Assembly: GCA_029891345.1 (NCBI GenBank)
Contig: CM057009.1
Span: 92,799,416 to 92,863,415 of the forward strand
DNA length: 64,000 nt
Direction of reading: 5' to 3'
DNA from: Dryococelus australis
Taxonomy: Eukaryota; Arthropoda; Insecta; Phasmatodea; Phasmatidae
Shown here: in pieces, positions 1 to 64,000 of the stretch
Numbering within the stretch: the stretch's first letter is position 1
Layout of the letters: each line of letters starts with the position of its first letter
Program-made: the position numbers and the translations under genes
Notes under the pieces: generated by a model
Database searches by the model: none
The model's input: only the letters and a program-made list of their open reading frames with translations
Told to the model about the DNA's origin: nothing

Positions 1-2015
1 AGCGAGCGATGCTTGGTTCGATGCTTGTTGGGGTTACTTATATGATATTTATGCATTTTCACAATGAGCAATAAGAGTAAGTACACCTGTTGACTGGTTG
101 GGAGCTGGAAGCAGATAAGGAGGATGGAGGAGGTCGTTAGATGTCTCATCGAGTGCTGGAGGGGAAATGCATGTAGGTGTTGTCTCGTCGAGAACTGGAG
201 GTAGATGGAAGAGAAATGTATGTAGGAGTTGGATGAGGGATGAGAGGGTGCATGCAATTGTGTAGTGCTAGGATTGAGGTAATTGAATCGTGGAATGAAT
301 TAATAATCAGATAAATTTAATTATGTAATTTTAACAGTGCAATAACCTGTTACGTGCATTTGCATGTGTACTGGGGTATGTACATCATTGCATATGCAAC
401 ATTTAATTACGTATTACACGTGCAGAGAGAGCACATAAACAAAGTAGATATCATGCTATAAACCTTCCACAGCGCATGTCCCGCTAAAATGCCTCTTGTT
501 CGACATGAGGAATGGCACAAACAAAGGGGAACTGCAAGTTCTGCTATCTAGCATAAACAGTCCCCGCTCACCTCATTCATGCTGGTATGGCATGGCGCGA
601 TTCAAGATTGGGTGTGCCAGATAGAGAGTATTTTGATATCTTCAAAATTGCAAAACATAACAAAACACTTTCCAGACAAAAGATGTTCAATTTTGCGAAC
701 CCTATTCAACTGTACTAATTTGGTACCATCTTTACCTTTGCAATTCTGAAATTGACTTCGTTTCCTCCGGTTTCCAGCAGATTTCAGTCAATGTACAGGT
801 CACCATTCAATTCGTACTTATAGGTTTGCTTAAACTGAATTTTATCCTTAAAGTCTCGAATGCACCGTTTTCGAGAAAAACGTTTGTATGCTACGTATAT
901 CTGGGACATTCTGTATACAAATTTACATCTAAATATTTTTAATTTAATTATTTATGTTTAAATTTTAAACCTATATTAATTAAAATTATTATAAAATTAA
1001 TTAATTTTAAAACCAAATTCATAATGACTTTAATATCAGTTTATAAAAATCTTGGCTTCTTTAATTTCTAGCCAGATTAATCTAGTAGTATTAATTGGAC
1101 CAGATTTTATTTTGTTAAAATATTTTTCTTTATTTGAATTGGAAAGTTATATAAAATTATATTACAAAATTAATGAAATTAAATCTTGAAAGACAGAAAA
1201 AACACAACAGGCTAATTTAAAAAAAATGATCTAAACAGAGATTAAATTAAGTTTGGAAATGCGAAAATTGTTAGTTGAATAGATAGAAATTTTAATTTTA
1301 AGACAACTTTACTTTAACTAAATATTTATCCAATAATTAAAATCAACTTATTTTTAATTAAGGATATTAAACCATTTTATAAAACTAATTTAATTAACAA
1401 GTTTGGTTGAATATGAAGGTAACCAATGAGTTTTGCACAGAGATATTAGAAAATAATTTAAAATTTAAAAATAAAATTAATAAGTTGAAAATATGATGTA
1501 ATTTAATACTGTTTTGGAATATAAATTTAAATAATTAAATTTAAAACAATTTCATTTAAAGTAATATAGAATGAGTTTAACTATATAATATACGGTCTAA
1601 GATGTAGCCCTTACAATAATACCAATATGCCATGTATCAGAGGATTTTACAGGCCTGACACATAAAAAAATTTAATTATTTGTCTAAATTAGAACTTTAC
1701 TTACATTATATATCAATGTAATTCATTTTATTTAATTGAGATAAAAAAAAGGGAGCTAAAACCTATGTTGGTAATGCCTAGATAGAAATAGTTCCCGTGC
1801 AAAATATTATAAAATTGAGTGCGCCGAAATACAGCGCGTTGTTCAATAGCATTATTTTCTAACCTAAGTTAAGCTTTCTTTTCACAATTCCAATGAATAG
1901 ACTGAAAGTAGAACTTAAGCAAGGCTTTACAAAAGTCGGAAGTAATAATGAATGGACTGCATAACATACATTTTGTTCGGAAATTAATTGTCCAAACTAT
2001 TGGAGGTCATTTCTT
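1..2015. other. AT-rich intergenic DNA, no gene seen
   Basis: No coding or RNA gene is recognised. The first 900 bases have moderate composition. About 950-1,760 is extremely AT-rich, dominated by variations on TTTAATTAA and AATTTAAA. A phrase near 895-920 ending in a 'gggacattctgtata' type sequence resembles another at about 53,865-53,885, so part of this may be the end of a dispersed repeat. This reading is only by eye. Confidence 0.5.
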
Positions 2016-2142
2016 ATGAGAAATAAAGTCGATCACAAAACACACACACACACATACACATACACACACTCATATATATATATATATGAGTGTGTGTTTG
2101 TGTGTTTTAGCGTGTGTGTATGTGTTCGACTTTATTTCTCAT
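2016..2142. repeat. Long hairpin built on AC/AT/GT microsatellite
   Basis: A 17-bp arm (ATGAGAAATAAAGTCGA) at the left end is matched by its exact reverse complement at the right end. Between them an (AC)n-type tract is mirrored by a (GT)n-type tract around a central (AT)n. The whole 127 bp can therefore fold back on itself. The short open frame over the repeat (2,016-2,210) is a low-complexity artefact. Confidence 0.85.
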
Positions 2143-2537
2143 ATATATATATATATATACACACAAAATCAAAAGTGGCAAAAATATATGACACTTTGTA
2201 CTTTAACTGAATATTAAAGGCGTAATAAATCCCCAAAAATGGAGATTTTTGAAAGTATTTTTTCGAAATATCGGAAACTAGGTGAGATGAAAGTACAATT
2301 CGCGGTATTGTTTTATGTTATCGAGATCTTCAACCTCAGAGTAAGGTCACAATAATAACACTCCCCGTTACGAAAATAACAGGTGTGGCAACCCTCTTAT
2401 TGCCGGCATCTTCGTTACCGTCGGGAATTGTGAACGTTTGATGTTGGTTTATTGGGCAGTATAACCTACGAAACAAAATTTGTCCCCTCGATGCAACTGC
2501 CTAGGACCTACTGTTTTCGTTTAAAACGCACACAAAC

Positions 2538-2729
2538 ATTCCGCTAGATTCTGCTGCCGCGATACAGTGCCTCGTACGTGGGCAAAATACCTTACGTGCG
2601 TGCATGGTACGCGTTGTTTACAGTAGGTGTTAACCTTGTCTGCCACCATCGGCTGTGCTGTGGCCATACACGCATGTAGTACTGCCTGCATACTAGGCAC
2701 TGTATTGCTGCAGCGGAATCTAGCGGAAT
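2538..2729. repeat. Foldback element, about 35-bp inverted arms
   Basis: The left arm at 2,538-2,572 (begins ATTCCGCTAGATT, ends ACAGTGCCT) is repeated inverted at 2,695-2,729 with a few mismatches. The loop is about 120 bp and contains no ORF. The size and structure suit a small MITE or foldback element. No clear target duplication is visible. Confidence 0.7.
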
Positions 2730-3069
2730 ATATATGACACCGTATAATTAAACGGAATGTTAAAGTAGATATGAGCCTAATTTCCTCCTGTAGTTTGGGG
2801 GTTTAATTTACGAACATTCTGTTCTTTATTTTTCGCGAATGCACATTGGTTCCTCGAAAACAAAAGTAGATGGAAAAAAGTCTTCAGAAGATGATGAAAA
2901 TAAATTAGTTTCTTCAGTTCCTCGTGCGAAGTCTTAGGAATGTGCTGGCTTAACGTCAGGGCCAACAACAATAAAGAGGAATTGGACACCCACATTCGGG
3001 CCGCAGTTTCGGGCTACGGGCGACAGCTATCGGTAATGACGCGTTTTGAGGCTAAGCCGCTTAGTCATT

Positions 3070-3285
3070 AACTGTTTAGCGACTTGCCCTCAGAGCCGAA
3101 TGCAACGGCGCAGGTGTCTGCAGTGCACTCGCCGACTCCGGAGCGCGAGTTTCTGAGTTCGAATCCCGCGGTAAATCGTGACGTAGAGGCATGCGGGATT
3201 CGCGTTATTTTCTGACAACGGACTAAACTCCTAAATTCTATATGCTCGCTTGACGTACGTAGTTGACCGACAATTGGTCGGCACA
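3070..3285 (+). mobile_element. tRNA-like SINE candidate
   Basis: A GC-richer segment carries a good RNA polymerase III B-box-like motif (GAGTTCGAATCCC near 3,155-3,167), with weaker A-box-like sequence upstream. The ORF on the opposite strand here is a shadow. It does not share the long tail of the SINE at 3,639, so it would be a different family or a 5' fragment. Confidence 0.4.
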
Positions 3286-3638
3286 CCTGAAAGGACTCTC
3301 AATCCAACGATAAAAGTTCATTCGAGGAGTGACCAATCCCATCTAACGCGGTCACACACGTGAAATATATCATATGGTTGGCAGCTGCCACTGAACTCCC
3401 AGATTGTTCTCAGGTATGAATAGGGCATAGAGAAAACTTACATCCTTGCCCCAAACAATAGTCTATTCATGGTTACGTCCAACTTTTTCTAAATCCCTGC
3501 AAAAATTTATACTTTCAGGATATTCCTCCGCCTCATGGAAACAAAGCTTAATTAAATCTAGAAAAATAAAATCAAAGGGACGACGCACCGCATTTGTGGA
3601 TACTTAGTGTAATAATATCTTGCAATAGAACAACTTCT

Positions 3639-3890
3639 TGGGGCCGCGTGGTGTAGTGGTGTAGACCAGTCTCCTCCCACCAAGGCGAACCTGGTTCGAG
3701 TCCCGGTGGGGCCACCCTCGGATCCTTGCATATGGGAATCATGCTGGCCGATGCCGCTTGTGGGCGGGATTTCTCGGGGATCTCCCGCTTCCACCGCGCC
3801 TGCACTCCGGCGCTGCTCCATGCTCACTTCGCTTCACCCTCATTGATTCTCAAGACCACGATATTAAGAGCCGCCCAGATCCTCCAATTC
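3639..3890 (+). mobile_element. tRNA-derived SINE, family I
   Basis: It begins with a tRNA-like head: an A-box region (TGGTGTAGTGGTGTAGACC) and a B-box (GGTTCGAGTCCC). A body follows with 'catatgggaatc', 'cgatgccgc' and 'cagcgctgctccat'-like segments, and a 3' part near 'cgatattaagagccgcc'. The same head and body recur at 37,482, 42,185, 31,575, 47,968 and 58,688, which establishes the family. The two overlapping ORFs are non-coding shadows of the SINE. Confidence 0.85.
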
Positions 3891-4592
3891 AATCTCCAAC
3901 TATTTATTACTAGGCATTACCGACAAACCTATTTTATATCTGTTTATGTTCGCATTCAGTATTATTTAAATGTAATAATTTGTAGATAAAATATAAGAAA
4001 AATTCAATTTAACCAAAAATAAGGTAATTTTATGTTAACAAACGTACAGTATAAAACTCTAGTGATACATGGCGTATTTAGGAGACAACCAAATATGTTT
4101 TACATAGGATAATTTTCCTAACGTTTGATTAAAAAAGTGTGAAGAAACCGTAAATATACTGTAAAGTTAGAATTAATAGAATTTCGCATGCCTGTAGTTA
4201 TGAGTCGGGACTAGAATTTCGCGAGTACTATCGGTACTCCCTGTAAAAAAAAATACGTTTAAAGATTTCTGTACAAAAAAGAAATCCATTTCTTCGAGGC
4301 TGTTTTGTTCATAAAGACCCAATATTATTTTAATTCGAAGAGAAAGTCACATCAAAACAGGCTTGTTGTAAATAAAAGTTATCTTTAGACTTTGGGGATT
4401 TATATGACCACATTGCAGTACTGTAAAACAAATACATAAACATTCTTTAAGCTGTTTTGTTTACAGTAAAGGAATATTACTTCGTACCAATGGTTACAGT
4501 ATAGCGATAGTAGAGATAGGTTTTCTTCTGACACATACATTTATAAAAAAATAAATTCTGTAGTTACGAAAATGCAACTGAGCGAATGTATA
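3891..4592. other. Intergenic DNA left of the Maverick
   Basis: AT-rich sequence with no ORF, RNA gene or recognised repeat. Its right border is where similarity to the other inverted arm of the large element stops. The six bases next to the proposed element start are TGTATA (4,587-4,592). Confidence 0.5.
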
Positions 4593-6410
4593 AGTAGAAA
4601 TGGCCGAGGGTGTTTCACTGCACTTTTAATTTATCGGATTATCAATTTGATATCAAAGGGTTAATTAAATTTATTGAAAGGGTTAATCCAATTTTTATCC
4701 GATCAAAAATTCTTAATCCGATTAAAATGTCTTAATCTGATATTAATCCGATCGAAAATGGAAAGGGTTAAATTTATTGAAAGGGTTAATAATTTTCTTT
4801 CATTCTTTTTGGGTTGGAGGGGGAGGGGGGGCAGGAGTTCTGGCACGTCCTAACCCTTGGAGCTCTGGCAGTCAATGACCAGAGTGGTGGGTTACAATGT
4901 CTTATATAGGAGTAGAGTTTAGTGTAAGAGTGGGCTAATGCAATTTTTTTTCTAATTTTGAGGTGTATGGAGGGATGTTGGTAATAGATAGGCGAATTTT
5001 ACGAATATATTTAACACACGAGAGAAATTCAGAGTGGTTAAACGATTTCTAAGAGTGGCCTAAGTGTAAATTGTATGTTTTTTGGGGGGATATTGCTCAT
5101 AGGCGGTAGATAGGCGACCTTGAAAGATGCGATTTACATGTTAAACGATCTGTTTTCGGAATACAATTAAACATTAGAGAGTTTCAGAGTGTTCTATACA
5201 TGAATAAATTACACACATCGAATTGGAAATTTGAAACAACTATGTGAATAATAAGTGGAATTACGTGAGTCTTAAATGTAACATGATTCTCGAGCTTAGA
5301 ACAATAATTTACACGCGAGAGAGAATTTTAACTATGTGAATAACACGAGAGACAAATATAATGAACAACTACTATATTTAAACGAAATCCAGCTAGTCGG
5401 TAGGAATAAATAACATGATAAAGTCTGGAGAATGATGTCTTATGGCAAAAAAAACTCTGAACATGATTTAAACCAGACACAATCATGTACCTGAAATATT
5501 AAAACATGTCCATTCGAAGTATGAATGAGTAGCACTTATGTCGAGCTGTGAGATGATACGTGTAGCATATACTATAGGTAACTGTGTTTAAATTACAGTA
5601 AATGTTTATGAAATTCGCTGCAGTTGTTAACACAAACGGAATTTTCATAGACCGAACACAGAAATCAATTATTTATCACAAACACAGTATATCGATTCGA
5701 AAAGAAAAAATCAGTTAACACACGAAAATATATATTTTCCCGATAAAATACTTTTATATTAAATCGCGACTATCACTAGAGATGGTCCATGGTTGAGCTA
5801 ACCCGTGTTTGTAAACCCATCGGCCGCCAAGTGTCTAGAGGTGCAGTGTTTATGAAGGAACTGACAAGTAGCACATCTGTCTTCCACAAGCATTGAAGAA
5901 CGACAGAATATGGCGCCGACTGAGATTGCTGATGTCACTTTTCTCCCTCTACCCCCTCCCTACCCCTTGCCGGAGTGCGACCCCAGGCTTCTCACGATTG
6001 TCAAATGTTTTTGGTAATTTATCAATATGGCGTCATTTGATTAGTTGTGTTCCGATTGGTGGAGACCTGCCTGTCACCCCCTCCCACCCTACCCTGCACC
6101 CCTCAGAACCGATCCGACTCCACAAAGCCAACAACCCCTATGCCCCCTACTACCCCTCGCCAGAGTGAGAGGTCCTGGGGGCCAGTCACCCGTCTGTCCT
6201 CGATTCTTATTATTCGCAACTGATTCAAGATGGCGACAACTATCTAGTTGCATGCACATCGGGAGTAGGGTGCTCATAGGTACCCCCTCCCTCCCTACCC
6301 TCCACCCCTCATTTTTAGAGCTGCTCTGACTCCACAATGACAACCACCCCCTCCCACCTTCACCCATCATAATGGGCCCTTCTCCAGAGAAATGTGTTCC
6401 CTACCACCCA
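4593..6410 (+). repeat. Left terminal inverted repeat of the Maverick
   Basis: It matches, inverted, the sequence at about 20,640-22,477. The outermost 200 bp hold short subterminal repeats (AAGGGTTAA and TTAATCCGAT types, several copies). About 4,790-5,270 is almost identical to the other arm, while 5,280-6,350 is clearly more diverged. The inner part (5,890-6,350) contains imperfect repeats, each with an ATGGCG core followed by a C-rich run. The 90-odd-residue open frames over this stretch are low-complexity artefacts. Confidence 0.88.
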
Positions 6411-8325
6411 TACTCCCGAAGCTCTCTCGCCTTGAAATCCTACATTTCTGAAGACATCTGCTATCGATCGAACCTGGTTTTCGCAAAACCAGTTTTATGC
6501 ATCCCAGCATCAGCCATGAGAATCCTTTTTTGTATGTTTTCGTGAGTTGGCATCCCTGCAGTACCTGTTTCAAGACAACATGCCCTCCTCGCTAGAGTAT
6601 TCAGGACATGTTTTTTCTGAAGTTGATTCCCCCGCTTCACATCGTCGAACCCTCTGAATGCGTACCCCAAGAAATTTCGCCTGTTGTTTCAACCTTACAC
6701 AACATGTTGACCATACGAACAGTGAAAATAAAAATATTTTACAAGCCCTTGAAAGCAAGTTCCCAATATAATCCCCAGATTTAAAATTCAAACAACAACA
6801 AATGTATATTTGAATCAAGCAAACTATGATATGTGAAATCACACAGAAACACTAGACTTGATTTATTTACTTGTTAAAACAGAACTATTTTTTACAAGCC
6901 TTTAAACAAGATATATTTTATTCACTCATTAAGAAATGTTTTCTACAAGTATTCTGACATTAAGAAATGCTTTTACTATCAATTCGATGCATAGGAGAGA
7001 AAAAAATATATTGGGAGAGATTTAGTTGGCTTTTTACATCGATGTCTTGAGAGCCGATGAGGGTGAAACAAGGGGAGAAGATTAGACTAGGGAAAATGGG
7101 AGACATCTCCTATAAAAAATGTTGGCAAGCAACATCGCCTGACCAACATCTAACATGACATCCACACATTGGAAAAAAAAATTGTTTTTGTGCTGTGACC
7201 CATCTGGGGAGGCGACGTGCTAACCAATGTGTTCCCTTTCTTTATGTTTAACCAAAAACTTTAAAACAGCATAAATGTATTCCATGTAACATAAAATGTG
7301 TATATTTTAATTTAGTTGTTATTTTAACTGATTCCGACATAAGTTTAACGAAATATTATGAATACAGCCTGAAATAATGTTTTTCAGAGTTGAAAAATAG
7401 CGATTTCATCATTATTCTTATTTTATTACCAAAAGAGCCAAATTCTTGTAAATTTACTGGAAAATATACTTCTTTTTTTTAACTTGAGTTGAATTTTATT
7501 TATTAAAAAACTAGTTTGAAAATATTATATTTATCTTCTTCTCCAGACATCATCCTGTTGTATCTTGAACATGAACTCTTGTAATTATTTTGCTTCTGTA
7601 TAAAATTAAATATTTAAAACATTTGCTGGACTATGTATGGTGCAGTCGTAGATTGTAGGCAAGGAAGGACAGAGGTCTTTGCTACCTACCTCTGTGAAGG
7701 TATGCGAGGTTCAATTTACATATATTCCCCTGGGGTGTCACAAAAGTTGGCCAATATATATCGTGTTATACTCCAACTTTAAACTTGAATAGCCAGATTG
7801 GATGAAGATTCTCCCAAAATACTAACCTGCTGCCTCGTTTCTTTGCAAAGGTTCATTCATTCATTCATTCAGCTATGTTTGATTTTCTCCATAATTTTTT
7901 TATAATTTTCCTCATCCCTACAAAGTTAGTTTTAATTTAAATGTTTTAAAGGTTTTTGTTAAGTCAAGAAAGCAAGTAAAAAGTCATCCTGCAATTTTAA
8001 ATACAAATCATCAGCTCACCATTACTGATAGACATCTACTCATTTCTCTTCACTACTATTAAACCATCACTCATTTTATATAATATATTATTGAAAAAAG
8101 TTAGTGAAATGAGGTATAAAAATAAATAACAATTCTCGCTATTTGTTAAAAATTTTTTAAAAATTCAGAATCACTTTCAAGATAGAATAAATTATATATC
8201 TTGGCAATAAACATAATACATCACAACCATAAACAAATTAGAAACATTGTTTAGCACTAACTTCTGAAAAATGATACATACCAAAATCGTTAATGTATAT
8301 AACATCACAAATTATGAAATAAATA
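6411..8325. other. Maverick interior, no gene recognised
   Basis: AT-rich DNA without a convincing ORF. A short fragment near 7,045-7,075 ('cttgagagccgatgagggtgaa') is the reversed 3' part of SINE family I. A short (CATT)n run lies near 7,854-7,870. DNA polymerase B would be expected on this side of a Maverick, but no polymerase motif was recognised. Confidence 0.5.
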
Positions 8326-8329
8326 CAAT

Positions 8330-9345
8330 AAATTTATTTTGTTCATGTTATCATTTACATGTATAAGCCAAACAGATTTTTTAAACCAAAAACCTCCATA
8401 TTATATCATTACGATATCATAAGGTTTAAACAGTGAAAAAAAATTACATCATTATATGATTGAAATAATAAAGTTTCTTAATAAACATTCCATTATGAAT
8501 AATTTTTCTTTAAAATCAATTTAAGTGCTTTATAAATTGTTAGAACCTAAAATTTTTCTTTAAAATTTTTATAAATCAATGCATTTTCATTAAAAATTGT
8601 TAAGATATGAAATAAATTTTAATCAATTTGAATGATTTTTCATTAAAATTAATTAATTTTCTTTAAAATTGTTACTAATCAATGAATTTTCTTTAAAAAT
8701 CGTTAAGACTTGAAATATTTTTATCAATTTGAATGATTTTCCTTTAAAATCATTATAAATCAATGAATTTTCATTAAAAATCATTAAGACACGAAAGAAA
8801 TTTTTAGCAATTTAAATGATTTTTCCTTAAAATCAATTAAATGTCTTTATAAATCTTTAGACCTGAATGATTTTTCTTTAAAATCATTAAAAATCAATGA
8901 ATTCTCGTTAAAAATTGTTAAGACTTGAAATTAATTTTTATCAATTTGAATGATTATTTAAAATCAATGAAGTATCTTTAAAAATCATTATAAATCAATG
9001 AGATTTTATTAAATATCATTAGGACTTGAAAGAAATTTTTACCAATTTGAATGATTTTTCTTTAAAATCGTTATAAATCAACGATTTTTCATTATAAATT
9101 GTTACGACATTAAAGAAATGCTTATCAATTTAATGACTTTTCTTTAAAACCAATGAAATTTCTTTATCAATTGTTACACATGAATGATTTTTCTTTATCA
9201 ATTGTTACACATGAATGATTTTTCTTTAAAATCATTACAACTTAATGAAATTAATTTTTAAATCATTACAGCCAAATGATTTTTTAAAATTATTACAAAT
9301 CAATGAATTTTTTATAAATTGTTGGAACTTTATATTTTTAATCAT
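8330..9345. repeat. Degenerate AT-rich tandem array
   Basis: Variants of two alternating phrases, 'aatgatttttctttaaaatcatt' and 'aatcaatgaattttcattaaaaat', recur about a dozen times. They are often spaced by 'gacttgaaagaaatttttatcaattt'. The higher-order period looks like about 80-130 bp but is irregular. Many units are locally palindromic (AAT...ATT). No coding frame runs through it. It lies inside the Maverick between the left arm and the Ser/Thr-rich ORF. Confidence 0.8.
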
Positions 9346-9466
9346 TTAACTGTAAACATTTATGTCGCCCTATTGCAAGTAAAAAGACATTAAAATATTT
9401 TAATAGTGAGAAAATTTGTGAATTTATACCAAAGAAGGAATCCTTTATCACTGAAAATGTGAATTT

Positions 9467-10295
9467 TCAATAAAATTTATATCTAGAATTAAGACCTAAG
9501 CTTAATTTGTGTTTCTTAATTGGAATAACACCTTTTGGTGAAGGAGTTGAAGGAAGTAAGGAGATTGGGATATAAATTATTTCTTGCAGCGACAGATAGA
9601 ATATAGGCGGAGGCAGTGAAATTAATTTATCTCACAGTGTTTCAGGTGACAATATTTCATTAGATATCTGTCTTGAAGCAGGTGATAAAACAAAATTAAA
9701 ATCTAAAAATTTGTCTAATTCCTGCACTAAATTATCATTAATAAATACAGCTTTTGGAGACCTTCAGAGAGGGCTACGTTAAATCTAACAGTTTTCAACA
9801 GGAGCAAATCATGGGTGTTGGCAGATGTTGCGCACCTGTTTTTATTCTTCTTAAGTCTAAAGCTCCAAACTGTGTAAGTCGGAGCACTGTGGTGGACGGT
9901 GCTGTAAACTTTGAAGATATGGATGCAGTGACTGATGGAGCTGTGGACACTCTCTTAGACCTTGGCACCGTGGTGGATGGTGCTACAAACTTGGAAGATG
10001 TGGATGCAGTAGCTGTGGTCACTCTCTTAGACATTGGCACTATGGCAGATGGTGCTACAAACTTGGAAAATGTGGACGCAGTGGCTGATGGTGCTGTGGA
10101 GACACTCTTATATGGTGATAATGATGCCATCACTTGTTGCAATGTGAAGGTAAACTCCTTTTCCTCTAAAGAAGTTAAGAAACCGCTTGCTAAATAATCC
10201 GAACCATTGAATAGTTTATTGAAATACTCCCAATCAAAATCACCAAGCTCTTTGTTAAAATCTTGCGTAGATAAGCCAAGAAAGTAGTCTTCATA
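9467..10295 (-). pseudogene. Ser/Thr/Pro-rich repeat protein, unknown, broken
   Basis: The minus strand is open from 10,295 to a stop at 9,795 (166 residues). Similar sequence resumes in another frame from about 9,760, with a stop near 9,632 and an end at 9,467. The first 55 residues are acidic and aromatic (for example DFDWEYFNKLF). Then come about three imperfect repeats of 24-27 residues containing SKFVAPS, VPRSKRV and STAPSVTAS. The later part is rich in P, S and L. No ATG lies near the upstream end; the frame starts just after a TAG, so it could be entered by a frameshift or a splice. An overlapping plus-strand ORF (9,754-10,197) is also open because the repeat length is near a multiple of three; the minus strand is preferred for its varied upstream residues. 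No family is recognised. Its position inside the Maverick suggests an accessory gene. Confidence 0.45.
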
Positions 10296-12235
10296 CTACC
10301 ATGACATTGCAAAGCGAACCGAACTGACAAACAACTATAAAAAATGGAAGGGGCATAGGGGATGAAGCACTGTTTATAAACATTTCAAATTCCCAGGTAA
10401 AACGTTCGAGAAGCCTGATTCTCCCCTCTAACCAGAAGTCAGAAAATAAAACACCCATTCCCCTCTCTTCCCGCACCCCTGACTTTCAAATATCTTCAAA
10501 GCAGCATCCCCAACCTCGGAGATAAACCTCTCTGCTAAGTTTCTTGCTCGAAGAAATGAATAAAAATTTTTTATCAGTAAAAATAACTTCTGAATTATGA
10601 CAAATAAATAAAGTGAATTTACTAACCCATTAAAAACTATTAGCAACGTATTAGAGATCAGTATATTTAATATAACCATTTATAATTTATAGAAAAAGGT
10701 AATATTATACATATAAAACAAGATATAATCGCTTTTTAAGCTTTTCTAAGACTACTTTAATCTTCTGAAGGAAATATTTTTTTCTTATTTGCAATATATC
10801 TTATCTAAATCAAGAAACGTGATATGATCTAATTTAGTAAATATGTTCCCATTTTCTTAATCTGAATATTAATAATTATATTTATGTTAAACATGTACAG
10901 ATATTTTCTCCATTAATGTGTCCGGACATGTTTCCTATTGGGTAAAAATTCTATTTTACCAGATATTTCCATCTAATTTTTTTATACAGGTTAGTATGGG
11001 GGAGTAAAAACTTGTTGTTGTAAATATCTGTTAATTTTTGTACATGTTTTATGTATTTTTTAATAATGTCTCTATATTTTCCCATGGAATAGAGTTTGCA
11101 AAGTGAATATCAATTTTTCATCAAGTAGAGGACAAAATATTTTGCTCGAGAGATTTAAAACAGCTAGGAAGACATTTTGACCTTGTTATTCTCGATGGTT
11201 GAAAAAATCGTTGACGTGAAAGGCCCTCCCCTCCAGGGATGGGGGTGTCCTTAGTCGCTTCCTTCGTGAAAAGCTAGGCACCGGGCTTGTCTCCAGGATA
11301 TAATAAACCAGAACGCGTTCTGCGGGGGGTTTATTGGACTCAGACTGCCAACCTCTGAAATCTCGGTTTCTTTAGTTGTTACTATTGAAATTTAACCTTG
11401 AAGGAACGGTCACACTGCTAAGACCTCAGATCTCTAAACGTAATGGTTTTTTGAGATATTGGCAAACACGATACTTCTAAAATTTCGAAGCCACTATAAA
11501 TTACAAATTTAATAACATTTAATCAGAAATATTCCATGCAATTTATTTTAAGTTTAAACATCTCTAAAGTTGAGCATACCTACCTTTTTCACATACATGA
11601 ACGAATTTATCTTTTTTTAAATATGTGATTCGTTCTTTATTATTTTTATGTTTACATGATTACAATAATACCTAACCAAGAATCTAACCCAACTTATATT
11701 AACCAAGCCTTATGCGAGAACTTTTCCCTCTTTGTGGAGAAAATATTTTTCGTAGCAAAACAGAACACTTTAGAAAAGGAATAGGGTAAATAAGTTTTAA
11801 GAAAGGAATTCGTTTTACATGTTATTTATTTACAAAAATATATACAAACAATGGGCGATCCACAATTTATGTACAACCTTTTAACACCGAAGTAACATAT
11901 TTAAGCAAGTAGATAAATTTAGCTCCTAAACAAACACAAGTAACTACAGGATGATACAAAACACTACCAAGTAGAACTTGCTCGAAACATTAGCATGCTA
12001 AACAAACATAAGCTGTTAAAAAGATAGTTGCTAAACTATTTATTTTCGAAACAAGGTTCAACTGGCTTACTTCAACATGCTAATAACTTGCTGATATCAA
12101 TTAATGTTTTGATTTATTTACACATGAGCATGTGATTTTATTGTCTTGATGATCCATATTTACAAAGTAGTGGATTACATGCAAGCAAATACTTTTTATA
12201 GTAAATTACACTCTTCCTAAATAACGGCATATGAC
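10296..12235. other. Maverick interior, no recognised gene
   Basis: Mostly AT-rich. A minus-strand frame at 10,428-10,679 has a plausible run (ARNLAERFISEVGDAALKIF) next to the previous gene and might be its upstream part, but this cannot be shown. A small GC-richer patch occurs at 11,215-11,330. I could not find polymerase B motifs here, though strong decay could hide them. Confidence 0.45.
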
Positions 12236-12750
12236 TCAACTAATATCCACAGGTGATTCGGAGGGAGAATCATCATAGTCTGTTTCACCCCAGTCATTTC
12301 TCATTGCCCAACTTAACATTAATATTGAGTTTTCCTCTGCAGAGAAAAATGTTGAATTAGTTCCATATGTTTTATGTAATTGTTTCAACGAAGGGCAATT
12401 GTATACTTTTTGAATATCTATTATTTTCCTGTTATACACACTTTCGAAAACACATTTTTGCTCAACTCCACCTACATATATTTCACAATTATTTATGAAA
12501 TGTTTGCTAATATCTTCAATATTCTCATACTCTATACATCCACTCTCCCATTTTAAACTATGGTGATGATTAGTAACCCATAAATTTGTTTTCTTGTTTT
12601 AGGAGTTAGATATTTCCAGTCAAATGGTGATTTCAAGCTGCTTATAGTAGTTTGTTCTTCCATACCAGTGACAGCTAATTCTTTAATGACACAATTTTTT
12701 CTGCAGACAAATTCTTGCACATTGCAAATCATCTCATCTCAGCCATGGTT
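12236..12750 (-). pseudogene. Conserved invertebrate transposon/Maverick ORF of unknown role
   Basis: Two minus-strand frames joined by one frameshift near 12,600 give about 165 residues. The upstream part has a KELAV segment and a SPFDWKYLTP segment. The downstream part runs unbroken from WVTNHHHSLKWE through EIYVGGVEQK and KVYNCPSLKQLHKTYG to an acidic C-terminus (ETDYDDSPSESP). This spacing of a W-x-T...H-x-L-x-W segment, an IYV-x-G segment and a CP-x-L segment recalls an uncharacterised family common in arthropod and cnidarian genomes, often near mobile elements. That attribution is from memory. It sits 15-30 bp downstream of the major capsid gene on the same strand, so it was probably in the same structural block. 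Function is unknown. Confidence 0.5.
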
Positions 12751-12764
12751 CATCACCTACTGAC

Positions 12765-13880
12765 TCAATTAATTATTTTCACCAGCTTATATCTTACATT
12801 GTAACTTGCTAGTTTGTCTTGAATTGTACGAGCATAAGCTTGCTATTTGCTGAAAATGGTGTATTTGCAATAATTTCAATTTGTGAATCAATCACACCAT
12901 CGGTAATTCTGTCATCTTCCTTGCTGACATCAAACACAAATAATGTTCCTATGGTTTTAAATGATTCGGGTTCTAGGTACAGTAAACAAATTTTGTTATT
13001 TTATGTATCCTAAAACATTGTGTACATATCATACAAAATAAGGAATTCCCCATTGTCAAGTTGATATTTAAATTCACATAGGTGTAAGGTTTACTGTTTA
13101 GATACATTTTAATATTTTTCATATAATAATTATCGAATACTGATTGATCCATTTTAAAATTGTTTTGTCAATTTGTTTCAAAAAAAATGACCACATCTTG
13201 TTTTTTTCCCGACGAAAATTGGGATTTCAAATTCCAAATGACTTTTTGTGATGTTGGTAGTGTTGGAAAATCCTCTAAAGATTACGATCTGAATAGAATG
13301 TCTAGATTCTTCCATTTTTCGATAAATTTTAAAAAATTTACACATTCATGAGTGTTAATTTCAATATACGCCATTAACATTCCACACTGCTTGATTCAAA
13401 TGTTACATCTTCCTCATTATTAGCCGAATAGTACATAGCATTCAAATGTGTATTGCCGAATAGAATAACTACTTCTTGTTTAGCATTTAATATGACATGT
13501 TTGTAGTCTTCAACAAATCCCACGATAAAGAACCATCTCTCAGGAACTGTAATCGATATAGTTCCTGAGAGATGGTTCTTTATCGTGGAAGTAATTCCAA
13601 CATCTTGTGTTTGATCAATTTCCACTCCATTTAGCAGATATGCAATTCTGTCAATTAAATGAAGTATTCCATTTCTTATTATTATTGCAGTTGCTGGATT
13701 ACTTGTATCGGATGTCTTTTTAATTGTTCCTCTAAACCTTAAACTTGATTTCGGTGATAATGTATAAATATCGTGATTTTGTATAGAAATCCTTATTTCC
13801 GAAGGAAACGTGTATGGGCCTGCTCGAAATGGTTCATAACATGTATTTCTGTATTGGTGATTGCATTTTCATAACTAATT
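12765..13880 (-). pseudogene. Major capsid protein, double jelly-roll, broken
   Basis: This is the remnant of the double-jelly-roll major capsid protein of Maverick/Polinton elements, which would build an icosahedral shell. Reading leftward from about 13,840: CYEPFRAGPYTFPSEIRI, then QNHDIYTLSP, LNGVEIDQTQDVGITST, GFVEDYKHVILNAKQE, and further on PTLPTSQKVIW, MYLNSKPYTY and IDSQIEIIAN. The C-terminal end is at a stop at 12,765. These match family landmarks in the right order. There is at least one internal stop after position 13,377, several frameshifts, and a hairpin (13,520-13,588) in place of coding sequence between the GITST and GFVEDY segments. The true start is lost. Short overlapping plus-strand ORFs are shadows. 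Confidence 0.8.
13520..13588. repeat. Perfect 29-bp inverted repeat inside the capsid pseudogene
   Basis: The left arm is 13,520-13,548 and the right arm 13,560-13,588. They are exact reverse complements of 29 bp with an 11-bp spacer. One arm is the normal capsid coding sequence for the residues before GFVEDY; the other is an inverted copy of it. This looks like a local fold-back duplication made during replication or repair, probably with loss of capsid sequence. Confidence 0.95.
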
Positions 13881-13884
13881 GGCT

Positions 13885-14110
13885 CTTCACATTAAGTATG
13901 TCTTCATTTCTTTTAGCACTATATCCTAATTCTTTTAAATACAATTTGTTGCGTCATGTTAACTTCACAGGTATCTTATTTGAAGTGAGAGTTTTATGTT
14001 TGTGTTTACATCTTTTTATATTTTCTTTCTTCGAATCATGTTCCTTAATGACATACTTCTTAAAAGAACCACCTACTTTCCATCCGAATTTACTATTATA
14101 CACAATACCC
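13885..14110 (-). pseudogene. Short Lys-rich ORF between capsid genes
   Basis: The minus strand carries a highly basic stretch: FGWKVGGSFKKYVIKEHDSK, then KRCKHKHKTLTSNKI, then a stop and a frame containing LYLKELGYSAKRNEDIL. The composition resembles small basic proteins or basic tails encoded between capsid genes in Mavericks. It might be a C-terminal extension of the minor capsid gene just upstream (ends 14,157) rather than a separate gene. No specific function can be given. Confidence 0.35.
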
Positions 14111-14156
14111 ATTAAAATTGTGATGCACAATGTAATGCACGTGTTTATATACCTTT

Positions 14157-14750
14157 TTAAAAATGTAAATGAACACTAATTCTTTCATTTCTAAAACTAA
14201 TAAGTTTACAGTCTTGATCGACAATTGTAAGATCCATTTCATCAACATGATTAACTATTACTGGAAGATATATATCAATGTATTAGGTTTTTCAATTATT
14301 TTCTATCCTGGAGCCACAGCACACATGAATTCATGTAGTCTATTTGTCGGTTTTCCATTCAATACTATCATTTATACAACATACATTTACTGACAAAATA
14401 TATACCTGTTTTGACAATACACTCAATTCATTAGCAGGATACAGTCTCCGTTCGTTACCTAACATATTTACAATTAAATTGTCTTCCGAGGAATCTATTT
14501 CAATGTTACAATACATTGCACTAGTTAACATATTTGGATTTCTACGTAATCGGAAATGTACATCTTCAGGTAATGCCACTTCAACGAATATTTCAAGGTC
14601 ATCCAATTCACAAGATCCTACCGGTATCACAATATTGTATGCTTTTCAACAATATTGGCCATAAAGTATTGGTTATGCATATCAATGTTTGGTATGCTGT
14701 TGTACATAACAAATTCTATTAGACTTTTTTGCCATTCTCCATCTCACTCT
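14157..14750 (-). pseudogene. Minor capsid (penton-like) protein, broken
   Basis: Minus-strand pieces in order are EWQKSLIEFVMYNSIPNID, IPVGSCELDDLEIFVEVALP, a middle part open to 14,340, a short HEFMCAVAPG piece in a second frame, and IYLPVIVNHVDEMDLTIVDQ followed by a natural-looking stop at 14,157-14,159. The IP-x-G-S-x-E-x-D-D-x-E landmark and the final VDQD segment are typical of the Polinton minor capsid protein, which forms penton vertices. There are at least three frameshifts and stops. It lies between the protease and the major capsid gene, as expected for a structural block. The penton role is from family knowledge and the assignment from recalled motifs. Confidence 0.65.
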
Positions 14751-14835
14751 ACCCATGGAAATATACTGCATGCAATTGCGATGGATTTCGACTTAATATC
14801 AACATATTTGACATATTACTAATATGTTTTACTAT

Positions 14836-15226
14836 TACAATTACTTATATACCCTATTTATAGCCAAAAAATGTAAACATTAATATCTGCAATTGATTGT
14901 ATTTGGTAATTGTTCCATTTTGCAATAGTATCTGAATAGCTTGTTTTTTTAAATAATTATGTATGTCATTAGGAGGGCGTAAATAGCCGAAACTGTCATA
15001 ATACAATGATTGATTAACTTTTTTATTAATGTGAACCAATGTGTTCTTTCATTTAATTTAGAATCTAAATTAACAATCATACATTCACAAAGATTTGGTT
15101 TTTTTTTGGCAAATCTTCTCTCATATACACACCTCGGAATTAGGGAATATCCAGTTTCTTTACAAATGCATTAATATCTTTGTTTGTTAATGCACATTTT
15201 AGAAGAATATTTAGGACATTCAGCAT
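14836..15226 (-). pseudogene. Adenain/Ulp1-like maturation protease, broken
   Basis: This is a cysteine protease of the adenovirus-protease/Ulp1 class, used by Mavericks to process capsid proteins. Pieces on the minus strand are LTNKDINAFVKKLDIP (about 15,190-15,140), a shifted frame with CECMIVNLDSKLNERTHW that includes the likely catalytic His, YYDSFGYLRPPNDI (the Asp after the YYDSFG-type motif), and the end in two frames. The likely catalytic Cys survives as an NC dipeptide in a shifted frame, followed almost at once by a stop. At least two frameshifts and a nonsense codon make it non-functional. A plausible start is the Met at 15,226. It follows directly on the PLA2-like gene. Confidence 0.7.
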
Positions 15227-15248
15227 TTTTTCCACGTTTGGAGTTTTT

Positions 15249-15718
15249 TCACCCTTGCCCGACTTTATAGGGTTTGAAATACATTCCTTTACCTTTTGAT
15301 TTAACTGCTCTAATTGCCAAAACCCCTCTGGGGATTGACCCAAGAGCTGTTAATGCTGGATATAGGAATGGAATGATTCCTCCTTTCTTTTTTTTCCGTT
15401 TGGTTTTGCATTTTAAGCCCATGCCTCTTTTCACCTTTGGGCTCATAACTTTATCAACATTTCAAGCTCAAAGCTTTTCACCTGTAGATGTAGATGGATT
15501 CTTCCTTAAATTTGCTGCTTTATCGGCTAGAATTGTATCCACTATATGTTTTTCTTTCAAATTGTTTGTTCGATCGTAACCCATATAGTGTTCTTTACAC
15601 ATGTTATCCAAAGAGTTAATTCCTTGATTGTTATGCGCCAAACATTTTGCAAGTTTAGTACCATGTCCTTTACACCAATACACCATGTCCTTTTTTTTAT
15701 ATGTTTAGTATGAGGCAT
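15249..15718 (-). pseudogene. PLA2-like capsid protein with basic C-terminal tail, broken
   Basis: The N-terminal part (15,686-15,471) has a phospholipase-A2-like core with HGTKLAKCLAHNNQGINSLD followed by CKEHYMGYD. In active relatives the catalytic pair after CKEH is His-Asp; here it reads His-Tyr, so the key Asp is lost. The same frame, after two stops near 15,468 and 15,462, continues as a very basic segment, a hydrophobic GIIPFLYPALTALGS-type segment and KGKGMYFKPYKVGQG, ending at 15,249. The two halves therefore belong to one gene. An earlier ATG at 15,718 reaches this frame only by a shift in a run of eight A residues. In related elements such proteins are thought to help membrane passage of the particle. 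Confidence 0.65.
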
Positions 15719-15806
15719 TGTTTTCAATTTAATGCTAGCCTAAATATAGACCTACATTTATAGTTTTACATTAGTATGTTACATAATACGGTGTAAATGT
15801 GTAGAA

Positions 15807-16439
15807 ATGAAGGTTATAAAACTAAATGTACATCTACTGGTAAATGTAAATATGAAAGAAAATGTATTTGAACAGAAACATGGTATTATTTTACCATCAA
15901 ATATATGTTGTATTATAAGCAGTCCTTCTTCATGTGGAAAGACTTGTGTTATTATGTCGCTGTTGGAGCATCCGAATGGACTTAAATTTGAAAACATATA
16001 TGTGTTTTCTAAAACAGTACAACAAGAGAAATATCAACAGCTAGCGATCATTTCATCGTTTATGGAAGGAATGCGAGTTTTCCCTTTTACAAATAAAGAG
16101 GATACTGTGCCTCCGAATGAAGTATTGCCCAATTTCGTATTTATTTTGGACGATGTCTGATGTGATCCACAGGGTGAAATACAGTAATACTTTAGTTTTG
16201 GCCGACATTCAAACATTGATTGTTTTTATCTGTCACAAAGTTAGGCATGCATACCAAAACATAATTGACATGATAATACAAATATGGATAATATGAAACT
16301 GCAACATATTTACAATAATCATGTTTTAGGCAATTTGACAATTACAAAGTTTAAAGGTATGTGTTTTACTGTTGGAACGAAAAATATGGCTTTTGGTGAT
16401 TATACCATTTCCCCTATATACAGGCAGATATACATCTGA
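15807..16439 (+). pseudogene. FtsK/HerA-type genome packaging ATPase, broken
   Basis: Open from ATG 15,807 to a TGA at 16,158. It has a Walker A motif (SSPSSCGKT, residues 40-48; the first Gly of the usual motif is Ser) and a Walker B motif (FVFILDDV, 111-118). After the first TGA the same frame continues with family-like segments (FGRHSNIDCFYLSQS, then LQHIYNNHVLG) through several stops. It then shifts frame to VGTKNMAFGDYTISP and stops at 16,437-16,439. This A32-like ATPase pumps DNA into capsids in Mavericks and related viruses. It is the first plus-strand gene, divergent from the PLA2-like gene across about 90 bp, which probably held a two-way promoter. A minus-strand ORF at 15,779-15,997 is a shadow. 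Confidence 0.8.
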
Positions 16440-16447
16440 GTATTTCA

Positions 16448-17047
16448 ATGTTCGGACATAGTGGTATAAAACAAAATCATTAAAATAGCTGTTTAACCAA
16501 AAATCGCGATGGGAATTGTGATTTGAACGAATATATATTATGTAATATGGGTATGGCTTTGAAAGATAGCAATGTGGCAAATAAACATTATGTGGATGAC
16601 TTAAACACTATTTTGCTAAATGTATTAAAATCACAGTGAAACGATATTCAAGAGAATTAAATAAAGTTAATTGATTTTAATGATAATGTTGAAAAAACAC
16701 GAGTGTAATTGCAAACATTTTAAGCAATATTAGCACTGATTTGCAGAGTAATGAATTTAGAATAGAAGACTGTTTAAATGGATTTAGTAATGATTTTCGA
16801 TATGACAAACATAGATTTTAAAACACAACTTACAGATATCCAAGAACATTTAAGAGTTGTAATTAATGAAATTGTAAATGCTACTATTGCAAAGCAACTT
16901 GAAACAAGAATGGAACAAATAATGCAATATATAATAGATGAATTTATTAAAAAATTGTTTGGTTTAGTTATGCAAACAATTTTGAGAAATCAAAATAATG
17001 ATTTGGAAACACAAATCAATTATTTTATTATTGATTTGAAATATTAA
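16448..17047 (+). pseudogene. Maverick accessory coiled-coil protein, broken
   Basis: It starts ATG 16,448 with MFGHSGIKQNH and after a stop has DGNCDLNEYILCNMGMALKD and NKHYVDDLNTILLNVLKSQ. This combination of an MFG start, an N-x-LCN-type segment and an N-K-x-Y-V/L-D segment is recognised from Maverick accessory ORFs. A frame change leads to ILSNISTDLQSNEFRIED and then to the open stretch 16,778-17,047, which has heptad-like hydrophobic spacing (TQLTDIQEHLRVVINEI). It is probably a coiled-coil structural or fibre-like protein; the role is inferred. It begins 8 bp after the ATPase remnant ends. Confidence 0.55.
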
Positions 17048-17184
17048 ACTTTAACAAAATTAGATGTTGTTTTAAGTAAATTCGATAAGACTTTAAAGCT
17101 CAAAGTAATCGGCTATTACATCAGTTTGAAAGAAGTCTAAAATCATATATAAATAGATTCAATTTAATGTAATATAATAAAAAC

Positions 17185-17910
17185 ATGCCTGACTCTGCTT
17201 CGGAATTACATAACGTTATATCAGACGTGAAAGAGAAATATTTACAAGTCAAATGAGCTCGTATGGAACAGGATGTTTTAAACGAAGAAATATTTAAACC
17301 TGTTACCAGTAGAATGGATACATTGCATTCTGTGTTGAATAAACCTAAAGAAGAAGCTTTGGAAATTAAAAAGGAAAATGAAGCTTCAAACAAGAAAAGC
17401 AAACCCTTTCTCAATCAACACTAAGTTACTTTAAGTACATGTAAGTTTGGGAGATCTACATTTAGTGTTTATCGACATGAAAACAATTGGTTCCTGGGTG
17501 AATCGTTAGTTAAATTTCTGCCTGAAAATAAAATCAAAATATGTGATTACGTAACTGATGTCAGTGAAGGATTATTTGAATTATTGTTTAAAAACTTTCC
17601 AAATGGATATTCTGACATCGATTTGCAGAAATATGAAGAACTTATTTGTCGAACGAATGTTAATATTAGTTCATGAGATGAAACCCATCCAAAAATACAT
17701 TTAATAGGAGATAGAGTAGGAAGTGGAATATCTAAAGATGAAATTGAAAACTGCTTTTCACCTGTATATTGGAATAAACCTAATGGATTGTTTGTGAAAT
17801 TAAAACTTCTGATCACTTCGAGAGAGTCTGGAAATAATTCACATACAAACAAAATTGTTTATATTATTGAATAGTTAACAGAAGATGGTTATATTACAAA
17901 TGAAGTTTAG
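17185..17910 (+). pseudogene. Maverick accessory ORF next to integrase, four internal stops
   Basis: One frame runs from ATG 17,185 to the stop at 17,908-17,910 without a frameshift. It is interrupted by four stops: TGA near 17,254, TAA near 17,431, TGA near 17,674 and TAG near 17,871. The first third is Lys/Glu-rich and probably coiled. The middle has ENNWFLGESLVKFLPENKI and GLFELLFKNFPNGYSDIDLQ. The end has VYWNKPNGLFVKLKLLITS and NSHTNKIVYIIE. These landmarks belong to a well-conserved uncharacterised protein commonly just upstream of Maverick integrases. The 3' end overlaps the integrase ATG by 26 bp. Minus-strand ORFs here are shadows. Function is unknown. Confidence 0.65.
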
Positions 17911-18789
17911 TAAGATTGCTCAAGAGCATCATGCTCCTGCAAGGATAAGATATCCTAGAAAAAGAGTTACAGCTCATGGTTTAAATGATATTTTTCAAGC
18001 TGATTTGTGGGAAATGACATTGCTTTCAAAATACAATAAAGGGTAGAAGTATATTTTAACCATAATAGACGTTCATTGAAAATATGGTTGGGGTATACCT
18101 TTGAAAAACAAAACTGGGAAACAGGTTACCAATGCAATGAAGATAGTTTTCAAAGTGAGAACACCCAATTTGCTCCAAGCAGACAGAGAGTCTGAATTTT
18201 TTTCTGCACCATTCCGGAAACTAATTACCAAATATAGTATTGATCACTGCACAGTTTATTCAGAGCTTAAAGCGAGTGTTCTGGAATGTTACAACAAATC
18301 GTTTAAGCAGTTAATACATAAACATTTCCCATCAAGAGGGACTTACAAATGGGGTGACATTTTGCCTGAAATAGTTATCAAGATGGCTCCTAATGTATTT
18401 ACAGATAATGGTTTATTGAAAGCTTTTTATAATAATGTTAAAGTCTTTGAGGAAAGGAAACCAAAGTACAAAGTTGGCGAATTAATATGTATCTCGAAGC
18501 AGAAAGTGATCTTTGAAAAAAAAATTTATGGTGAATTGCTCTTTTGAAATATTTAAAATTATTTCAATTAGGCAAACACATCCCAGAATGTATTACATAG
18601 AAACATATTATGGAGAACCAATAAAATGTGGATTTCATGAACATGATATGCAAAAAAATCAGTTCTCCAAAAGAATATTTGGTTGATAAAATCACTAAAA
18701 GGAAGAAAGATATGTCCTTGGTTCGATAGAGAGAATTCTCAAAAGCACATGACTCCTGGGTTAAGAATCAAGATCTTAAAAGATTGTAA
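17885..18789 (+). pseudogene. Retroviral-type (rve) integrase with chromodomain-like tail, broken
   Basis: This is the DDE integrase that inserts Maverick DNA. From ATG 17,885 one frame holds PRKRVTAHGLNDIFQADLWE (first catalytic Asp), a stop at 18,044, the IIDV segment, a stop at 18,077, then an open stretch of 148 residues with LQADRESEFF (second Asp) and ASVLECYNKSFKQLI (catalytic Glu), ending at 18,547. The triad is therefore still present. The C-terminal part continues in another frame (YYIETYYGEPIKCGFHEHD) and then a third, where EYLVDKITKRKK and EFSKAHDSWVKNQDL resemble a chromodomain, ending at 18,789. At least four disabling changes are visible. Confidence 0.85.
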
Positions 18790-20639
18790 TACATTGTTTG
18801 TAAAAATTTCTGAACTAAATGAAATATTTTTAATTATATTTGATGTGTTTTTTTTTTAATTTAATAAACCTTTGGATGGGGATTAGATGTACAATTTATT
18901 GTGGAATCAATCTCCTTGTTTATTGTATTAATGATGGAGCAATAATCCTATTTGATTAAATCCTTTCCTTTGTGATGTCATTAATCATTAGTCTATCGGA
19001 ATACATTTCTGGGTTTCATAATTGTTTGTGCTAGGTTTTATTTCTTTGCTTGTAATTATACAGTTCTTGGAAATTGATTCGTTGTAAGAGAGCAAAATAC
19101 TGTTCCCCATGCCAAAAATCTTTTTGACGGTGTGTCCTAGGACGTAATTTTTTGATGGTGTAGAAATTTGACAGTTCAGAGTTTCATAAATTTTTACACT
19201 GTCGAGTATATCACATTATTTTTTTATTTAAAGTTTTTTTAATACTATGCTTAAAATTTAAATGCGTTATTGTAAACATAGTCCGCTCACTTTTTACAAA
19301 ACACAAAAGCTCTGTGCTGGGAAAAACAAGCGAGGCAAGACAAGTCGCAAAGCACGGTGTTCAGTGGCCGTGAGCTGCAGCCAGGGCAACGTGCAACATG
19401 GAGTGAAGTTTGGTGGGTGTGACAGGGGGTGGAGGGAAAGGGGAAGTTCTCCCTCCTAGTCCTATTGTATAGGTGGCAGGGGCGAGCATCAGACTCTGAG
19501 TGAAGGGAAAGTTGTTGGGTGGATGGAAACCGGCGAAAATCAATAGTGGTGCGTGGCGTGAGCTGCAGCATCTATCTGAAGCAATCCCTCACCCGACGGG
19601 TCGCAAGCATATCTCCCAACTGTGAGCGACCTAGTCTGGCCTGCCTGCACAAAGTTCGTTCACTGCTCCAATTCCCACATGCGATTCACCCTCATTGGCT
19701 CTTGAGATCAAAGTTTCGCCATCTCCCGCATACACACAATTCTCGGCTATTCGTTAACTGGTATTGTACATGAGGTTTTCAAACGACTCAAACCCATATC
19801 TTTTGTGAAATCACGTCGCTGTTGTCGACTCCCTTTCCTAAATAAATTTTGGAACTGAGTTTTTACTTGACATAAAATAACACATTACCGAGATTATATT
19901 TTCCTATTTGATAGTACTCTAAAAAATTCTGAGCTAGGAAAAACTATATGTAAAATACATATTTTTATTTGTTAGACGAATAAATATACATTGGATTGAA
20001 ACTATAACAACTTTTCCAAGATGGTTAACATATGTTTTCAATGGTTAAAAATAAATTTTTTTCTTGAGTATGTGCTTACAACGTAATAATTACAACTTGA
20101 ACAAAAATATGTGTTTGAAAAATGGTGTTCTTTCAATGTTTAAAATCTTAGCGAGTTAAAACTATATTTTATAATGGTATTGGTATGAAAATTAAAAAGT
20201 GATCATTTTAAACATAAATAAGATTGCTGGAAACTGGAATAAAGATTGCTGGAAAATGGGGAAAAAATAGTTTTGTGGGAAATGGTTCATAATTTAAATT
20301 GAATTTATTGTGTGTTAAAAACATTTGGAATGTATTTCTTAGAGATGAGGACAAACAAACTTTTATCGGCGGAAGATGTGAATTTTTTTTAAAATTTGCC
20401 GAGAACGTGCTAGGCTCTTGTCTTGCGAAACGTAGGTGGAGGCTTCAGTGTCTGAGCAAAAATAATAGTTGCTACAGGAGAGGGTAAATAGACCCGGTCA
20501 GTTCAAGATCCAGTGCTACCCCCCTAGGGAAACCATTGTTTGGGCCTTGAAGCAAGCTCCGTTAATAACTGAGGAAGCGCTCTGGGGTTAAGAGCCAACA
20601 AGCTGAAGCAGGGAGCCAACACTAGAAAAGATGCTTTCT
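18790..20639. other. Maverick interior between integrase and right arm
   Basis: AT-rich at first, then a GC-richer patch at about 19,310-19,760 with short open frames on both strands that look non-coding, then AT-rich again. A 62-codon plus-strand frame at 20,299-20,487 has no recognised motif. No additional element gene is recognised. The right inverted arm starts losing similarity at about 20,640. Confidence 0.45.
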
Positions 20640-22477
20640 GTATAGTGTAGTGGGGGAGGGGTTCGTAGCCTTTTTTTGGAGAACTCGCTTTTCACGCAAA
20701 GACAGCTTCATGTGTTAGGGGAAGGGGTGGCTGGCATTGTGGAGTCGGTGCAGCTTCTGAAGATCACGGGTGGAGGGAGGGGGTGCCTATGAGCGCCCTG
20801 CTGCCGATGTGCACACAATTAGGCATTTGTCGCCATATTGAATCGGTTGCGAAAAATGAGAATCTAGGACAGATGGGTGACGTAACCCAGGACCTCGCAC
20901 TCTGGCGAGGGGTAGTAGGAGGCATAGGGGTGGTTAGATCCGTGGAGTCGGGCTGGTTCTGAATGGTGCAGGGTAGGGTGAAAGGGGTAGGCAGGCAGGT
21001 TTCCTCAGATCGGAATGCAACTAATCAGTTGATGCCATATATAGAAATTGCCAAAATCATTTGATGATAGCAGGCAGCCCTGGGTCGCACTAGGGCAAAG
21101 GGGAGGGTGCAGGAAGCGAAGTGACCTCAGCAATCCCAGTCGGCGCCATATTCTGTTGTTCTTGAACGCTTATGGAAGACAGACGTACTCCTTGTCAGTT
21201 CCTTCATAAACACTGCACCTCTAGACACTTGGCGGCCGACGAGCTTATGAATGTAGGTAGCTCAACTATAGACCATCTCTAGTGATAGTCGCGATTTAAT
21301 ATGAAAGTATTTTATCTGGAAAATATATATTTTCGTGTGTTAACTAATTTTTTTCTTTTCGGATCGAAATACTGAGTTTGTTATAGTAATTGATTTCTGT
21401 GTTCGGCCTACGGAAATACCATTTGTGTTAACAACTGCAGTGAATTTCATAAACATTTACTGTAATTTAAACACAGTTACCTGTCGAATGTGCTACGTAT
21501 ATCAACTCACATTTCGACATAAGTGCTACTCAATCATACTTCGAGTGGACTTAATTTAATATTTCAGGTATGTGATTGTGTCTGGTTTATATTGTATTCA
21601 GTGTTTTTTTTTGCTGTAAGGTATCATTCTCCATTCTGAAAAGTGTTATTTATTCCTACTGACTAGCTGGATTTCGTTTAAATATAGTAGTTGTTTTTTA
21701 TACTTTTCACTCATGTTATTCGCGTAGTTAAAATACTAGCTCTCGTGTAATTTATATTTCTAAGCTCGAGACTCACATTATGTTTCAGACTCACGTAATT
21801 CCACTTATTATTCACATAGTTGTTTCAAATTTCCAATTCGATGTGTGTAATTTATTCATGTATAGAACACTCTGAAACTCTCTAATGTTTAATTGTATTC
21901 CGAAAACAGATCGTTTAACATGTAAATCGCATCTTTCAAGGTCGCCTATCTACCGCCTATGAGCAATATCCCCCCAAAAAACATACAATTTACACTTAGG
22001 CCACTCTTAGAAATCGTTTAACCACTCTGAATTTCTCTCGTGTGTTAAATATATTCGTAAAATTCGCCTATCTACTACCAACATCCCTCCATACACCTCA
22101 AAATTAGAAAAAAAATTGCATTAGCCCACTCTTACACTAAACTCTACTCCTATATAAGACATTGTAACCCACCACTCTGGTCATTGACTGCCAGAGCTCC
22201 AAGGCTTGGGACGTGCCAGAACTCCTGCCCCCCTCCCCCTCCAACCCAAAAAGAATGAAAGAAAATTATTAACCCTTTCAATAAATTTAACCCTTTCCAT
22301 TTTCGATCGGATTAATATCAGATTAAGACATTTTAATCGTATTAAGAATTTTTGATCGTATTAAGATCGGATTAAAATTGGATTAACCCTTTCAATCAAT
22401 TTAATTAACCCTTTGATATCAGATTGATAATCCGATAAATCAAAAGTGAAGTGAAAGCTCTCCCGGCTACTACTACT
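20640..22477 (-). repeat. Right terminal inverted repeat of the Maverick
   Basis: It is the reverse complement of 4,593-6,410. The outer 0.45 kb (about 21,790-22,270) matches the left arm with only a few differences. The inner kilobase is about 85% similar by eye, with indels. The outermost end reads, on the minus strand, AGTAGTAGTAGCCGGGAG. GCCAT-type motifs (the other strand of ATGGC) recur at about 20,830, 21,035 and 21,145. The following hexamer CGTGTA (22,478-22,483) resembles TGTATA before the left arm. Confidence 0.88.
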
Positions 22478-22624
22478 CGTGTAGTTCTCTTCAAGACGTT
22501 TAATGTCATTCTGAAGTGCAGTGATTCTCCAAATTACTAACATCTTTTACTCCCAACAAGTGATTTATTCTGGCCCATTTTACTACCTGAGAGAATCTGC
22601 TTATGAAAAGTAACCAAAAACTAA

Positions 22625-22705
22625 CAAGGAACTCTGGTCGTTTGGTGAAAGGCCTTGAGCTCACGACACAGATGGTGGGGGTTCGATTCTCGGAGCCGTC
22701 GCAGT
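22625..22705 (+). mobile_element. tRNA-like sequence, SINE head candidate
   Basis: A 75-80 bp stretch ends with a clear B-box (GGGGGTTCGATTCTC) followed by a T run, like a polymerase III terminator. The A-box is weak, and I could not fold a convincing cloverleaf by eye. It is more likely a degenerate SINE head than a working tRNA. Confidence 0.35.
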
Positions 22706-24159
22706 TTTTTTAATGAATATAATTTTAAAAGATTTGTTACTTCTCTCTTATATCATAACGACGGTTATTTTTCAAACAACAAATTGTATTTGCAATGTAT
22801 CTGATGTTATCACAAAAACGTCACATTAATTATTGTAACAACAATGCACAGATATCATAGTTAATAATTACTTTATAAATCACACAAAAATTATATTTCT
22901 GGCAATGCTAATTTGTAGTGGTTCCAAAAACATCATGTGTTAATGGAAAGAAAGTGTTTTTACAGGATATACACAATTAGAAATAAGTTTTTAAACCAAA
23001 TATTTATTTGGTGGTTCCAGCGCCATTTTCATGTATTCAACACACACACACAACCACTTTACGAGTAGTTTCAACGAAGAATTTGGTTTTCGTGAACCAG
23101 CTGACGTACATGTTATTACAGAATTTGTTGCTGCTAAAAATCTGCTTGATCTAACACCAGCATTCATTTAGTTGGCTGTATGGCAATCAGGTGATTTGAT
23201 TGCTTTTGTTCGAATTTACAGCTGGACAGTTAGTTTATAATTTTTGTTGCGAAAATGATAATAACAGTGTTCGTGCGTTTAATTATTGACGCTTAATGAA
23301 GGCACAAACAATCAGAATAAAAATGTTCAAAGCAAAACAAAAAAAAAAAAAAAACTAAAACTTGGAATTTTGATGTGAATGGTATGCTTTCGATAGTAGG
23401 TATATAAAAATAACATTCGCACACTGGGTCTGCAAGTGACGTGGGTGGTCGAGATCTCTGAGGCATATTGGTCGGTCGTAAGTTATCCATCCACCTTCGA
23501 ATCTCGGTATTGCTCATAGTTACATTCGTTACAACCGAAATTCAAATATACATTTAGATAAACAAAACTTAAGTTTTACCGGCGAAAATATTCAAGTTAA
23601 TCGCAAACAAATTTGAACAAAAAAAAAAAAAGAAGGAATTTGGTTTCAGAAACTAAACATTTCATTGCTTCTATAAAAACAATTAATTTTGTTTGCGGCA
23701 GATGAGTATAGTTTTCCTCAACAAGAACTTTTTCTTCGGTGTGTCATGAAGGCAGCAGCCAAAGAACAAATAGCAGTACTCAGTTTGTACTCAATGGTGT
23801 CGAATCTAGCCTAGCCGTCGAATGAACTCGAAAAATTTACAATTCTCTACTCATGGATTCGACCTGCGAAATTGGCGTCGGTATTTTGCATCGAGCCAGA
23901 ATTGGGCTTGCAGGGTTACCAACAGCATTTTGAATAAAACAAGGGCAAATTTCGAACATCGTGCGTAAATACAAATGCTTAAAGTAAAACGCCACCAATT
24001 AATAAATGCGAATTTTGCAGGTATCTAGACATTACCGTGTATTTGTGTAAGTTCAGTTTGTAAACAACCACCCGACTTCCACCCCAGGAAGTAGTCCATA
24101 ATTCGTGGATGTCTGAATAAGCAGGGCTTGTGACGAATCGTCACGAAAGAGACCCAGGT
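22706..24159. other. Intergenic, no gene seen
   Basis: Mixed AT-rich sequence with poly-A runs at 23,336-23,354 and near 23,620. A possible tRNA-like B-box (CTTCGAATCTCGG) lies near 23,493. Its neighbourhood explains a small minus-strand ORF at 23,293-23,517, which is probably not coding. Confidence 0.4.
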
Positions 24160-24880
24160 TGGGTCTGTGACGGTTTTGGTTTGGTTTCACTCCGGGCTTC
24201 GCATGGGAGGAGGGGTTTCACATCTTGGGCAATGGGCGAGCCCGCGTGGACAATGCCGACCACCTGACTCACGGAGCGGCAGCTGTTCCCGATTCCTGCT
24301 TCCGCCCCCCCCCCCCCCACCTTTTCCTTCCCAACAACACGAGTCACCGCCCCCGCCCCAGACTTTTTTTATACGTTTCTTGGGCTGCCAGTGACGCGGG
24401 AGGATGGCCAGCAGGCGAACTTTCTCCGCGGCGCCGGTGACCTACTGGCTGTGGCCCGGCCTGCCCTACCCCCGCGCGGACACAGCAAGTCTCCGCCTTC
24501 CTTCACTCCCCCAAGGTCACCGCAGCGCCCGACCTTGCCCACCGCCTGCCTCCGTCCCGCGCACAAGACACTTCGGCAGGGAGGAAACCGTTAGCATTGT
24601 TCTCCGCGAATTCCGGACGTGGATTCGTGTCCCGAAACGAGGTGCTTCGATAATCGTCCCTGTATACCCGTGGCTCCATCGTACGTCCAGGGGGCTTTAC
24701 GCTCGAGATGGTTCGGCTTCCGCAGACCATTCGAGCCGAGTAGAGTGGTAAACCCCTATGCGGCTTCATGTGTCCGAGATTTGCTATGCTGGAGCCAAAA
24801 CCTCTCGCATACGTGTTGACCATTCGGTTCGGGCCAGCGTTGTCGTATGGGAGTTCCAATATGGCAAGCGTTCGGGTAGT
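24160..24880. other. GC- and CpG-rich island, function unknown
   Basis: This is the longest GC-rich stretch of the window, dense in CG dinucleotides and with a poly-C run at 24,307-24,318. It has many short open frames on both strands (up to 118 codons), none with a recognised motif and all overlapping. Such composition could mark a promoter or first exon, or a GC-rich transposon fragment. It is flanked by AT-rich DNA on both sides. Confidence 0.5.
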
Positions 24881-25099
24881 AGATGCTCCCTCTTGCTGTT
24901 TTAATGTACGATTCTAACGATTATAAGGTGAGAAATGGAATGAAATGTACGTAGTACAACAGAACCTTCATATCGAATCATGTTTTGGTATTAAAACGTC
25001 TTAATATGCATTATAAGTACTTCAAAATGTTACTGGAAATAAACAGCACAAAAAAATGGTTGCAACTATACACAGTACGTATGTATATTCTTTGATAAT

Positions 25100-25175
25100 G
25101 TAGTGGTGGCTGAGTGGTTGGCGCTGCGGTATATACATACATGGTTCGATGGTTCGAATATGCAATAGGCAATTT
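25100..25175 (+). mobile_element. tRNA-like SINE head candidate
   Basis: The sequence has an A-box-like GTGGCTGAGTGGTTGGCGC at 25,105-25,125 and a B-box-like GGTTCGAATATG near 25,151, followed by a T-rich stretch. The A-box resembles that of a serine or leucine tRNA. The acceptor stem is not convincing, so it is called a tRNA-derived repeat. Confidence 0.4.
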
Positions 25176-25639
25176 TTTATTTATTTATACATCTTTATTA
25201 GTTCAGCTGTATTGTAAATATGATAACGAAAAACTTGTCTTGGTGATATTTACGCTCGATGTGTAATCATAATCGATAGATAAAATAGGAAACAAAACTC
25301 TCCTTATAGCGACTGCTGAAAGTTATTCTCTATAAGCGTCTTGTAATGTCTTTGAGCTTTGTCCTTACAGTTATTTATTACATTTAGAGCTCTTCTTAGC
25401 TTATTGTTATGTTAATTACAATGTTACGCTCGTGTACAGTCTTCTGAGGTGATGTTAACTTATATGTTTTAGGCATGTCAGACACTTATTTTCAAAATTG
25501 AGACTATAGTTATTTTAGTTTTGTATTTTATGTTGTCGAAAGCATGTAATTAAGTCCAATGACATTTTGTATGCTAGCTGTATATATTACAACCATAAAA
25601 TGTGTCCACGGAAAATATATTTTGTCCTCAGTTTTGTAG

Positions 25640-26930
25640 GATGACAAATTAAAACCACGCGATATCTTCGAAAAACAATCGACTTCTACCAATTTGGTGA
25701 ATAAGTAGCACTACGGTAGGCCATGTAAACTTATAAACTTTGAAATGGGTAGACACACATATTTTCAAAATGGCGGCAAGATAAACATTTTAGCTCATGA
25801 TTTTTTATCGACGAAAGTACAAAACAAATTTCAAATTAATTTTGTATACTGACATGATCAATTATATCAATCAAAATTGTTTATGCAAAGGCTCATTTCG
25901 TCGCCATTTTTTAAGATACTCCCACATGAAATAATACAATATTTATGTCATATCTCGGGACACAATCAACCGATTTCTTTGAGATCTGGCGATGGAGTTA
26001 CACTGTGGTATGCTCTAATAATTTATGTGTTTTAAGTGTGCAATTCTTTTATTTTCGTAATGACGCCTATTCAAACATTTTAGCTTAGTGTATTATATCT
26101 ACGAAGCCATGTAACGTATTTACTTTTCACTTTGTATATTGTATCTATTTCAATAATTGAACGTTATAATATATAAACATTTTGTCCTCTATTTATGAAG
26201 ATCGCCACATTAATAATGGAGTTATTATGCCATATCTCGAGGACCAATCAACCGATTCATACAAAAATTTCACGATGTATATTGCTACAGTAGGATATGG
26301 AAATTAACATGTGTGATGTGCGCATTCATGCTTAAATGTTGTTTATATAAACAATTTATGTTAATTTTATCTACGACACGTTTCAACAAACTTCAACCAA
26401 TTTTTGTATGCAAACAGTATTAACTAGAAGCATAATTTATACTTACAGAGATCCTTTCTTTTTTTTTTCAATGCACTTTTAAGTGAGTACGTGGGATAGT
26501 TTACCATATTTACGGGACAATTCAACAAATTTCCATCAAATGCTTAACAACTACAGAAGTCCATGTAAAGATATATTATTTAAACAGGGCCAGGCATTGA
26601 TTTTCGAAATAGCGGACATATAAATATTTAGAAATGTTTGGCATATCTATTTAACAATTTAACCAAATTCAATCAAACTTTTAATGCAAATAGTTTCTAC
26701 ATATTATAAACAGCCAATATAGAAACTGTTAGGTGGTTTTTATAAGATATCCCTGTTTATAAAAGTAATGATCTTATGCCATATCTCTAAAACCAACCAA
26801 CCGATTTCCACCAAATTTTTCACACACGTGGCATTGTGGTAGGTCATGTAAACTTATATTTTTTTAGTGGCTCAGATACTTATATTCCAAATGTTGGCCG
26901 TGAAAATATTTAAGGTTAATGAACCCTATC
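25640..26930 (+). repeat. Tandem array, about five diverged units of about 277 bp
   Basis: The phrase 'atatctc..ac(c)aatcaaccgattt' recurs at 25,676, 25,963, 26,245, 26,518 and 26,794, giving intervals of 287, 282, 273 and 276 bp. Within each unit follow a 'gtggtaggccatgtaaactta'-like phrase, a 'ttttcaaaatggcgg'-like phrase and a 'caatttaaccaaattcaatc'-like phrase in the same order. Units are diverged, and no ORF crosses them. Related inverted units occur at 53,930-54,490. Confidence 0.75.
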
Positions 26931-29219
26931 ATTCAAAACATTAAGACTAATTACATCCAAAGTTGACACTCCGAATCCTACATCCGTGATGTAGTTGAAT
27001 GCACACTATTTTAATTTTACGAGTTTTTCTGAACTCGAATTCTGGGTAAATCACTCGTGTATTTTTATTGCCTTGGTACTGTTTCACATGTTTCTGGTCT
27101 CATCTCTAATGGTATTGCAGTCAATGAGACGTCAACGACTACCTGCCATCTAAGCTTTTAAGAATTTCACTAAAATTTATTTGCACCCATGCAGAGGAAA
27201 GTAGGCTCATTAGTTATCAGACTTCTTGCTTTATTAAAAGCCAATTTGCCAATTGCTGCCCATGTAGCAAACCACACGTGGCCCATTAAAGGTTTAGAGT
27301 CGGATTCCAAGCCGGAAAAAAAGCTGGTCAACAGCTGGCATACACCCAACACCATCGCAGGTTCTCAAGTGGCACCAGTTAATTAGTCACACTCTGCTCA
27401 TAACTGGCCCAGTTGTATTGAACACAAATGGCTCAAGCATGGCCCATGTGCTTAAAACAGTAATGGTCCATCAACGTAGGCCTACCACTACACAGCCATC
27501 AAATGGCCTACTCTCTCTTTAAAATAATTATTTTTAGTGTCATTCTTAACTATTCTTTGTTTTTGACTTTCGTTTAATCCACTATTAAACACATTATATG
27601 AGAAAATCATATGCCCACCTTTGAAGGGGGGGGGGGGGGCACTTACTTACGCCCCTAGCAGTGACAACCCAGCATATTAGTCCAGCGCTCTCTGTGTACT
27701 TTTATGTTCAGTTGAAGTAATTTGTAATATATTCGGACTTGAATTATTAAACATTTATGTAATATAAATTACGTATATTATCCCATGGCCTTTAAAATTT
27801 ACCAAGCAAACAAACCAGTTTTTTAAAATTTGGAGATGCCGTAAACAAAAAAAAACAGTGTCGTTAAGAGAAAATTCCTACCGGAATCGCTATAATAACT
27901 CAAAAATATGACTTTGAAATACAGTCGGCATGTATTAATATTTTCGAGATGTGAAAAAACAAAACCCCTTCAAAGTTAGCTTGATTGTTGTAACTACTCA
28001 TTTTAATTATATGCAGTCGTACATGTAAAACATTATATATGTCAAGTTATTCGATACCAGTCACGAAGCCCCAGTTAATAGTGTATTTACAGTATTTTGC
28101 CACTGATATTTACATCACTAAATATTTACGAATTACGTACTCATTTTATAATGTGATCTATATTTATTATATTAGAAAAATACATATTGTATTGAAGTAG
28201 CAATCTGCGAAGAGCGAGAGCCATAAAACCCCCAAAATAAGCTATGGTTTCACCGGTAATGGTCCATCATTGATTTACTACTTCACAACCATCAAATGGC
28301 TTACTGATGGCTACCTATGCTTTCATCAGCAATATATATGGTTATGTGCGCCTGTGTAAGAATACAGTTCATTACAAAAATTATAATTACATGTCCCAAA
28401 ATTTTTTAAAACCTGTGTCTTTTCTGTAAATTGTAAAACACTCTCAGTGTATAGCGAGTTGTTTTTGACAACTTTGTTTACTTGAATTTCTTTTTTGACA
28501 TATCATCGCCAAGACAGCTCTAACCTAAACACATGACTTTGTTATTCATGTCCGCTAACCGCGAAGATGCAGCTGGTAGCTTATTTGTTATGTTTCTGAA
28601 AACATTATTTCGGTTCGTGTTTTGTGTTGTACACTTTCTAATGAAAAATATGCAATATTTTGTAGCGGTTATGTAAACTTAAGGAAATACTTTGCAACAA
28701 AATTTTATCTCAAATTCTCATTTTCTATTTACATTCCCCGTCGTGCTTTACATTTCATAAAACTATTAATGGCATATATTTGATATTTCTATAAAAATCG
28801 TTGTTTGTTGAAACCAGTATACTGACAGATATCGCTTCTATCTAATGATACCACTACTGAATTTAACGATGTCATTGAACATTTTACTAAGAAAGTCTCG
28901 TACACTCTAAATTCGAATCAGTAGGAAACCACTGATTCGCAATAAAATTCAACTACTCGAATCAGTTAAAATGGCTCCACCTAGAATCAGCGGAAAACCA
29001 CTAATTTTTTAAGTGAAAAAATTTTACGGATTGAATTAGTGATGTGAAACATGTTCACTGATTGAATAAGTGACGGCCGACTTCAGTTGCGAATTAAATA
29101 TTGCTGTTATTGAATTTAACCATATATTTACATGACAGAAACATATTTACGATAGGTTACTATTTATAATGCGCAATTTACCGTAACTTAAAAAAGTAAA
29201 AACAAAAAAAAGTTTCGGT
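26931..29219. other. Intergenic, minor repeats only
   Basis: No gene is recognised. A poly-G run lies at about 27,625-27,640. A phrase of about 50 bp starting 'gtaatggtccatca' and ending 'ccatcaaatggc.tact' occurs at 27,462-27,515 and again, diverged, at 28,256-28,305. At 28,915-29,070 the motif AATCAGT/ACTGATT occurs repeatedly. Short ORFs at 27,170-27,386 on both strands are shadows of each other. Confidence 0.4.
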
Positions 29220-29305
29220 AGTGGCCAGGTTTGAACATACACACTCTTTCCACTTCGCTTTTAATCCGTTACCTTCTGCGCCACCAAGTCCTGCGACCGG
29301 TTATA
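29220..29305 (-). mobile_element. Reversed tRNA-like sequence
   Basis: On the minus strand the segment has an A-box-like 'cttggtggcgcagaaggtaacg' and a B-box-like region (GTTCAAACCTGG), as in a tRNA head. It may be a degenerate tRNA pseudogene or SINE head. A full cloverleaf was not confirmed. Confidence 0.4.
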
Positions 29306-30435
29306 AACAAAACTCATTTATGTGAATTGAGGAAGTTGTTTTTCAGCGCAAATAACGACTTCTGCTGGTTGTAGCCTACTTACTAAAATTACCTCAAACA
29401 GACTATTCAAATCAGGAAAAAAGAGCCACACCATTTGTAAAAAAATTATAGATTCTTCTTCCAAATGTAGAACTGGAGCATAAATGCCTAATTTGTATTG
29501 CTGTGGCATGTGCATTAATTTGTATATTATTTATGATGCTTGAATGCCAATAGTATCAGAGTAGGTGTAACTTTTGCAGTTATAATAATACGGATCCAAT
29601 AAGACTAAACATATATCTGTTGAGGCACTGCCACTTTTAATAAAAAAGACAGTGGTTCGGGTATGAGCAAATACGAATATAAAGGAAGATACATGCAATT
29701 TGTACAAACTGCTGCATGAAATATGGACGTATTCGTGGGCATGTACGTTGTATATGAGTGAGTATATAAAATAGAAGTATATAGAATATCCACTTAAATA
29801 GGAGTGGGCTTTGTGCCCTAGAAGCAAGCATGGGAAACTAAAGTAATCAATGTCTCATTATATAGACAGGTTTCACACAACAGAGTGAACTTGTATAATA
29901 TTCTAAGTTTCCTGCTGTTTAGCGTACCCTAAGAGCCCAAAGTCGTCTATAATTCTAGTTCGTGTTTACAAAATTAATAGAGTATTTAATAACCCAACTT
30001 TTGAAATTATAATTGATAATTCGCGAATGGTCGATAATTTGAGAACGAAGACTATTCAGTTCATAACATCTGGCATTCTGCATTACTTAATGTTACAAAT
30101 ATTTCTTTTCACAGATTTTGTAGTAATTTGCATGAAGGCGGGAATTTCCGATGTTATACGTAGGCGGGTAGGAATACGCACTTAAATTTTCTGTGGATAT
30201 AAATATTAATCTACTACGATTTTAGATAATTAGCACATTGTCAAATAATCTCTATACATTCAAGAATATTGGAACACTAAGCAATAATCCTACGAGAATG
30301 TCCAAAATTTTAGATATCAGTTTAAATAAAACAATGTAAATGCGTACTCTTAGACACAACGTTGGGTAAGAGTACGCAGATCATTGGAAAAGAGTACGCA
30401 CTAAGAGTAATCACACACAAACATGTTTGTTCCTT
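29306..30435. other. Intergenic, no gene seen
   Basis: Three overlapping minus-strand ORFs at 29,531-29,831 have low-complexity Tyr/Ile-rich translations and no recognised domain. Near 30,355-30,410 the motif 'aagagtacgc' appears in two close copies; it recurs near 34,040-34,070. Confidence 0.4.
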
Positions 30436-30439
30436 CGTA

Positions 30440-30850
30440 ACTTGTGCAATATTCATGCCACTACTCCGAGTAGGCACTGAATCAACTCTTCTGAAATAGG
30501 TTTTTCATACACCTCATTGCAACCTGAACAATTGTCAGTCACTCGAGATAGGGCATTTCTTGAAGCAGGAAGAACTTGAGATGAAGGTTTTTTTCCCTTG
30601 AAACTGAACCAGAAGATGTTCATGGTGCTGAAATATCAATTTCTGTTATCATTTCCTCCTCTCCATTCTATCTCTTTTACTCTTTTCTTCGTCTCCTATT
30701 TTCACTAACTTTTCCATAAGTGCATTTTTATAAGGAGAAGCTGATAAGATTTCCGATTTCTCCGAAGTGGATTTTCGTGTTCTTGCAACTTTACTTCTAG
30801 GCAATGTATGAATATACTGAACCGTAATTTTTGTTGGAATCATATCGGTA
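30440..30850 (-). pseudogene. C-terminal remnant of a pogo/CENP-B-type (DDE_1) transposase
   Basis: The minus-strand open frame at 30,649-30,843 has basic residues, then EILSASPYKNALMEK. Further downstream, near 30,536-30,476 in another frame, is CSGCNEVYEKPISEELIQC. In insect pogo/Tigger-like transposases the DDE_1 domain is commonly followed by a TSSPYK-type segment and a short Cys-rich motif of this form. The catalytic domain itself is not seen here. The assignment is from remembered motifs. A host zinc-finger gene fragment is the alternative. Confidence 0.4.
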
Positions 30851-31037
30851 AGCCTTTTTGTTTCAGAATGGTGGCATTAATAAATAGTTGTTGATGAAGT
30901 AGGCCTAATTGGTAGGTTTGAAACTGGCTGTACCATGGAAACATAATTATAAATCACCTTTTAGTTAATATTTTCATCATCAGTAAAAGCTGTTGGAGTT
31001 GTCACTGTTACAGATTGTTTCTTATTGAATTCAATAA

Positions 31038-31574
31038 TCATATCTCTACTAATTTTCTCAGGAGCACGAAGAGATAGAATATGTCTTTTGCAAAATTCTG
31101 ATAGACAATCCTTACTTGCCATTTTTTTTTCGTTGTAGAATCTGTGCCCAACACCATTTTAATCGGCAAATCCCAAAGCCAACCTCGTGAGTTCTTTCTT
31201 TGTAAATCCAAAACGTCATTGGTCCAAATCTCTGCAATGAGCTGCAAGTTCTTTCTCCGTTTGATCAGTAAATATCCAATTGAATCTTCCGAGAGATTTG
31301 GAAACCGTGCCATGTAAAATAAATAATAAATAATTAACACGATACTAAAAACAACTACTTGAAAGATAATATCCAAATCGCAGTGCTTGAAGTTGAAAGG
31401 ATAGTTGCACTGTTGCCAAAATTTGATGATGAATAAAACGAAATTGTAACAATAATGAAACGAAAATAGTACGCGAGAGTGACCGAGAAAATCTTTTAAT
31501 GACCATAAGCCTAAGCGTCCTCTACTTTCCCTAAAATTGCAGTTTATTTGAGTGAGTTGGGCAGCTCTCAACAT
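31038..31574 (-). CDS. Hypothetical ORF, 178 codons, doubtful
   Basis: This is the longest uninterrupted frame of the window outside the Maverick. The first 50 residues are of ordinary composition, the middle is hydrophobic (QVVVFSIVLIIYYLFYMARF), and the rest includes KIGYLLI-like basic stretches with no recognised motif. There is no clear promoter or neighbour. It ends about 190 bp upstream of the pogo-like remnant on the same strand and could be part of that element's decayed 5' region. Chance is a realistic explanation in AT-rich DNA. Confidence 0.2.
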   Translation of the reverse strand: MLRAAQLTQINCNFRESRGRLGLWSLKDFLGHSRVLFSFHYCYNFVLFIIKFWQQCNYPFNFKHCDLDIIFQVVVFSIVLIIYYLFYMARFPNLSEDSIGYLLIKRRKNLQLIAEIWTNDVLDLQRKNSRGWLWDLPIKMVLGTDSTTKKKWQVRIVYQNFAKDIFYLFVLLRKLVEI

Positions 31575-31770
31575 CTATGGTCTTGAGAGGCGTTGAGGAG
31601 AATTGAGGCGAATATGGAGCAGCGCTGGAATGGAACGGCGGGAGAAACGGGAGACCCCGAGAAAACCTACTGATCAGTGGCATCGCTCGGCACGATTCCC
31701 GTATGCGAAAAACTGGCAGTGACCCCGAACGGGAATCGAAGCCTGATCGACTTGGTGGGAGGTGGCATCT
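31575..31770 (-). mobile_element. SINE family I, reversed copy
   Basis: On the minus strand it carries the family I body: 'gtcttgag' end, 'gagcagcgctgga' (complement of the 'cagcgctgctcc' block), 'cgcatacgggaatc'-like block and a degraded head near 31,745. The B-box is recognisable as the complement of 'gggaatcgaagcc'. The tRNA-like 5' end is damaged. Confidence 0.7.
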
Positions 31771-34700
31771 CTAAAATTGCAACAAGAAGGTCACGAAAAA
31801 GGTAAAAGGCAACCAATCGTGTGTGGTACGAATTAATTTTGAATTAGATAAATTATTTGGCAACACTAGCTGAAATACAAATAACGCCATTTTTTTAAAA
31901 CTAAAATTCATATGAAACATATTTATTTGTTACGCCCCTTTAGCAGGACTAAATGAAGGCAAGGATAAGGATGCACACCATTAAAAGAATAAAGAAAGAA
32001 TGGACACAAAAATTCCAAAATCAATACAAATATATTGAAGCTCAGCTATACATTATCACCAAGAACAACAACTTTGCAACTTGATTTGAAAAATATAAAT
32101 TGCATCTATAAATTTCTGTTGCTTGCTACCAAACGGTGAACTAGGGGAAGCAGAGAACACACATGCACTGGAACAAACAGAAAAACAACAATATTAATAT
32201 ATGGTGAGAAATCACCCAACCTGAATAAACACTTGTGAAATCCCATTAAAAAAGGTAAAATGTCTCCCTGAGTAAAGCAAGCACTATTACAACTTTAAAA
32301 GTAAAGCATACCTGATGATTCACAAAAAGGAAAAACTTGGAATACTAATTTTAAGAATACCATTGGGAAGGAGCAAAAACCTTCCTTACACTTAACCATG
32401 AGCATAAAGGCACGCAATTAAATATCCACTAGACTGCTTGGCATTAAAATTCTTTTGGCAAATCGTAGTCCAGGAGACCATTCCTACAGCACGCCAAAAA
32501 AGGAAGAATCCACCTCTTACAAACATTCCCATAAAAATACCATATTGAAAATTCACACAATCAAAACAGTGAAGAAACTCTCCCCTACAAAAATCCATAT
32601 ATACATAAATCGCTAAAAACCACTACTAAAAGGGAAACTGTACCCCCAGCATAACAACAACGTTCATTGCAATACTTAACTTGAGTAGTACTCATATTAC
32701 GCGAAAACGCGTCTAGTATGCTGAAGCCCCGAAGTACGAAGTGGTGTAGACATGATCTATCGTCGGCCAGCCTGCGCAACTCGAAGAGGAACACTGCACA
32801 CTTGCTCGAGCTGGGAACGAACATTTATACGCGAAAACGCGGCTCGGGAAGGTTAAGGAGGCGGCAGGAATAGCGTAGAGGAGTATGGAAGGTGCCAGAG
32901 TGTGCGAGAGGCTGAACTCGTTGCCAGTAGTAGCCACCAGACAGCGCTCGGCCGCGCCAGGAGCGCCACGCGCATCTCTTCAGTATGGATCAGCGCTTGG
33001 AAGCGTTCAGACGTGTGTCACCCCGGGGTGGGTGAGGGAGAAGGGGGGGGGGGGGGGCGAAGAAAAACGAAGTACCTTTTTCTGCTGCAAAAATAGTAAA
33101 CCCTCTTCAAACAAAATAACAGTTTATAAATCTGGGCTACCAAATATAGACATCGCAAATAACCAAGCAGACTTGCTAACAAAGTTCATTAACGTCATGT
33201 AGTTCTGTAAACACACCAATCCCATTTTAGCAGCATTTAATCGTACTCCAGAAAAATATAGGCATCACACATTTCACCAGCTGGCGGGACGAAAAATAAA
33301 TTGTTCAGGCAGGACAGGAGTACTCACATAAAGTTGCTTCAGTTTGCTAATTGACACGCGTATCAGACTTGAAGCAGGCCTTCATAATAATAGAAAGGAT
33401 ACTAACTTTGGGTAGTACTATTAAAAAATTTATATTTAATTTACAAAATATCAATACCTACTTTTATTAAGTTCTTCCTGTGATCACGAACCAATGCACT
33501 AATGTGTTTTATAAATGTTAATATAAATTAAGGAAATATTTTATAAGATTTTTAAGCTATAAAATATAGGAATTGAACTATCTATCTCCGTAATAATCTC
33601 ATTTCTGAGTATTTTATCTCATTTTAGCAATAGCAACCCATAAGATTTAGTTATCTCGGCCCTTAATCAGAGAATTAAATACATCTAAATGCGTAACTAC
33701 ACTAGCAAGAAATGATTTCAGGCTTGTAGATATTTTTCTGTACATTTATTGGTTTAAAAATATTATAGTTATTACTTTTACGTTAAAAAAAGAATACTTA
33801 GAGCTTGAAGAATTTTCCCCAGTATACATTCATTTGTTCCCAGCGAAATGGCAACTTATCTCTTGCTTTCACCATTATCAATTCTTCTCTTAGCTTCCTT
33901 TAAATTTTCGTGAGTGAACACCAGCTTCCGGTCTGGTTTTTGTTTTGTATTTACCTATATGTAACAGTATATACCAAATCCTTCACATAAAAAAGAACGA
34001 CTTTGGTGTACCACTGAAAGTAATACTCACAGCGAGTGTGCATATAAGAGTACGCCCGTACTCTTACCCCCCTTGTGGTTAGTTCAAGTATCCGCCGTTA
34101 GAGAGAATCACATACCTGGCATTTGGTTCCCGCCAAGTACGTAGTAATGCACACATTTCAAGCTTTCATTTCATGTATAACAAATTTACAGTCTTCATCC
34201 CTAGCTAATGGCTAACACTTAGTTTGTAATGTAAGTAAATTATAATATTTAGGAAAGAAACACACTGTTACCTGCCAAATCCAGTTGAATATGCGAAAAT
34301 ATCGTACACACACTTCAAGATAGTCGACAACTCGTACAGAATCTGGTAGGTAAAAAATAAAAACAGCTTTTACCCTAACACCAAACGGGACAGGTATTTT
34401 TTTTGTTGTTTTTGTCATAGCTAAAATAAATAAGCATAATAAAATAAAAAATAAAAAATGGAAATAAATAAATAAAAATTAAATGACCTAAATAAATAAA
34501 AACGAATTAATGAAAAAATGTATTTAAAATATATGAATACAAACTAATTAATAAATAAACCATGGCTTCGCTCGTCGGAATTACTGTGATTACCACGTCA
34601 AATTATGTACAGCAACCTGCTATTAACAAAAAACATAGTGGTCTAACTCACACTGCTGGGCTCGTTTCTGACATCGCATGATTATTTACCCTTTGCCTTC

Positions 34701-35170
34701 AATCCACCAACATAACGAAACAGAAATGTAACAATAAGCTAATACATCAAAGATATGTGCATTAAAATGCGTGCTGGGAAGCAAAACTTCATTAAAAAAA
34801 TTAATTTTTAATTCCCATGTTTGTTTTGATACAGAGTGATACGATTCCATGGATATGTAGAACACCTACAAAAAAAATTGGTATTTGTTGTTAAAAGCAA
34901 TTCATATTAAAAGGTTATGTACTAATTTGATAATGTAGATCCCATGTAATTTATTAACATCAAAAACAAAAATTGAAGTTTGGTAGCTGCTTGTACAAAA
35001 GATGAGAACTTTTAATACATCAGAATCTATTTAGAAGTTTCTATCCTCAAATTTCGAAACTTCTGGGTCAAAATAACCTACAGTTTCTTAATTTATTATA
35101 GTACAGATTGCTGGAAAGGTGTCTTTGTGTGCGTTATTGCATTATTACGAGATATTTGAAGCAGTGATAA
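31771..35170. other. Intergenic, no supported gene
   Basis: Short ORFs at 32,392-33,202 on both strands overlap each other and a GC-richer patch at 32,700-33,060, which ends in a poly-G run near 33,041-33,057. One plus-strand frame ends with ANNQADLLTKFINV, which faintly recalls the end of a Copia-type RNase H, but this is too short to call. A simple A/T repeat of AAATAAATAA type covers about 34,430-34,560. Confidence 0.4.
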
Positions 35171-35171
35171 G

Positions 35172-35375
35172 CAGCAGACTCGTATTCGGGAGGACCCGGG
35201 TTCGATTCCCTGTCCGGCCATTCTGGTTTCGGTTTTCCAGGGTTTTCCGAAATAACTTTAGGCGAATGCTAGGATAGTTCCTGGCCGATTCATCCCCCAT
35301 TCCTGAATGTCCAGTGTTCCACTACTAAGGACTGGTCGCCGTTCAGGGGCATTCAAAACGCATGATAAATAAATA
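35172..35375 (+). mobile_element. tRNA-derived SINE, family II
   Basis: It has a B-box (GGGTTCGATTCCC near 35,200), followed by a 'ggttttccagggttttccgaaataac' body, a 'ggcgaatgctaggatagttcc' block, 'ggccgattcatccc', and a short AAATAAATAAA tail. This body order is shared with the copy at 63,300-63,490 and is typical of widespread insect SINEs. The A-box is only partly preserved. Confidence 0.75.
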
Positions 35376-35689
35376 AAGTAATATCGACTGCAGACATATT
35401 TCCGAGCTCTTGTTTCAACATGCAGTCTACTTCACAAAAATATTTCTTTGGAGTCCTTTTCATGAGCGTTGTCTTAATATGCCTTAACGTAAGTTCAATC
35501 CATAAACGTAATGCTATTGGCTGTCAAATGCCCCTTAGATAGACCTACTCTCCACACGACTTAGATCTCTGAATACACATTTCGCATGTTCAAAAGCGGT
35601 AAGTTGAGGAAAGAGTGTATTGGTTACATTGCAGTGCTTTAATGAAATTCTCCACGTATGGAAATATCTGAATAACCATGGCTATACTC

Positions 35690-35830
35690 ACCACTTCCGT
35701 TGTGCCGACGCGTCTTATTTGGGGGCCCCGGGTTCCAGTCCCGGCGATTTTGGAAATTTTCAACTGGGTGGAAGGTCCGACTCGCCTTCATACTGCGGAA
35801 CGCAACGGCAAACCACCCTTGAATCATCTT
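35690..35830 (+). mobile_element. tRNA-like repeat fragment
   Basis: A B-box-like GGGTTCCAGTCCC near 35,729 is followed by 'gattttggaaattttcaactgggtggaagg'. That arrangement looks like a third SINE type. The overlapping ORFs on both strands are non-coding shadows. Confidence 0.35.
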
Positions 35831-36693
35831 ACCTAGTTGTCCTCGACACTCACTGTTTACACCACCACGCCGTTTCCTGTGGTTCCTACCAGCTACAAAT
35901 CTGCCATCTTCGTCAACATGATGGTCAAAATGTCATTTCAAGACAAGTATTTAGCTTACTTCTACTGAATTTACCTGCAATCCAGCAGCTCTTTGTGGCT
36001 TGTTTTAATTTATTCCAAACACGAAGAACATCGCTATACATTTCTAAGATAGAGCTAATTTAATTCATAAGATTTAACACATCATACGGCACGGTGGTTT
36101 TAATCTGCCTAGTTGATGACGCCAATTGTAGTGGACAGTTCACGTAAGAAAGCCTTTAATTACCCATTATATTATTCTATATTACCTAAATACATTTGAA
36201 GCGATGATACAAAAGTAACTGTAAATATGAAAGGCCACTGTAGGTAAATGCGACCCACATTCCGAGATCATCATCATAATTCCAGTGAGGGACGGGCCCA
36301 CACAAACATCATAGCTTCTACACCCATGCTGTCCCCATTGTTGGTTCGATTACTCATCCTGGTCCTTTTTTTTTTATAATTTTCTTTGTGATTACTGACT
36401 TAATTACTTCTGCGGGGTTCTACAAAAGTTAATTTGTGTCTCTTTTAACAATAGCGCGCCTTGCATCATTTCGGTACATAGGCAGTCGCCTGCCGGGCGC
36501 TTCAACTGCGTTGAATTATGTTCGAAATATGTTTTTTTGACAAATCTATTTAACGTCATACTAATATGTTTGCCCACGAAAAGAAAACATACCACTGGAG
36601 ACGACGGAATGGTACTTTCAAAATATCACTCTTGCTTAAGGGTTTAAATTTTATGACGTGTGCCACAAATTCGCTGAAATTGAAGATATGCGT
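35831..36693. other. Intergenic, no gene seen
   Basis: No recognised gene. A degraded tRNA-like segment may lie near 36,325-36,365 (a 'tggttcgattactc' B-box-like motif followed by a T run). Confidence 0.35.
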
Positions 36694-37083
36694 TGGCTAT
36701 TCACGGTAAAATGAGCATTTTTGAAAGCCCTGTTTAAGATCTACTTATATGCACGTTGTGTATTATTACGCCTTACGTAAAATTAATATTGCCATGGATC
36801 TCATCACTTCATTCATGCGTCGGTCAAGTGAAACTGTGAAATTATTAGAAAATTAAATATTTTACAAATCGGCTCATTTTCACACCTCAGTGCATAAAAA
36901 AAAAAACAGAAAGCCAAAGAAATAATTTAAGTTATAACAAATGGTTACCTAACACTCCCCATCCATCGCTACCAAATTTACTGGGCGCGTGTCACTCAGT
37001 GCGCCCGTTAAAATATATGCAGGTTGGAGCAGTGACTTTTCTCTAAGATTGATTTCAAAATGCTCACTTTATCGTGAACCACC
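36694..37083 (+). mobile_element. MITE family A, copy 1
   Basis: The left end reads TTGGCTATTCACGGTAAAAT. The right end, read in reverse, begins GGTGGTTCACGATAAAGTG, giving imperfect terminal inverted repeats of about 25 bp. The internal sequence aligns by eye with the copies at 45,631 and 49,121 through blocks 'ttaagatctact', 'cattcatgcgtcggtcaagtgaaactgtgaa' and 'actgggcgcgtgtcactcagtgcgcc'. There is no ORF. Confidence 0.8.
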
Positions 37084-37481
37084 TTTACCTGCCACCAGTG
37101 CATCAAACGAAAGTGTGTGTGTGTTTTTTTTAATATTTTTTTTAAAGCAATGTCGGACAAATCTTTAGCAACATAGAGTGCTCCATATTGATTGAACATG
37201 TGGATGATTTGTTTTTCATCCACGACAACATAACACATGTTGCGACATATGAAAATTAAATTGTAAACTGCCATGAGAAATTGTATACGTAACAGTAGTG
37301 ACATTACTATTTATTTTATTTTATTGTCCCATTTGTTTGCTTCAAGGGAAACTATATGATAAATGTACAAAGATTAGCTTTTCTTATTACCTGTATGTTA
37401 CGTTCATCATTATCAAATAAACGAAGCGGCATTAATGTGACTTTCATTAATAAGAATATACAAGATCGCTAAGTGGTTTAT

Positions 37482-37738
37482 AGGAGCCACGGTGGTGTAG
37501 TGGTTAGACTGCTTGCCTCTCACCAAGGCTAACCTGGTTCTATTCCCGGCGGGGTCGCTGCCTGCTTTTCGGATGTGGTAATCCGGCCGGACAATACCAC
37601 CACAGCGGATTTTCTCGGTGATCTCCTGTTTCCCCCGCCCTTTCATTCCAGCGCTGCTCCATACTCACCTCGCGCCACCCTCATCGGCTCTCTAGACCTC
37701 GATGTTAAGAGCCGCTCAAAGCGCTTCACTCACTCACT
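37482..37738 (+). mobile_element. SINE family I, full copy with 13-bp target duplication
   Basis: The sequence CTAAGTGGTTTAT occurs exactly at 37,469-37,481 and again at 37,739-37,751, directly flanking the element. Inside are the tRNA-like head (A-box GTGGTGTAGTGGTTAGAC, B-box GGTTCTATTCCC), the family body and a short CACT-repeat tail. The perfect duplication defines the ends and shows target-primed insertion. Its minus-strand ORF is non-coding. Confidence 0.93.
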
Positions 37739-37751
37739 CTAAGTGGTTTAT

Positions 37752-38757
37752 GTATCTGTACGCAGGAACAGTGTTTCTTGGACGCTGTGTGCATTTGCGA
37801 TGAGAGCGCGTGTCGTGGCAATGTCACACCAGCTATCTGCAAAATGGGTTTGCGGTTGAACGAGTGAGTTCGCACATGCTGGTCTCACTAGGTTTACTCA
37901 ATGAAATTGTGCCGTGGACAATCACCACTTTAGGGTTTTTGGGCCAACGTTTCGAACGAGCTAGACTCAACATAACGAGCGAGTCTCGTTTAGCACCGAA
38001 GAAACTAGAGAGTAAAATTGTGTTTTTGACCATCCCTATCTCTGGTCAGTAACGGGTTCTAGCAGAAACCTTATGGCTCATGTTTCTCACCTTAAATATT
38101 AATCTGGATATCTACAGAATGGTTATCTGTGCTGGCCAAGTAATTGCAGATGTCCTTGGTAGAAATGCCAACATTTTCTATGGTGAAATGCACTCTTTGC
38201 CCCGACGAACAAATTTTCGTTGATCATCCCAGAACATTTATTATTCTGGCGTGTGATGTTCACTCGCACAGTAATAGTAGAACATCTTGGTTTCTTGATG
38301 GTGTAAAACTCAGTCGTTCATTGTAGAGATGGTGATAGAATACATCATTTCTTAGATGCTGGAGTAGCTGTACTGTTGGGCATTATGCATGAATTTGTAA
38401 GTTGTCTTCTAAAATGCAGTGCACCATATTTGGCACACTGTTGTGACATTTGTTCGAAGTTATTAATGCATCCATGTTTGTGTCTACGAACACCATTGCT
38501 GAAAGTTATGGTTTTAAACACTACCACAATCCAAAATCGTCACCGTCAGATGTCATTATACCAGCTCCATGCACCACGTGCAGTACCTACGTACCTGCAT
38601 CTACTCAAATATTCGGCTCGGTTTAAAAATACTTAAACATCATTGAGTAAGCGAATACATGAAGAAATATTCTAAAACAATCCGAATATGTTAAAATATG
38701 CGATGGCACGCAAAAGCACACAAAACACGCTGAAAAACAATGGCTAGGATAGGGAAG
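37752..38757. other. Intergenic, unassigned
   Basis: Moderate composition with short ORFs on both strands that overlap each other. No motif is recognised. The segment might be a decayed DNA transposon, but neither ends nor catalytic residues can be seen. Confidence 0.35.
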
Positions 38758-38761
38758 TTAT

Positions 38762-39212
38762 GAGTACTATGTATTGAAACGTTTTCTGTGAAATCGTTTT
38801 TTTACGTGTACACGCGTATCTTGGAAAATAAAAGTTCTGGAAATATTACTTTTTGCCAGAAAGGATAAAAACTATTGTCTTTATCCCTATCTTTTTACTT
38901 TTATCATATTTAATATATTAATGGAGAAAAAAAACGTGAGTGAGTTCAAATATCGCATTTTTAAAGCTTGACTATCCAGTTTCCTTAAGCGGCAAGAGAA
39001 AAGTACAAAGATACAGACGTAGTTTAATCTGTGGGCTTTCATCACGTGTAATAAAACCCCACTGTTACATATCTAATTTGCACAATACGGCATTACAACG
39101 GAAACACTGTACACCTTGCACTTAGGAGCGATGAGGCGCTAGGCGTGCGTGTTAGTGTCGCCCGTATCGCTCGCTCGCTTCTTGACCTTGAACGCGCAGC
39201 TACATAGTCCTC
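38762..39212 (+). mobile_element. MITE family B, copy 1
   Basis: The ends are GAGTACTATGTA and, reversed, GAGGACTATGTA. The right flank is TTAA (39,213-39,216) and the left flank TTAT (38,758-38,761), a decayed TTAA duplication. The interior has 'gaaacgttttctgtgaaatcg', 'ccttaagcggcaagagaaaagtac' and 'gcgatacggg'-type blocks shared with the copies at 46,356 and 48,304. TTAA duplication is typical of piggyBac-mobilised elements. There is no ORF. Confidence 0.8.
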
Positions 39213-39216
39213 TTAA

Positions 39217-42075
39217 AACAGCAGTAGAAATCACTGATCCCATCATTTGCCTAGAACAATAAGGAATGGAAGTAACCGAAAAGTTTTGTTATCTCTAGCA
39301 CTACTCACTCTACCAGATCTAACATTGCGAAATAATGTAAGTGAAGTAACCTTGAAAGACAACGCCACCGAATTAAAAATATTGATGCAGTATGTTTGCT
39401 TATCACGCACTTCATTTTGTATAACCATAACGGAAGGTAATAACTGAGACTGGTTCCGCGAATTTCTAAACATGAATAATTCGTTTTATAAATCTTAGTG
39501 AACGATAATTACAAGAACAGAGTGCAGGGTTTTTAACACTGACGAAATTAACCGTAGATGTGCAGTAATGTGTTTCCCAGTTGTTGAAGTTTATAAATGT
39601 GTAATAGGAAGCTAATGATTCTAGTATATTCAATGCTATATATGCATTTCATTGTCATATTCACGTTTCTTAATTATTACGCTGAAAAAATCTCTGTATA
39701 GAATTAAGGAGTGTAAGCTTGATACTGCGGGAACATACCTGATCACAACCAGAGGCTAAATTATTTTTCTTTATTCTACCGTGAGACTTCTGCAGGAATT
39801 CAGTTTGTATCCGCATATTTTTAAAAAGGCAGAGCAATAAACAATTCAAATGTCTACTTTGAAATTTGTCGTGGAATCCATATTTCAATGGCAATTTTGT
39901 ATGTGATCATGAAAATCGCACAAAAGCGCCCATAGGTATCAAGGTTTTTAGGCTGCTTGTTTGGAAAAATAGTGATTACCGTATCAAATATTTGTATTTT
40001 ACTCCCTAACGCGACCATGAAATTCCAAGAATTTCTTGTCTTATTTGAAGGACTATTACAACAGGTTCTTTGATGTTTCATGAGAACAGCTGTTTAGTCC
40101 TACTGTGTGAAACTGTTCGTTGGGAAAGTCACTGCAATATATACCAGTTTAATGTTTATTAGTGCAGTTAATCATTATTACAGTTTTATTTATTGATGTT
40201 TTTTAAATTATGAGGTACAAATACGCTTAAACTTTTCTCAATTTGTGAAAACGCCAAAACGATGTGAACGAGTTCATGCAAGAACGATCGTTACACAAGT
40301 GCTGTAACCATAAGGTGTTAACGTATGGATTATTTCAACGAATCAATTGATCGTTTATCCCTGCGGTAAACAAGTAGAGAACATAACATTTGTTATTGTT
40401 TCTGAAGTTAAATGGCAATGGTGTGGTGAAACTAAATTCGAGTTTTTATTGGTTCTCCATTGCCTACAATGACTACGAAAAAGTAACTAAAAATGTTTTT
40501 GGTAATTTTTTTTTAGTCATTATAGGCAATGGAGATCCAATCAAAATTCCAATTCAATTACCTCTGTTATTAATCTTTCACTTATTACAGTACACTTATT
40601 AACTCGTCTGATTTTGTTCATACTTGTCTATTATGGCTCAGCTTGCAAACTTAAATATATTGAAATGACAATGTAAAGCAGAACAGATATCCATATATAA
40701 CCGTTCAAGAAATAACTTTTATGGTATGTTCGCGGTTACTTCCAGCTAGTGTAAAGCCCTGTTGAAGTTCTCCTTTCGAGTTACTCAGTACGTACTTTTC
40801 CACCACATGTAAACAAAACGTGAACAAGTATGGGGGAAATATTTTGATAACTTGAGTATATCCTAGCTGCAGTAAAATTAATTCGGAGAATTTATACAAA
40901 CTTTAAAGCCTGTAATTACGTAGAGAGTGTTGTAAAGTCAAATACTGTTTATGTTTGTATTTATATGACTATAGGATTAAAAGCAGTCCAATTTTGGGAC
41001 ATGGAGACTGGTTATTGGGCAGCTGATATCTGTATTTCACATCATTTTCAATCCGCGGAGGAAAACTCCAACCGCAAATGTCCGCTGAACTGACAATCAG
41101 AAATAAATACTATTGCACATAACAATGAAATGTGTTTCTTAATTTGCATTCCTGGAAACGTAACTGTGGAAGCAGAAACGTTAACTTTAGAGATAATATA
41201 AATAACCCCAATTCAAAAATATTTTACCTAAGAAATACTTCTTGCCAACCACTGCCAACACACACATTTTCTCTCAGTTTACAATTCATAATGACTATAA
41301 AATAAACATTATACTTTTTAGACAAAATATTGTTAAAAGATTCGTTCACTACAAACGAAGGCGCGTTGTATTAATACGGAAGTATTAAATACCCTGATAT
41401 ATGATTTACGTAATTAGGACAGAACCAGATGTGTCAGCCATGGGGTGATTTTTCAAAGGTTCTTTCAAAAAGTGTGAAAATACGCGAATGTGCTATAACT
41501 ACTGATATTGCTGCCAAGATATTAGTCTAAGAATTACAGTATTGAAAACCACTGTAAAGATGGACGCTTGCAAAGGGCCAAAGTAAAAGGAAGAAATAAT
41601 CATAATTATCTTTTATTAAAAAATATAATTACGATCTTAATATAATATGTTGAGAAGTTATTTCCGAGGATTGCCACTGTAAAACAACACACAATAAGAA
41701 CAAGTGTTCTTCCGATTGCGAAGGATCTTATCTATACGAGACCCGAGAAACTCGGCATTACATCAGCAAACTAAACGCTTCGAACTTGGTGCTAACGCGA
41801 TGTTGGATGTAACCTACCTTCAGGAAAGGCCTTACTCCACTACCTCTACAATGCTCCTCATGTGAGATGAAAGTCGTTCCGTTTCCTCGAGCAAGCGCAT
41901 CAGTGGACATCGTACGTCGTTCTACTTCAGGCCAATCTCCTCATCAGCTGCAAGAGGTCTAGAGCACACACATATGCTTCGTGCTCTCATGTCACGCTAG
42001 CGCAAATAATTGCAAGGAAGCTAGGGAGCTGGAAAAAAATTACCGAATGGAGCCTTAATTAGTATGTGTATATAG
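39217..42075. other. Intergenic, one foldback only
   Basis: No gene is recognised. Short ORFs have no motif. A foldback lies at 40,425-40,580 (separate entry). Confidence 0.4.
40425..40580. repeat. Imperfect foldback hairpin
   Basis: The segment 'ttattggttctccattgcctacaatgact' near 40,446-40,474 is repeated inverted near 40,515-40,543. Weaker pairing extends outward on both sides (about 55 bp in each arm). It may be a tiny MITE. Confidence 0.7.
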
Positions 42076-42184
42076 ATGGCGCGTATATTTTGTATGCTTT
42101 GCAAAACGGTGAGTTTAGGTTACGTTACGTACAGCAACAACTTACACGAAGTTAGGTTAAATACTGTACGTTCGCCATCTTTGC

Positions 42185-42830
42185 GGGGCCGCGGTGGTGT
42201 AGTGGTCAGACTACTCGCCTCCCACCTAGGCAAACAGGATTCGATTCCCGATTTTCGCATATGGGAATATCGTGCCGGACGATGCCGCTGGTCGGGGGGT
42301 TTTCTCGGGGAACTCCCGTCAACCTCCCTTGCATTCCAGTGCAGCTCCATACTAACTTCACTTCATTCCCATCGACTCTCAAAACCTCGAGGTTAAGGGT
42401 AATGGTGCAGGAGAACCGTATATTTACATTATTTTTGTCACAACTTGTTTCGAAGAGGATTTTTGGAAATTTTTTCTCGACAAGACGTAATTAACAATTT
42501 TGAACACCTTCTTACATTGTTACGATTTCACTGCGATCGTTATTCTCGGAGCACTGATTGAAGGTACGAAAAAGAATGTTTATTTTATTCCATCAGTGAT
42601 CCGAGAATAATGAAAGCAGTGAATATATAGCAACGTAAAAAGGCGTTGAAGATGGTTATTTACGTCTTGTGAAGCCAAAAATTTCGATAAACCCTTTGGA
42701 AAACGACTTATGTAAAAATCGGGTAAATATACTGCTTTAATGCACCATTCCCTTTAAGAGCCGCCCAAATCTCTCCGATTTCAATACACTTCACCTTCGT
42801 TGGAAACAATTGCACCGTATCGCTTCCGTT
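42185..42830 (+). mobile_element. SINE family I, split by a MITE
   Basis: The head (A-box GTGGTGTAGTGGTCAGAC, B-box GATTCGATTCCC) and the body run to 42,396, ending 'cctcgaggTTAA'. The SINE resumes at 42,754 with 'TTAAgagccgcccaaatctctcc', exactly the block that follows in the uninterrupted copies at 3,639 and 37,482. The element at 42,397-42,753 therefore inserted into a pre-existing SINE. Confidence 0.9.
42397..42753. mobile_element. MITE, 357 bp, TTAA target duplication
   Basis: TTAA lies directly on both sides (42,393-42,396 and 42,754-42,757). The terminal repeats start GGGTAATGGTGCA on the left and, reversed, (A)GGGAATGGTGCA on the right. Similarity continues inward (GTATATTTAC, GACAAGACGTAA, TTATTCTCGGA) for about 165 bp per arm, so the whole element is nearly a giant hairpin. 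It has no coding capacity and was presumably moved by a piggyBac-type transposase supplied elsewhere. Confidence 0.9.
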
Positions 42831-45630
42831 CCTTGGTGCAGTCATGGACGTATTGGACAACGGAACAACGGTACGCAGTTTTTTAAGTCATCGAAATTAC
42901 GCAAGGAACTTTCTGCAACCGAAGATGTGGCCCTACATGGCAAGATGAAGTTCTGGTAGAAATAAATGGTCAGTTCGGATGCACACTTCATCGGAGTCTT
43001 CGCCCGTCTCTCTTGGGCACGTGATGTATGTAATGGGAAGCCTAAGAAATCTTTGAATATTAAGAAGAATCTGCTTGTTGGTTGAAAGATTGCTACGTCA
43101 CAGGGGTTCGGCATTGATGTAATACCATGCTGCTGTTGACAAAAAAACTGTTAGGTGTAAGAGTGCGTTTACGGATATAATCGAAACCCTGAAATCTACT
43201 GTTTGATAAAATTATTATTTATTTCACTACTCATTTTACTGCTCTGTATTGATTAATTAATACCAGATTTATTGGCAAGTATGGAAGTCAAGAAGGCAAG
43301 AGGAGTAGTATGGAAAATTGGATTTTAATACGCTTTGCCTTGCTATTTTCGGGGAGCTAGTTCTGGTCACTTGTAGACGGGAAAGATTGTGGCTAAAATT
43401 CTATGACCGTTCAGCGGTATTTCTACGTCAATTTATTCCCTTATCGTGATAATTGTGGATGATTTAGATTTTTTAATTAACTAGTTACTGTGCAAGACCT
43501 ATGTTCAAATGTGTGATTTTTGCAGAAGGATTATGCGCATACCTAACTAATTACAAAGTGTAAAATTATATAGAGACTTGCCATAACTTTAATAAGCATA
43601 TCCTTTTAAACCCGTGTGGGTATACTTAGATGCTGTGACGTATAAATAAATACATTTGTACGCACATTATTGTGCATATTTTCCTTGTGCTTAAATATAA
43701 CTTTACATATTTTAGGTCGAAAGTTGAGTTTTTCTCGAGTGAGCATAGTAACAAAAACCTGAAACAAATATTACTTTTAGAGCTTCAAAAAAGACTATGA
43801 TACAACGGTTTTATAAAGCCATTTACGTTGGTGTTTTTATACTAATTTTTTGCATTACGTTATTGTGATTGTATAGTTATGTTCTTACAACTTTAAACAA
43901 ATAATTTATGCAGCGTACTTCCATTGTATTATATTTGTTATAATAATACGCTGAAATATGCAACCCTACTGCACTGATGGTTTTAAAAATTAACATTAAA
44001 CAGGGTGAAAACAAAATCTTAAAATCATAATACTATTTTTCTATTCTGTTTTGTGACAATAGATACAAAGAAAGAAATTTTTTACGTTTTTCTCGATCCT
44101 TACAGTTATTGTCTTTTTTTGTATGTACAAACTAATTTTATCTAATTTGTTTTTGCGAAACCAATTTTCTGAAAACGTGGCATCACCCATTCTTGAACCT
44201 TACGGACATTACGATTGTAGGAGAAAGCACATTCTTCAGAATGGGACTACCTAGCACTAAACTAAAACATAAATATAATTTCTTCCTGTCTATCACTCCT
44301 AAGGTTTTTACATATACTGCCTATAGCGTGTTAGCATAAAACAGAGGTTATTCGGCCATTTTATTCATTGCTGTAAGTGAGTGAAGATATTTGGGTGGCT
44401 CTTAATATTGAAGTCTTGAGAGCCGATCATTGCTATGCACTTCAAAATTGTTGGGTAAGGGAAACTTCACATAAAATAAAATTTTCCAAATCAGCGGAGA
44501 TCTGTTAATAAGAACACCGATAAATAATTTGCATAGAGCAAAGGATGAGTACTATTTAAAAAATATATATAGAAATATCCTAGCAAACTTCGGACGTTGT
44601 TTTTCACAGTTATGAGTTTCCGTGAATTTCACGAAGCTTCCCGAAAATTATAAAATTATTCGTAAACTTTTTCAATTATTTTATTACTCTCGTGGTTTAT
44701 AAATATGTACTAATAAAAACACTTTATTTTGGTCGTGTGAATGTCTCACTCTGTATATAAATATGAAAACTACACAATTTTAAATTTCTTGATCGTTATT
44801 TGAAATAGAACAAAACAATATTTATCCCAAGACCATACACACGCACACCCAATGGATAAAAGTACACAGTGCAGCGAAAAGTAAATATTTACGGGGAATT
44901 GACATACGCCTATTTTCAGTTATTCATTTTATAGAAGTGTTTGAAGTGCTGTGGTCTGTAATATGTAATTTGCGAGAGTATTTGATATTAAAATATACGG
45001 GGCGTGAACATCGAAATTGCTACATTAGAGCAAAATCCTTCAAAAGTGTTCAACATTGTTCGTCCTTGGCCCATGAATATCAATAATATTCTGAGAGTTT
45101 CCGTATTTCCTCCTACTAAAATAACATTTCCGAACAAACTTCTTTGATATACGCATGTTCGAAACAATGTGATCATTGAAACACTTCCGATTATTTCAGC
45201 GGCTTACTTTGCATGGTTTGCACAACGATTGTTACTAAGCGTGACTGTTGGTTCATTCTGGTGTTCCGCCACAAGTGGAATTGGCAAAACACAAATAAGG
45301 TTCCAAAAGTTACGTTTTCGCTGAGTGCAACACTGGATCGACTTCGCCACTCTGAAGTCTCATTGTTAATTGCAACACGCTAGTACCGATTTTTACGCAC
45401 GCGTGGAGTCCAACATGCTCTTTGATGCACGTGCAAGAATTGCCCTTATCGCTGGTCTAGTTATGATCTACGAACGTATGAATGATATCTGGGTTGGTGG
45501 GAGTCCTAAAGGTACTCCCCAGGAAAATATTTTTTTTTTTTTAATTCGGCGTTTACACGTATACGCCAATCTCAGTAATTAAATGTTTTGGCAGAAAGAA
45601 ATTTTTTCAGGAAACTTAAACGTTAACTAT
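42831..45630. other. Intergenic, SINE fragment only
   Basis: A reversed 3' fragment of SINE family I lies at about 44,383-44,425 ('tggctcttaatattgaagtcttgagagccgat'). Otherwise the DNA is AT-rich and has no recognised genes. Small ORFs at 42,842-43,114 and 44,988-45,176 (minus strand) and 45,370-45,582 (plus strand) show no motif. Confidence 0.4.
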
Positions 45631-46051
45631 AGGCTGTTCACGGTAAAATTAGCATTTTTGAAAAGCCTGCTTAAGATCTACTTGCATGCACGTTGTGTAT
45701 TCTTCTTCCTTATGTATAATTTCCACTGTCGTGGGCCTCATCATATTAGGCCTATTCATGCGTCGGTCAAGTGAAACTGTGAAATTATTAAGAAAGTAAA
45801 TATTTTACAAAATGTGTTAATTTATACACTTTGATGCTAAAAAATCAGGAAGCAAAAAAAAAATTTAAGTTATCACAAATGGTTACCTATCACTTTTAAT
45901 TCGACGTTAAGATACGGAACTACTCTCCCTCCATTGTTGCCAACTTTACTGGGCTCATGTCACTCAGTGCACCCGTTAAATATATGCAGGTAGGGCAGTG
46001 ACTTTTTTCTGATGTTGATTTGAAATGTGCTCACTTTATCGCAAACAGCCT
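45631..46051 (+). mobile_element. MITE family A, copy 2
   Basis: The ends are AGGCTGTTCACGGTAAAATTAGCA and, reversed, AGGCTGTTTGCGATAAAGTGAGCA. The eight bases left (TTAACTAT) and right (TTAACTTA) agree at six positions. This might be an old 8-bp target duplication, as in hAT elements. The interior aligns with copies at 36,694 and 49,121. Confidence 0.82.
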
Positions 46052-46355
46052 TTAACTTAGGCGTCACTTATTACTTGTATAGTATCAAATTTATTCAAAG
46101 AGTAAAAAACAGTGAAATTGCGAAACAAAATAGCAGTGTTAAGACTTTCCTGCGCAATTTCCTTAAGGCAAAGGACAAAAGTACAAAGTTCCATCTGTTT
46201 GTGTAATTTTATCTTACTGTTACAAATCTGATTTTTGAGAAATTCAGCTTCCTTAGAATGAACTTTCGTAGTCTTTGCGGGGCCTTTCGCAATGTTTCCT
46301 AACGGCCGGGCGTGACCTTGAGTCATATCAGATTTTTTCTAGGGAGACCCCTTAA
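46052..46355. other. Spacer between two MITEs, partly family-B-like
   Basis: The piece 'caatttccttaaggcaaaggacaaaagtacaaag' near 46,160-46,195 resembles an internal block of MITE family B in forward orientation. A truncated, diverged B copy may therefore lie here, next to the inverted copy at 46,356. The minus-strand ORF at 46,057-46,326 is not supported as coding. Confidence 0.35.
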
Positions 46356-46819
46356 GAGTGGGATGTAGCTGCGCGTCCAAGGCCAAGAATCGAGGGAGCG
46401 ATACGGGCGAAAAAAAACCACGCACTCCTAGTGTCTCATCGCTCCTACGCGCAAGGCGTGCAGAGTGATTCCGTCGTGACGTTGTACTGTGTAAATTATA
46501 TATATGCGTATCAGTGGAACATTATTACACGCCATGAATGCCCACATATTAAACTATGCTTGTATGTTTGTACTTTTCTCTTGTCGCTTAAAGAAACTGC
46601 ATATGCAAGCTTTGAAAATGCGGTATTTAACCAATTTTTTACGAATTTTTTTCTCCAATAATACACTTAATATGACAAAAGTGAAAAAATACGGGCATAG
46701 AAAATTAATTTTTTTATCTTTTCTGACAAAAAGTTGTTATTGCAGAACATTTATATACGGAGATACGCGTATTCGTGCAAACAACTATTTTACAGAAAAT
46801 GTATCAGTCTATCCTACTC
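46356..46819 (-). mobile_element. MITE family B, copy 2
   Basis: Perfect TTAA lies on both sides (46,352-46,355 and 46,820-46,823). The ends read GAGTGGGATGTAGC and, reversed, GAGTAGGATAGAC. The interior is the reverse of copy 1, including 'gagcgatacgggcg' and 'tacttttctcttgtcgcttaaag'. The 137-codon plus-strand ORF at 46,504-46,917 runs through the MITE and is not a gene. Confidence 0.85.
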
Positions 46820-46823
46820 TTAA

Positions 46824-47967
46824 CGGTATTGGACTCCAACAAATAAATAATTTAATATTTGTACCAAACATTGTTCAACATGTACGCATTATATGTCGTG
46901 ACATTTTCCTTAAGTAAAACATTTTTACACTTTATATTTTATGAATAATTTTATTTAAATACAAAATTATTCTGTTTTGCTGCAGCTATAATAACAAATA
47001 CTAAGTTGTGCAATTGAAAACTAACGCCATGGGCTACCGCATGACATGTATATCATCACAAAATAACCAGCCATATATATTTTAAAAAATAGTTAAATAT
47101 AAACTTTTTTTGCATATTTTTAACTTTTATTTTTAATGAACATATGGCGTTAGTTTACATAGTATTTTTTATTTTATTTTTAAAACTTAGTTATTATTTG
47201 TTATTATTGCTGTAGCAAAATGAGAAAAAAAAGAATTAATATGACATCAAATTATTAAAAAAAATTTAAAGTGTAAAATTTTTTATTCGAGGAAAATGTC
47301 ATTACATATCATGTGTACAAGTTGGACTATTTTCGGTACAAAAACAAAATTATTAATTTTTGGGATATTACACCGTTAAAGCAAATCACATACACTGCTT
47401 TATAAAGGGTTTTCTTGCAAAATTCAGCAATAAAGGCGTGAGCAAAAATAATAACTTGAGAAGAGAGATGAGAAATTTACGATATTTTCTGTTATCGCGC
47501 AAGACTTCAAGGTCCTCTGTAAATTAGGGCATGTGTAATTTGTTTATTGGCTTCTGCTCCGAAGAAAACTCATGTCCCGTACTAATTTGGTGTCACATCA
47601 CTCGGCCACAGAGAACGTAGTAATACAGAGTTGCAAAAGCCGCATATCCCGCGAGTTCCAGCCGCACACGCCAGTACAGTGGCTCCACAGGGCAGAAACA
47701 CGTCGGAGCTCCGTTCGCCAATCAGCGCCTAGTAATATAGTTGGCAAACGACAAGCCAACCAATAGAGAACGTGTTCGCAGCACGTAGTAGCCAGTCGGT
47801 AACAAGGCCCGTTCCAGAGCTCTGCGCGCCAATCAGCGAATGGGTGCGGCCACATCAAAGGAAACGCCATGCCACTGTTTATTTGTCTACTCTGTGATTT
47901 GGCAATTCCATCGTTGATTGTTTCTAATTATTTAAGAGTCCTCCAAGGCGTATCAAATACACTGTGG
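46824..47967. other. Intergenic, no gene seen
   Basis: AT-rich DNA to about 47,540, then a more balanced stretch (47,570-47,880) in which 'gcgccaatcagcg'-like phrases occur twice (about 47,714 and 47,825) on the same strand. ORFs on both strands there are mutual shadows. Confidence 0.4.
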
Positions 47968-48141
47968 ACCAGGTCTTGAGAGCCGATGAGGGTGAAGCGA
48001 GGTGAGTGTGGAACGACGCTGGAAAGAGAAAAAGGGGGGACGATCCCCACATGCGAAAATCTGGGAGCGACTCCGCCCCGCCCGGTTCGCTTAGGTGTTA
48101 GGCGGGAGGCGAGTAGCCTAACCACTAAACGACCGCTGTCC
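47968..48141 (-). mobile_element. SINE family I, reversed copy
   Basis: On the minus strand the head is recognisable (a 'gtggtttagtggtt'-like A-box from 'aaccactaaac' near 48,120) with the body 'cgcatgtggggatc' and 'cagcgtcgttcca' and the tail 'ctcggctctcaagacc'. The two overlapping ORFs are non-coding. Confidence 0.8.
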
Positions 48142-48303
48142 TGTGAGCCAGTAAGAAAAATAATAAGAAAGCATATGTGTTTTGAAGTCGGGTCTGTTCC
48201 CAGATATGAAATTGCTTACAGTGGGGACAGTTTAGTTTTGCATAGTTGAGTTGAATCCACGGGCATCAAGAATGTCGCCAGGCATGTCAACACACAACTG
48301 ATT

Positions 48304-48757
48304 AGGGTACTATATACCGGCGCGTTCAAGGTCAAGAAGCGAGAGAGCGATACGGGCGACACTAACCCGTACGCCTAGCGCCTCATCGCTCCTACGCTCA
48401 TGGCGTGCAGTGTTTCCGTCCTAACGTTTTACTGTGTAAACTAGATCTGTAAATGTGGGGTTTTATTACACGCGATGAAAGTACACAGATCAAACTACCT
48501 GCGTGTAATAGTACTTTTCTCTTACCGCTTAAAGAAACGCTATAGTCAAGCCTTCAAGATGCGATATTTGACCAATTTCACGATTTTTTTCTCCATTAAT
48601 ACACTTAATATGATAAAAGTAAAAAATATAGCGATATAGACAATTATTTTTTATCCTTTCTGGCAAAACTTCGTATTTCCAGAACATTTATTTTCCGAGA
48701 CACGCGTTTAGGCGCAAACAACGATTTCACGGAAAACGTTTCAGTACATAGGACCCT
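48304..48757 (-). mobile_element. MITE family B, copy 3
   Basis: The ends read AGGGTACTATATAC and, reversed, AGGGTCCTATGTAC. The right flank is TTAA (48,758-48,761) and the left flank GATT is decayed. The interior contains the same 'gagcgatacgggcgac' and 'cgcctcatcgctcctacg' blocks as copy 1, inverted. Confidence 0.75.
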
Positions 48758-49120
48758 TTAACTGCGCGTGAATCACAAGAGGAACGTGTAGCCCAGACAA
48801 CGTACACGATGTAGCACTCCTCGCGTCTGCAGTTCGCGGAGTCCTGGTCTCGTTTGTTTTCTTCTTTTGTCCTTTGCAACTTTCACTCTGACAGTCTCCT
48901 CGCCTCTGGCCCACATTCTGTAGTGGCCTCCAAGTATAGGAATTGATGTCAGGCGGTGTGTGAAAACGTAGGAGAGTTCTGACTCGCCTGCAGTCTCGTT
49001 ACAATCAAGGAGCACTGCGAAACCAACAGTGTGTTAGTTCAAAGGTTTAGGAGTTCTCTTTTATTGCACTTACGCATGCAACGCTGAGAGATTGTTATTA
49101 TACAAGTATGTGCGTCTAAA

Positions 49121-49539
49121 AGCTGTTCACGATTAAACCAGCACTCTATAATTGAACCTTAGAAAAAAAGTCACTGCCCCTGCGCGCATATAGTTTAACA
49201 AATGCACTGAGTGACATTCGCCCAGTAAAGTTGGTAACGATGGATGGAAAGTAGTTCCATATCTTAAAGTCGAATATAAAGTGTTCGGTAACCATCTGTG
49301 ATTACTTAAAATAATTTCTTTCGCTGTGTTTTTTTTAATGCATCGAAGTGTAAAAATGAGCAGATTTATAATATATTCACTATTTTAATAACTTCACAAT
49401 TTCACTTGGCCGACGCATGAATAAAGTGATGAGGCCCATGGGAATGTTAATTTTACATAAGGCGGAGGAATACACAACGTGTATACGAGTAGATCTTAAG
49501 CAGGGCTTTCAAAAGTGATAATTTTACCGTGTACAGCCT
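49121..49539 (-). mobile_element. MITE family A, copy 3
   Basis: The ends read AGCTGTTCACGATTAAACCAGCA and, reversed, AGGCTGTACACGGTAAAATTATCA. The interior matches copies 1 and 2 in inverted orientation ('gtcactgcccc', 'cactgagtgaca', 'gcccagtaaagttgg', 'gccgacgcatgaat'). There is no ORF. Confidence 0.82.
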
Positions 49540-49997
49540 ATAGATGTATGGGTAGGCAACCCTTAACTATAAAATCGAAACAGTTAAAAAACCGCTTTAA
49601 ATCAGTTAATCTGACTGTAGATGAGTAAAATGAGTATAATTCTACTGATCACTTAGTTATTGGTATTCACTTATCAAACGGTGATTTATACTGGTTACTA
49701 GCGAATTGCACTGGCTTAGCAATAAAATCTCGCTGTATTCCATTGACTCGCCAGTAGATAACAGCTCGTTAACCGTAGAACCAGTAAAATAATTGTACTG
49801 ATTGGAATCACTTATTCAGATTTAGAGTTTATAAATACGATCAATTTCACTTATTTAAAAGCAGTTATACGCTCACCTTCGGGAATTGACGGCATTCCTT
49901 AGATATCAAATAGAGTTGTTAGGGTAAATGTAAATTTTGGTTCCAAAAAAATTCATTTATGGAACTCAAGTGGAGCTAACATGGTAAAAGTACTACT

Positions 49998-50045
<48 letters not shown>

Positions 50046-50412
50046 GTAGCCTAGTGCGTTCACGTGTATACGGCCGCATCCTATTTGCTTACCCTTACTC
50101 GTTACAATATGCCTTCTGCAGTTGTGCGTGTACGTCCTGTTCTGATACCGCTCAAAGTCCCATAGATATACCCAGTCAAACGAGCACACTGCACGCCATT
50201 TCTGAGCCTTTGCTCTTAATGGCGATGGCGCACTTGATACGCGTGGCAAAGTCACCCCTATCGCCCTTTTCGCCTTAAATTTACCCTCAAAACTGACTGA
50301 TATGATTGTGTTTCTTTTAGCTGTGACCCTATTGTTATGATGGTGGAATGTCTGTTGAAAGGTTCAATGCAGGACCCTTGAGTCGTTTTGTATGTTTTGA
50401 CTCATATATTTA
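49540..50412. other. Intergenic with CT microsatellite
   Basis: No gene. A (CT)n run covers about 49,996-50,043. Upstream, at 49,600-49,870, motifs of ACTGATT / CACTTATT type recur many times, as in 28,915-29,070. ORFs overlapping the microsatellite are not real. Confidence 0.5.
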
Positions 50413-50982
50413 CACTATCTACCAAAAAGTAATTGTGCAACCGTGAAGATAGGTAATTCAGTACGTCAGTTGACTTGTGTTTCACGGCCTTCGACGTAGG
50501 ACCGCTGGTGTTTGTCCGTGGTAGCATGAACACAGAGGCCTATTGTAACATTCTGGATAGTGAAATACTCCCAACATTGTGGCGTTTTTACGGAATGAAC
50601 CTGTGTTACTTCCAGGATGACAATGCCAGGTGCCATGTTTCAAGGCCTACTATGCAATGGTACGCCGACAACAATGTTCGCCGATCGGACTGGCCCGCCC
50701 AGAGCCCCGACCTCAACCCTACAGAACATCTTTGGGAACTAATTGAATCGCCGGGTGAGGGCTCGTCAGGCGCGGCCAAAATCCATTGCTCAAATCATGG
50801 AATGGTTGCAAGAGGAATGGCGACGAATCCCGGTAGATGTCCTGCACACACTCGTAGAGAGCATGCCAGATAGGGTGGCTGCTGTTATAGCCGCAAGAGG
50901 TGGCCCTACGAGATTCTAACGGGGTGACAACCACCGAGCAAACATTGTGGACAGGTGCCCAAATACTTTTTGGTAGATAGTG
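50413..50982 (+). mobile_element. Internally deleted Tc1-like transposon, 570 bp
   Basis: The terminal repeat CACTATCTACCAAAAAGTA at the left is matched, reversed, at the right (cactatctaccaaaaagtat). TA lies directly outside both ends (50,411-50,412 and 50,983-50,984), the expected Tc1/mariner target duplication. The coding part retained is the 3' half of the transposase. The N-terminal DNA-binding part is missing. Confidence 0.92.
50475..50919 (+). pseudogene. Tc1-like transposase, C-terminal half
   Basis: Residues include VFVRGSMNTEAYCNILDSEI, then FQDDNARCHVSRPTMQWY (the DDE Asp in the QDDNA motif), SDWPAQSPDLNPTEHLWE and, after one frameshift near 50,747, ARQARPKSIAQIMEWLQEEW and PDRVAAVIAARGGPTRF with the stop at 50,917-50,919. 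These are standard Tc1 C-terminal landmarks. The N-terminal paired-like HTH and the first catalytic Asp are absent, so the product cannot transpose. Compared with its neighbours the sequence is little decayed, which suggests a younger insertion. Confidence 0.92.
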
Positions 50983-51049
50983 TATAAATATAGTACCTTG
51001 AGAAACCCGTTTTTAGCCATTTTGGAGTACTTTGAAATTGTGTTTATAA

Positions 51050-51740
51050 TATGTGTGATGTCTTGAAAGCACTTAACAGCACTCGTCTGAAGAATGTTTT
51101 ATTTTCTTTGATCAGCACATCGTGGGCATACTTCCTGTCGTTTCGGTTACCATTCACAATATAACACCTTATAATCTTATTTCCAATCATCCCATTCATG
51201 CTGATGGTCTACCTGTCAAAACCATCATGAGTTCTCGATGGGCCAATAATGCATGTTCCTTGTATTCACTTAGCCTGATTTGGAGAATGGCCATTCATCG
51301 GTAAGATAACATCCGACAAAAGTTCGGTTTGGCGATACTTAGTTGCTGTGCCCACTGAAAGAACTCTACGCGATTATGGAAATAATTTCTTTGCAATTCT
51401 TGGTGTAAGTGTACATGATAAGGATGGAACCTATGGCACCTAAGAATGCAATGTGCACTTGTTTTCGGAATGCCAATTTCGGCTTCATGTTGGCGTGTGC
51501 TGATGTGTGGATTAACTGTTAGAGCAGCGAGAACACCAACTTCAACAGCTTCATCTGTGTGAGTTCAACGACGAATGCATTGCTGTGGGTTCAAATTGCC
51601 GGTTTCACAAAGTTTCACAACGAGACGACAAAACAGCCAGCTGGATGTTGGGTTCTTGTCAGGCTATTGCTCTCTGTATAGTTGCTCCGTCTAACTAACA
51701 TTACTCCGATCTTCAACAGAATGAACTACGAGTGAGCAAA
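51050..51740 (-). pseudogene. Mariner-like transposase of the DUF4817 type, badly decayed
   Basis: On the minus strand, fragments in several frames follow the order of a common insect mariner-like transposase: an R-x-YxE-x-F segment, 'TQHPAGCFVVSRCETL' (the HP-S-x-x-F-x-R-L-x-x-L region), HQHTPT, LHQELQRNYFHNRVEFFQWA and MNGMIGNKIIRCYIVNGNRN (the 'W-x-G-I-x-G-D-x-x-I-G-P-Y' region). No frame is longer than about 60 codons. Ends and target duplications were not found. Confidence 0.55.
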
Positions 51741-51763
51741 CCAAACAATTTATGATGGTAATA

Positions 51764-53165
51764 CATTGGTGGAAAATGAAATATGAACACGCGGATTCGA
51801 TGGTCCCACAAGAATGAAGGTTGTATTGAATAATTATACAGGTAGTTTACTGTATATGGCAATGATCACATGTTCGTACACCTATGGACAGTGGCTACAG
51901 AGTGTCTTGAAAATCAATGTCATTATCTTGTGTAGCCTCCCTTAGCGAAGATGCAGTCCTGTAATCATGCATAGAGACGATCATAAAGGTGTCGAATATC
52001 ATCTTGGGGAATAGTGTTACAACTAATTCCACCTGTTGTTTCAATTGGTTAAGGTTTGTTGTCAGCAATTCAATCCGCACCAAACGCCATCTCAACATGT
52101 CCCACACATGTTCAATGGGAGACAGGCGGGTGATCGTTCTGAACAGGGTAGTTGACGAACACCTTCGAGAGAATGGTAGGCAACACGAGACTAGTGTGCA
52201 CGGGCATTGTCCTGTTGGAAGAGGACATTTTCCTGGCATTGTATCAACGGCAATAAAATGGGCTGGGTGATGTTTTGGATGTAGCGTTCACTGTTATGTT
52301 TTCCATCAACAAACATCAGAGGTGTAAGTTCATTTTAGGCTATTGCTCCCTATAGCAAGATGACAGGAGTTGGTCCTATATGTCGCTGCCGTATACACTC
52401 TGGTTGTGGTGTTGCCGCTTTTCTGGTCGACGCCGCACTTGCAAACGCTCGTCACTGGCACCAAGACAGAATCTGCTGACATCAATTAACACAATTCCGC
52501 ACCATTCGTCTCTCCAGTTGCATCGTTCACGACACCATTCGAGGCGGGCTGCACGGTGATGAGGTGTGAGAGGAATTCGGCTGGGTGACACCCTTGATTG
52601 TAGCCCAGCATCCAGCAAATGGTTGGTGGTGGTCCTAGCTGAGACTATGTGCACAACAGTGGTCCTAATCTGTACGGTGGTTGCCGTGCGATCAACAATG
52701 ACTGTTCATGTGATGTGGCGGTCCAGGTGGGAATCCGTATGTCACTGCTGTCTGTAACCAGGTTGACGTGCATGTGCACCATCGTTGGACCATTGGCACC
52801 ACCAATGATGCACAGCAGACACTTCAAATCCTATGCTCCCGTCCAGCCTCCCTCAGACCCACAATACGACCTCATTCAAAGTCCGTTATTTGCACGAAGT
52901 GTGGTAGTCTATGCCGTCGGGACATGTCTAAAATTCTTACTACACACAGGCCGATGCTTAAACAAAAGATAACTCTTTCACTGAGTCAACTACAATTGTA
53001 TTGCTCTCAGGCTTAGAAATGTTATTCCTAGTACGCGGTTCCTACTCTGTCCATTGCACATCAGTGTTAATCATTGCATATAATGCCCTCTATCGGTGTC
53101 CCAAGTGCATATGGTGTTTCTACATCACTGCTTCAGTGGTTTTCATTTTTAATTTTCCACCTGTG
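51764..53165 (-). mobile_element. Tc1-like transposon, decayed, about 1.4 kb
   Basis: The left end CATTGGTGGAAAATGAAA and the reversed right end CACAGGTGGAAAATTAAA form terminal repeats. TA lies just outside both ends (51,762-51,763 and 53,166-53,167). Transposase pieces on the minus strand are LTPHHRAARLEWCRERCNW and WRDEWCGIVLIDVSRFCLGA (first catalytic Asp region, at 52,654-52,376). Then, in 52,239-51,895, comes a region with RLSPIEHVWDMLRWRL. The QQDNA segment is frame-shifted. Several frameshifts and stops make it inactive. Small plus-strand ORFs over it are shadows. Confidence 0.85.
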
Positions 53166-53167
53166 TA

Positions 53168-53929
53168 ATAGAACTGTGTGTATATGTGTGTGTGTGTGTT
53201 TTAGAACAATTCACTTGAACGTATTACACTGAACTGTAAAATCATACGGACATATTCATCTGATAACTTACATCTCCATACATGAACAGCATTTCTTTTG
53301 TATCGATTGTTGGAGTGCATTTCCATTACAACAACTCTCACCTTGCAGTGTGCTGTATTCGACTGCACATGGATAACTGATTGAGTAGTCTCGTCACGTC
53401 ATGTGTATTCCTTTGTTTCCTCTAAGCGCAACCTCTGTGGAACGGGTTACGAAACTCTCGGTAACTGCACTGTTTACTTCACCTCTACACCAAATACAGA
53501 GCGTTAACATCATGCTGTACTTTACCATACAGCGCAATCGTGCTGCAAAGCTTCGTATAACGGGTCTTTATGAACCCTTATGAATCCCAATGTCTGTGGC
53601 AGTTTTTCACGTTCTGTTTGTTAGACTCGTATATTATGATACATTTTTTAATTGGTCTTGACGAACTTCATTGAACTTTTGACTAATAGATACATGGTGT
53701 CATTTAAACACCTGATGTTTTTTATTGCATTTCACTAATAAATAATGCTATAAAGCTGACTCCGCAGCAATATTATTTCCCCCTTCCAGTTATACAATCT
53801 TTGTGCGAAAACCTTTTTCATTTGGCGCCCCTGGTACGGAGTTTTTTTGTAGGTATTCAAGAAAAATGGGACATCCTGTATATAAGCTTACTTAATTTTT
53901 GCATAGATGCTGCCGGCGTACTACGTTAT
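53168..53929. other. Intergenic, no gene seen
   Basis: A short (TG)n run lies at 53,179-53,200. A 'gggacatcctgtatat' phrase near 53,867 resembles 895-920. No coding sequence is supported. Confidence 0.4.
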
Positions 53930-54490
53930 GTTGAAATTGGTTACAAGGTTTCATAGATATTTTATAGTAGTCTATAATGTCTATGTTGCCATCATTTCGA
54001 AAATAATAGTATAACCCAATAAAACATGTCAGTTTACATGACGTACTGTAGTACTACTAGAGTGTCAAGCATAGAGGGAATCGGTTTGTTGTTTCCCGAG
54101 ATATGACATTAAAAAATTATTTTTCATGTGGTGCTATCTTGCAAAATGGCGTGCCAAAGAGGCTATGTTTTGAGACGTTTGATTCTTGTAAAATATACTT
54201 TCAGCACAACAATATTTGGTCGAAATTAGTTAAACATTATTACAGATTTTGCAAATGAACCTTATAAAATGCATATATGCACATGGTCTACAAAACTATG
54301 ACATGCATGCCATATATGGCAGGAATCGGTTGTGCAGTTGCCGAAATATAAAATTTTTATTTTTCATGTAACAATATCTTACAAATGGCCAAGTAATACC
54401 ATTATCACATTCTAAATCCATAGCTTACTTCATGTAATGCTAATGTACCAAATTTGGTTAAAATTGGTTAAATGGTTGCCTAGATATAAT
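53930..54490 (-). repeat. Inverted relatives of the 277-bp repeat, about two units
   Basis: Read on the minus strand, 'atatctcgggaaacaacaaaccgattcc' (around 54,110-54,080) and a second, weaker unit ('caactgcacaaccgattcctgcc' around 54,345-54,320) carry the same order of phrases as the array at 25,640-26,930, including a 'tacgtcatgtaaact' phrase. The interval is about 240 bp. Confidence 0.6.
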
Positions 54491-54517
54491 GTAAAAAGTT
54501 TATTTTCAATTTGCAAA

Positions 54518-54643
<126 letters not shown>

Positions 54644-55049
54644 CTTATAAAATGAATAATCCTTTTACTTTCCGAAAGCTTCTGTGGTTTTGAAAATAAG
54701 TTCCAAATTTATATTAATATTTGCTAACATGTCTAAAATTCAAGGTGTTTCGTTTGATGTTAATAAAACACTACGACGTGTTGTTGCATTATTGTGCAGT
54801 TTAACAAGTTGTGAAGTATTAGAGTAAAATCATTTCCTCACAGCACAGAAAAGTGTTACCCCTGGTAATGTTTTAGATGAATACACTTTATAATATGGTT
54901 TTGTGTGATGTAATTAGAGACAATTGATTCACAAGGTTCTTCTGATTTTTGGGGCGGGCTACTACATTTCGGACCACTGTGGCGCTCGGATTGTGTGCTG
55001 TCACAATAAAAAGAAATTTGAAATTATTTTGATGAAACATCATTTTTAT
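54644..55049. other. Intergenic, no gene seen
   Basis: AT-rich with no ORF or known repeat. It leads into the second Maverick-like block. Confidence 0.4.
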
Positions 55050-55960
55050 AATCTAACTAATACATGAATAATCAACTCCAAGTCATTTAATATAATTTTG
55101 CTCATCTTTATGCCATAAAACATTTTCAACTAAATATATATCTGAGTAATTTGTTTCCATGATTTCACAAACATAAAAATTTCTTTTAATTATTTAATTA
55201 TACATATCTTGTGAAATATAAGTAGGAACACTATAATTTAAAACTTTATCAATTAAAAAAAAGTCTGTTGACAAATGTGCTGTATAAAATTTTTCAAATA
55301 GTTTTCTATTTTACTAAATCTAACTATAGCACCAACCTTATATTCAGTGATCGCAGATAAACTTTAATCATCTGGTTTTATTTTAAGAATAATTTTTGTT
55401 TATCATCAAATGCAAGTTACACTTTCATAATTCAGTGTTTGTAGCATTATTTTCACTTGTTAAATATTTGAAGTTTTTTTATTTCACTCAATATGATTAC
55501 TATAATATTTCATATTATTTAATTAAATATATCATATTACAATTCTATCCCATTAGGATACCTGTTTGTAAGTTTTGAAGATAGCAATTTTTTTTTTTTT
55601 ATTTACATAAGCTTTTACAACATTTTCACCAGATCTACCTTCAACTGGAATAGCAAAACCATATAAATAAAAACATCAAAGACGGTTGAAATAGATTTAT
55701 AAAACTTTTAATAACATTTTTAAATATTTTCTGAATCCTTTTCAATAAATCAGGTTGCCATAAATCAATTGCAAAACTAATAATTTTGTTTCAAGGGAAT
55801 ATTTTTCATTTCAGTTAACATGATTATCAACTATAACTTCATGAGGAAACAACACTTTTTCTCATGATTTTTTAAGAACTACTTATATAACTATTATTGG
55901 TTATATGTTTTTCCATGAGTTGAATTGGCAGTTTTTTATATCAAGGTTTGTAGTTTCTTT
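55050..55960 (-). pseudogene. Second Maverick-type integrase with chromodomain-like tail, broken
   Basis: Minus-strand fragments, in order, are FAIDLWQPDLLK (near 55,775; the Asp of the first catalytic motif), YGFAIPVEGRSGENVVKAYV (near 55,650), a degraded middle, EYKVGAIVRFSKIENYLKNF (near 55,330), FFIDKVLNYSVPTYISQD (near 55,250) and SDIYLVENVLWHKDEQNYIK (near 55,145), the last resembling a chromodomain as in Maverick integrases. The second Asp and the catalytic Glu are not recognised. There are several frameshifts and stops. It differs from the integrase at 17,885 and has opposite orientation, so it is a separate insertion. Confidence 0.7.
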
Positions 55961-57234
55961 CTTACACTTCTAAAAATAAGTATTCTTTTACATATAATAA
56001 AATAAATCAAATATCTATTTAATAATATAAGTTTTCTATATTTAAATATATTAAACATACATATATTAATTGAAAATCTTATTGTAATTTGAATTTCATC
56101 AACTGATATTAAATTATTTGAACGCCATTTTTATAGGAAACTGTTTTGAAAAATCCAAATATGGTCCTTTTCTAAATATCTTTAAAGCAGCAGTAGCATA
56201 ATCAATATCTGTATTAATCTCGAGACTCTACAATAAAATATAAAAGAAATATAACTTAATGCTGCATGTAAAGTAAATTGAAAAGTTTTTTTATTATTAT
56301 TTATTTCTGTATATTATTTTAATTTTGTTTTCTATTCGACTGAAACGATTCTAAATTTACATCATTAGGATGAATAGGAATAAGAACACCTTTTCGTATC
56401 ATTTTTTAAATGCGTTTCATATATGTTGATAATTGTTTAAGAAAAATCTTTAAATAATATTTTTGTTAAAGTTTTTTACAAAGTAATTTTTTAATATTTT
56501 GATAGCATTTTATAAAATATTGATTCTCCAACAAAATATACATGCTTATGTATAAATTTTAATTTGAATTATTTCACAAATAATTTATTTCGTATTACAA
56601 GATCAGTTAATTTATCTACATTACATGTACTAAATTAATTTAAATCACCTTTTCCCCAACATAAGCTTTCATATGTATATATATATTTTTTTGTTTTCAA
56701 CATATTAACTCATCTCTATTTTAAACATATCACTTTTAAATTTATCAAATTTTTCATTTTTATATAGACCTAATCATTTAAATTTATTATAATAATAATC
56801 AAAATTTTTAATTTTATTATAATGTCCATTTTTAATATAATAGTTCCATATAAGTTTTAAAGCTACACGTTTAAAAATTATATACTTTAGTAATTAAGTG
56901 AATTTATTTCATTTTTATGATACATTTTAAGACTTTCTAGAAAACGATTAATTTTTTCAGTTTATATGATTTTTTTAATTCATTGTTTAAAAATTAATTT
57001 ATAACATGATCAAATATTTCATTTAATTAAGTTTTTTTATATTTATATTATAAATTTTATAACTTCCTTCAAGGTTATTAAACTTTCATTTGGAGTAGGT
57101 AGCCCTTCTATCACTTGATTATATAAAAAAAACAGCATCTTTGATCAATTATAAATTTTTTCCTTCGTAGTACAATCAATTTTATTTTGAAAGCCACATT
57201 TTTTAAAAATATATCATTGACCATGTTTGTATAT
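55961..57234 (-). other. Very AT-rich block, probable remains of the second Maverick
   Basis: Minus-strand fragments with coding-like variety occur without a named family: IRKGVLIPIHPNDVNLESFQ (near 56,405-56,345), INTDIDYATAALKIFRKGPY followed by LDFSKQFPIKMAFK (near 56,215-56,115), and YNQVIEGLPTPNESLITLKE (near 57,125-57,065). Each is bordered by stops or shifts. Position directly upstream of the integrase, on the same strand, suggests they belonged to the same element. Confidence 0.4.
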
Positions 57235-58383
57235 TGTCACGTTGCAGGCTGCTGCCCTTAATCATTTACATATCTACAACGCACGTAGTAAAATACTTAA
57301 CTGGTAGACCGGAGGCCTTATGCCCCAGAGAACTCTCTTTCATTTTTATTATTTACTTGGCTTTCTTACGAGAGGTTTTCGTGGGAGTTGCTTAGTCATA
57401 ATCAATAAGTCTATACTTTCAATTCATTAAGTCATACTTAAGAAATGTGGGGATATCTAAACCATAAAGTAAAGGTATGATGCTCATCTCCAAAGTAAAT
57501 TCCTTTATAATGGCTTAATTTGCTTGATTTATCACACAAGCCACTATCAGATATAAAGCATCATTAGTTATTAACTCACTACGCTAGACATTTAAACAGA
57601 TGAGTACCAATTACATCAGAGTATCACTAAGTCTGAGTATCACTAAGCCTAAGTGTCGTTGCCAGTGCATACTGTATAGAATAATCTTAACAAATTAACT
57701 TTAGCTGGTCGTCTACCTTTAAGGGATTCCACATTAAACCTAACACAAGCAGCTACAACTTTACTGTTCTCTCGTCCCTCACTAACCATGCCTGCCCCTC
57801 GTGTGCCTCAAGAAGGGGCAATATATTCAGTGGCTGGACCGACCACATATCTGACTATTCACTACACTGTGATCCTGCCATTTCATCCTGCGCGCAGCGG
57901 CTTCTACGTTTTCCCGCGGCGCCACAAATCAAACGCATAACTAATCACCCACGCACTTGACCAGGTCAAAGCCCGCCTAGGCTTAAGCTGCATTCTATCC
58001 TTAACCCAGCACCAAAGGCGACCTTTCGGGTTAGTGTCTGGTCAACGACTCTCCTCGACCTCTTACTAAGGCGCCCTCTCGCGCCCTGCGGTGCAGACCA
58101 CTGTTTGCCAGACTCCAGATGATGAACTTGCGCGCCTGGCCAGTAACCCAAGCACACACGTTTTACAACATGCTGGGCTGCGTTGCGCCAGCGAAACCGC
58201 AACCTGTGCGGAAGTACAACACTGAACTCTCGGGCAGCCAGCGCCCTCCGTGAATTGTAAATTCCACATAATCAATGCCCTGCCTTCTGTTTATTTACGG
58301 GTTCCGCAAATTCTTCACTTGCTGCAAAGAAAAACGAACACAGAATAGCGACAAATCTAGTTCTTCAAAAATCCATCCTGACA
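57235..58383. mobile_element. GC-richer insertion in the AT-rich block, possible solo LTR
   Basis: Base composition changes sharply at both sides. The block starts TGTCACGTTGCAGGC and can be taken to end TCCTGACA, so it begins TG and ends CA as a long terminal repeat would, with length about 1.15 kb. No flanking target duplication is visible, so the solo-LTR idea is weak. ORFs at 57,966-58,275 have no known motif. Confidence 0.35.
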
Positions 58384-58687
58384 TAACAGTTATTGCATTC
58401 GGGTTTTAAAGCATACCATTATGAACTATATTAATTTTTTTATATTAAAGTTCAGATATTTTGAAATTAGCTTTGCTAGGAATAAGACTATTTAACATTT
58501 TTCTATGGCAATTTTATTCTTTCTTCTTTCAGCAAAATTTACAAAATTTTCATTTGTAGTATAATCATTAATTTCATTTTTTAAAACAATTTATCTTTCA
58601 AAATTATTACAATTTTGATTGTTAACCAATTTAGTCATATTAGATTTATGAGCAAATATTTTTACTATGCTAGAATGAAATCGACTT
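58384..58687 (-). other. AT-rich remnant resembling the block left of the insertion
   Basis: The minus strand has LVNNQNCNNFER and, after a stop, KNEINDYTTNENFVNFAERR. The second resembles in order and wording a fragment near 57,200-57,160 (NKIDCTTKEKIYN in one frame). It may be a repeated domain of the same decayed gene. Confidence 0.35.
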
Positions 58688-58955
58688 AGGGCGAGTGAAG
58701 ATATTAGGGCCACTCTTAACTTCGAGGCCTTGAGAGACGATGAGTGTGACGATATGTCAGTATAGAGCAGAGCCGGATTGAAAGGATGGAAGAAATGTGA
58801 GAACCTGAGATAATCAGCGCACCAAGCGCATCGTCCGTCACGATTCCTACGTGCGAAAAATCTGGGAGCAACTCCACCAAGAATCGAACCCCCCAAGGCG
58901 AACCGTCGTGGGAGGGAAGGCGAGTAGCTTGTCCACTCCACTATCGCGGACCACC
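58688..58955 (-). mobile_element. SINE family I, reversed, near full length
   Basis: On the minus strand it has the head (GTGGTCCGCGATAGTGGAGTGG region), a B-box (GGTTCGATTCTTGG), the body 'cgcacgtaggaatcg', a degraded 'gctctatactgac' block and the tail 'ctcaaggcctcgaagttaagagtggcc'. The overlapping ORFs are shadows. Confidence 0.85.
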
Positions 58956-61900
58956 ACTGGTGACGTACAGGTGTTTGGTGATGTGCATTTTTTGTGTAAT
59001 GCAGAAATAAATAATGGATATCATTCGCTTTAGATGTGATGTACCATTAGAAAATGATACTTCGAGGGAAAATCAATCTTAATGGCTTTCACAACTTAGT
59101 TTATAATGCTTTCTCTCAAACTTTCTTTTTTGTATCTATTTATGTCTTATTAGGTACGTGATTTATGTTATCTAGTGGTATTGAAAATTTAGTCCTAATA
59201 TTTATGTACGTAGTCAGTCATTTACTAATGAAAGGAATTATATTTCTGCAAAGATAAACATAATTTAATTTAATTTAAAAACCTTGAGCAATTTGAATTC
59301 CACCAACGATTATTAATATAATTTTATATCCTTTAATATCTTAAATTTTTAACATTATTTTTCAATACTTGAATAATGAACATCTACTGTAATTCTGCAA
59401 TAATCGTATCATAAAGAATATAATTAATTTAAGCCCTTGTACATTCCATGAAATTGATTTCTCTTCCCAGTTGTTAATTTTCCAGTTAAATATATGATTT
59501 GTATTACATTGGATGAAAATTATTTAAATTCACTGCATCACTGAAAACAACAAAATGCATATATTTTTTTGTTTTAAAAACCGCTGTGTTTCTTTCCCAA
59601 TAATAATGTGTAAATTAAAAATCCAAAAATGATATTTTATGTGACACCAAGTTTATTTTATGCTGAGTATGTACTTATTTTCAGTGACTAAATCTGTCAT
59701 TTGTTTCACAACTTCACATAGTTATCATGGTACATTTTCAAAAAAGGTCAATTTCGCTCTTAAAAATATTAATGTTGCCTTTTATCTTCTGACGTAAGTC
59801 AATTATTAATAAATTATTTGATTTTATTGGGTCAGTATTTATCTCGAATACTGAAATGAATTTATATTTACTATCAAGGACGTTATCCTTAACATATAGT
59901 TCAGTTCAGATTTTAAACATTTAGGATAACATGTCGAAAGGAATAATTTTTAATGTACTCTTAATTAAAATTTCGAAGCTAAGTATAGTACTTTTAATTT
60001 TCTTTATGTGCCGATATAATGTTTTATAACAAAATTATATTTATATAAATTCTATTTCTTATGCACACTTGTGATTCAGATTTCAGGGGAATGCATTTTA
60101 CCAATCGCTGAAAGTTTTTAATTTTTATTTAAATAAACGAAGCTTTCAAAACACTTTTTTTTTTTAAATTTGAAATAGTCAGATTTTAAAATGTGTACTC
60201 AATTAACTTATGGAATTGTGTATTTTTTTAAACGCTCAAATTGTTCTTTTAAACCTAAATAAGTACCTAATCATGAATTAAAAGCTGTGTATTTTTTTTT
60301 TAATACTGAGATTGTTCGTTTGTAAAATATTTAGGGCCTACTCAATTCAGATTTTAGAGCAAAAATTGCCCCCGAATTAATTCTAGGTAATTTTTTGCTA
60401 AATATGCCTGGAACAATACTTTTTCCATACAGTTATAATAATATCTTAATAACATCTATGTCGTTCAACGAAATCTTAAAATAATTCATGTTTAGCAAAA
60501 CCATTTAATTTCATTTTCAAAGCAACATAAATTTGAATTATTAAAATTCCCAGTTCAAGCAGTTTAATTCCTGTATTCACGTTTGAGGACATGTTGCTTA
60601 TGGAGGCTGGAACTGTACAACAAGACATCAGTGACCTGTGTTTTGAACGTTGTCCTCGTGAGTAATCTGATTTGTTGACGTTTCTGCTCCTCTAATTAGT
60701 GAATGGTTAATGCTGACTTAAGTAACACACGGCATGTTCTCTGGTTGCGAGAAGCACGCTCCACACAAGTACAGTGCACTTAAAAAAAATGAACCTTTAT
60801 AACACTTGAGCTCATTAATTTATTCGCTACTGAACGGGTTGAACAAAACTAATTATTTCATTTATCAATGCCACATACTTTACAACTTCTCCATTTTTCA
60901 CGTACAGCAAAATCTCCTAATTCCGAGCCAGCATATCTTATAACTTCTTTTTCTGCTACATTTACCTACAGCAAAATCGCCCATATCTGAGCTTAATGCA
61001 ACAATATTCTTAAAACAAATCAACACCATAGTTTCCATTATAAACTCATATAAACGCGAGGTTCACGAGATGAAAAAAAATCAGAAGGAAAAAATTATAC
61101 CATAACTTCACTGCTGTAGAATTTTATTTTTGTGGCGAATAATGTTAATGCTAGAGCTAGTAATTTTTCGCGAAATAATATGAGTACGCGGTATACTTCA
61201 ATACTATAAACACCCAACCGCAGTTTTTATATTGCCATTGGTTGCTGTCTGCTTGAAAATATGTTTTCATATTTGACCGGGCCACTTAGAACTTGGCGAA
61301 ATCAGCACGGCTACTATGTGATTCGAGTACAGACAGTTGACACGTGTCAAAAAGTAATTCAGCCAATCAAAATAGGTAAATAACCCTACTGTTTTGAAAT
61401 ATATCTTGTCTTGAAATATTTTAGCGAAATTGTACTACCCCTATCCTAGTTATTAGGCCTACTTATAATATAGTAGTCTAAGAGGCATATAACAATTTTA
61501 AGCAAAACAATTGTGGTTTATTCTAACTATTTATATTGTTACAATAAATTAGTATAAGTTTTTTAAATAGGAATTTTACGTGACATGTACGTAGTATTTC
61601 CGCATTTTATGGGTTGAAAAACGCGTTTCTGAATGACTTGCTATAAAACTACGTGTTTTTATTTTTTCATCCTATTACATCCTTTCTTACCATTACGTGT
61701 TTCGTGTTTCTTTCTTTCGTTTCCGTGTCGTTGTTGTATGGGCATAAATGTTTTCAAATTGCCGCCGATTTAATAATATTTCCGTTTCGTGTGAAAGTAA
61801 GGAGAAAATTTGGAGCTCTTTCATGTATTCGCTTGGCATTATGAAGTAAAATAAAAATCATATCAAATGAGTTAAAAGAATGTTAGATTTCTTACTTATT

Positions 61901-63299
61901 TTGTTGTTAACTTGCCCATACAGTTCACAACTATGTCAATGCTACCTTAGAACATATTTTTAAACGAACAATAGCGCTACTATGAGTAACATAACCGTAA
62001 GAAAATTCTTGAACTGTATTTGCGAGTGTAATATCTAGGGTAAATGTTATCGAAGGAGGAGTTCTTAATGGAGAAGTCGTACACAAGCGGCACGTGGACG
62101 GATTACGGCGCTTAGGCATGTTTTCTTTGTTGCTCGTTGTTGCTCTTCGGACGTCCCCTCTCTACGTGCGAGGTTCGAGAAGTGCGAGGATCCGGGGGCG
62201 ATCCCATTGTATCATGTCCCATAAGGACCGAGGACCATCTTGTTGATAAAAAACCGTGAAGTCAAATGTTAGAATTTTCAATTGTGTTATGGCCTTTAAA
62301 ATATCGTCACAAAGTTTCACACGTATGAACAAATAAATATACATACGCATACTCGCAACAACGTACGCCAGAAAATTCACAAAGCTTGACATGAACTGAC
62401 AAATAAATATACATATACATACAAACGATTTGGAGCAAGATTTTTTTATTTCAGTTATGAGTAATCAGAAGGAACGAACATATATTTTACTGACGGCCTC
62501 ATTAGTCTGCGGTACTGGAAAATAATGTCCACTTAACTATAATAGCTGAAAACTGTTTCAGCAAAAGTGAAAATATTTTAAAGTATTTCTGCCACAAAAC
62601 TGGTTAGTAATTGTTATTACTTTCGTGATTAAATACAAAAATTAATTCTGTCTTCTTATTTACGCCTTCCTGAGATACATATCGGGTCTATGGTATTGAG
62701 ACTTAGAAGTATAAATTGGTTTCAATAAAACGTTTCATTTAACAAGCACCTGGAAATTACTACATACTCTAAATTACAATCATTCTCTTTTGCCTGTACT
62801 TGAAAAACACACACGAATAAAAATTCCTAAACTAACAATCCGACATCTATCCAACTTTATGTAAATGCAATATAAATTTACACAATAAGCTATTTGTAGT
62901 GATGTTTTATTTCAGCGTAAAATACCACAGCCCTTAAAACCTAGTATATAAATGATAACTTTGAAGGCAGTAAACTTATTTCTCATGTCGATATGCACAA
63001 ATGATGAATAAATGGGCTCCTGATTGTTGCATTTACAGTCCAATCCTCTTTCTAGTAACCATTTTTAGTTTTTTATCGCCTGCACTGCAAAATGATTCTG
63101 GAAATAATCTCAGCAAAGGCTTAATTTTTATTTTTTATTTTTAGGTAGACCAAAACTTTGATTAAACGTAGAACTTAAAATGCAGCAAACTTATTTTTCC
63201 AACTTCTTGTATGTTCAAACAAAGAATAAATACACCATTATTTTTGCAGTTACAATATGAACCTCTCTGTACATATTAACAGTTTTACAGTCTAAAACA
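58956..63299. other. Long AT-rich intergenic DNA, no supported gene
   Basis: No recognised repeat, RNA or coding sequence in 4.3 kb. Short ORFs exist (for example plus 61,653-61,844, minus 61,931-62,119 and 62,162-62,392) without a convincing family. The minus-strand one at 61,931 begins MPKRRNPSTCRLC and could at most be a 5' exon. Confidence 0.5.
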
Positions 63300-63490
63300 T
63301 GGACTCGCATTCGGAAGGACCTCGTTTCGAATTCCGGTCCAGCAATCCTAATTTCACTTTTCCATAGTTTCCCAAAATCATATCAAGCGAATTCTGGGAT
63401 AGTTCCTCACTACAGACAATGGCCGATTCATTCCATGTTTCTGCTTCCCTATCCACCTTACTGCATCATAAGCCAACTCACTTTCAACGA
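63300..63490 (+). mobile_element. SINE family II, second copy, diverged
   Basis: Shared blocks with 35,172-35,375, in the same order, are 'gactcgcattcggaaggacc', a damaged B-box (TTTCGAATTCCGG), 'ttttccatagtttcccaaaatca', 'gcgaattctgggatagttcc' and 'ggccgattcattcc'. The tail region diverges after 63,450. Confidence 0.75.
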
Positions 63491-64000
63491 GACGTTAAGT
63501 CATATCTACGTACCTATCTACACTCCACACTGAAAAACTTTTATGGAAATTCATACCACCAATTACTTTTTTCTTTGATAGACTGAAACCTCAAAGGCTA
63601 GTTATGTTGGCATGGACCTTATCTTCATGTACTTATCTCGGACAGACGAAAATTATTTTTATTTTATCTCCACTAAAGATGGTTACGGCCAGCAGAAGTA
63701 TGAACAACTCGAAGACGGGGAAACAAATTCTGCAAGGATTTATCAGATGGACTCACCTACAATAATTTGCGTGGGCTATCTGGTCTTCAGCAGTGATGAA
63801 CTTGAAACAGGTCTCCATTTTGAGCTCGCCCATTTCTGGGAGGAAATGTTAAATAAGTACTTTTTTACTCCGTACATACACTTTTCTTAACAAGTACTCT
63901 ACTGAGAAAAAAGAACAAGTCTCTAATAAATGAAACCTTGCTTAACAGTCCTCAAATAAAACTGCAGTAGAAAAAGTTGAAAAAAAATTCTTAAAACGAA
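63491..64000. other. Intergenic end of window
   Basis: A 92-codon plus-strand frame at 63,612-63,890 has ordinary composition (for example TKDGYGQQKYEQLEDGETNS) but no motif I recognise, and no flanking evidence. It could be a chance ORF or an exon fragment running in from a gene whose other exons are outside the window. Confidence 0.25.

Follow-up and report, generated by a model that had tools for sequence, protein, structure and literature searches.

We have found that positions 4587-22483 of a 64,000-nucleotide stretch of the Dryococelus australis genome (contig CM057009.1; hereafter the window) probably represent a single, old Maverick/Polinton-type insertion that is without a protein-primed DNA polymerase (PolB) gene, as are the other members of the multi-copy family to which we assign it. 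A polymerase supplied in trans probably moved this family, and it is the supply by a helper that we infer; we put the probability of this reading as a whole at roughly 0.7. The assignment to one Maverick/Polinton-type insertion is based upon the recurrence of the terminal arms around collinear interiors, together with probable 6-bp duplications and AGTAGT ends in other copies. An initial annotation, made from the sequence alone, had described a nearly complete element, which proved incorrect because PolB is absent both here and in the four other copies read at the corresponding place; PolB was not among the genes that the annotation listed either.

Termini and gene content

The left (4593-6355, plus strand) and right (20719-22477, minus strand) terminal inverted arms have the outer ends AGTAGAAATGGCC and, as reverse complement, AGTAGTAGTAGCC. 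Aligned with the reverse complement of the right arm by blastn, the left arm is 87.9% identical over 1,778 columns (E = 0), of which 181 are mismatched and 34 gapped, and a repeat search returned the same arms as seven ungapped blocks that are 79-97% complementary. Arms of about 1.8 kb at both ends, as first annotated, are thus borne out; at 1.76 kb they are long terminal inverted repeats of the Maverick type, and they belong to a multi-copy arm family. An AGT-type end motif is present, the right end reading AGTAGTAG and the left AGTAGA, and ends of the AGTAGTAG or AGTAGTAA type occur on both sides of copies C15, C6 and C7 and on the left side of C12. Directly outside the arms lie candidate target-site duplications, TGTATA on the left (4587-4592, plus strand) and CGTGTA on the right (22478-22483, plus strand), which match at four of six bases, weak evidence taken alone, with both mismatches being transitions.

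The genes were searched against Pfam as separate open pieces. They form two modules that diverge from about 15.74 kb, in agreement with the divergent layout originally proposed. The leftward module begins with a broken double jelly-roll major capsid gene (12236-13868, minus strand; the part at 12236-12738 is tentative) that is collinear with its counterpart in locus L040. Its piece at 13374-13868 (minus strand) matched PF21738 above the cut-off (E = 3.1e-14), which provides the major capsid protein expected of a Maverick/Polinton; pieces at 12973-13167 (minus strand; E = 3.5e-4, below cut-off) and 12809-13000 (E = 0.039) matched the same family, and a PDB search with the capsid piece gave nothing informative. 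A probable minor capsid piece (14340-14645, minus strand) was without a Pfam match and is tentatively assigned from its position and from homologues that L029 and L040 carry in the corresponding place. Probable adenovirus-type cysteine protease pieces (14854-15170, minus strand) had no Pfam match in the window; Peptidase_C5 was matched in two relatives below cut-off (E = 0.027 and 0.030), and the sole matches in a PDB profile search were S273R (0.13) and adenain (1.0). Next to these are a short, basic, open piece (15249-15461, minus strand), possibly core/pX-like, with a third-position excess relative to L040 (36/70 vs 18/70 and 16/70), and a PLA2-like domain piece (15468-15704, minus strand; PF08398, E = 0.0033, below cut-off).

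The rightward module opens with pieces of a probable packaging ATPase (15750-16296, plus strand), with homologues in L029, L040 and L042. The motif SPSSCGKT in the window, which is GPSSCGKT in the C16 copy, has what we take to be the Walker A shape, and this shape and synteny underlie the designation; the window piece matched no Pfam family, and a PDB search with the ATPase alignment returned mostly GTPase P-loops. Pieces of no recognised family (16778-17424, plus strand), also present in the C16 copy, separate the ATPase from pieces of a retrovirus-like (rve) integrase (17425-18547, plus strand) with homologues in L029. The rve integrase of Mavericks/Polintons was recovered at 18080-18547 (plus strand; E = 0.0017) and in the matching C16 piece (E = 5.7e-6), both values below the curated cut-off. 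The region from the integrase to the right arm (18700-20718) is present in C16 and partly in C15 and C6. The initial observation was confirmed overall, with the genes supported to different degrees: the major capsid above the cut-off, the rve integrase and PLA2-like domain below it, and the ATPase, protease and minor capsid without a family match in the window. A PHROGs search returned nothing below 0.07.

That the genes are broken was confirmed by their division into separate open pieces and by 25 frameshift-length gaps among four copies, 21 of which are private to one copy (three are common to copies and one is shared with L040). Decay of the genes is mostly subsequent to entry. The assembly is likely built from long-read data with residual indels, according to PMC10268593, which calls for caution in reading frameshift counts.

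Other copies in the genome

Including the window, eight facing arm pairs were found among 40 arm places scored of 7,136 candidates. Five of the seven others (C16, C15, C6, C7 and C2b) were read inside in part, and all five are collinear with the window, which upholds the proposal that the arms and the genes make up a single insertion; the C6 interior is without most of the integrase stretch. Arms found alone had been named as a result that would speak against this proposal. Among the 40 scored arm places, 24 had no scored partner, and two of the 24 (C12 at 43.6 Mb and C9 at 45.2 Mb) adjoin the segment that corresponds to 10.7-12.2 kb of the window. The gene block without these arms had been named as a second such result. 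Among the matches listed, 2 of 150 capsid places had a scored arm nearby, a proportion that lists cut short do not allow to be weighed for or against the proposal.

Over the stretches read, the copies resemble one another in blocks of 73-89%, as would be expected if they were segmental duplications of one old insertion, in which case the lack of PolB would trace to one event with no spreading. We consider this very improbable, since a comparison of the host sequence flanking six copies (147-400 bases on each side) found nothing alike between copies at E <= 0.01; the sole match was between the two sides of C15 itself. The six bases flanking the arms also match better within copies than across them. 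In six copies (in two further arm pairs the two ends could not both be read), a copy's own flanks matched at six bases in C6, five in C15 and C7, four in the window and three in C2b and C16, the latter two showing no visible duplication, against a maximum of three of six in 30 cross-copy comparisons. In a tree built from the arms of five copies, every arm had the other arm of its own copy as its sister, in all five cases (support 92-100), which indicates that the copies entered separately. By plain K2P distance, a copy's own two arms were mutually nearest in three of the five (window, C15 and C16), and in C7 and in C2b the left arm was slightly nearer the left arm of C15.

Substitutions were tallied by codon position. 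Sites that two of four copies have in common showed no third-position excess (10, 16, 12), so they give no sign of selection on the genes during spread. Fixed differences to L040 had such an excess (55, 55, 88), and a mild one was seen in singletons (110, 111, 133) and in C6 (112, 106, 135).

Search for a polymerase

The 5.9-kb segment between the capsid gene and the left arm (6356-12235), where PolB would be expected, includes an AT-rich tandem array (8459-9347) and open frames on both strands (9745-10295) over a 72-bp tandem repeat (9939-10092), with no family recognised in the latter. A six-frame Pfam search of the segment found no protein-primed PolB, with MDY2_C at 0.013, below cut-off, as the only match. 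Open reading frames (ORFs) of 20 PolB loci, a query set in which each locus was found by the ORFs of the others, gave nothing in the segment below E = 0.007; relaxed matches (E 0.007-0.08) were scattered and short. PolB of the adintovirus type was accordingly not found in either search, although a third PolB group, unlike the 20 query loci, would escape detection. The possibility of a PolB hidden in the window was rejected, as ORFs of PolB loci compared with all of it matched no PolB, only protease and other Maverick pieces from L026/L029 and dispersed repeats, and the two plus frames of 16161-20718 scanned with Pfam held no PolB.

Five copies, each on a different contig (window, C16, C15, C7 and C2; C15 was read over 2.4 kb only), share the PolB-less segment, with blocks that match the window at 73-87%, or less inside the tandem array. 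By tblastn, no PolB was detected in C16, C7 or C2b, the one exception being a match to the protease that neighbours one of the query PolB genes, and two short matches to PolB queries in C15 (21 residues at 4e-4 and 28 residues at 7e-4) were taken as chance. Gene loss is frequent in old insertions, and 96% of vertebrate Maverick loci are described as eroded in PMC8097293, so an ordinary full Maverick could have lost PolB in the window copy alone after insertion. The same PolB-less segment in four other insertions makes this scarcely credible, unless those copies were duplicated from the window copy.

A family-specific replication protein could also have been encoded at 6.4-12.2 kb, either as a PolB whose decay in the founder preceded the spread or as an unrelated protein changed past recognition. 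The segment is large enough and is common to the five copies, and third-position tests are weak there because the known genes themselves show little signal among copies. Nonetheless, we regard such a protein as unlikely. The window yielded only the MDY2_C match, three frames of the C16 copy yielded only DDE_3 (0.011, below cut-off) from an inserted mariner-type element, codon periodicity was absent in C16 (p = 0.56), C7 (p = 0.81) and C2b (p = 0.90), and part of the segment is AT-rich tandem repeat.

PolB is common in the genome, but away from the studied family. An apparent rarity (54 PF03175 matches, with 91 of 6,288 candidates scored) was dismissed when a protein query gave at least 150 matches (150 of 1,135 scored). 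Among the matches listed, none of 150 capsid places had any of 197 PolB places within 50 kb, whereas, of 40 places that match the 10.7-12.2 kb segment, 6 had a capsid place no more than 3 kb away. The capsid matches listed include only two of the eight arm pairs and the two sets of PolB matches overlap at only six places; lists this small and cut short could overlook a sister element that carries PolB. Locus L029 (C1:271.1 Mb) was considered as such a sister and rejected: its PolB homology starts abruptly at L029 position 5153, right behind the minor capsid piece, and the PolB copies L018 and L022, from which this rejection is drawn, resemble each other over some 800 bp ahead of the equivalent position, without capsid similarity. 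L029 could instead represent an older arrangement.

Discussion

Adintoviruses are animal viruses that have integrase, PolB and capsid genes in common with Mavericks. The window element differs from them in that no PolB was found in it; searches of viral contigs gave 9 and 41 pattern stretches and no confirmed relatives. Polintons are termed self-synthesising since they bring along their own polymerase.

According to PMC8097293, vertebrate Mavericks measure 12.7-24.6 kb, end in an (AGT)2 motif and, in intact copies, carry arms of 46-1,447 bp; those of the cane toad have modules pointing apart. The insect element shares the size range, the (AGT)2 ends, probable 6-bp duplications in some copies and a two-module layout that includes integrase and capsid genes as well as a probable ATPase and a probable protease. 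It differs in lacking PolB, in its longer arms (1.76 kb) and in placing the integrase with the ATPase, whereas in vertebrate Mavericks it is with the capsid module (PMC8097293). Group II Mavericks, as described in PMC10328495, share the insect host, the rve integrase and the capsid set; the Maverick groups are distinguished there on PolB, a character that the window element does not offer for its placement. Loss of gene modules is also shared with nine Polintons that, in PMC4028283, are without capsid genes and also without protease and ATPase; the window element, in contrast, keeps remnants of the capsid and probable remnants of the protease and ATPase and has lost the polymerase.

Under supply in trans, the element would have been copied or excised as linear DNA; PolB made by a different element in the genome would have replicated it, and an rve integrase, either its own or a related one, would have inserted it. 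Replication in this manner would also render the two arms of a copy alike each time it entered. Host mutation would then have broken its genes. A broader proposal, that two mobile families split the Maverick functions, one with integrase and virion genes and no polymerase and the other with PolB and without these virion genes, and that the first spread via the second, the two being endogenous animal viruses paired as satellite and helper, is in our judgement rather doubtful.

Conclusions

If the main reading is correct, a multi-copy family has kept virion and integration genes without the polymerase, and the self-dependence of Polintons would be breakable. Polymerase would then be shareable between elements, and satellite-like lifestyles would arise inside animal genomes.

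Results

The inverted terminal arms proposed in the initial annotation lie at 4593-6355 and 20719-22477 of the window and are 87.9% identical across 1,778 columns. The element has AGTAGAAATGGCC as its left end and AGTAGTAGTAGCC, read inward, as its right end, and is flanked by the hexamers TGTATA and CGTGTA, which are identical at 4/6 positions, both mismatches being transitions. A study of vertebrate Mavericks (PMC8097293) describes (AGT)2 as a common start of these elements and gives, for intact ones, 6-bp duplications, total lengths of 12.7-24.6 kb and arms measuring 46-1,447 bp, a range that the window arms exceed. In several copies of the family (window 4593-4800 and 22270-22477; C16, C7, C2b and C2a, copies named by contig) the arms are poorly matched over their outermost 165-280 bp and still alike further in, as if ends had been exchanged between subfamilies.

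Open pieces of the window (stop to stop) were searched individually for protein families. On the minus strand, the double jelly-roll capsid gave a clear family match at 13374-13868, a weaker match at 12973-13167 and a marginal one at 12809-13000. Matches to the rve integrase and PLA2-like families fell under Pfam cut-offs, and the window protease piece had no Pfam match. Peptidase_C5 was matched at 0.027 and 0.030, under the cut-off, by pieces from the C16 copy and from L029, a Maverick relative in the same genome, and a three-piece protease profile searched against solved structures returned S273R (0.13) and adenain (1.0) as its sole entries. The ATPase is a putative one, assigned from synteny and from a Walker A shape (window, SPSSCGKT; C16, GPSSCGKT). 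The divergent layout was borne out: the minus strand carries capsid, protease and PLA2, the plus strand carries ATPase and integrase, and the split lies at ~15.74 kb.

A left-arm search of the genome (3,415,067,245 bases, 646 contigs) gave at least 60 matches at no fewer than 40 places (40 of 7,136 candidates scored), and 16 of the 40 scored places formed eight facing pairs: the window (17.9 kb), C15 (16.0 kb), C2b (C2 at 258.2 Mb; 17.1 kb), C7 (17.5 kb), C16 (18.1 kb), C2a (C2 at 109.0 Mb; 16.5 kb), C6 (15.4 kb) and C12 (7.2 kb). The other 24 had no partner among the places scored; at two of these, the 10.7-12.2 kb segment, which lies between capsid gene and left arm, is present within 7 kb. 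Interiors were read in part for five of the seven pairs besides the window (C16, 12.6 kb; C15, 8.4 kb; C6, C7 and C2b, 6.0 kb each), leaving out C2a and C12. Collinearity with the window held in all five, over blocks of 73-89% identity with lower values in a tandem array, so that arms and genes are one unit, as had been claimed. Departures consisted of inserted repeats, minor rearrangements and absent segments; in C6 the equivalent of 17.7-19.7 kb, which covers most of the integrase stretch, is missing. The array is AT-rich, spans window 8459-9347 with units of ~31, 81-134 and 318 bp, and sits at the corresponding position in C16, C7 and C2b.

PolB, the protein-primed DNA polymerase, belongs to the core gene set of vertebrate Mavericks (PMC8097293). 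No PolB profile was found by Pfam in six frames of window 6356-12235, where the gene is expected (the only line was MDY2_C at 0.013, under the cut-off), and ORFs taken from 20 PolB loci elsewhere in this genome gave no match below E = 0.007 there. Against the whole window (E <= 1e-4), the sole match of these ORFs was a protease piece adjoining one query PolB; only that protease matched C16, nothing matched C7 or C2b, and two short matches in C15 (28 residues, 7e-4; 21 residues, 4e-4) were taken as chance. As a control, each of the 20 loci was recovered by ORFs of the others, a design that a third, dissimilar PolB group would escape. By tblastn, PolB loci split into at least two groups (L009-L017, L019-L021 and L023; L018, L022 and L024-L028). 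The capsid-to-arm segment is common to the window, C16, C7 and C2b (nearly whole) and to C15 (2.4 kb of it). That five copies share this PolB-less segment makes the lack of PolB older than their insertions.

Genome searches returned at least 292 matches for the capsid piece (150 of 11,352 candidates scored, 150 places listed), at least 150 for the PolB piece (150 of 1,135 scored) and at least 65, at 40 or more places, for the 10.7-12.2 kb segment (40 of 3,140 scored). The 197 listed PolB places comprise 150 from the PolB piece and 47 from a separate PolB search, with 6 in both. All of these lists are thin samples, the capsid list including only the window and C7 among the eight arm pairs. Of the 150 capsid places listed, none lay within 50 kb of a listed PolB place (chance expectation 0.87), nor did any scored arm place. 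At 6 of its 40 places the segment had a listed capsid place no more than 3 kb away.

One locus, L029 (C1:271.1 Mb), holds integrase, ATPase, PLA2, protease and minor capsid together with PolB. Its reading as a PolB-bearing sister of the window family was set aside on the evidence of two PolB copies: PolB homology begins abruptly at 5153, the copies L018 and L022 are still alike for ~800 bp further upstream of that start, and capsid-module queries had no match in either. L029 is best read as a probable junction of two elements. Adjoining it is L040, a closer relative of the window (DNA identity 68-78% in blocks), and more PolB and Maverick pieces are carried by L041. Three or more Maverick-related fragments, with two different kinds of PolB, are adjacent at C1:271.097-271.124 Mb, which suggests nested or clustered insertions. 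Ten 9.5-kb stretches around other PolB places (L030-L039) contained none of the window virion genes (tblastn, 1e-3).

Element ends were set by motif search, except in the window (blastn) and at the right end of C16 (by eye); the flank comparison covers the six copies, all but C12 and C2a, in which both ends were located. Own-flank hexamers matched at 6/6 in C6, 5/6 in C15 and C7, 4/6 in the window and 3/6 in C2b and C16; the maximum between different copies was 3/6 in 30 comparisons. Host flanks of the six copies (147-400 bases per side) had no between-copy match at E <= 0.01, the sole match being C15 left with C15 right. In an arm tree built from five copies out of the eight, left and right arm of the same copy were sisters in 5/5 (bootstrap 92-100). 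By plain K2P the nearest arm was the own partner only in C16, the window and C15; in C2b and C7 the left arm lay slightly closer to the C15 left arm (0.162 and 0.180) than to its own partner. Within-copy K2P over the inner arm part was 0.112 in C16, 0.126 in the window, 0.135 in C15, 0.185 in C2b and 0.191 in C7; if arms were alike at entry, these differing distances imply entries spread over time. At an assumed insect substitution rate near 3e-9 per site per year, the window insertion would have an age on the order of 20 million years.

Frameshift-length gaps were counted in four copies (the window, C16, C15 and C6) across the pieces of capsid, minor capsid, protease, core, PLA2 and ATPase. 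Since 21 of 25 occurred in a single copy (14 gaps, 7 insertions), the majority of these genes look to have been still open at entry. The remaining four were three one-base gaps common to two or three copies and one common to one copy and L040; nine gaps private to L040 and one private gap of multiple-of-three length fall outside the 25. Codon positions would speak against genes open at entry: differences common to two of the four copies numbered 10, 16 and 12, with no third-position excess (a small set of 38 sites, parallel changes included). Fixed differences to L040 showed such an excess (55, 55, 88), and singletons (110, 111, 133) and the C6 comparison (112, 106, 135) leaned slightly to third positions. 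Sliding tests among family copies gave p = 0.04 for the C15 integrase stretch and 0.31-0.90 in other comparisons; with L040, the result was 0 of 300 shuffles.

According to PMC10268593, the D. australis genome measures 3.42 Gb with 17 major scaffolds, Scaffold_4 is taken as X, and long-read indel errors are possibly left in the assembly. The window spans C17:92799416-92863415; its contig (326.6 Mb) is fourth in size among contigs seen and therefore may be X. A ~200-bp dispersed repeat has four window copies, 70-77% alike and on both strands (3640-3877, 31557-31762, 37483-37718, 42185-42397). Two further repeat families of ~430-470 bp recur close together in the right half, one at 36695-37090, 45627-46057 and 49117-49543, the other at 38757-39216, 46352-46824 and 48309-48754. 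A mariner-type element at 50381-50998 (DDE_3 at 0.011, under the cut-off, in L043) is also inserted in the C16 copy and in L040, and was therefore probably active after those insertions.

Discussion

An element with defined ends inserted, with a six-base duplication in some copies; its arms pair within copies, and decay came afterwards. Integrases of the rve type produce such staggered insertions, and protein-primed PolB replicates linear DNA starting at its ends. Lacking PolB, the family would have been copied by a PolB that belongs to some other element in the genome. In the accessible portions of the literature, mostly open papers, we found no polymerase-lacking or helper-dependent animal Polinton family. 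Polintons without capsid, protease and ATPase are already known (PMC4028283), the reverse of the window family, which lacks PolB. The window family is Maverick-like in its ends, integrase and capsid but has no recognisable polymerase, and for that reason we file it as a variant of the Maverick type rather than as an autonomous Maverick/Polinton.
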